A stretch of DNA of 37,261 bases. Source: Opitutales bacterium (lineage in GTDB: Bacteria > Verrucomicrobiota > Verrucomicrobiia > Opitutales > Oceanipulchritudinaceae). The translations under genes were made by a program, and so were the position numbers. The stretch spans positions 1 through 37,261 of the forward strand of contig JAFIGE010000041.1 in the NCBI GenBank assembly GCA_020831585.1. Direction: 5' to 3'. Of the stretch, positions 1 through 37,261 are shown one piece after another. The notes beneath the pieces were generated by a model, which made no database searches, had not been told where the DNA came from, and was given only the letters and a program-made list of their open reading frames with translations. Numbering within the stretch: position 1 is the first letter of the stretch; the number at the start of each line of letters is the position of its first letter.

Positions 1-41
1 ACTACTTTATTCGACCGTGAAAAGACGACATTTATTTTTGA

Positions 42-220
42 GTGACTCCTTAGGCGGTCCCGGCACGGCGGGTGGGCGGGGGCGAGGGGCAGCGAGACCG
101 CGTGAACGCGGGACTCCAGCCTGTACAGCGGTGGCTTCGGTTGGAGTCCCGCCTTTAGGCGGTCCCGGCACGGCGGGTGGGCGGGGGCGAGGGGCAGCGG
201 GACCGCGTGAACGCGGGAGG
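42..220. repeat. Pair of REP-like hairpin repeats
   Basis: A 63-bp unit at 51-113 recurs at 156-218 with a single mismatch (A95 versus G200). Each unit ends in a small hairpin, CCGCG-TGAA-CGCGG at 98-111 and 203-216. The second copy is preceded by another hairpin, CCGCC-TTTA-GGCGG, at 149-162. The right end of copy one (110-121) and the left end of copy two (139-150) form a 12-bp inverted repeat with one G-T wobble around a 17-nt loop. This is the architecture of REP/BIME elements. The second copy ends 5 bp before the stop codon of the giant minus-strand gene, so the pair lies in its 3' untranslated region and could end or stabilise its transcript. A RAYT-type transposase gene lies at the other end of the window. 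Confidence 0.75.
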
Positions 221-222
221 CC

Positions 223-3200
223 TCATTGCCCGGGGTTCATTTCAAGCCTCAGGCGGATGAAGCGGGGTGAGCCGGGAGACATCGGGTGGGCGTCCTCGAC
301 GACGAGGGAGCCGGCGGTGTCTTCGAGGGTGATGATGTCCATGTCTTCAAGGGCGCTCCAATTCACAAGGTCACTGGAGACTTCGACGATGTAGTCGAGG
401 CCGGTGGCGTCGGGGTTGCGGCTGACTTCGAGGCGCAGGTGGGGCAGGCCGTCGTAGAGAACCTCGCTCATGACGGGGAGTTGGGCGGTTCCGGGTTGGA
501 GCGGGTGCCCTTCGAGAGCAAATTCGAGGAGGTTGGGGATGCCGTCGGCATCGGGGTCGGCGAGGGGATCGGCCTCGGTGCCGATGAGGCCGGCGGCGTT
601 GGCCCAGGTTTCGTAGGGCGAGGCGGCGGTCGGGGCGGTCACCACGTGGACGGCCATGGCGTTGACGAGGGCGACCCAGAAGCCGGGGGCGGATTGGCTG
701 GTGATGCGGAAGTTGTAAGCATCGGAGCCGCTGACGGTATGGGTGACGTATTGGGTGACACCCGAGTCGGTCTGGTCGAGGAGGACGACCTCGGCGGGGC
801 CCCCGGGATCAAAGGTGAGGCGGATGAAGCGGTCGACTCCGGTGCGGCGGATGACGAGTTGGAAGGTGACTTCGTCGGTGGGGTTGAAGCCGTCGAAAGC
901 GTAGGTCCAACCGGCACCGGGTTGATCAAAGCTGGCGGTTTCCCGTTGGGCTGCTTCGGACGGGGTGAACCAGTCGAAGGGGTTGGCGGCGAAGTCGCCC
1001 GCGACGACTTGGGAGCCGGTTTGCAGGCCCATGTTGGCGGTGACGTCGGCGGTGAGGGTGACGCGGATGCCTCCGTCTTCGAGGCCGTTGGTGTCGGCAA
1101 GGAGGACGTTGTGGTGTTCCTGTTTGGGGGAGGCGGTGCCGGGGGTCTGTTGGAGGCGGAAGCTCTGCCAGTGGCGGGTGCCGTCGGTGGAGTAGACGGT
1201 GTTGCCGAAGGTCAGGAGGTAGGATCGTTCGGCCGGGGGCGGCGGGGGCGCGGGCTCCACGGTGAGGGTGATGCTGGCGGATTCCTGCAGCTCGCCCGAA
1301 TCGGTGGCGGCGAAGGTGATCTCGTGGGTGCCCACGGTGAGGGTGGTGAGGGTCAGCCCGGCACCGGTTCCGAGGACGCCGTCGAGCGACGAGGTCCACT
1401 GGCCGAGGTGGGCGATGTCGCCATCTTCGGCGTCGTTGGCGGAACCGAGGAAGTCGATGGGCTCACCTTCCGTGAAGGTGGCGTGGTCGGCGGGGCTGAG
1501 GATGGCGACATCGGGTGGGGTGTTGCCGGGGCCGACCTGGTAGACGAGGCCGAGGCTGAAGTCGTTGTTGGTTCCGGAGAGGATGGTGGAGGTGGACCAG
1601 TTGCCGCCGGTGCCTTGATTGCCATAAGCGGTGCCGCCGCTATAAACGGCCCCGTTGCGGGCGTAGCGCCAGACGAGGGAAGAGGGGTCGGACTCCGCCT
1701 GCCAGATAGAGATGGCGTAGACCGTGCCGGCTTCGAGGGCGATGGGCGAGGGGAGCATCCACGTGAGGGTGGACGGGAGGCCGCCGCCGCCGGGGTTGGT
1801 TTCCGCCTTGGTGCCATCGGGGACGGTCTGTGGACCGGAACTCACCAGGGTGGTGGCGGCGACGTCGGCATCGCTGAGGGAGTTGCCGGGCGCGGCACCA
1901 AATTGATGCAGGCGGATCTCGTAGCTTTTGCCGTCGTTCACGTTGTTCATGACGAGATTGACCGCCGCGACGGTCGCATCTTCGGGCATAAGGAAAGTCT
2001 GCATGAAGAAGGCCGCAGCGTTGACGCCGACATTCTCATTAAGCTGGGCCGAGGTGAGGGTGCGGAAGTCGGAGGCATCGTAGACGGAGACGCCGGGGTG
2101 GTGGGTCAGGGTGCCGGCGGGTGGCGGGGGTTCCGGCTCAAAGCGGGCGGTCACGGTGAGGTTGGCGTTGATGTCGAGGAGGACCAACGGGTTGTCCGTG
2201 GACGAACCGCCGCTCCAGGTCCATTCGGTGAAGAGTTGACCACTGTCGGGCACGGCGGTGACCGGGCTGGTGGAGCCGCCGGCTTCGATGCTCTGGGCAA
2301 GGGTGCCGGTGATGCTGCCGCCTGCGTCGGCAATGAAGGCAACGGAGTAGACAGGCGGCGGCGGGGGCGGCTCGATGGTGATGCCGACGCTGTCCGAAAC
2401 GCTGAGACCGGGGGCGTATTCGTAGGCGAAGGTGAGGGTGTGCGTGCCAACGGAAAGCGTGCTCACGGTAAGGGGCGAACCGCTGCCGAGGAGACCATCA
2501 ATGGAGGAGGTCCAAGTGGCTTGGGCGGAGACGTCGGCTCCCTCGCCATCGAGGGCGGAGCCGGCCAGTTCAACGCTGTCGCCGAGGTTGAAGACGGCCC
2601 CCGCGCCGGGCTGCAGGATGGAGAGGGTGGCCGAACCTTCGGATGGTTCGACGATCCACTCGACCTGGCGGAAAGTGGTGGTGAGGTCGTCCGTGGCGGT
2701 GAGGCGGAGGGTGTAGAGGCCCGGGACGGGGGCCGTGGCGGTGGTGGCCGCAGCGGTGGCATCGCCGAAAGTTACGCTGGCGGGGCCGGAGGCGGTCCAG
2801 AGCACATCAGAGGTGAGGGTGGTGGGCATGAAAGTGGCGGTGGCCCCGAGATTGGCGGTTTGGCCGGGGATGGCGGGGGCCGGATCCCCGATGGTGATGA
2901 AGGGGGCGGCGTGGAAAGGCTCGCTGATTTCGCCGGTGAGGGCGAAGCGGGCGACACGCAGCTGGAAGCGACGCTCGGGCGGGCTCAGCGCGTCGACAAT
3001 GAAGCCGACACCCTCCAGCTCCCCAAGGGCGGAGGTGGGCACATCGAATGGGGTGTCGCGGTCGAAGGCGAGGGCGCGGGGAGCTTCGGGATAAAACGGA
3101 GCCCACATCTCGGCGGCGATCTCGATGCCGGTGAGGCGTCGGCCCACGGAGGTGTTGGCGATGGTGGATTGCGAGACGAAAAAGTCGCCGTCTGCCATGG

Positions 3201-6200
3201 CCAACCAGCGCATCTGGCCAACTTCGTTAAAATGGTCGAAGGCGATCTCAAACTCCGAGTTCGGCCCGAGGATGACGGAGTCCGAAGGATCGGCGTTTTT
3301 GAAATCCTCCCGGAGCCAGAAGAAGACGGCGTGCATGGTCGCCGGGTAGGCGCTGTTGAAGAGGAGGGAAAGGCGTCCGCTGGCGTCGATCCCGCGGGGG
3401 TTGGGCATGTTGAGGGTGTTGGAACTATCGGTGCGTTGGGCGACCCATCCGCCGAAGAAGCGGCCACCGTGGAGAGCGGCGGACTCGGCAGGGTTGAGCG
3501 GGCTTTGCCAGACGCCTCCCCCGTCGCGGGTGCTGAAGGGGTGGAAGCGGCGACCGAACTCTTCGAGCGGGGCGGTGTCGCGGAAGTTGCGGTCGGTCGT
3601 GACGTATCCGGCGGACTTGTCGTATTCGAGAACATCGACAGGTTCGCGGACGGGTTCGCGGTCGACGAGTACCTGGAAGTCCATCTGGCTGGTGGCCCCT
3701 TCCGGGGCGGTGGCGGTGACGCGCACGGTGTAGGTGCCCGCGCGGTCGAAGTAGATGTCGGTGGCCTCGGCGTGGGGGGAGCCGATCCAGGTGCCGGAGG
3801 GGCCTTGGATGACATTCCAGGAGAGGCCGGCGGCCATAGGGTTAACGGAAACGGCGGCGTGGAGGCCGTGGCCGGGTTGGAGGTAAACGGGCGTCTCACC
3901 GGGCCAGATGAGGGTGATCCCAGGGGCGGGGTTGATCTCCAAGGTAAAGCTTTGCTCGACCGGCGGGTTGATGCCGTCGCTGGCGGCGATCACCACTTGG
4001 GCGGGCGGGCCGGCCACGGGCACACCCATAAGGATGCCGAGGCCGCCGCCTCCGTCGAAGAGGTTGAGCCACGAGGGGCCGCTTACGAGGGAGAGGACGA
4101 GGCTATCCTCATCCGGATCTTCCGCGAGAATGGCGTATTGGAAAGTGGCCCCCTCCTGCGCAACGGTGGGCGGGGTGCTGAGAAACTCGGGCGGGAGGTT
4201 GGTGGGTGGGGTGAGGATGTCGAAGGTGTTACTCCAGGGGGAGGGGCCGCCGGTGCCCTCGGCGCGCACACGATAGGCTAGCTGGGTCGAGGCGGGGCGT
4301 CCGGCGAGGGTGGTGTGGGTGGTGTTTTCGGGCACGGTGGCGACGGTGTTCCAGGAGCCGCCGGCAACACTTTCCTGCACGGTGAACCCGGTTTCGCCGA
4401 AGCTGTTGTCATTCCACAGGAGGTGGACGTTGCCACCCGTCGAAGCGGACCCGCGGAGGAAGGAAGGCGCGCTGGGCACGGCCTCCAAGGGCACGTAGAC
4501 GGCGCTCACGAGCATATCGCGGGTGACGGCGTCGAAGGCGCGGTCCCAGCCGAGGAAGATGGACCCGGCGGGGGGCTCAACTTCCGGCGCGGTGGGCGAG
4601 CCGCCGTAGGGCACGCTTTGGTGGGTGGAACCGGAGAGGACGATGCCGTCGCCCGCGTCGAAGACGATCTGTGCGGGCGGGTGGGTGTAGGGGAGGCCGT
4701 CGTAGAGGATATCGTCGGTGGTGAAGGTGTAGGTGCGCGCGCCAATTTCGACGGTAGCGTCGGCCACGGTGCCCCCGGTGCGGGCGGGTGTAGGGTGGCT
4801 CTGGCCGGCGGGCTGGATGGTCATGGCGACGAGGAATTGGCCGCCGCTTCCCTGCGCGGTGATGAACTTGTTCTCGGCGACATCGGGATTGAGGACGGGA
4901 TCGATATCGGCCAGCGATCCGCCAAACTGGGGCGCGAAACCATCGCCGCGCGGGCGGGTGCCGTGGGCGAGGGTGGCACCGGCGGGGTGGAGGACGGTGC
5001 CGTGGAGGGTGGCTCCGTCGGGGGCGGTGATGGTGAAGGTGTTGCCGCTGGTGGAGACGGTGTTGAATGGCGAGGTGGGGAGCTGCCAGTGGGTGCCATC
5101 GTTGCTGGTGTCGGCCACGAGGAGCACGGCCTGGGCCCCGGTGGCGGCCTCATCGAAATCGACCGCGAACCAACGCTTGTGGTTGATGACGCCCATGTTG
5201 TTTATCTCCATGGAGGCAATGATGTGGCCGCCGCCATCGGTCTTGACGAGGGGCGTGCCGACGAGGGTTCCGGTGTTGAGATTGGTGGAACCGGGGAGCT
5301 GGGCCCCGGGCTCGACCTTGTAGAGAGTGGATTGATTGATGGTCTTGGCGGGATCATTGCGCCCACCGCCAACGACCCAGGCGGTGTTGTTGCCGATCAC
5401 GCGGAAGCCGAGGCCATCGGGTCCGTCGTGTCCGCCGACGGCGAAGAGGCGGGCCTTGAACTGGGCGAGGATATCGTGTTCGTCGCTGTAGGCATTGCGG
5501 AAGGTGGAGATGCCGATGCCGTGTTGATCGATCTTGGCGCTCTGCCAGCCGTAAAACTCGAGCGGTGACTGGGGCGGAACATCGGCGGGATAGTGAAGGA
5601 AGCTCCAGATGGTGCCGCCGCGGGTGTCATCCCAACGGGCGCGGTCGGGGGCGAGGGGACCCTGGAGGCGGTCGTAGACCCAGCGCGCGGCGGGGAGGAG
5701 GGTGGGGTCGATGAAGTGGAAGGCCTGGCCGTAAACGCCCTCGCCGCGGATGTGCATGTTGTCGTTGGCCCAATCGGGTTTGATGCCTCCGTAGTCGTAG
5801 ACGTTGACGCCCGAGGTGCGGGCGGAGATGAGGGCGAGGTAGGCTTCGGACAAGGCGGTCTCGGCGGCGAGGTCGCGCCCGTCGAGGCGGGCCATGGCCT
5901 GGGCGAAGGGGCCGACGAAGAGCCCGTAGGGATAGGCGGTGTAGCCGACCGCCTCGGCGGCCCAGCCGCGCGTCTGCGGATGGGTGCCCACGCTGGCGTT
6001 GATGTAGTTGCGCGCGCGGCTGTAGGCGGCGTCGAGCAGGGCGGGATCGAAGCGGGAGTCGGTCGCGAGGAGGGCGAGGCCCCCGGCGGAACCGCGCGCG
6101 CCCTGCCAGTTGCTGGAGGTGTTGGAGTTTTGCTCCGTGCCGCCGTTGTTGACGATGACCTTGGCGATGTCGAGGAGGGCGGTGGAGACGGTAAAGAGGA

Positions 6201-9200
6201 AGGCGTCGTCCCAATGGGGCGACATGGCGCACCAGTCGTAAGCGAGGGCGACGTGGGTGGCCATCCAGTAGCTGCGCAGTCCCATAAGGGCGGGGTCGGC
6301 CCAGGCGTAGTGGTTGCCGTCGATGACCCATTGCACATCTTCGCGGGCGGCGAGAGCGTGAGCTTCGTCGCCTGTGAGGACATAGAGGAAGGCGTTGATC
6401 TTGGCGCGCATGGAGCGCGAGTAGCTGTGGTTGGGATCGAAGGGAAGGTAGTCGCCGTTGTGGTCGAGCGAGGCCACGAGGGTGGCGACCATTTCGTCGA
6501 AGGGTGCCTGGGTGGCGCGGTGGCGCAGCTCGGGGATGTCCTCGGCTCCAAAGAAGAGGCGGGGGTGGTTGCCCGGTTGGAAGCTGTAGTAGTGGCTGAA
6601 ATCGCCGACGACGAGGAGGGCGTCGGAGGTGCCGAGGCGCTCCGGGTGGAAGGCGCGACGGCGGTAGAGGCGGTCGGTGGGGTTCTCGGCCGGACCTTCG
6701 GCGGAGATGTGCCCGGCGAGGGCGACGCGGCCGTTGGGGGCGATGGCGACGGCGGCCAGACTGCCCGAGGTGGCCCAGCGGGTGACGAGTTCGCGGCTGG
6801 CGAGGTCGGGGCTCATGACCCAGTGGATGCCGCCTCCGGTGTAGAGGCCGGGAAGCGGATTGAACGTGTGGGGAGCTCCGGCGGCGACGCCTCCGACAAT
6901 GTGGACACGCCCGACCGCGTCAACGGCGAGGCCGCCGCCGGTTATGCGGATGGTGTTGTCGCCCCCGCTGCTGAGCCGGGGAACGAGATACTGGCCGGAG
7001 ATGAATGCCCCGTCCTCGGGCTCCAGGCGGATGATCGCGACCTTGGGCGCGGTGGTGGTGAAGGCATTGTTGTGATACTGGTCTCCGCCGACGATGGGCA
7101 CGGTCACGGCGAGATCGTAGGGACTGCGGCGGATGGGGGTGTTGCCGCCATCGTATTCGAGGGCGATGTAGATGTCTCCATTTGGAGCGATGACGACCCG
7201 TTGCGCGCGGGTGTCGGCCATGTTGTTTTCGAGGCGGTTGAGCCAGCGTCCGTTGTCGTCGTTGCTCTCCCAATCGTAGCCGCGGATAAGGCGGGTGCCG
7301 AAGTCGCCGGCGGCGTATGAGCGCGCGGCGAAGATGGGCACATCGACGGGGAAATTGAACGAGCCTTCGAAGGTGGTGAAGTTCTTCCAACCGGTGATCC
7401 AGACCCGTTCCCGGGCGGTGTCGATGGCGATGTCGGTGGTGTAGGTGCCGCCCGAAGCGGGCATGCTCGCCGGGTGGGGCGTGCCGTCGGGCGCGATGAT
7501 GACGATCTCGCCGCCGCCGAGGGTCTGGGAGCCGTAGGCACCGTTGGCGAATAGGGCGGCGGTGGTGCCGTCGTCTCCGGTGTCGATCCGGTGGGCTTGT
7601 TTGCCGGATATCCCGAAGGTGGCGGCGGGGTGGTGCCAGATGAGGGTGTCGGCGGTCGGATTGAGCTTGAGGATGCCGGTGCCTCCGGCGGCCACGTGGA
7701 TGTTGCCGGTGGCATCGACGGAGAGGCCGGCCACATGGTCGCCCACGACGGAGACGGAGAGAACGGTGCGCCCATCCCCGCTCATGCGCACGACCACACC
7801 TGTGGCATCCGGCGGGGCGCTGGAAAGGACTTGCGGAGTGATCCCGCCGAAGGCGTGCGGATCGACATTGCCCCCAAGCACGAGGGTGCCATCGGGCTGG
7901 TAGACGGCGGCGCGGAAGATCTCGTCGCCCGCCGCCGAGCCGAGGTTTGTGGAAATGCTCACCCGGTTTTCGAGCGAGTTGATGGAGACCGTCGCCGGGT
8001 CACTGACTCCGCCATCGTTGTCGAAGGCGAGAGCGGTGACGGTGAGGTTGCCCACGGGGGCGGATTCCCAAAGCCATTCATAGGGGGGCGAGGTGAGCGT
8101 GGCGATGGGCAGGGGCCCGTTCCAGAATTCCACTCGCTCGACGTGGCCGTCGGTGTCGGCGGCCGTGGCGGAGAGACGGATGGGGGCTCCGGCGAGGGTG
8201 GTGGTGCCATTCGGAGGGCTGGTGAAGGCGACGGAGGGGGCGGAGTTGAAGTCGCCGACGATGCGGATGTTATCGATCCAGACGCGGTTCGCGTTTTGCT
8301 GCCCATCGTTGAAGAGGGTGATGAAGTAGGCTCCGTTGGCCTCGACATGGATGGTCGTTTGGTAGGTCACCCAGGCAAGCTGGTTGACGTTGAAGTCGGC
8401 GAGCACGACGGGGTCCGCCGGGTAGCCGGGGGCGTCCTCAAGCGAAAGGAAGAGCGTGTGGTTGCTGGCGTTGGCGCGGTGCGCATTGAACTGCACGACA
8501 TAGGACTCGCCCGCGCGGAGGAAGAGGCGCGGAGTGGAGGCCCAAACGACGCCGTCGTTGGACGGGAAGTTGAGATAGCCGTTCTGGATGGTGGTGTTGG
8601 CGGTCACGCCCTCCATGCCGTCGCGGAAGGAGTATTGCACGAAGGGGGAGAGGGTGCCGTCAGCGAAGAGGACGGTGATCGGGCGCTCAAGGGTGGACTC
8701 GATGCCTCGGGTGTCGCGGGCGACGATCCGCAGGGTGTGGTGGCCGGGGTCGTAATCGGTGAGGGTGAGATCGAAGCGGGACTGGTTGAATTGGCCGAGG
8801 AGGCGGTCGTCGAGGTAGACCCGCACCCAGTTCAGGGGCGCGCTGATGCCGAAGGCGTCGCCCCGGATCTGCAACGGGGTCTTTTCCAGAATGGTCACAT
8901 CCGCTTCCGGTGTGTCCCAGTGGATGGCCGGGGGGACGGTCTTGACGACGCTCACATTGTCGATGCGAATCCAAGGGTAGCTGTTGCCGTTGAAGGGACC
9001 GTAAAAGACAAAGTGTTGCGGACCCGTTGATTCGGCTGTGATGGTGAAATTGCCGGTGCTGTGAAAGCCGTGGTTGTGGGGAAAGATGGTGCCCACCGGG
9101 CCGGCTTGGTCACGGACGGGGATGGGGCGCAGATCGACGCGGAGATCGGTGTTGTTGAGGGCGTATTGAAAAGTGAGGGTGTATTGCTCGCCCTCCTCCA

Positions 9201-10539
9201 GGGGCAGGGCGGGGGTGGCCCCGAAGTCGTTGGCATAGGTGCCGCCGGAGGGAGAGGCGCGGTTGGTCCCCAGCCAGGTGAAATCTTCCCCCGGCCCGGA
9301 ATGGAGGGTCGGTTCATCCGCCGCGATGCCTGAATTGCGCCCCCAGCGGCGCGCGACATTCCCGATGAAACCTTCGGAAAAACCGGTGCGGAAACCATCC
9401 AATCCAGTGGCGAAGGTCGCGGTGGGGAGGATGATGAATTCGCCGGAGTAAGCGGCGCGCGCGCTGCGGAGGTTGAGCGCCTGCGAGGCGACCGCGCGCA
9501 CGGCACCCGCGCCCACTTCGATTACATGGCGTTCATCCGGCAAGAGCCCGGCATGGGTGAGCGAAAGGACGGCTCCGGCCACATCGACTGCGGATAGCGG
9601 CACTTCGTCGCCGGTTTCGACATTGAAGACCCGCACGAGACTGGCGTCGAGCAGCTCCACCTCGCGGTCGAAGGTAACAGTGAACGGATCGGCCACCCCG
9701 AGGGTGTCGCTGTGGGAGGCGATGGCGGGCTCCGCCGGGAGAACGGTGAAGCTCCAGAAAATGTCGCCATTCACGATGCCCGGATCGCCATCGAGGGTGA
9801 GGGCTCCGGCGGGCACGCTCACCGAGTAGGTCTGCCCGTAGGCCAAGGCCGGGGACAACTGCAGGCGGGCACCCGCGGCGGAAACCGTGCCCGCAGGGAT
9901 CTCCACGCCATCGGAGAGGCGCGTCACCCGGATGCCGCTGGCGTCGGCGATGTTGATGGCGGCATTGAAATCCACATGCACGGGCACGCCGACATCGGCT
10001 GTCGATGAACCGGGGGCGGGCGAGCGGTCGACCGAGCGCAGGCCGTTGGGCTCGCCGAGTATCTCCAACTCGAACATCCGCACCTGGTTTTGCGCCGCCG
10101 CCGAGAAGCCGGTGAAGACCATGCGCACCCGTTTGCTGGCCAAGGTCGGCGTGAAGCTGATGTCGACGACACCGGCATTCACATGATCGACTTCACTGTG
10201 GATCACCTGCCAGGCTTGGCCATTCCATTGCTGCAAGGCGAAGGCCGTGAGGGGCGAGCCATAGGAACCGCCTCCGCCGGTCCAGAAACGGAAGCCCGAG
10301 AGGACACTTTCGTATTCAAGATCCACTTCGAGCCAGTGGCTGGCACCTCCGGAAGAGATCCAGCGTCGGGAGTCCGTGGTAAAGTTGCCATCAACGGCGG
10401 CCCACCCGGGCGTGTTGGAGTTGTTTTGCGAGCTCGCCACAACCGGTCGCTGAAGGGCCAGGTTGGACGGTGTTGCGAGCGCGCTGGCGCCCGAAAGGGT
10501 GATTAAACAGAAGACAAGAAGGGTACGGAGGGGTAGCAT
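223..10539 (-). CDS. Giant exported multidomain protein with a heparinase/alginate-lyase-like core
   Basis: The protein has 3438 residues when started at the ATG at 10539, which begins a clear signal peptide (MLPLRTLLVFC..., likely cut near residue 22). An in-frame upstream start at 10719 would bury that signal and is not used. Rough modules: discoidin/F5-8C-like 24-160; two Big_5-like Ig domains 164-365; a carbohydrate-binding-like beta domain 375-530; Ig-like 536-625; a second such beta domain 630-765; Ig-like 766-860; a beta-propeller-like region 860-1320; an alpha-toroid plus beta-sandwich region 1323-2015 opening with HPRLFFG and containing SNWQG and GGHDGPDGLGF; FN3 2018-2110; putative Ig (He_PIG) 2113-2205; PKD-like 2205-2300; further Ig-like units; InlB-B-like 2730-2806; and a DPDADGIPN calcium-type motif near 3320 before the tail. 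The core resembles heparinase II/III or related alginate lyase families, so cell-surface or secreted polysaccharide degradation is inferred. Catalytic residues are not proven. No other gene appears co-transcribed. Confidence 0.8.
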   Translation of the reverse strand: MLPLRTLLVFCLITLSGASALATPSNLALQRPVVASSQNNSNTPGWAAVDGNFTTDSRRWISSGGASHWLEVDLEYESVLSGFRFWTGGGGSYGSPLTAFALQQWNGQAWQVIHSEVDHVNAGVVDISFTPTLASKRVRMVFTGFSAAAQNQVRMFELEILGEPNGLRSVDRSPAPGSSTADVGVPVHVDFNAAINIADASGIRVTRLSDGVEIPAGTVSAAGARLQLSPALAYGQTYSVSVPAGALTLDGDPGIVNGDIFWSFTVLPAEPAIASHSDTLGVADPFTVTFDREVELLDASLVRVFNVETGDEVPLSAVDVAGAVLSLTHAGLLPDERHVIEVGAGAVRAVASQALNLRSARAAYSGEFIILPTATFATGLDGFRTGFSEGFIGNVARRWGRNSGIAADEPTLHSGPGEDFTWLGTNRASPSGGTYANDFGATPALPLEEGEQYTLTFQYALNNTDLRVDLRPIPVRDQAGPVGTIFPHNHGFHSTGNFTITAESTGPQHFVFYGPFNGNSYPWIRIDNVSVVKTVPPAIHWDTPEADVTILEKTPLQIRGDAFGISAPLNWVRVYLDDRLLGQFNQSRFDLTLTDYDPGHHTLRIVARDTRGIESTLERPITVLFADGTLSPFVQYSFRDGMEGVTANTTIQNGYLNFPSNDGVVWASTPRLFLRAGESYVVQFNAHRANASNHTLFLSLEDAPGYPADPVVLADFNVNQLAWVTYQTTIHVEANGAYFITLFNDGQQNANRVWIDNIRIVGDFNSAPSVAFTSPPNGTTTLAGAPIRLSATAADTDGHVERVEFWNGPLPIATLTSPPYEWLWESAPVGNLTVTALAFDNDGGVSDPATVSINSLENRVSISTNLGSAAGDEIFRAAVYQPDGTLVLGGNVDPHAFGGITPQVLSSAPPDATGVVVRMSGDGRTVLSVSVVGDHVAGLSVDATGNIHVAAGGTGILKLNPTADTLIWHHPAATFGISGKQAHRIDTGDDGTTAALFANGAYGSQTLGGGEIVIIAPDGTPHPASMPASGGTYTTDIAIDTARERVWITGWKNFTTFEGSFNFPVDVPIFAARSYAAGDFGTRLIRGYDWESNDDNGRWLNRLENNMADTRAQRVVIAPNGDIYIALEYDGGNTPIRRSPYDLAVTVPIVGGDQYHNNAFTTTAPKVAIIRLEPEDGAFISGQYLVPRLSSGGDNTIRITGGGLAVDAVGRVHIVGGVAAGAPHTFNPLPGLYTGGGIHWVMSPDLASRELVTRWATSGSLAAVAIAPNGRVALAGHISAEGPAENPTDRLYRRRAFHPERLGTSDALLVVGDFSHYYSFQPGNHPRLFFGAEDIPELRHRATQAPFDEMVATLVASLDHNGDYLPFDPNHSYSRSMRAKINAFLYVLTGDEAHALAAREDVQWVIDGNHYAWADPALMGLRSYWMATHVALAYDWCAMSPHWDDAFLFTVSTALLDIAKVIVNNGGTEQNSNTSSNWQGARGSAGGLALLATDSRFDPALLDAAYSRARNYINASVGTHPQTRGWAAEAVGYTAYPYGLFVGPFAQAMARLDGRDLAAETALSEAYLALISARTSGVNVYDYGGIKPDWANDNMHIRGEGVYGQAFHFIDPTLLPAARWVYDRLQGPLAPDRARWDDTRGGTIWSFLHYPADVPPQSPLEFYGWQSAKIDQHGIGISTFRNAYSDEHDILAQFKARLFAVGGHDGPDGLGFRVIGNNTAWVVGGGRNDPAKTINQSTLYKVEPGAQLPGSTNLNTGTLVGTPLVKTDGGGHIIASMEINNMGVINHKRWFAVDFDEAATGAQAVLLVADTSNDGTHWQLPTSPFNTVSTSGNTFTITAPDGATLHGTVLHPAGATLAHGTRPRGDGFAPQFGGSLADIDPVLNPDVAENKFITAQGSGGQFLVAMTIQPAGQSHPTPARTGGTVADATVEIGARTYTFTTDDILYDGLPYTHPPAQIVFDAGDGIVLSGSTHQSVPYGGSPTAPEVEPPAGSIFLGWDRAFDAVTRDMLVSAVYVPLEAVPSAPSFLRGSASTGGNVHLLWNDNSFGETGFTVQESVAGGSWNTVATVPENTTHTTLAGRPASTQLAYRVRAEGTGGPSPWSNTFDILTPPTNLPPEFLSTPPTVAQEGATFQYAILAEDPDEDSLVLSLVSGPSWLNLFDGGGGLGILMGVPVAGPPAQVVIAASDGINPPVEQSFTLEINPAPGITLIWPGETPVYLQPGHGLHAAVSVNPMAAGLSWNVIQGPSGTWIGSPHAEATDIYFDRAGTYTVRVTATAPEGATSQMDFQVLVDREPVREPVDVLEYDKSAGYVTTDRNFRDTAPLEEFGRRFHPFSTRDGGGVWQSPLNPAESAALHGGRFFGGWVAQRTDSSNTLNMPNPRGIDASGRLSLLFNSAYPATMHAVFFWLREDFKNADPSDSVILGPNSEFEIAFDHFNEVGQMRWLAMADGDFFVSQSTIANTSVGRRLTGIEIAAEMWAPFYPEAPRALAFDRDTPFDVPTSALGELEGVGFIVDALSPPERRFQLRVARFALTGEISEPFHAAPFITIGDPAPAIPGQTANLGATATFMPTTLTSDVLWTASGPASVTFGDATAAATTATAPVPGLYTLRLTATDDLTTTFRQVEWIVEPSEGSATLSILQPGAGAVFNLGDSVELAGSALDGEGADVSAQATWTSSIDGLLGSGSPLTVSTLSVGTHTLTFAYEYAPGLSVSDSVGITIEPPPPPPVYSVAFIADAGGSITGTLAQSIEAGGSTSPVTAVPDSGQLFTEWTWSGGSSTDNPLVLLDINANLTVTARFEPEPPPPAGTLTHHPGVSVYDASDFRTLTSAQLNENVGVNAAAFFMQTFLMPEDATVAAVNLVMNNVNDGKSYEIRLHQFGAAPGNSLSDADVAATTLVSSGPQTVPDGTKAETNPGGGGLPSTLTWMLPSPIALEAGTVYAISIWQAESDPSSLVWRYARNGAVYSGGTAYGNQGTGGNWSTSTILSGTNNDFSLGLVYQVGPGNTPPDVAILSPADHATFTEGEPIDFLGSANDAEDGDIAHLGQWTSSLDGVLGTGAGLTLTTLTVGTHEITFAATDSGELQESASITLTVEPAPPPPPAERSYLLTFGNTVYSTDGTRHWQSFRLQQTPGTASPKQEHHNVLLADTNGLEDGGIRVTLTADVTANMGLQTGSQVVAGDFAANPFDWFTPSEAAQRETASFDQPGAGWTYAFDGFNPTDEVTFQLVIRRTGVDRFIRLTFDPGGPAEVVLLDQTDSGVTQYVTHTVSGSDAYNFRITSQSAPGFWVALVNAMAVHVVTAPTAASPYETWANAAGLIGTEADPLADPDADGIPNLLEFALEGHPLQPGTAQLPVMSEVLYDGLPHLRLEVSRNPDATGLDYIVEVSSDLVNWSALEDMDIITLEDTAGSLVVEDAHPMSPGSPRFIRLRLEMNPGQ

Positions 10540-11148
10540 GGTAGAAATTTCCGCAAAAGAACCCGCCGCAGAAAAGCCCAGGTTTTCTTTAACTATCAAA
10601 TTGCAGCTTTCGCGCGGGCGTCTGGGTAGTGAAACCTGTCTCCCTGATTTTCGGTTGATTGCGTGGTGGCGGCGATATCTCGACAATATCCCGAACGCTC
10701 TTTGGGTGAGGCGCGGCAACGACCCGTGCCAAGCCTGGAGAGACCTGGGGCAGGGGCAAATCCCCCTGCGCGGGGGGTCATTGGGGAGGCACGCCGGATT
10801 TAGGGCTTATGAATCCGCAGTCGGATGAAGCGCGGGCTGCCGGGGCCCGGGGGACGGCGCGAATCAGCGTTTTTTGCGAGGCCACACCCATGCCGTTGCA
10901 GGTCATCCACGCGATCAGGAAGCAGCCGTGCGGCGAGTCCCGGCCGCGCGATGCCATGGGGGCTGGTGCGGTGGATGCCGTCGCAGACAAGACAAAGCGG
11001 ACCGCCTTGAAGCAGTCCGGGTTTCATAGACAAAGAGCTCTGGCAGTAGAAGCGAAGCCCTCGCGGGGATGTGCCTATCTTCGAGGATCGTTTTCTCCCT
11101 TCAGCGAAGAGTCGAGCGTTCTCTCCGGTTTGAAAGGATCAATGGCCC
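10540..11148. other. Gene-poor stretch between the giant gene and tatC
   Basis: No intact gene is convincing here. The stretch holds the 5' flank of the giant minus-strand gene, whose start has no clear Shine-Dalgarno sequence, and a GC-rich hairpin at about 10750-10769 (GCAGGGG / CCCCTGC arms). It also holds the decayed C-terminal coding tail described separately. Short open frames on both strands overlap one another and lack recognisable domains or start signals. Confidence 0.5.
10800..10860 (-). pseudogene. Remnant of a C-terminal tail related to the giant protein
   Basis: Read on the minus strand, this stretch encodes GPGSPRFIRLRIHKP and then a stop. It closely matches the end of the giant protein, SPGSPRFIRLRLEM, located 10 kb away on the same strand. 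The DNA also matches through the codons for SPRFIRL. Upstream sequence to about 10990 is open in two frames but does not form a recognisable domain. The simplest reading is the 3' scrap of a deleted or frameshifted secreted-protein gene. It could also be a chance C-terminal fragment of a short unrecognised gene. Confidence 0.45.
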
Positions 11149-11994
11149 TCAAAAGTCGAGTTCGGCGTCGCGTTTTGCCTTCCAGCGTTCGATCCGCACG
11201 CCCACCAAAATCGCGCCCTCGTAGAGGAGACACATCGGAATCGCCAGGACGAAGAGGGTGATGGGATCAGCCGGCGTGAGGATCGCGGAAACGAGGAGGA
11301 AGAAAATAATGCTGTAGCGGCGGAAGGCGCGCAACTGGGCTGTCTCCAAGACTCCCATGAAGATGAGGAGAACGAGAATGAGCGGGAACTGAAAAACCAG
11401 ACCCACCCCGAGCACTGCCCACGTAAGGAGCGAGTAATAACTGCTCGCGGTTATCAATAGAGTGAACCCCAGCATATCGTTGAAGACCACGCTCGCCCGC
11501 AGACCCAGGGGGAGGAGAATGAAAAAGCTAAAGAGCCCTCCACCCAAGAAGAGGAGAAAGGCCGCGACACAGCCCGGTCGCAAAATCCGGCGCTCGGCGG
11601 GGGTCAGGCCCGGGGCAATGAAGCCACCGAAAAAGTAGAGCACGATGGGCAGGGCCATACCGATGCCGCCGATGAACATCAGTTGAAAGATGACCGAGAA
11701 AACGCCGAGGAACGAGGTGTTGATGAGTCCGTGCATGGCCACCACATCCTCATAACCGGCGATGGCAAATTCGTAGGGCCAACGGAGCAGATCGGCAAAA
11801 CGCGTGATGAAAAAGACGACCAGGGAGCAACCGGCGACGAAGGCCACGACCGACTTGAAGACCACCCAGCGAAGTTCCTCCAAATGATCAAGTAATGTCA
11901 TTTCCACTTGAGGCGAGGAAGCCTCGGGGGAGGGCGCGTCACCGGGTAAGCGGAGGGCGCGCTCATCTTTTTCAATGTCATGGTCGACCGTCAT
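11149..11994 (-). CDS. tatC: Twin-arginine translocase subunit TatC
   Basis: TatC is the polytopic inner-membrane receptor of the Tat pathway. It binds twin-arginine signal peptides together with TatB and recruits TatA to export folded proteins. The 281-residue product shows the family signature HLEELR at 37-42, six hydrophobic segments, a conserved periplasmic-loop and helix region around GGFIAPGLTPAE, and the C-terminal TPADPIT...LAIP...LLYE motif. The acidic 31-residue leader before MTLLDHLEEL is longer than in many TatC proteins. ATG 11901 (residue 32) is an alternative start, and neither start has a clear ribosome-binding site. No tatA or tatB gene is adjacent. The gene is divergent from ppdK across 163 bp. 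Confidence 0.95.
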   Translation of the reverse strand: MTVDHDIEKDERALRLPGDAPSPEASSPQVEMTLLDHLEELRWVVFKSVVAFVAGCSLVVFFITRFADLLRWPYEFAIAGYEDVVAMHGLINTSFLGVFSVIFQLMFIGGIGMALPIVLYFFGGFIAPGLTPAERRILRPGCVAAFLLFLGGGLFSFFILLPLGLRASVVFNDMLGFTLLITASSYYSLLTWAVLGVGLVFQFPLILVLLIFMGVLETAQLRAFRRYSIIFFLLVSAILTPADPITLFVLAIPMCLLYEGAILVGVRIERWKAKRDAELDF

Positions 11995-12062
11995 GGGAGG
12001 CGGATTTGGCAGAACTTTTTGGATGAAGGGAAGTTAAGCGGAAAAAGGATGCCCGCTTTCCG

Positions 12063-12090
12063 TTGACAGGGCAAATCGCATCTCTATCTT
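12063..12090 (+). promoter_or_regulatory. Sigma70-type promoter for ppdK
   Basis: A perfect -35 box TTGACA (12063-12068) is followed after 16 bp by TATCTT (12085-12090), which matches four of six consensus bases of the -10 box. Transcription would begin near 12097, giving a leader of about 60 nt before the ppdK start codon. The position, in the divergent tatC-ppdK spacer and pointing at ppdK, supports the call. The use of sigma70-like consensus boxes in this organism is assumed. Confidence 0.6.
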
Positions 12091-12157
12091 CCGCCCTTTT
12101 TCACCGACTCAAGAGTGAAGAAGAAGCATTCACAATAACAACCGATATCAATCGAGC

Positions 12158-14923
12158 ATGCCTCCTAAAGCCAGCAAAAAGAAAGCCAAAGGCGCGTCCC
12201 GGAAGACCGCCAAAACCACCCCGAAGGTGAAATACGTCTACGCCTTTGGTAAGACGACCGAAGGGGACGCGAAAATGCGGAATCTCCTCGGCGGCAAAGG
12301 TGCCAATCTCGCCGAGATGGCCAAGATCGGCCTGCCGGTTCCTCCGGGCTTCACCATCACGACCGAAGTTTGCACGCATTATTATGCAAACAAGAAGAGC
12401 TACCCCCAGAGCCTCGAAGCCGAGGTGAAGGATGCCATGGCTTCCATCGAAAAACAGCTCGGGAAGAAGTTTGGTGACGCGAAAGACCCCGTTCTCATGT
12501 CCGTCCGCTCGGGCTCCCGTGAGTCCATGCCGGGGATGATGGATACGATTCTCAATCTCGGCCTGAACGACACGACCGTCGAAGGCCTTGCCAAGAAGTC
12601 AGGCAATCCCCGCTTTGCCTACGATTGCTACCGCCGCTTCATCCAGATGTATGGCGATGTGGTGATGGGCGTGCAACCCAAGTCCGAGGAAGATCCGGAG
12701 CCCTTCGAACACGTTATGGAGGGTCTCAAGGAGGAACTCAAGAAGGACAACGACGCCGACCTCACCGCAGAGGATCTGCAGGAGCTCATCTCCCGTTACA
12801 AGGCGCTCATCAAGGAAAAGACCGGCTCCTCCTTCCCGCAGGATCCGTGGAAGCAGCTCTGGGGCGCGGTGGGTGCCGTGTTCAGCTCCTGGCAAAACGA
12901 GCGCGCGATTATTTACCGCCAGAAATACAACATCCCGGCTGACTGGGGTACCGCCGTCAACGTGCAGGCCATGGTCTTTGGCAACATGGGCGATGATTGT
13001 GCCACCGGTGTGGCCTTCACCCGTGACCCCGCCAACGGCGAAAAGGTTTTCTACGGAGAATACCTCATCAATGCGCAGGGCGAAGACGTTGTCGCCGGTG
13101 TCCGCACCCCCAAGCCGATCGCTGAACTCGCCACGGAAATGCCCAATGCGCACAAGGAGCTGGAAAAGGTCCGCCGCACGTTGGAGCGCCACTTCCGCGA
13201 CATGCAGGACTTTGAATTCACCGTCGAGTCGCACAAGCTTTACATGCTCCAGACCCGCAACGGCAAGCGCACCGGCCTCGCCGCCGTCCGCATCGCTGTG
13301 GAAATGAACAAAGAGCGCCTCATGAAGGAAACCACGGCGGTGCAAAAGATCCCCGCCGAGTCCATCGACACGCTCCTCGTGCCCGTCTTCGACCCCAAGG
13401 CCCTCAAGGGTGCGAAGGTCATTGGCACGGGTCTGCCGGCCGGCCCCGGGGCCGCTTCCGGCCACATCGTCTTCACCGCCAATGTCGCTCTCGCCCTGGT
13501 CAAGGAAGGCAAGAAGGTTGTCCTCTGCCGCACCGAAACCTCCCCCGAGGACCTCAAGGGCATGATTGCCGCCGAGGGTATTCTCACCAGCCGAGGCGGT
13601 GTCAGCTCCCATGCCGCTCTCGTTGCCCGCCAAATGGGCAAGGTCTGCGTGTGTGGCGCGTCCTCCATCAAGGTCAACTACGAGAAGCGGACCCTCACCG
13701 CCGGCAGCCTTGTTCTCAAAGAAGGCGATTTCATTTCCATCGACGGGACGACCGGGGAAATCTTTGAAGGTGCCATCGCCACGACCGACAGCGAGGTCCG
13801 CCAGGTCCTCCTCGGCAAGATGAAGGGTGACAAGAGCTATACCTACCAGCTCTTCGACACCGTCATGGGCTGGGCCGACAAATACCGCACCCTCGGCATC
13901 CGTACCAACGCCGACTCCCCCGACATGGCTAAGGACGCCGTGGCTTATGGGGCCGAGGGCATCGGTCTTTGCCGCACCGAGCACATGTTCTTCGAAGGCG
14001 ACCGCATCGACTTCATGCGTCAGATGATTCTGGCCAGCGACGAAGCCGAGCGCCGCGCCGCCCTCAAGAAGCTCCTGCCCTTCCAGCGCAACGACTTCAA
14101 GGGCCTCTTCAAAGCCATGGAGGGCCGTCCGGTGACGATCCGTCTCCTCGACCCGCCCCTCCACGAGTTCCTCCCCCACGACAACGCCACGAAGAGCGAG
14201 CTGGCCAACAAGCTGGGCATCAACCTCGACACCGTGAACGATCGCGTGAAGGCCCTCCACGAGGAAAACCCGATGCTGGGTCACCGCGGTTGCCGTCTCG
14301 GCATCACCTACCCGGAAATCACCGAAATGCAGGCCCAGGCGATCTTCGAAGCCGCCGCTGCCTGCCTTACGGCGAAGAAGCCGGTGCCCGTGAAGCCCGA
14401 AATCATGGTCCCGCTCGTCGGTTTCAAGGGCGAGCTCGCCAACCAGGTCGAGGTGATCCACCGTGTGGCCGCCGAGGTCATGGAGAAGAAGGGTGTGAAG
14501 ATTGATTATTCTGTCGGCACCATGATCGAGATTCCGCGCGCCGCCGTCACAGCCGACGATATCGCCGACGTGGCCGACTTCTTCAGCTTCGGCACGAACG
14601 ACCTCACCCAGACCGCTCTCGGCCTCAGCCGCGACGACATGGGCTCGTTCTTCGACGCCTACAAGGAAAAGGAAATCTTCAACCAGAATCCCTTTGCCAG
14701 CCTCGACCAGAGCGGCGTGGGTCAACTCGTCGATATGGCCGCAAAGCGCGGGCGTTCGAAGAAGGAAGACCTCAAGCTCGGCATCTGCGGTGAGCACGGG
14801 GGCGATCCCGAGTCGATCCGCTTCTTCCACAATGTGGGCCTCAACTACGTGAGCTGCTCCCCGCCGCGCGTGCCTGTGGCCCGCTTGGCTGCTGCTCAGG
14901 CCGCCCTCAAGGCCAAGGGTTGA
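12158..14923 (+). CDS. ppdK: Pyruvate, phosphate dikinase
   Basis: PPDK interconverts ATP + phosphate + pyruvate and AMP + diphosphate + phosphoenolpyruvate. It can serve glycolysis with diphosphate or gluconeogenesis in the cytoplasm. The product has 921 residues. The N-terminal nucleotide-binding region begins with YVYAFGK (26-32) and [10 protein letters not shown]. The swivelling phosphohistidine domain has [14 protein letters not shown] with the phospho-accepting His at 485. The C-terminal PEP/pyruvate barrel has [10 protein letters not shown] and CGEHGGDP, with the catalytic Cys at 877. These positions equal His455 and Cys831 of the well-studied clostridial enzyme (874 residues) after allowing for the longer N-terminus and small insertions. 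The first ~25 residues are an extra Lys/Ala/Thr-rich tail not needed for the fold. A promoter lies upstream and a terminator downstream, so it is probably a single-gene transcript. Confidence 0.97.
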
Positions 14924-14955
14924 GGTTGCCGACGGAGCTTCCGTCTGATCATTTC

Positions 14956-14994
14956 GCCCCCGTTCGGATCTGTTCCGGACGGGGGCTTTTTTTT
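14956..14994 (+). terminator. Rho-independent terminator of ppdK
   Basis: A 12-bp stem (14956-14967 with 14975-14986, one G-T wobble) closes a 7-nt loop and is followed directly by eight T residues (14987-14994). It starts 33 bp after the ppdK stop codon. This is a textbook intrinsic terminator. Confidence 0.9.
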
Positions 14995-15391
14995 GCTCCC
15001 CCGGGCTGAGTCGGCGCACAGCCTTCCCCGCCTATCGCTCCGTCCACTGTCTCTGCGGCCGCTATTTTCCGGTTCCAATACCGCCCCGAAAATTCGCCCA
15101 AACGGCTCTTCGGCTTTCGCCTCGTTTTGCCTTGGGGGATAGATGGCCCATGAAGCGGGAAGGTGACCCCCAGAGGTAAGCGCAGCTAATCTATGGCCCG
15201 TTTTGGGTATTAGCTCAATTGCATTCCGGCATTCCCGGGGCTTTTAGGTTTGCTCTCTGTTCCGCTATAACGTTTTTTGGGACAATCACACAACGCTGAA
15301 TGCTCCTTCGTCTACCGAACAGCAGCGGATTGTTTCCGCAGGCGTTTGAACCCTCCCGTGCCTGAGCTGCGCGCGACCTCTCCTGCCAAGC
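14995..15391. other. Leader region of the three-gene exported operon
   Basis: No gene is supported in these ~400 bp. The stretch is less GC-rich near 15180-15300. It contains TATAAC at 15266-15271, which could be a -10 box for the downstream operon, but no good -35 box sits at the right distance. The bases before the start codon at 15392 show no Shine-Dalgarno sequence. A partial internal repeat (GATGGCCCAT near 15143 and CTATGGCCCG near 15191) is visible; its meaning is unknown. Confidence 0.4.
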
Positions 15392-18300
15392 ATGAAGAAA
15401 AAAATCCGTCCTCTCCCGTCTTTTTTCCGTTACCCCATTTCCGCCCCGTTGGCCGGCCTGTGTGCTCTGGGTGTTCTCTTTGCCCTGCCGCTCGGGGCGG
15501 ATTGCGAACCGGGTGTTTGGGACGCTGACTTTGGCGTTCCGGGGGCGAGCGGCAGTGTGCGGGTATTCGCTCATCAGGGGCGCACGTCCGACAATCGCTT
15601 GATCGCGGGGGGCTTCTTCTCCGAGATCGGCGGGGTGTCGGCAGGCCGGGTGGCGCAGTGGGACGGTTCGGCATGGACTCCACTCGGGGATGGCTTTTCG
15701 AGCGGCACAGTATGGGCCCTCTCCACGGATTCGCCGACGTTTTTTCCCGTCATCGCGGGCATGACATCCGGGGACCGCGTCTACGGGTGGAACGGGTCGG
15801 AGTGGACCACACTGGGCGGTGGCTTTAGCAACGGCGTGGTCTATGATTTTCTCACGGCGGATGTGGGCGACGGCAACCGCCTGCTCGCGGCGGGATCATT
15901 CGGATCCCCTGCCCGTGTGGCCCAATACAACAGCTCGTCGGATTCCTGGGAGTCCATCGGAAGCGGTTTTGTCAACGGCACAGTGCGGGCACTCGCGGAA
16001 TACGGTTTTGGCAACGACCGTGCCGTGTACGCGGCGGGCAGCTTTACCACAGGAGGCGGTTCGCCCGCCAACCGGATCGCGCGCTGGAATGGGAGTTCGT
16101 GGGTGCCGGTGGGCGGCAGCCCTTTTGAAAACGGGATCATCTACGCGCTCGCCGTCTTCGATGACGGCACAGGCCCGCACCTTTATGCCGGCGGCAGTTT
16201 CACAGTCGCAAACGGTTCGGTGGCAGACCGCGTGGCTCGCTGGAACGGCAGCGAGTGGGAAGCCGTCGAAGGCGGTTTCGCGAGCGGCACGGTATGGTCG
16301 CTCGAAGTTATCGATGATGGCACTGGCCCCGCGCTCTACGCAGGCGGCAGCCAACCGGGCCGGATCAGCCGCTGGAACGGCGAGTCCGGTGCGGGATGGG
16401 AAAACGTCGGGCAAGCGACGAGCGGCTCTGTCCACGCCCTCGCGGCATGGGGCGAATCCCGCGCCGATCTGTATTTCGGCGGACTCTTTTCCTCGATGGG
16501 CGGAGAGGACGCTTCCAACATCGCGCGGATGAGCGGGTGTGCGCCCATGTACCGCACGCCGTCGGCCATCTCGGCAGAGGTCGACTCCTTCACGGCCCCC
16601 GGCTTCACCGGTTTCATTATCAGCTCCGATGAAGACAACCCCGATCCGGAGTATGACCGCGACGCCATCCGAGCCCAGGTGGGGGCGACTTTCCGCCGGA
16701 CCTTTGGGTTGTCCGCTTCCGGCCAGTTCCGCGTGGCTTTTCAGGTCCTCGACAGCGAGGGCAACCCACTGCCGCTCCGCGGGGCGACCGGACCGGATCA
16801 CCGTGTCCTCACGGGATGGCGGACGGTGAGCCTGACGCTCTTTGGCGGAGCCACGCAGTCGGAGACATTTTCGGCGGACCTGCGTCCGGAGGGAGAATGG
16901 CCGCCTTTCGGGGCCGTGCGCCTCCGGGCCACCATCATCCGCTGCCTGGAGCCTTATGATTCCGCTTTCGGTTGCGGCGAAAAAATCGCTGAACAAGCCA
17001 CGACGGGGGCGAGCACGATTCTCCATTTCGCCAACATGGAGAGCGACGATGCCGCCCTCAATGTGCGCCCGTGGCTTTCGAGCGTTTCCGTGCAGCGCCG
17101 CCACATCATCGATACGGCCGAGGGCGAGGAACACTTCCGCGCGCGGGCGCTCTTCGCCGTCTACCGCTACGACGGTTTTGCCGGTGCGAGTGATGGCCCC
17201 GATCCTGTGGATTTTCATTTTGATGTCACTGTGCGCGACGCCGACGGCACCGTGGTCCCGCTGGCGGAAGACCGGGTCACCGTCACGCGCAACATCCGGC
17301 GCTGGAGTAACGGATCTCCGCGCACGCCTTCGGTGACATCGGAGGAGGCCTTCCTCGATTTCCGGCCAGCCGGTCAGCTTGATTCGACGGCCGGTCCGTT
17401 CACGATTGAAGTGGAGTTGTCCCACACGGAGCACCCGGCCGCGCCGCCCGCTGAACAGGAGTTGTTTGCCGGGGCACGGACCTCTTCGAATAATCGGCTC
17501 CTGCATTTCAATGGCGACCTCTTCTTCGACGATATCCGCTTTGTCATCACCGAGGTTGAGAGCACACCGGTTTACACGGGTTCGGGAGGGCTGAACTCCG
17601 TGGAGGTGTCGCTGGATGTGGCGGAGAGCGGTGCTTTTGCGGCCAAGGTGCCCAACCAGTCACTGGGGTCGGGCGACGCCCTGACTGTGCGTCTTCTCAA
17701 TACCGGTCGAGCCATTGTCATGGATGGCTCGCGCTCGGTGCGGCCGACAAGCGGAGATCCGCTGGAGGCGATTTCGGATGTCAACGGCATCCGCTTTTAT
17801 CGGGCCGTTGTGCAGGCGGACGCCTCCGGGCTGAATATCCCCGCGACTTTCCTTCTACTTCCGCCGGGTTTCACGTTTCGTGCCGAGGTGCAGGAGTCCG
17901 GAGAGTTGCGCGGCTTCGCTTTTGTGCTCCTGCCCGGTGCGGGTCCGCTGGATGAAAATCTACACCCCGCCTTCGATCCATCAGAGACCTACAGTCCGGA
18001 GAATCGCGCCATCCTTCAGGAAGACGCCCGGCCCATTGCTTACCATGCCACTTCGCTCACCTGGAACACCAGCGGAGGCTTCATTGAGTTGGGCGGCATT
18101 GAACCGGTCTATGTTAACGAATGGCGCTACGCGCAATTGGAAACGTGGGCCGAGGGAGAGTTTATCACCCCCGAAGAGGCCCGCCGACTCAGCAACAAGG
18201 GCCACTACCGTTGGGTTGTGGGTGTTTCCGACCCCATGCGTATCTACGGCGCGGGCGAGGGTACCGGCGGGATACAGGCGCAGCTCGTATACGGAGCCGG

Positions 18301-21300
18301 AAGCTACCAGCCTCACTTTCCCCGCACTGGTCCTGTGGAGTGGAACTTCGGGGGCATGGTTATTGAAGACGGGGAGGTCACCGTGGGCAACAGCTTCCTT
18401 GCGGAGGTCAGCCCCATCGAGATCGAATACGGGCAAACCTGCCCGGAAGCCGCCTGTGACGACGACGGGAGCAGGGTCTTCAACTTCATTCCCGACGATG
18501 GCCGCCTGAACTTTACCGCCGATGGCGGATTGCACGCGTCCGGCCAACTGAGTGGCCACGATCACCTGCAATGGGGTTCGCTGGGCGGCGGAGATTTCGC
18601 CTACAACGTCATCAATGCCCAGCGGGGTCATCTGCACATTGCCGGCCACCACGCCCGCCATTCGGAGAGCTCCGTGACCGCAGGCGAAAAGCCCGCCCTC
18701 ATTCTCTACGCGGGCGTCGATCCCTCGGCCCTCGATCTCTACGAGCGCCCCGGACAAGCTGCTTATGCCGACGGTCTGGGTGATTACGCGGGAGTCAACC
18801 TGCGCGTGCCCACCGATGCATCCGGTGCGGCCATCAGCCGGATCGGCGGGGAAAACATTCCTTTTACCCTCACCGACCGTTCCAAATTCTATGTGCGCGA
18901 GCGCGGGGTTACCGGGATCTACGAAGAGAGCCCCGGCACCTTCGGCGCTCCCGACGGCGAACTGACCCTCTACGGTTATGATTTCACCTTTGACCGCTAC
19001 GGGCTGAACTTTGAGTTCGGTAGCAACCTCCTCTCCATCACCAACGGGAGCGTGACGGTGCCGTTTCCCTCCGACTTCACCCAATCTTTCGCGGGCCTCA
19101 CCTTCACCTGTCTCGGGGCACCCGATTCCGCCGAACCCCCCGAAGGCGAAGACGATCCCTTGCCCCTGGCCTACTGGCAGGCCTCCTTTTTCACGCGGGT
19201 GATCAACTTCGCGCAAGATCCCGCGAACCTTTGCGGCGATGCGAATGCCTTTCTCACCCTCGGCCTCTCCGTGCCCCTGGGAGCCCTCGACACGACGGCC
19301 CATGGCGTCCTCGGTTTTCTCCCCTCGGGCAACATCATGACTTGGGCCGAGGCCTCCGCCGAAAACCTGCCGGGCCTCACCTCGCGCCTCCCTCTGCCGC
19401 CCGGTATCACCCTCGCCGGACCCGAGGAAGAAACCTACCACCTTGATCCCGTCACCGAGCTCTATTTCAACGATTACCGCGCCCACGACGGCACCGGGGC
19501 CGTGGGCTTCGTCACTTTCGCCACCACGACGGCCGTACCTTTCTTCAAGGACCTTCAGGTGCAGGTGATGACCAGCGCCCAGGCTGATGTGGAAAACGCG
19601 GTCATCTACCTCGCCGGCGGCTGGCCCGGCGATGGCTGGCGCGACGGCGATTTGCACTTCTTCACGTCCTCCACCTTTGACCGTGCGCACCGCGCCTTCC
19701 CGCAAGGCATGGCCCTTGATGATTACCGCACCGCCGACGAGGATTCGGATGATACCTACCTCGTGAGGGCCGTGCAAAATTGGCTCGATGTGGTGCAGTT
19801 CAATTACCCGCTCCTCTGGAGCAACACCCTCCGCACCTTCCGCTCCCAAGAGACCCTGAACGAGGACTTGCTTGTCGTATTTGTAAACCACCGCGTGGAA
19901 CGCCTGAGCCCGCGCAACGCCGAACTGATCTTCGGGGCCACCTACGACGGCCTCCCCCAGGTCAACCTCGCCGCCATTGCCGTATCCGCCATCGATGAAG
20001 CCACCGGTGCCGCCTCCGCCCTCATTGAGGCGGTGGGCGAAAACGGCCGCGGGCTTATCGACTCCCTCGGCGGGGGGATCGATTCCGCCGCCGATCTCTT
20101 GCGCGACCGCATGGACGTCCTCTTTGGGCCGATGCTCGATAATGCCCTCGATGCCGTGATCGATCCCGCTTACGCCGCCCTTGAGGATGCTTTCAACACC
20201 ATCCAGGCGACCGCCGACAACATCGACGAATTGCAGGATGAATGGGCCTCCGAGCGACTCACCATTCTCGAAGAGTTCCTTACCGGCACGGTCGGCGATG
20301 CCGAAGCCACCCTTGTCGGTGCGCTTACCCAGCTTGACGGACTGGTGGCCGATGCCGATGGCCTCCTCGGCCAGGTCGATCAGCGGCTTGCCCGTATCCA
20401 ACTTTTCATTGCGGCGATGATTGACGAGGTGCAGCTCGATATCGACGGGCTACCCATGCCCAACTTCAATCCCAACCACGAGGCCCTCATCAACGAGGCC
20501 CTCGATGCTTTGCCGCTCCCCGGCCTCCTCGCTGAGATCGAGGGCGAACGCCAAATCATCCGCAACTTCGCCGAACTCCTCGTGCAGCAGCTCTCGCCCG
20601 GAATTGCCGATGCCCTGGGAGCCGCAGAGGAAATTCTGGGTGAGCTGGAGGCACGCCTTGAAGCCCTTCTGGAGCGCGCCGAACCCACCATCGATCGCAT
20701 CGTCACCGTCCTTGAACGGGCCGACGAAGAAGTGCAAAACGTCCGCGATCTTCTCGCTGAGGGCAGCGCCTACGCCAACGAAATCCGCGGCATGTTTGCC
20801 AGTGCCGGGAGCGAGATCGAAACCCTCGCCGGAGAGGTGCGCGACGCCATCGACGATTTTTTCCAGACCATCGAAGACCATCGCCCCGCCACGCCCGTGG
20901 GCGATTTCGTCTCGCAGGTGCGCTCGCCCTTTGACGATTTCGATCCCGAGGAAATCAAAGAACGCATCCGCCAGGAGGTGCGCGACCGCTTTTATCAAAC
21001 GGCCGTCATTGATGAAGTGCAGCAGTTCCTCAAAGCCCAGCTCTACGAGGTGGATGCCCTCATCCAGGATGCTGTCGATACGGCCCTTCACACTATCAAT
21101 CACACCATCCGCGACTTTCTGGCCGATGCCGTGGCCGAACTCGACGACACCATTAATGGCGTCATCGGACCCCTCGGAGACTACATCGGCTCGGGTGATA
21201 TCGCGGGCTACGCCCACATCCAGGGCGAAGCGCTGCGCCTTCTCCGCCTCGACGGTGCCTTTGAATGGCAAGTGCCCAAAGAACTCACCTTCCAAGGCTA

Positions 21301-22075
21301 TCTGCAAATCCGGCAGTTTGACGCGGAGGGGCCCGCCGCCGCCTGCGGCCCTGTGGGCGAGCCCTTCAACGAGGTGGAAATCGGGGCGGTCGATGTGCCT
21401 CTCGGCTGGATTTCCGATGGTATGCGCGCCGATGTGATGACCCGCTTCTCCTTCGAGACGGGGCCCTTCCGCCCGACCGGACTCGCGGGGGCCTTCGAAC
21501 TCACCGGCGGTGCGCTTGATTTCGAGGCCTTCACCATCCGTGCCCTCGGCGCGTCCGTGGCCTTCGGCACGCAGGAGAACTATATCAGCGCGGCCACGGA
21601 AATGGAGTTTTCCGATTATCGCCTTGCCGGCGGCGTCTTCTTCGGGCGCACCTGTACCTTGCAGCCCATCGAACTGTGGGATCCCGAAGTGGCCGCCTTG
21701 CTGGGGCCGCCCGATCCCACCTTTACCGGCGCGTATGTTTACGGGGAGGGGTGGATTCCCATCTCCGAGGCCCTTCTCGGCTTCCCGGCGTCGTGCATGT
21801 TCCGCATTTCCGCGGGGGTGGGGGCAGGGGCCTTTTACTTCGCCGAGGGGCCGACCTATGGCGGGCGCCTCTTCGCCGGAATCAGCGGGGATGCCCTCTG
21901 CCTCGTTTCCATCAAAGGGGAAGCCCGCCTCGTTGGCGTGAAGCAAGGGGATGACTTCCGCTTCTCCGGCAGCGGCAACGTGGCCGGCCGCGCGGGCAAG
22001 TGCCGCTTCTGCGTGCGCTTCTCCAAAACCGTAAACCTCAGCTACAGCGAAGGAAGCTGGAGCGTCGACTACTGA
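15392..22075 (+). CDS. Giant exported protein with beta-propeller repeats and a long helical region
   Basis: No known function is recognised in this 2227-residue product. It starts with a signal peptide (basic MKKKIRP, hydrophobic stretch, probable cleavage around 36). Residues ~85-345 hold six repeats of the form W-[ND]-G-x-x-W-x-x-[LVI]-G-x-G-F-x-x-G-x-V, spaced 43-53 residues apart and linked by DDGTGPxLYAGGSF-type strands. This type occurs in PVC-group secreted proteins and probably folds as a beta propeller. Residues ~370-1520 are beta-rich and unassigned. Residues ~1525-1930 are almost entirely amphipathic helix, rich in Asp/Glu/Ala/Leu, with little Gly or Pro, and could form a long coiled coil or helical bundle. 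The last 300 residues are beta-rich with several Cys (GRTCTL, PASCMF, KCRFC). It is the first gene of a three-gene operon and lies 6 bp before the next start. A surface or extracellular structural role is a guess. Confidence 0.75.
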   Translation: MKKKIRPLPSFFRYPISAPLAGLCALGVLFALPLGADCEPGVWDADFGVPGASGSVRVFAHQGRTSDNRLIAGGFFSEIGGVSAGRVAQWDGSAWTPLGDGFSSGTVWALSTDSPTFFPVIAGMTSGDRVYGWNGSEWTTLGGGFSNGVVYDFLTADVGDGNRLLAAGSFGSPARVAQYNSSSDSWESIGSGFVNGTVRALAEYGFGNDRAVYAAGSFTTGGGSPANRIARWNGSSWVPVGGSPFENGIIYALAVFDDGTGPHLYAGGSFTVANGSVADRVARWNGSEWEAVEGGFASGTVWSLEVIDDGTGPALYAGGSQPGRISRWNGESGAGWENVGQATSGSVHALAAWGESRADLYFGGLFSSMGGEDASNIARMSGCAPMYRTPSAISAEVDSFTAPGFTGFIISSDEDNPDPEYDRDAIRAQVGATFRRTFGLSASGQFRVAFQVLDSEGNPLPLRGATGPDHRVLTGWRTVSLTLFGGATQSETFSADLRPEGEWPPFGAVRLRATIIRCLEPYDSAFGCGEKIAEQATTGASTILHFANMESDDAALNVRPWLSSVSVQRRHIIDTAEGEEHFRARALFAVYRYDGFAGASDGPDPVDFHFDVTVRDADGTVVPLAEDRVTVTRNIRRWSNGSPRTPSVTSEEAFLDFRPAGQLDSTAGPFTIEVELSHTEHPAAPPAEQELFAGARTSSNNRLLHFNGDLFFDDIRFVITEVESTPVYTGSGGLNSVEVSLDVAESGAFAAKVPNQSLGSGDALTVRLLNTGRAIVMDGSRSVRPTSGDPLEAISDVNGIRFYRAVVQADASGLNIPATFLLLPPGFTFRAEVQESGELRGFAFVLLPGAGPLDENLHPAFDPSETYSPENRAILQEDARPIAYHATSLTWNTSGGFIELGGIEPVYVNEWRYAQLETWAEGEFITPEEARRLSNKGHYRWVVGVSDPMRIYGAGEGTGGIQAQLVYGAGSYQPHFPRTGPVEWNFGGMVIEDGEVTVGNSFLAEVSPIEIEYGQTCPEAACDDDGSRVFNFIPDDGRLNFTADGGLHASGQLSGHDHLQWGSLGGGDFAYNVINAQRGHLHIAGHHARHSESSVTAGEKPALILYAGVDPSALDLYERPGQAAYADGLGDYAGVNLRVPTDASGAAISRIGGENIPFTLTDRSKFYVRERGVTGIYEESPGTFGAPDGELTLYGYDFTFDRYGLNFEFGSNLLSITNGSVTVPFPSDFTQSFAGLTFTCLGAPDSAEPPEGEDDPLPLAYWQASFFTRVINFAQDPANLCGDANAFLTLGLSVPLGALDTTAHGVLGFLPSGNIMTWAEASAENLPGLTSRLPLPPGITLAGPEEETYHLDPVTELYFNDYRAHDGTGAVGFVTFATTTAVPFFKDLQVQVMTSAQADVENAVIYLAGGWPGDGWRDGDLHFFTSSTFDRAHRAFPQGMALDDYRTADEDSDDTYLVRAVQNWLDVVQFNYPLLWSNTLRTFRSQETLNEDLLVVFVNHRVERLSPRNAELIFGATYDGLPQVNLAAIAVSAIDEATGAASALIEAVGENGRGLIDSLGGGIDSAADLLRDRMDVLFGPMLDNALDAVIDPAYAALEDAFNTIQATADNIDELQDEWASERLTILEEFLTGTVGDAEATLVGALTQLDGLVADADGLLGQVDQRLARIQLFIAAMIDEVQLDIDGLPMPNFNPNHEALINEALDALPLPGLLAEIEGERQIIRNFAELLVQQLSPGIADALGAAEEILGELEARLEALLERAEPTIDRIVTVLERADEEVQNVRDLLAEGSAYANEIRGMFASAGSEIETLAGEVRDAIDDFFQTIEDHRPATPVGDFVSQVRSPFDDFDPEEIKERIRQEVRDRFYQTAVIDEVQQFLKAQLYEVDALIQDAVDTALHTINHTIRDFLADAVAELDDTINGVIGPLGDYIGSGDIAGYAHIQGEALRLLRLDGAFEWQVPKELTFQGYLQIRQFDAEGPAAACGPVGEPFNEVEIGAVDVPLGWISDGMRADVMTRFSFETGPFRPTGLAGAFELTGGALDFEAFTIRALGASVAFGTQENYISAATEMEFSDYRLAGGVFFGRTCTLQPIELWDPEVAALLGPPDPTFTGAYVYGEGWIPISEALLGFPASCMFRISAGVGAGAFYFAEGPTYGGRLFAGISGDALCLVSIKGEARLVGVKQGDDFRFSGSGNVAGRAGKCRFCVRFSKTVNLSYSEGSWSVDY

Positions 22076-22081
22076 TTGATC

Positions 22082-25000
22082 ATGCGACACCGATTCTACC
22101 TTCTGGCCCTATTCTGGGCGCTCACCTCCGCCGCACGTGCGGGTGATGATATTGATTTCCTCTACACTGCCGGAACGGTCACGCAAAACGCCGCCGGTCA
22201 GTCCTGGGCCTATGTCGCTTGGCAAAGCACGGGCGAGGGCGTCCCGCGCGGACCGTTTTCGATCCACGCCAAGCCGGGCGGTCCCGATTCAGCGGCCGAT
22301 TTTTCCCGCGTGGCCATCGTCGAGCCGCTTTACGATCCCGCCGTTATCCGGTCCGTCCTCTCCCGCGCACGCAATCTCGGCGAGGATCTCGACGCGCTCG
22401 AAGAAACGGCCCGCCGCCTCTTCCTGGATGTCCTTCCCGATGGTGGCTTCGAACTCGAAGAACTCCTCTCTGTCGTCTTCTACAGCGCGGAAAATGATCC
22501 GGAGCTTTTCGAGACGCTCACCCTGTTTGCCCGTATGCACCCTGCGGTCGCTCTCTGCCTCGGCTGGGGCTACGCCATGCCCCTCCCCGCCGGAGAGACC
22601 ACCATCGAGCTGCGCCGCCATGATCTTTCCAGCGGTGCCGATACGTCGGTCGTGGGGCGCGTGACCCTCGACCCCGCCGTGGATTATCGCTTGCCCGCTC
22701 CCGGTCCGGGCGTCGACCGCACCCTCACGGATTCGCGCGGTCACCTCAATGTGCGCCTCCTCTGGGGCACCGATGCAGACCTCCGGCGGCTCGCTCCTTT
22801 GCACTATGGCTTCAATATTTACCGACTCGACCGCTCCCTCGCCGAGGAGCTCGATCTCGATGACGGCGATACGCCGGACATCGGGCTGTTCCCCGGCATT
22901 GTGGGCAAGGACGACCGCGCCCGGCGCGTAAACCGCCTCCCCGCACTCGCCGCCGAGGAGTTTACCGAGGCCCAGGCCGCCGCCGCCGCCAGTTCGCCGG
23001 ATGACGATCTCTTTTTCTTTGCCGACGACAACGACCGTTTCAACGAAGGGGAACCCTTCAACGACGGCGACCAGTTCCTCTACTTTATCACCGCCCGCGA
23101 TATTCTCGGGCGCGACGGCCATTCCTCGCCCGGCACCCTTGTGACCGTTTGCGACCGCATGCCCCCGCCCGTTCCCACGCGCCTCGAAGCCCGCAACCGC
23201 CGCGTTGGCTCGGGGGCTTCCGCGACCGGTGCCCTCGAAATTTCCTGGCAGCAGAATCCGGACATCCCGGCCAACCCCGGCGACACGCCCACCACGGGCT
23301 ACTACATTTACCGCTGGCGCAGCGTCGCGGAGATGAATGAGAATGCACACGACTTCCACCGGGGCATTGTCGGCTTCGTGCCCCATGTCGAGGGGCGCGA
23401 ACGGGCCGTCTTTGTCGACGATGGGCCGGGTGCGCCCACGGTCGAGGAGGATGCCGGCTTTACCTTCCTTTACACGGTAAGGGCGGAGGATTCGACCGCC
23501 TGTGGGGACCACGGCAACATCTCCGGCAACAGTGCCCCGGTGCCGGCCGTCCTGCGGGATTGGTCCGGTCCCGATGCGCCCACAGGAAGCGTTTCCGCTC
23601 TCTGCGGAAGTGTCCTCATCGAACCGTTTACCTTTCCTCCCGGAGAGGAGCCTGACCTGAGCCTCGAAGATGAACGCGCCCTCAACTACTTTCATTGGCT
23701 CATCGCCATCTTGATCGTCGATCCCATGATCATCTGGTACGAAGTCGGTACGGGCTTGACCGAGGAGGAAGCGCGGGCCTCCGTTCAGCGTCATTACGTA
23801 CGGCCCGACCGCGAAGGGGCCGATTTCTTCCCGCCCCAATATTACTATGTGCAAAAGCCGCGGGCGGCCTTCGACCTCAAGCAAGACAATCTCTATTACG
23901 TCATCCGTGCCGGTGCGAAGAGCGGTGCGGTCTCCGAGCGCGTCAGCGGAATGGTCGGGTTGCCCCAGGATTTCGACAGCGTCGAACTGATTCCCTACGA
24001 GATCGACCATCTGTGGGTCAAGGGTGGGGTAGACGGCCCCTGCTTCCAGCATGTCTCCCGCAATCCCGCGCCGGAGCCGGGCCAACCGGACATCCAGCCG
24101 CTGGAGATCACCTTCGTCATGCCGCACGACGCCGTGGAGTGGAAACTCTTCCGCCGGATCAACGACGGACCGCTCACGCTCGTGGGCCAGGATGCCGACC
24201 GCAGCCTCGCAGGCGAAACCGTCACGACCGAAGACGCCGCTCTCCCCGGCGCGCCCTCCACGCGCATTTGCTACTTCCTCCAAGCTTTCAACGCCAACGG
24301 CATGAGCAGTTCGCTCGTGCGGCTGGATTGCTTCGATGTCGCCCACAGTGGCTTCCAGCGGCCCCTCCTCACGCCCCTTACGCCCTTGGCCGATGCTGGC
24401 GATGGGCAGCGCCGCGCCCGCCTCCGTTTCTTCGCCCCGGCAGCGGGCACCGAGCGCTTCGAGATTTGGGTCGGTGCGCTTCCCGATATCACCCCCGATG
24501 CGATTTCAGGGGAGCTTTCGCCAGACATTTCCAATGGCGGAGTCATCCCCGCACTGGAGGGGTTGGAGGACTTTGGGGACCGAACCTTCCGTGTGTTTGA
24601 AACGCCCCGCCTTGGCGGAAGCTTTGGTGCCTCCGCGCCCGACTTCGAGATCGAGATCGAGCTGCCCGCCGGGGCTGATTACGCCTTTGCCGTGCGCCCG
24701 GTGGGGCGGGGACCCTGGGCACCCCCGGGGGATGAGGCCGGTGCCGCCCGCCTCGCCGGCCCCTTCAGCAACATCGAGACCTTCCGCTGGCACGCTCCCG
24801 AAGATGAGGACCCCGATCAGGTGCCCTGGCCCGCTCTCGACACCCCGCCCGTGCACAACGATTTTCATCCCATGGCCGATGCCCGCGTCCTGCCCGCCGG
24901 GTTTGGCGGGGGGGTGGGCTTCCGCATCGGGGAATTCACACTGGATCCCTTCATCGACGCCGTTCTCAATCAGCAGCCCGACAACACCCCGCCGCATATC

Positions 25001-25441
25001 AATTTTTACCCGGCGGACATTGAGCTGAACCAGGTTTTCTACCAGGCGAGCGAAAGCAATTTCCTCCTTTCGCCTGCCTCCGAGCGAATGCGGAGCCTAT
25101 TGCCCGGCGTGCTTTACCGTTATCAGATTGACGGCCCGCTCGGTACGGTTTCTGACCGGATCGTTCAAGTTTCGCCCTTGGCCCCGGCGGATATCCAGAG
25201 CTTTCTCTTCTCCCTGCCGGTGAGCGACCGGACCATCGAATTTCGACAGATTCTCGATACCTTTGTCCAAGCCGTGCGCGACGACGACGACGATTTTGTC
25301 GGTGCGCCCCGCTACGGGCTCTACCTCCTCGACACCATGCCGGTAGCCGCCGGTTCCACCTACGGCTACCTCCTCGTCCTCTTCGATGACGACGGCGAGA
25401 TCAACCGCGTCGTTCCCAGCCAACCCGTGCAAATTCAATGA
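22082..25441 (+). CDS. Exported FN3-like protein, second gene of the three-gene operon
   Basis: The ATG at 22082 opens a good signal peptide (MRHRFYLLALFWALTSAARA, cut before GDD) and gives 1119 residues. A TTG at 22076, directly after the stop of the previous gene, would add only two residues. No enzyme motif is seen. The N-terminal ~350 residues are unassigned and include an acidic stretch (ASSPDDDLFFFADDNDRF). From ~360 several fibronectin-III-like segments follow, each opening with a Pro-rich start such as PPPVPTRLEA (~360) and GPDAPTGSVSA (~494) and holding YYIYRW- or FEIWVG-type strands. This looks like an extracellular scaffold or binding protein. The 6-bp gap to the upstream gene and the ATGA overlap with the downstream gene imply translational coupling, so the three products are probably made in fixed proportions. 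Confidence 0.75.
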   Translation: MRHRFYLLALFWALTSAARAGDDIDFLYTAGTVTQNAAGQSWAYVAWQSTGEGVPRGPFSIHAKPGGPDSAADFSRVAIVEPLYDPAVIRSVLSRARNLGEDLDALEETARRLFLDVLPDGGFELEELLSVVFYSAENDPELFETLTLFARMHPAVALCLGWGYAMPLPAGETTIELRRHDLSSGADTSVVGRVTLDPAVDYRLPAPGPGVDRTLTDSRGHLNVRLLWGTDADLRRLAPLHYGFNIYRLDRSLAEELDLDDGDTPDIGLFPGIVGKDDRARRVNRLPALAAEEFTEAQAAAAASSPDDDLFFFADDNDRFNEGEPFNDGDQFLYFITARDILGRDGHSSPGTLVTVCDRMPPPVPTRLEARNRRVGSGASATGALEISWQQNPDIPANPGDTPTTGYYIYRWRSVAEMNENAHDFHRGIVGFVPHVEGRERAVFVDDGPGAPTVEEDAGFTFLYTVRAEDSTACGDHGNISGNSAPVPAVLRDWSGPDAPTGSVSALCGSVLIEPFTFPPGEEPDLSLEDERALNYFHWLIAILIVDPMIIWYEVGTGLTEEEARASVQRHYVRPDREGADFFPPQYYYVQKPRAAFDLKQDNLYYVIRAGAKSGAVSERVSGMVGLPQDFDSVELIPYEIDHLWVKGGVDGPCFQHVSRNPAPEPGQPDIQPLEITFVMPHDAVEWKLFRRINDGPLTLVGQDADRSLAGETVTTEDAALPGAPSTRICYFLQAFNANGMSSSLVRLDCFDVAHSGFQRPLLTPLTPLADAGDGQRRARLRFFAPAAGTERFEIWVGALPDITPDAISGELSPDISNGGVIPALEGLEDFGDRTFRVFETPRLGGSFGASAPDFEIEIELPAGADYAFAVRPVGRGPWAPPGDEAGAARLAGPFSNIETFRWHAPEDEDPDQVPWPALDTPPVHNDFHPMADARVLPAGFGGGVGFRIGEFTLDPFIDAVLNQQPDNTPPHINFYPADIELNQVFYQASESNFLLSPASERMRSLLPGVLYRYQIDGPLGTVSDRIVQVSPLAPADIQSFLFSLPVSDRTIEFRQILDTFVQAVRDDDDDFVGAPRYGLYLLDTMPVAAGSTYGYLLVLFDDDGEINRVVPSQPVQIQ

Positions 25442-28400
25442 AGACGTTTCTCCCCGCATCCCTTCTCGCCCTCTTTCTCGGCTCGGTCGCCCACGCCGCC
25501 TCCACTGTCTATGAGTCGCCCACGGAATGGTTCCTCACGGGCGATTTCAATGGCAACGGGCAGACCGATGTGCTCGTGGCCGAGCGCGCCACTGGCATCT
25601 TCCGTGTTGGCTTCAGCGAGCCGACCGGCGGCTACAGCTGGCTGCCCTTCCATCCTTCCGGCATCGCTCCGATTGACGATGCCCACGTGGGCAAAATCAT
25701 CGCCATGGGCTTCGATACCGTGGCGTTTGCCGGACGCGAGACCAATCGCATCAACCTTTTCCGTTTTCAGGGGGGCACTATCGCGCAACCCGTGACCGCC
25801 TTCACCACGGGTGTGGGTCCCGGCTTTGTCGCCTCCTCCGCCGACAGCATCATCACCCCCCGCGAGCTGCTCGTTGGGATCGCGGTCGAAGGGGGTGTCG
25901 ATGCGCCCTCGCAACCGGAGTCCTTCCTCACGGGCAGCCCGCATTTCCCCGCGCAATGGACATCCGATTTTCCGGAGACAACCCGCGCTTTCGGTTCCCT
26001 TGCGTTTGAACGCGGGTCTTCCCGTCTGGGCTACTGGATGACCTCCATGGGCGATGCCGCCAACTCCTGGGCAGTCCGTGGTCTTACCCTTACCATGGGT
26101 GAAGCCAATCTTTCCGCCCCCGAGCCCGTCCCGGATGAATCCCGCCTCGCCGCTGGCAACTTCTTCGCGGAAGACGATGCCGGAGCCCTCCTTGTTTACC
26201 AGCCCGGCAATGCCGGGACCTCGCTCCTCGTTGCGGAACTCTCCGGTATGGAAATGTTCTTCTTTTCGGCTGACGGTTTTTCGGCCGTTTTCCCCATCGG
26301 AGTGGTGCAGACCCTCCCGGACCCCGACGGGCAGGACATGCTCCTCGTTGTCGACGAGACTTTTGAGCGGGCCATGGTCTACCGCATCGACGCCCTGGGC
26401 AGCTTTAGCCGGCTAGAGGAACTCGGCCCTTCCTCCGGTTTCATCACCGGGGTGGCCCCGGATAACGCTGGCGGTTTCACGCTCTTCAGCGGGCCTTCTC
26501 CGCAAGGCCCTTCGGATACCTACACGCAGTATGGCTTCGATGGCACGGATTTCAGCGTCATTGGCAATGGTTCCTTCCCAGCCTGGCCTGCGCCTGAGCG
26601 GCTGCCCGCCAGCCTGGTCCTTTTCGAAGGCGAGGCCCTCGTCGACGACGATGCCCGCGTGCGCGGGCGCCTCTTCGCCGGGGAGTGGACCCGCTCCGCC
26701 GAAGCCACCCCCGGCATCAGCGCCGAGGCCGAGCGCTTTCGCAGCGAAGCTCTCGGCTTGGGTGACCCCGAAACGCTTTCGCTTGGCAGCCCGCCCCCGA
26801 ACGTGGACTACGCTCTTGCCAATCAGTTTCTTCCAAACGTTTCCTTCGCCAGCCTTGGCGGCCCCATCGGCTTTGGCGGCGATGCCACCCTCGAACCGGA
26901 GCCGCTCCCCGGCTCCTTTCGCACAAGTATTGCCGTTTCATTCCCGGAAGCCCACCCGCATGTGACTGGCGGACTCCGCGTCCTCTACCGCACCGATTCC
27001 GCCGCCGGTTGGACCGAATACACCGGAGCCTTTTGGCTCTACAAGGACTCCACTCTCCAGTGGGTCACGGTCGACACCTCGACGGGCACGCGCTCGCCCG
27101 TGCGCAGCGGCAGCTACCGCTTTCCAGCACCGCCCCACGAAATGGATTCGGACGGTGACGGCGTGCCCGACTTTGTGAAAATCGCCGCCGGCCTGGATCC
27201 GCTGGGCGGAACCGGTGCCGAGGGCGATGGTCTCTCCAGCCTCGAAGAGCTCCTGCGCATCGGTCCGATTGATCCCGGATCGTCTTTCGATGTTCTGGCC
27301 GCGGCTTCGCCCTTCGATGTGGTGGAAAATAGACCGACCATCGTCCGCAGTGGCACGCCCATCCGCGCCTACAACGCCTCCGGCACATTCCTCTCCGCAG
27401 CCGTGGCGGATGATGAGGACAGCGCATTCCCCGCCGTCCTCATCGAAGAACTCGATATCGACCGCGCCCGTCCCTATTTTGCCCTCTCCACGCCGCGTAA
27501 TTTCGACATCGAAATCAATCTGGAAGAAAGCCGCTACGGCCGTGAACTCCTCGCTCTTTACCCGCGTCCCCTCATCGAACGGCCCGTCGTCGACTACGTT
27601 TACGGCGGCGGTTCCCTCGGACAAGAGGCGGAAGCTTGGCGGCAGGCAGCGGTGATCGCTTATTCCGGGCATCATCGCACCCGCGTCGAAGCCGATTTGC
27701 GGCCCGTCGACACCCTCCACGCTGCCCTTTTTGAAGCCACTTTGTCCGCCCTGCTGAGAGCCCGCCGAGGAGATCCGGAAGAAGCCTTCACCGTCTTTCC
27801 CTTCCGCTCCGCCGATGCCGCCCGCTCCCCCATCGACCGCGAACAGCTCGCCGAACTGGGACGGGGTGATAGCACGCACATGCCCTATCGTGCTCTCGAC
27901 ATCCTCCACCTCCTGCGCAACTGGCTGCAAGCCGACGACCCCGGTGCAGCTGTCCTGCGTGAGTTAGCCGTCGACGTCTACCGCTCGGCTGCCAGCGGCG
28001 GACTGGAGATCCTCGGCCGCCATGCCATGCCCTTCGAGGCCTTTCGATACTTTTTGACCCACGGCGACCTGCCCGACGGCTACCTGCGCTTCACGGAATT
28101 GAGCGAGGGGCAGCGCCAGTTCGCTGCCGACACCGCGGCTCTCTGGATCGACGATGTGCCCGCCCGTCCCTTCGCCAGCCTGGCCCTCGAAGTTCCCGCT
28201 GATGCCGTTTCGCCCCTTTGCACGGTCCTCGTCGATCCCGCCACGGGGACCCGCCATGCCCTTCTCCGCGCCAACGGCGAACGCTTCCGCCTGCCCGGCA
28301 ACCTGGCCTTCTCCGAAGGCACCGTCCTTTTCGTGGACGGCTATACCGACGTATCTTCCGCCTGCGCCGATGCCGCTCTCGAAGTCATCAACATTGCTCT

Positions 28401-28839
28401 CTTTTCCTTCCCCACGCCCCGGGCCGGGGATCACGACGACAACCTCCTGCCCGATGCCTGGGAACGCTTCTTCCTAGGCACCACGGGACTTGATCCGCTC
28501 GCTTCTCCCGACGGGTCCGGTTTCAGTGCCCTCCAGCAGTTTCTCGATGGCACCGATCCCACCAACCCCGCCGACATCCCGAGCGGCGAGCCGGTGGACT
28601 TTTCCCCGCCAAGTTTGCGCATCGCCCGCGAAGGAGGCTCCCTGGCCATTGACTGGGACTGGCACCCCGCCTACGCCGACGCCTTTCGCTTCCGCGTCGC
28701 CCAAAGCACGGATCTGGAGTCCTTTGTCTCCACCAGCCAGGAAGGCGAGCACACCGGCAGCGGCCGCTTCGAAGTGACCCTCCCCGAACCCGCCCCCGGC
28801 ATCCCCGTCTTCTTCCGGATTGAAATGTCTCTCCGCTGA
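25438..28839 (+). CDS. Exported FG-GAP/thrombospondin-3-like protein, third gene of the operon
   Basis: The start ATG overlaps the previous stop (ATGA at 25438-25441). The 1133-residue product has a signal peptide (MKTFLPASLLALFLGSVAHA). Near 37-46 it carries an FG-GAP/VCBS-like calcium motif, GDFNGNGQTDVLV. Two thrombospondin-3-like Asp-rich motifs follow, DSDGDGVPDF near 568 and DHDDNLLPDAW near 998. The tail module has STDL near 1090 and ends APGIPVFFRIEMSLR, resembling the end of the giant protein at 223-10539. The ~370 residues between the two calcium motifs are more helical and match nothing I recognise. The protein is probably surface-exposed or secreted and calcium-stabilised. A terminator follows within 25 bp, so this is the last gene of the operon. 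Confidence 0.75.
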   Translation: MKTFLPASLLALFLGSVAHAASTVYESPTEWFLTGDFNGNGQTDVLVAERATGIFRVGFSEPTGGYSWLPFHPSGIAPIDDAHVGKIIAMGFDTVAFAGRETNRINLFRFQGGTIAQPVTAFTTGVGPGFVASSADSIITPRELLVGIAVEGGVDAPSQPESFLTGSPHFPAQWTSDFPETTRAFGSLAFERGSSRLGYWMTSMGDAANSWAVRGLTLTMGEANLSAPEPVPDESRLAAGNFFAEDDAGALLVYQPGNAGTSLLVAELSGMEMFFFSADGFSAVFPIGVVQTLPDPDGQDMLLVVDETFERAMVYRIDALGSFSRLEELGPSSGFITGVAPDNAGGFTLFSGPSPQGPSDTYTQYGFDGTDFSVIGNGSFPAWPAPERLPASLVLFEGEALVDDDARVRGRLFAGEWTRSAEATPGISAEAERFRSEALGLGDPETLSLGSPPPNVDYALANQFLPNVSFASLGGPIGFGGDATLEPEPLPGSFRTSIAVSFPEAHPHVTGGLRVLYRTDSAAGWTEYTGAFWLYKDSTLQWVTVDTSTGTRSPVRSGSYRFPAPPHEMDSDGDGVPDFVKIAAGLDPLGGTGAEGDGLSSLEELLRIGPIDPGSSFDVLAAASPFDVVENRPTIVRSGTPIRAYNASGTFLSAAVADDEDSAFPAVLIEELDIDRARPYFALSTPRNFDIEINLEESRYGRELLALYPRPLIERPVVDYVYGGGSLGQEAEAWRQAAVIAYSGHHRTRVEADLRPVDTLHAALFEATLSALLRARRGDPEEAFTVFPFRSADAARSPIDREQLAELGRGDSTHMPYRALDILHLLRNWLQADDPGAAVLRELAVDVYRSAASGGLEILGRHAMPFEAFRYFLTHGDLPDGYLRFTELSEGQRQFAADTAALWIDDVPARPFASLALEVPADAVSPLCTVLVDPATGTRHALLRANGERFRLPGNLAFSEGTVLFVDGYTDVSSACADAALEVINIALFSFPTPRAGDHDDNLLPDAWERFFLGTTGLDPLASPDGSGFSALQQFLDGTDPTNPADIPSGEPVDFSPPSLRIAREGGSLAIDWDWHPAYADAFRFRVAQSTDLESFVSTSQEGEHTGSGRFEVTLPEPAPGIPVFFRIEMSLR

Positions 28840-28862
28840 GCCGCCTGCGACCACCCCTTCGC

Positions 28863-28890
28863 CTCGGACCCCTCTCTCCGAGATATTTTT
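28863..28890 (+). terminator. Intrinsic terminator of the three-gene operon
   Basis: A 6-bp stem (CTCGGA at 28863-28868 with TCCGAG at 28877-28882) closes an 8-nt loop and is followed by ATATTTTT. It lies 23 bp after the stop codon of the last gene in the operon. The stem is short but the placement and T-run support the call. Confidence 0.6.
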
Positions 28891-29221
28891 ACAAGGTAAC
28901 CTCATTTGCGGCGTCGCTTGGCGACGGCTTGATAAGCGATCTGCGGAGAGTGCGGGCATCTCTCATGGAAGACGGTCAGGACAATCGACGGCGGGTCTGC
29001 CGTAAAAATCGTTTCGGTGGCGTGGTTCATCCCAGCGTCGCACTGCAAAAATGAGCCCTTTGTATAAGACCTTTTTTGATCCTGCTCACAGCCTGACCCC
29101 AAAAATCTAAATGAAGTTACCCTGCCGGCGCACCGGCGAAATCGCAATTGCGGTTGACCGGTGCATGGTGGACGTGTTGTCTGCCCGTTTTTCCACACGC
29201 AAAAACCAGCCCATATCTTCC
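28891..29221. other. Spacer before tig with a possible minus-strand gene scrap
   Basis: On the minus strand, 29030-28902 encodes a 42-residue frame (MNHATETIFTADPP... ending AYQAVAKRRRK) with no recognised family. It could be a scrap of a lost gene or mobile element, or noncoding. Further along the same strand, near 29085-29100, the sequence reads GGGGTCAGGCTGTGAGCAGG. From memory, a GGGGTCAGGC-type string is often seen beside transposase-associated repeats, but I cannot verify it here. No convincing promoter for tig was found. Sequence in frame with tig upstream of 29222 has alternative starts (ATG 29111, ATG 29165) but no family similarity. Confidence 0.35.
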
Positions 29222-30571
29222 GTGAACGTAACTGTAAACGACATCAGCGATACGCGTAAAACCCTCCTCGTCACTGTTTCGGGTGAAGAGATTTCTACCC
29301 ATGAGGCGGAGGTCCTCAAAGAATACATCAAGAGTGCCCGTGTGCCGGGTTTTCGCGTCGGCAAAGCGCCCGTGAACGTGATCCGACAGCGCTACCGTAA
29401 GAATCTGCAGGAGGCCCTCAATCAGAAGGTCGCGCAAAAGGTCTACGAAGAGGCCGTGAACAACTCCGATCTGCAGGTCTACAGCGTGGTTGAATTTAAT
29501 AACAGCATCGACTACAAGCCCGGTGAGGAGGTAACCGTTGATCTCACTGTGGATGTGACCCCCGCTTTCGAACTGCCCGACTACAAGGGCATCGCCGTGA
29601 CCCCTCCCTCCACCGAAGTGGAGGACAAGGAAATCGACGAAGCCATTGAGCGCCTGCGCCGCGAACGTGCCGACTTCAAGGAGGTCGATCGGGCTGCAGC
29701 GGTGGGCGATTACGTGAAGGTCTCTTACAAAGGCACGATCGACGGAAAGTCCCTTGCCGAAGAGTTCGGGGAGGAGCGCGCCCATGAATTCCGCGCCTAT
29801 GCCTCGGCAGACAACACGTGGGAAGAGGTGGCCTCGGAAGAAGCAAAGGAGTTTGGCATTCCCTCCCTCATCGACGCGCTCGTCGGGCACAGCAAGGGCG
29901 CTCAATTTGAGGTCTCGCATACCTATGCGGAGGATTTTCGCTTGGAGGAGCTTCGGGGTCGCACCGTCACCTACTCCGTCGAGGTGAGCGAGGTGCGGGA
30001 ACGGATTCTGCCGGAGATCGATGAAGCTTTTCTCAAATCACTCCGAATGGAGACGCTCGAAGAGCTCAAAGGCCGGATTCTCGACGACCTCGAAGCCCGT
30101 AAGAAGCAAGAGGCGGAGAACGCAAAGCGACAGCAGATCATCCAGTTCCTCAGCAATTCGGTAGAGTTTCCCCTTCCGGAAAGTGCAGTCGAAGGAGAGA
30201 CGCAAAACGTCATGGGCCGTATCATGGTCGAAAACATGCAGCGTGGTGTCGCCGAGGAAGAGTTTGAAAAGCACAAGAGCCAGTTGCACGCGCAGTCTGC
30301 CGAGATCGCCAAGCGCGATGTGAAGACCCAGATCATCCTTGCCAAGGTTGCCAAAGAGCAGGAGATCAAAGTGGAAGAGCAGGACCTTCAAAGTGCCGTC
30401 GTCAATGCGGCCCAGCGCGCACGCACGCCGGTGGATGAATTTGTGCGCGATCTTCAGAAAGACCGTTCAAAAGTTTTGCGTCTGCAAAAACAGGTTCTCC
30501 TTGGCAAGACACTTGATTTCCTCGTCAAGGAAGCTAATGTGCAAGATGGGGTGGCGAAGCCTGCCCAATAA
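29222..30571 (+). CDS. tig: Trigger factor, ribosome-bound chaperone/prolyl isomerase
   Basis: Trigger factor docks at the ribosome exit tunnel and shields nascent chains. I place the start at GTG 29222 (449 residues). With that start the ribosome-binding signature GFRVGKAP falls at residues 43-50, exactly where the E. coli protein has GFRKGKVP, and the product begins with the family-typical VxVxxIS...RKTL strand. A longer frame from ATG 29111 adds 37 unrelated residues. The order of domains is ribosome-binding, FKBP-type prolyl isomerase (from about 150, with GDYVKVSYKGTIDGK), and the helical C-terminal chaperone arms. No Shine-Dalgarno sequence precedes the GTG. The gene lies 15 bp upstream of clpP and heads a tig-clpP-clpX cluster, an arrangement conserved in many bacteria that links folding with degradation. 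Confidence 0.95.
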   Translation: MNVTVNDISDTRKTLLVTVSGEEISTHEAEVLKEYIKSARVPGFRVGKAPVNVIRQRYRKNLQEALNQKVAQKVYEEAVNNSDLQVYSVVEFNNSIDYKPGEEVTVDLTVDVTPAFELPDYKGIAVTPPSTEVEDKEIDEAIERLRRERADFKEVDRAAAVGDYVKVSYKGTIDGKSLAEEFGEERAHEFRAYASADNTWEEVASEEAKEFGIPSLIDALVGHSKGAQFEVSHTYAEDFRLEELRGRTVTYSVEVSEVRERILPEIDEAFLKSLRMETLEELKGRILDDLEARKKQEAENAKRQQIIQFLSNSVEFPLPESAVEGETQNVMGRIMVENMQRGVAEEEFEKHKSQLHAQSAEIAKRDVKTQIILAKVAKEQEIKVEEQDLQSAVVNAAQRARTPVDEFVRDLQKDRSKVLRLQKQVLLGKTLDFLVKEANVQDGVAKPAQ

Positions 30572-30586
30572 ACCAATCTACCTTAT

Positions 30587-31204
30587 ATGAGTTATTATCT
30601 GCCTCTGCCGCACGTCGTGGAAAGCGACGGTCGGACCGAAAAGAGCTGGGACATTTACAGTCGCTTGCTCAAAGACCGCATTATCTTCATCGGCACACCG
30701 ATCGATGATTACGTGGCCAACGGTGTCATTGCGCAGATGCTTCTGCTGCAGATGGAGGATCCCAAAAAGGATATCCAGATCTACATCAACAGCCCAGGCG
30801 GAAGCGTTACTGACGGTATGGCGATCTACGACACGATGCGCTTTCTCAGCTGTGATATCAAAACCTACTGCATGGGGCAAGCTGCTTCGATGGCCACTGT
30901 TTTGCTGTCAGCTGGCACGCCCGGGAAGCGCTTTGCGCTGCCGCACAGCCGGGTAATGATCCACCAGCCCTCGGGCGGAGCGACCGGGCAGACTTCGGAT
31001 ATTTCCATCGCCGCGCGCGAGATTGTCCGCTGGAAACAGACTCTGAACAACGTCCTCGCCGAACATTCCGGGCAAACGCCCGAGCGCATCGAAAAGGATT
31101 CGGATCGGGATTATTATATGACTGCGGACGAGGCGAAGGCTTATGGTCTCGTCGACACGGTCATCGAAGTGAAGAAGCGCGAAGCTCCACAAAAGGCTGA
31201 TTGA
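30587..31204 (+). CDS. clpP: ATP-dependent Clp protease proteolytic subunit ClpP
   Basis: ClpP is the serine peptidase that forms a double seven-membered ring. It degrades unfolded substrates fed by ClpX or ClpA/C in the cytoplasm. The 205-residue product has the full family length. The catalytic triad is visible as Ser101 in [10 protein letters not shown], His126 in [10 protein letters not shown] and Asp175 in DSDRDYYM, and the [11 protein letters not shown] oxyanion-region motif is at 68-77. Its N-terminus ([18 protein letters not shown]) resembles the short axial-loop type with little propeptide. It lies 15 bp after tig and 3 bp before clpX, so it is almost certainly co-transcribed with both. 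No Shine-Dalgarno sequence is visible upstream of the ATG. Confidence 0.98.
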
Positions 31205-31207
31205 CGC

Positions 31208-32482
31208 ATGGCTAAGTCCCCTAAAATGACCTTTTGCAGCTTCTGCGGGAAATCCCAGTCAGAAGTGCGGAAGATGATCGCCGGGCCCGCCGGTGTGCAC
31301 ATTTGCGACTCCTGCGTGAATGTGTGCAAGACGATTATTGACCGGGAGTTGAGGGAAAGCGCGGCTCCCGAGACGTCTTCCTTCAAGCTGCTCAAACCGC
31401 ATGAGATCAAGACGGAGCTCGATCAATACATCATTGGTCAAGACCAGGCAAAGAAAGTTCTCTCCGTAGCGGTCTACAACCACTACAAGCGCCTCTCCTC
31501 TATGAACGGAGAAAACATGGAGGGTTCACCGGCGGAGGCGGCGCTGCGTGATGTGGTCATCGAGAAAAGCAATGTCCTTCTTCTCGGCCCCACGGGTAGC
31601 GGCAAAACGCTCCTCGCCCGCACCCTTGCCAACATCCTTGATGTTCCCTTCGCCATCGCCGATGCCACCACTCTGACTGAAGCGGGCTATGTCGGCGAGG
31701 ATGTCGAAAACATCGTCTTGCGCCTCCTTCAAAATGCCAATTTCGATGTCAAACGCGCTGAATGCGGCATCATCTACATCGATGAGATCGACAAGATCGG
31801 TCGCAAGACAGAGAATGTGTCCATCACGCGGGACGTTTCCGGAGAAGGTGTCCAGCAAGCCCTTCTGAAAATCCTCGAAGGCACCCAGTGCAATGTGCCT
31901 CCGCAAGGGGGACGCAAACACCCGAATCAGGAATACATCCAAGTCGATACCACCAATATTCTTTTCCTGTGTGGCGGGGCCTTTGTCGGGATGGAAAACC
32001 TTATCCGGCGTCGCTTGGGTAAGGGTAAAATTGGTTGGGAACCCTCGGAAACATCTCAGATCGAGGATGGCGAGATCCTTTCCAAGGTTGCCCCTGAGGA
32101 CCTCATCCGCTTCGGCTTGATCCCTGAGTTCATCGGTCGGCTCCCCGTGATTTCGATCCTGAACGAACTCACCGTGGAGCAACTGGAGCATGTCCTTGTC
32201 GACACGCGCAATGCGCTGACGAAGCAATATGAGAAACTCTTTGCGATCGATAAGGTGAAGCTCGTTTTTGCTCCCGATGCCCTCCATGCTATTGCCGAGC
32301 GGGCGCTTGAACTCAAGACCGGTGCCCGCGCGCTCCGCTCTATCCTCGAAGGGCTTATGCTCGAGATCATGTATGATCTTCCCTCCATGACCGATATCGA
32401 GGAGGTCACCATCACGGCGGAAGTCGTTGCCGGAGGGGCTCCCCCCAAGCTAAAGCGCAAAGCCAAAAAAGACGCCGCTTAA
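31208..32482 (+). CDS. clpX: ATP-dependent Clp protease ATP-binding subunit ClpX
   Basis: ClpX is the AAA+ hexameric unfoldase that recognises tagged substrates and threads them into ClpP. The 424-residue product has the N-terminal C4 zinc-binding domain (Cys10, Cys13, Cys33, Cys36), Walker A GPTGSGKT (127-134), Walker B IIYIDEID (188-195), the GYVG pore loop (160-163), the RKH loop in GGRKHPNQ (234-241), and the C-terminal small domain with [10 protein letters not shown]. The ClpP-docking loop, normally Ile-Gly-Phe, reads Ile-Gly-Trp at 275-277. The gene follows clpP by 3 bp. The stretch after the stop (32483-32653) shows only a weak hairpin without a T-run and no gene. Confidence 0.98.
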
Positions 32483-32653
32483 TGCGGAGGGTTTCCGGCT
32501 CATTGCCGGGCGCGGAAGTGCAATGCCTTCAAGCTTTTTCGTGCCGGGCCTGATGATCGAAGTTTGGCCTGCTTCACACGGCGTGGACGACCGTGGGGTG
32601 GAAGCGTCGCCGGGACTATTTTGCTGTTTGCATCTCCCTGCTTCGCTACGAAT

Positions 32654-32728
<75 letters not shown>

Positions 32729-32802
32729 TTCAGAAAAACAGGTGAAAAAAGGGCAAGAGAACCGGCTCGTCAAGTCCGCGCGTCTCCGAATGGAAAATTT
32801 AT

Positions 32803-32967
32803 CCTAAATTAATCTATTCGACCACTGATGCACACCGATGGACACTGATTTTCAGGGGCTTCCGCAATCGGGCGGTTTCACCTTTCGAGTGAAGCCCGAT
32901 ATTCCCGGAAGCTGTTCATTATCAGTGGCTATCAGTGTATATCAGTTGTTCAACTGCGGAAATTAGG
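32803..32967. repeat. 165-bp long imperfect palindrome with ACTGAT repeats
   Basis: The left arm from 32803 (CCTAAATT...) is an imperfect reverse complement of the right arm ending at 32967 (...AATTAGG), with the centre near 32885. Matching blocks from the outside in are CCTAAATT/AATTAGG, a block with repeated ACTGAT (ACTGATGCACACCGATGG against its complement near 32923-32947), CTTCCG/CGGAAG, ATCGGGC/GCCCGAT, and TTTCAC/GTGAA around a short loop. The RNA would fold into one long hairpin. It lies between the tRNA and the glycosyltransferase gene and has no coding potential. It looks like a small dispersed or miniature element, but copies elsewhere cannot be seen here. Confidence 0.7.
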
Positions 32968-33106
32968 TTTATTGGTTTGTCCCGCACCCCATAAAACTTT
33001 TTCCGATCTTTCTTGAGAGAAACAATCCACGTTCCCCCCGGGCACATGCGGACGCATCTGGAACCGGACTTCCCACAGAGCAAACCCGCATGGATGTCTG
33101 CCTGTG
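32968..33106. other. Short spacer without recognised features
   Basis: Between the palindrome and the 3' end of the glycosyltransferase gene I see no gene, RNA or clear terminator. Confidence 0.4.
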
Positions 33107-34114
33107 TTACCCAATTCGCTCGCGCAGGGCACCCGAAGGGGCAGATCGGGAGCTCACTTTTATGATCAGCTCTCCAAGAATCCCGATTGAGAAAAGTTGC
33201 ACCCCTAACAAGGCAAGCAGCATACCCAGGAAAAAGAGGGGACGGGTACCGATGCCGCCGACCGCCCAAAACAACTTTAGGCTACTTAGGTAAGCGAGAA
33301 TACCGAAGCCGGTTAAACCAAAGAGCAGCCCCAGTCCCCCAAAAAAATGCCCCGGGCGGCGAAGGTAGCGCGCCAGAATCACGACCGAAAGCAAGTCGAG
33401 GAAACCCTTCACCATCCGCGTCGTTCCGTATTTGGACTTTCCGTGTTGGCGCGCTGCATGGGCCACGGCTACCTCCGTGACACGGAAACCCTCTGTGTGG
33501 GCCAGTATAGGAATGAAGCGGTGCAACTCTCCGTAGAGACGCAGACCTTTCGCGCAGTCTGCCCGGTAGGCCTTAAAACCGCAATTAAAGTCGTGCAGAT
33601 GGATACCCGAGAGGCGGCAGGTCAGCGCGTTGAAGATCTTCGAGGGAAGGGTCTTTTCCAGGGGGTCGTTCCGGTTCTGTTTCCATCCCGAAACGACATC
33701 CGCCCCAGTGTCTTCAAGGACAGAGATGATCTTGGGAATCTCCTCCGGTTGGTCCTGGAGGTCGGCGTCCATTGTTACGAGAATTTCCCCGCGTGCGGCG
33801 GCAAAGCCGTTTGCCAAAGCCATGGCTTTGCCAAAATTCCGCCGGTGGCGCAGGCCCCGGACGGTTGTGGGATTCCGCTTATGAGCTTCCGCAATGGCCT
33901 TCCATGAACCATCGCGGCTCCCATCGTCGATAAAGAGAATCTCGAAGTTCCCCAGATCTCCCCCGGAGAAAACCGCATGAACTCGCTCCACGAGTCCGGC
34001 AATCGTGGCAACCTCATCAAAAACCGGCACAATGATACTCACATCCACGCCCTTCTGGGCAGCCCCCTCATCCAATCTACCCGGCGCTTCCTCCATCATG
34101 GGATCCAGCTTCAT
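33107..34114 (-). CDS. Membrane-anchored family-2 glycosyltransferase (DPM1/GtrB type)
   Basis: The enzyme probably transfers a sugar from a nucleotide donor to a polyprenyl phosphate at the inner face of the membrane, supplying envelope glycan or lipid modification. The 335-residue product has the GT-A signature SIIVPVFDE (26-34), the donor-site DD in FIDDGSRDGS (63-64), the metal-binding D-A-D at 116-118 followed by LQDQPEEI, and the R-x-x-G-x-S-K motif at 222-228 (RQHGKSKYG). Two hydrophobic helices at about 257-279 and 290-318 follow. That layout is typical of polyprenyl-phosphate mannosyl/glucosyl transferases such as GtrB and ArnC. The sugar is not predictable. ATG at 34114 is used; Met6 and Met7 are alternatives and no strong ribosome-binding site separates them. 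No flippase or sugar-modification gene is adjacent. Confidence 0.93.
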   Translation of the reverse strand: MKLDPMMEEAPGRLDEGAAQKGVDVSIIVPVFDEVATIAGLVERVHAVFSGGDLGNFEILFIDDGSRDGSWKAIAEAHKRNPTTVRGLRHRRNFGKAMALANGFAAARGEILVTMDADLQDQPEEIPKIISVLEDTGADVVSGWKQNRNDPLEKTLPSKIFNALTCRLSGIHLHDFNCGFKAYRADCAKGLRLYGELHRFIPILAHTEGFRVTEVAVAHAARQHGKSKYGTTRMVKGFLDLLSVVILARYLRRPGHFFGGLGLLFGLTGFGILAYLSSLKLFWAVGGIGTRPLFFLGMLLALLGVQLFSIGILGELIIKVSSRSAPSGALRERIG

Positions 34115-34283
34115 CGCCGGTCACCAAACTCCGCAATCCCGCCTACGGCAAGCCGGAACATTAACCTTCCTCTCTACTAAATTTACACGGTAAAAAACCT
34201 TGACTGAAATACAGACAGGATTGTTGGGTGCATGAAACCAATGGGGTGGATTTTTCGTTGGTCGCGCGGGGGGCGGGTTACGA

Positions 34284-34760
34284 TCACGTTGCTTCGCGGA
34301 GCCAGCGGAGGACAGAGGGGATAGCTTCGGCGAGGCTGTCGCGCGTATCGATGTAATCGGTTAGGGTGCCTCCGAATGGATCGGGAACTTCGGGGGCATT
34401 GTGCCCGCCCATGAGCTCACGAAAGAGAAGGAGGGGGGCTTTGATATCGGGAAAACGTTCACGGATGATCTGGCGGTGGGCTTCAGTCATCACGAAAATG
34501 ACGCCGGCTCCCTCGGCCAATTCCGGAGCGAAGCGACGACTGCGGTGGGGGGAGAGATCGAGTCCGACTTTTCCCAAGGCACGAACCGCGTTTTCCGAGG
34601 GCGGATCTCCCGCAAAGGCAGAGACGCCGGCCGATACCACTTCGAGGGTGTTCAGGGGTTCTTCTTCGGCGGCGAGGGCGTGGCGAAGGAGATGGGCTGC
34701 CATGGGGCTTCGGCAGGTATTTCCGGTGCAGGCGACGACGACTTTGCGGTTTTCAGCCAT
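34284..34760 (-). CDS. Low-molecular-weight protein phosphatase, possible protein-arginine phosphatase
   Basis: The 158-residue product has the full LMW-PTP fold. The P-loop is CTGNTCRS with nucleophile Cys11 and Arg17, and the general acid is Asp127 in PDPFGG. Classical tyrosine phosphatases usually have C-x-G-N-I-C-R-S. Thr in place of Ile (Thr15 here) marks the YwlE type, where it favours phosphoarginine. Tyrosine specificity, or a role in polysaccharide export control, remains possible since no arginine kinase (McsB) gene lies in the window. An AAAGGA ribosome-binding site about 10 nt before the ATG supports the start. The gene is 63 bp downstream of the oxidoreductase and could be co-transcribed with it. 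Confidence 0.93.
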   Translation of the reverse strand: MAENRKVVVACTGNTCRSPMAAHLLRHALAAEEEPLNTLEVVSAGVSAFAGDPPSENAVRALGKVGLDLSPHRSRRFAPELAEGAGVIFVMTEAHRQIIRERFPDIKAPLLLFRELMGGHNAPEVPDPFGGTLTDYIDTRDSLAEAIPSVLRWLREAT

Positions 34761-34823
34761 GGGTTTTTATCCTTTCAGATAGTTTGTGCGGCGGGGAATG
34801 CCTGTAAAGGCTCAAGCTGGATT

Positions 34824-35945
34824 TTACACGAGGCCGCCCGCTGGAAGCAACAGGGGCTGATTGCAGGTCGAACCGATTTCGATGCGCCGTTCTTCTTTCT
34901 CTGAGTCGTGGAAAGCAAGCATGACGTCGAGGACATGGTAGGCAAGTTCGCCGCTCGCGCGGGGCGGGCGTTTCTCTCGCAAAGCCCGGCAGAGATCGAC
35001 GAGCCCGAGGCCGCGCCCGGTGGGGCCTGTGGGCGTGTTGTCTGGAACGATTTGCAGAGGAGTGTCGCGCCGTCGGGTGGAATTGACGTGAACGGAACCT
35101 TCGAATTTGTTCGGGTCGGGTGCCTGCAGGCGTCCTTCGGTTCCGTAGATTTCGGGTAGATTGCTGCCGTTGTAGCCAAAGGGAAGGTCGAAGCTGAAGC
35201 AGACGTCTACGATGACACCACAAACCATCTCCATGCTCCCGACATAATGGGTAGGGGTTTCCACTGGAATAATCGTACCGGCGAGGGGGGAACTGGTGAT
35301 TGTCCGCGTGCGGAAGCCGCGCACGGCCCGTCCCCCGACATTTTTTACCGGTCCCAGGCAGTGAATGAGGAAGCTTAGATGGTAAGGCCCCATGTCGAGC
35401 ATTGGCCCGCCTCCCCCGGCGTAATAGAAGGCGGGATTGGGATGCCAGCTTTCGTGCCCGCCGCTGGCGCAAACAAGCCGGGCGAAGAGGGGTTGGCCGA
35501 TCACCCCGTTCGCGAGGAGACGGCGGACGTGCTGTGTACCCGGTCCCAAAACCGTATCGGGCGCGCAACCGACCAGGCACCCGTTTTTGTCGGCAGCGTC
35601 GAGGACGGCCCTCGCCTCCGCGCGGTCGAGGCCGAAAGGCTTTTCAACATAAACGTGCTTACCTGCCCGGACAGCCCGCAGGTTCAGGGGTGCGTGGGCG
35701 GCGGGGTGCGTGAGGTTGAGGACAATATCGATATCCGGAGCTTCGATGATTTCACCGGGATCACTGATGGCACGGGGGATGGCAAACTCCCTCGCGAGGC
35801 TTTCCGCGAAATCCAGGCGCGCGTCGCAACAGGCCGTGATGACAAAGTCCTGTTGCTGGCGGGCGAAGGGGAGGTAGGCTTTGCGGGCGATATCGCCGCA
35901 ACCAATAAGGCCGACGCGGAAAGGGGGATTCATGGGGTTGGGCAT
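34824..35945 (-). CDS. Gfo/Idh/MocA family NAD(P)-dependent sugar oxidoreductase
   Basis: Members oxidise or reduce a hydroxyl or keto group of sugars or inositols using a bound nicotinamide cofactor. The 373-residue product has the Rossmann motif GLIGCGDIA (12-20), the family EKP motif at 101-103 (VYVEKPFG) with the catalytic Lys, and the GGGGPMLDMGPYHL segment (177-190), whose Asp184 and His189 match the family's conserved D-x-x-x-x-H. The C-terminal region is the usual substrate-binding beta sheet. The start could be Met1 (35945) or Met5 (35933, just before PFRVGLIG). It lies 31 bp downstream of the ThuA-like gene in the same direction. ThuA with a dehydrogenase of this family (ThuB) makes 3-keto sugars in rhizobia, so a similar step is inferred. 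The true substrate is unknown. Confidence 0.92.
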   Translation of the reverse strand: MPNPMNPPFRVGLIGCGDIARKAYLPFARQQQDFVITACCDARLDFAESLAREFAIPRAISDPGEIIEAPDIDIVLNLTHPAAHAPLNLRAVRAGKHVYVEKPFGLDRAEARAVLDAADKNGCLVGCAPDTVLGPGTQHVRRLLANGVIGQPLFARLVCASGGHESWHPNPAFYYAGGGGPMLDMGPYHLSFLIHCLGPVKNVGGRAVRGFRTRTITSSPLAGTIIPVETPTHYVGSMEMVCGVIVDVCFSFDLPFGYNGSNLPEIYGTEGRLQAPDPNKFEGSVHVNSTRRRDTPLQIVPDNTPTGPTGRGLGLVDLCRALREKRPPRASGELAYHVLDVMLAFHDSEKEERRIEIGSTCNQPLLLPAGGLV

Positions 35946-35976
35946 AAGGCATTCGGAAAATCAGCGGTCTCTTCGC

Positions 35977-36615
35977 TCAGCGGGCGGCCCAGCAGAGTCC
36001 GCGGATGGTGAAGGCCCATACTTCGGGGTGCGCATCGAACTCGGCAGGCACGTGGCCAAGGGCCGAATAGAAGACCCGCCCGCTCCCCCAGCGCTTGGTC
36101 CACGCCACGGGCATGGCGACCGTTCCGGTTCCCAGGTCGTACTCCGTGTCGAGAAGCACATTCACCCCCGGGTCCATCTGCATATAGTATTGCTCGGAGG
36201 TGTAGGGAAAGCGGGGCGGCAAATCGACGGTGAGGGGATGATCCGGCTGGATTACATTGACGATATAGTCTCCCACGTGCGGGTGGGCAACGAAGCGACC
36301 GCCCACCATCCACTCATAGTCGATCGATCCCCGGAAAGCATCGCCCATCGTTCCATGAATCCCTCCCAGGCCTGTGCCGGCAGCGATAGCCGCACAGAGA
36401 TTTTTCTCACGTTCCCGGGTAAGTTGGCCCATCGTCCAGCAGGGCACGATGAGGTCGAAAGCGCGCAAGCTTTCGGCATCATCAAGGCAGTCGAGGGAGT
36501 CTGAAATGCACGCATCTATGCCCTTTTGGTTGAGAGCGGCAGCAAATCGCTGAGACAGTTCAGCGGGTTGATGTCCATCCCAACCGCCTTGAAAGATCAG
36601 TGCTTTCTTCATCAT
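35977..36615 (-). CDS. ThuA-like trehalose-utilisation-type protein
   Basis: ThuA-like proteins have a class-I glutamine-amidotransferase-like fold and occur with sugar dehydrogenases in keto-sugar metabolism. Their exact chemistry is poorly defined. Starting at ATG 36615 the product has 212 residues and begins MMKKALIFQGGWDGHQP, with the family's first strand and nucleotide-like loop. Further family features are the LIVPCWTMGQLT strand, GGIHGTMGDAFRG (the HG near the putative active site), GGRFVAHPHV, and YTSEQYYMQMDP near the C-terminal half. A GTG at 36633 would add six residues, but an AGAAGG ribosome-binding site just before ATG 36615/36612 favours the shorter form. The gene is first in a ThuA-oxidoreductase pair. 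Confidence 0.88.
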   Translation of the reverse strand: MMKKALIFQGGWDGHQPAELSQRFAAALNQKGIDACISDSLDCLDDAESLRAFDLIVPCWTMGQLTREREKNLCAAIAAGTGLGGIHGTMGDAFRGSIDYEWMVGGRFVAHPHVGDYIVNVIQPDHPLTVDLPPRFPYTSEQYYMQMDPGVNVLLDTEYDLGTGTVAMPVAWTKRWGSGRVFYSALGHVPAEFDAHPEVWAFTIRGLCWAAR

Positions 36616-36715
36616 ACCTTCTATGGGTAACACATCTCGCGAGCGTCGAACAATGCGAATCGCCGCGAAATTACGGATGGGTGTGTGGGGGGGGGCACAA
36701 AGGTTGTCACATCTT

Positions 36716-37261
36716 TCAGTGGCGTTTCACCGCAGTCGCGACCGTTGCGAATTCGGCACCGCCGTCCGGCGTAACCGGTCGGGCCTTTCTTCCTTTCTTG
36801 AACCCCAACAACCCATTAACCGCACAGAAGCTTTCCACCCATCCTACCGAACCCACCACCCAGCTCTCACTGAAGGCGCGGATCTTCGAGAGAAGCCCGG
36901 ACTCTTCCGCCGGACCCGCTCCAGCCATCTCCTTCTCCTTTGTTGCACCGGCTGCCGCAGACTTCTGGACTCCCCGAAGAGGGCGCATTCCCGGCCCCAT
37001 CCGGCTGCACAACCGCGCCCGGTAGCGCTCGTGCCATTTCGTCGCCCAAGTCATCTTACCCTCGATCCGGGCGATCCCCCGCCGCGCCGCAGAGCCACCT
37101 GCGCAGGCCTCCCCGAACCCACTGAAACCATAGCCGCCCGCGTCCTCCACCAATCCCGCCCGCACCGGGTTCAAATCGATATAAGCCGCCACCATCCGTT
37201 GCGCCTCCGTATCCGCCTCCACGATGACACTGCGGAAACGCTCCGCCCAGAAAGTGCCCAC
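36716..37261 (-). CDS. REP-associated tyrosine transposase (RAYT), partial
   Basis: Only the C-terminal ~181 residues are in the window; the start and the N-terminal HUH motif lie beyond 37261. The visible part begins GTFWAERFRSVIVE and continues AAYIDLNPVRAGLVED, GYGFSGFGEA, the core signature of Y1 transposases of the TnpA-REP type. The Tyr in YIDLNPVRAG is the likely single-strand-nicking residue by analogy with the E. coli protein. The region after ~60 holds a basic linker and a final helix (KIRAFSESWVVGSVGWVESF...) typical of this class in PVC bacteria. RAYTs cut and join REP hairpins in single-stranded DNA. REP-like repeats occur at the other end of this window. Completeness and activity cannot be judged. 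Confidence 0.9.
   Translation of the reverse strand: MGTFWAERFRSVIVEADTEAQRMVAAYIDLNPVRAGLVEDAGGYGFSGFGEACAGGSAARRGIARIEGKMTWATKWHERYRARLCSRMGPGMRPLRGVQKSAAAGATKEKEMAGAGPAEESGLLSKIRAFSESWVVGSVGWVESFCAVNGLLGFKKGRKARPVTPDGGAEFATVATAVKRH

Follow-up and report, generated by a model that had tools for sequence, protein, structure and literature searches.

A recurrent three-gene cassette for giant exported proteins in Verrucomicrobiota, candidate parts of one extracellular assembly

Among the described systems closest to the locus analysed here are two groups of giant proteins. The Giant1-5 cluster of Apilactobacillus kunkeei is, like our locus, a row of adjacent genes that encode extracellular proteins of very large size; neighbours co-diverge, and the products are thought to function in binding and cell interaction (PMC12863079). 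Giant proteins of other PVC bacteria (Omnitrophota and Ca. Menyafoubacter) share with our proteins the large size, a Sec signal peptide and export, and resemble them further in TSP3 and carbohydrate-binding type domains and in their saline or soda-lake setting (PMC12057145). The present locus lies in a window (the whole stretch of DNA that was analysed) of 37,261 nucleotides from an Opitutales bacterium, and comprises three genes, here called P1, P2 and P3.

Layout and anatomy of the three genes

The genes and the hairpin that follows them are:

15392 to 22075, plus strand: P1, first gene of the cassette, 2227 aa from an ATG start, exported, signal peptide read from the sequence
22082 to 25441, plus strand: P2, 1119 aa from ATG 22082 (TTG open reading frame from 22076), exported, built of FN3-like modules and best conserved in its N-terminal half
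25438 to 28839, plus strand: P3, 1133 aa, exported, FG-GAP-like at the N-terminus, with two TSP3-like calcium motifs and a C-terminal domain of its own
28863 to 28882, plus strand: weak terminator-like hairpin 3' of P3, 6-pair stem, not above chance

The three genes are consecutive on the plus strand, form a unit of about 13 kb and encode proteins that are acidic as well as very large and exported. P1 ends with TGA at 22073-22075; the mechanical open reading frame call starts P2 at TTG 22076, but ATG 22082 is a better fit, giving a protein of 1119 aa and a gap of 6 bp, while the stop of P2 and the start of P3 overlap as ATGA. The initial annotation had described three giant genes with exactly this spacing and a signal peptide on each product, and both points hold with P2 read from ATG 22082, since a Sec-type hydrophobic N-terminus can be read on all three proteins. 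The terminator with which it closed the operon is weak and not significant, 2 sites being found compared with 0.8 +/- 1.0 in shuffles. No conserved transmembrane segment was found past the N-terminus of P1, P2 or P3, no transmembrane-like segment at the C-termini of the window proteins, and no surface anchor or outer-membrane passenger signal was recognised in the trio; PEP-CTERM or LPXTG-type sorting (motif, transmembrane segment and basic tail) is absent from the C-termini of the homologues seen.

On the 5' side lies a pyruvate phosphate dikinase gene, which ends ahead of a strong terminator at 14956-14986, and on the 3' side lie tig, clpP and clpX, followed by a tRNA-Met gene (32654-32728, minus strand). 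Another giant exported protein of the window, unrelated to the trio, is encoded at 223-10719 on the minus strand; it is a modular protein of 3498 aa with F5/8 type C, bacterial Ig, PKD and InlB-type repeat domains. Across lineages, no gene family is shared between the flanks of the cassettes. At three loci a LuxR-type (GerE) regulator lies directly beside P1 (L105 16089-17192, L112 3378-4478 and L119 2071-3363), divergently at two of them, and is a possible regulator of the cassette; in one genus a Na/Pi cotransporter gene follows the cassette on its 3' side.

Within the proteins, the following parts were delineated:

15509 to 16531, plus strand: N-terminal beta-propeller of P1 (about residues 40-380), DUF5122 and Rax2 models both exceed their cut-offs, confined to the orthologous clade of the window
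16559 to 17509, plus strand: two tandem related domains of P1 (about residues 390-545 and 567-706), from profile-profile self comparison
17729 to 19981, plus strand: conserved central region of P1 (residues 780-1530), including Cys1017, Cys1022, Cys1240 and Cys1281
19982 to 21166, plus strand: amphipathic helical, acidic stretch of P1 (residues 1531-1925, about 400 residues)
21164 to 22072, plus strand: C-terminal region of P1 (residues 1925-2227), most conserved part of the system, six near-invariant cysteines
27139 to 27252, plus strand: first TSP3-like stretch of P3 (residues 568-605), relatives above cut-off, weak MtsD match
28507 to 28836, plus strand: C-terminal 110 residues of P3, second TSP3-like motif and C-terminal domain, matched at full length in the genome by cassette P3 proteins only

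The propeller of P1 exceeds the Pfam cut-offs (DUF5122 44.8 bits against 27, Rax2 32.4 against 28.8), and with the helical stretch it bears out the earlier picture of a propeller combined with a long helical rod. It is present in the P1 orthologues of the window and nearly absent, with low occupancy, from the other cassettes, and in the P1 of locus L163 an InhA-like MAM domain, above cut-off, stands in its place. The two tandem domains are alike in the profile-profile self comparison (HH probability 90.8, E 1.2e-6). Mean column identity climbs from the N- to the C-terminus of P1 (32, 38, 42 and 58% in successive segments), the highest value being that of the last 303 residues across paralogues; this C-terminal conservation could stem from a function other than assembly. 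Ten cysteines of P1 are near-invariant (1017, 1022, 1240, 1281, 1985, 2088, 2135, 2170, 2204 and 2207), each position being covered by 36-42 aligned sequences, 29-42 of which keep the cysteine, and Cys2204 and Cys2207 are lost jointly, a pattern of ten conserved cysteines as expected for an oxidising compartment. AlphaFold2, run on an alignment of three near-identical sequences, gave a mean pLDDT of 34 for P1 residues 1480-2227 and 29 for residues 540-1490. Matches of P1 to PDB entries (apolipoprotein, chemoreceptor, haemagglutinin) were set aside as generic helices, consistent with an amphipathic helix bias, and matches to tape-measure, LeoBC and DUF5713 models, located in the helical stretch, were treated as composition.

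For P2 and P3, the module types announced by the initial annotation are matched in relatives. The FN3-like character of P2 is supported by fn3 matches in 7 of 21 relatives (best 2.3e-5), whereas the P2 of the window has none; its first 500 residues are the best conserved portion, and six cysteines (359, 476, 510, 656, 732 and 752) are common. The calcium-type FG-GAP/TSP3 reading of P3 likewise agrees with the 22 relatives, 11 of which match FG-GAP_3 and 10 TSP3_bac (best 1.6e-15), while the P3 of the window stays below the FG-GAP_3 cut-off. Full-length matches of the last 110 residues of P3 in the genome are seven P3 proteins only, which led us to reject this domain as a general export signal; a few additional short matches are limited to the TSP3 motif. 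These are the module types of FG-GAP/TSP3/FN3 surface proteins such as the myxobacterial MtsD, whose model reaches 11.2 bits on P3 against a cut-off of 800, and the conserved cores of P1-P3 match no family. FG-GAP, FN3 and TSP3 are also found in many non-adhesin proteins.

Beyond these modules, searches of Pfam, NCBIfam, PHROGs and PADLOC returned no family over the conserved cores of P1-P3, nor did PDB sequence-profile searches, which also gave nothing for the beta regions of P1. A known family with a defined function covering the proteins, which would have spoken against the initial annotation, was thus not found in these databases, and neither was an enzyme, pore, RHS or secretion family in P1, P2, P3 or their homologues, in agreement with its statement that the trio carries no enzyme signature. 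Searches of viral contigs, plasmids and phages gave no relatives of the trio proteins, and no description of the trio was found in the literature searched, subscription papers being outside that search.

Glycan-binding proteins commonly contain propellers, MAM-type domains and FN3 modules, and the presence of the first two at P1 N-termini, together with FN3 modules, would suit a complex for polymer capture and extracellular degradation that binds polysaccharide and feeds enzymes, in a role like that of surface glycan-binding proteins. Related Verrucomicrobiota of soda lakes do degrade alginate (PMC13274419). Such a complex is nevertheless quite improbable here, because glycoside hydrolase, polysaccharide lyase, TonB-dependent transporter, SusD and surface lipoprotein families were not found in the trio, and the flanks of different lineages have no gene family in common.

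Occurrence and co-divergence of the three families

The initial annotation had proposed looking for the same three-gene order in other genomes, and it recurs at about 60 loci, well above chance. P1, P2 and P3 follow each other in the same order and on the same strand in 47 complete cassettes (all three on one contig) and 13 contig-edge cassettes from Opitutales and other classes of Verrucomicrobiota, with intergenic spacing that is mostly short or overlapping. When 177 relatives were searched with each protein, all three families were held by 17 genomes, the identical 17 for P1, P2 and P3, and 160 had none of the three at full length (Fisher p ~5e-24 for co-occurrence); additional matches, for P1 in 2 genomes and for P3 in 3, are confined to the propeller or the TSP3 motif. 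Among 388 genomes drawn evenly from the phylum, with P1 probed by its C-terminal profile and P3 counted at full length, P1 was found in 21, P2 in 22 and P3 in 22, 21 being common to all. Of the two odd genomes, G400 has P1 and P2 paired at a contig edge, and G356 has a P3 beside the end of a P2 whose frame is broken. One trio alone was seen to be split, its intact P1 lying on a different contig from P2-P3 (G383; L197 7146-12584 and L196 303-7216), and the only cassette insertion is an exported-looking protein of 2124 aa with an InlB-type repeat between P1 and P2 (L173 3330-9704). Homologues that occur singly and never together had been named as evidence against the system; the opposite was found, obligate co-occurrence in one order. 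The closest named relatives of the window are Opitutales MAGs, one of which comes from an isolate series with the label CSSed.

The 5.3-Mb genome of the window holds seven cassettes, the highest number per genome: C199 (the window), C36, C126, C143, C183, C52 and C142 with C181, the last two probably being a single cassette divided between contigs. The window's own cassette is intact, and P1 is interrupted in five of the seven (C36, C126, C143, C183 and C181). The frame changes or stops lie at L093 1727-1754, L094 5400-5439, L096 17487-17547, L183 1931-1970 and L198 1627-1631, two of the junctions coinciding with poly-C tracts, of 7 C in L093 and of 9 C in L094. The interruptions may reflect assembly error, slippage-based switching or decay.

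Large, acidic, exported proteins that lack an enzyme family, occur in multiple copies and include an extended helical section could also form a structural coat, a sheath, stalk or matrix round the cell with paralogous versions for different conditions and no specific ligand. We regard such a coat as unlikely, since most members of a lineage should then carry it, whereas the trio is patchy (17/177 and 21/388 genomes), and since the exchange of N-terminal domains in P1 better fits recognition.

To follow the divergence of the partners, trees were built from 42 cassettes and their distances correlated, giving 0.78 for P1-P2, 0.79 for P2-P3 and 0.69 for P1-P3, and for 22 of the 42 the three trees agree on the nearest neighbour. 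As a control for species history, paralogue labels were shuffled within genomes only, 5000 times. The mean correlations fell to 0.54, 0.58 and 0.49, respectively, and the observed value was attained in none of the 5000 shuffles for P1-P2 and P2-P3 and in 15 of 5000 for P1-P3, indicating that the partners diverged together as cassettes. The three proteins therefore co-occur and co-evolve as partners, as subunits of a complex would. The partial correlation derived from these values is lowest for P1-P3 (~0.2, compared with ~0.5 for the other two pairs), which fits a placement of P2 between P1 and P3.

A proposed extracellular assembly

Taken together, these features lead us to lean, with modest confidence, towards the trio as a self-contained cassette for one extracellular fibre-like complex with a role in recognition or adhesion. 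The initial annotation had suggested fixed-ratio synthesis of a multi-protein extracellular structure; gene coupling, export signals, cysteines and co-evolution are consistent with this, and from them we infer a physical complex, its location and the chain order P1-P2-P3. The role in recognition or adhesion is suggested by the exchange of tips, the module types and the patchy distribution.

In the proposed assembly, which may be attached to the surface or released, P1 would be the long subunit, running from a variable N-terminal tip through tandem beta-type domains, a disulfide-rich core and the amphipathic helical section to a conserved C-terminal base. The tip would be exchangeable, a propeller in the window and an InhA-like MAM domain in another lineage. 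P2 would serve as an FN3-module adaptor bridging P1 and P3, P3 as the calcium-dependent FG-GAP/TSP3 part, and the C-terminus of P1 would form the fixed base together with P2. Translational coupling would ensure near-equal synthesis of the three proteins, and paralogous cassettes with diverged tips could provide a repertoire of surfaces, with several versions coexisting in one genome. The likeliest targets would be polymers, particles or other cells. The lack of a recognised surface anchor or outer-membrane passenger signal counts against this proposal, as do the five interrupted P1 genes, which could be due to decay or assembly error.

Comparison with known systems

Tc toxin complexes also consist of three large co-encoded subunits, one of them with FG-GAP-like repeats. 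Three large coupled exported subunits, an FG-GAP part, patchy distribution and paralogous cassettes would be compatible with a secreted weapon, a multi-subunit complex acting on other cells in the manner of such toxins, and giant proteins of other PVC bacteria have been interpreted as predatory weapons (PMC12057145). For the trio we consider this very improbable. No toxin, TcA/TcB, peptidase or immunity family was found in the trio or its homologues, and the Tc features (RHS-repeat cocoon, TcA/TcB domains) have no Pfam match in 17 P1, 21 P2 and 22 P3 homologues at E 0.1. In addition, P1 varies at its N-terminus and is conserved at its C-terminus, whereas variation in polymorphic toxins is typically C-terminal (PMC3482391). 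Contractile tail, sheath and baseplate genes of an extracellular contractile injection system were not found, nor were shared flanking genes, and eCIS_core gave an isolated weak match (0.0098) in 1 of 22 P3 homologues.

Obligate co-occurrence in one order and the lack of a family over the conserved cores strongly support the initial annotation's view of an undescribed system. Whether it represents a new class of Verrucomicrobiota extracellular machine is a more tentative matter; we see it as possible, though doubtful, that the trio is a modular fibre whose recognition tip can be exchanged while the base stays fixed, that several versions coexist in each cell, and that the trio is unrelated to all secretion, adhesion and toxin systems described so far. 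A unit of this length, present in up to seven copies per genome and inherited almost solely whole, is a large investment, and P1, P2 and P3 provide named, testable families with which to study surface construction in environmental Verrucomicrobiota and their recognition of polymers or neighbours.

The Giant1-5 proteins differ from the trio in being Gram-positive, 3000-8000 aa long and equipped with beta-solenoid N-termini, a distinction drawn from their published description, and, unlike the trio, they form no fixed three-family cassette repeated within a genome (PMC12863079). The giants of Omnitrophota and Ca. Menyafoubacter are single proteins of ~6000 aa and upwards that carry enzyme or RHS-like domains and form no trio (PMC12057145). 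Compared with these, the cassette indicates that giant exported proteins of Verrucomicrobiota can be obligate multi-part systems and not just single oddities.
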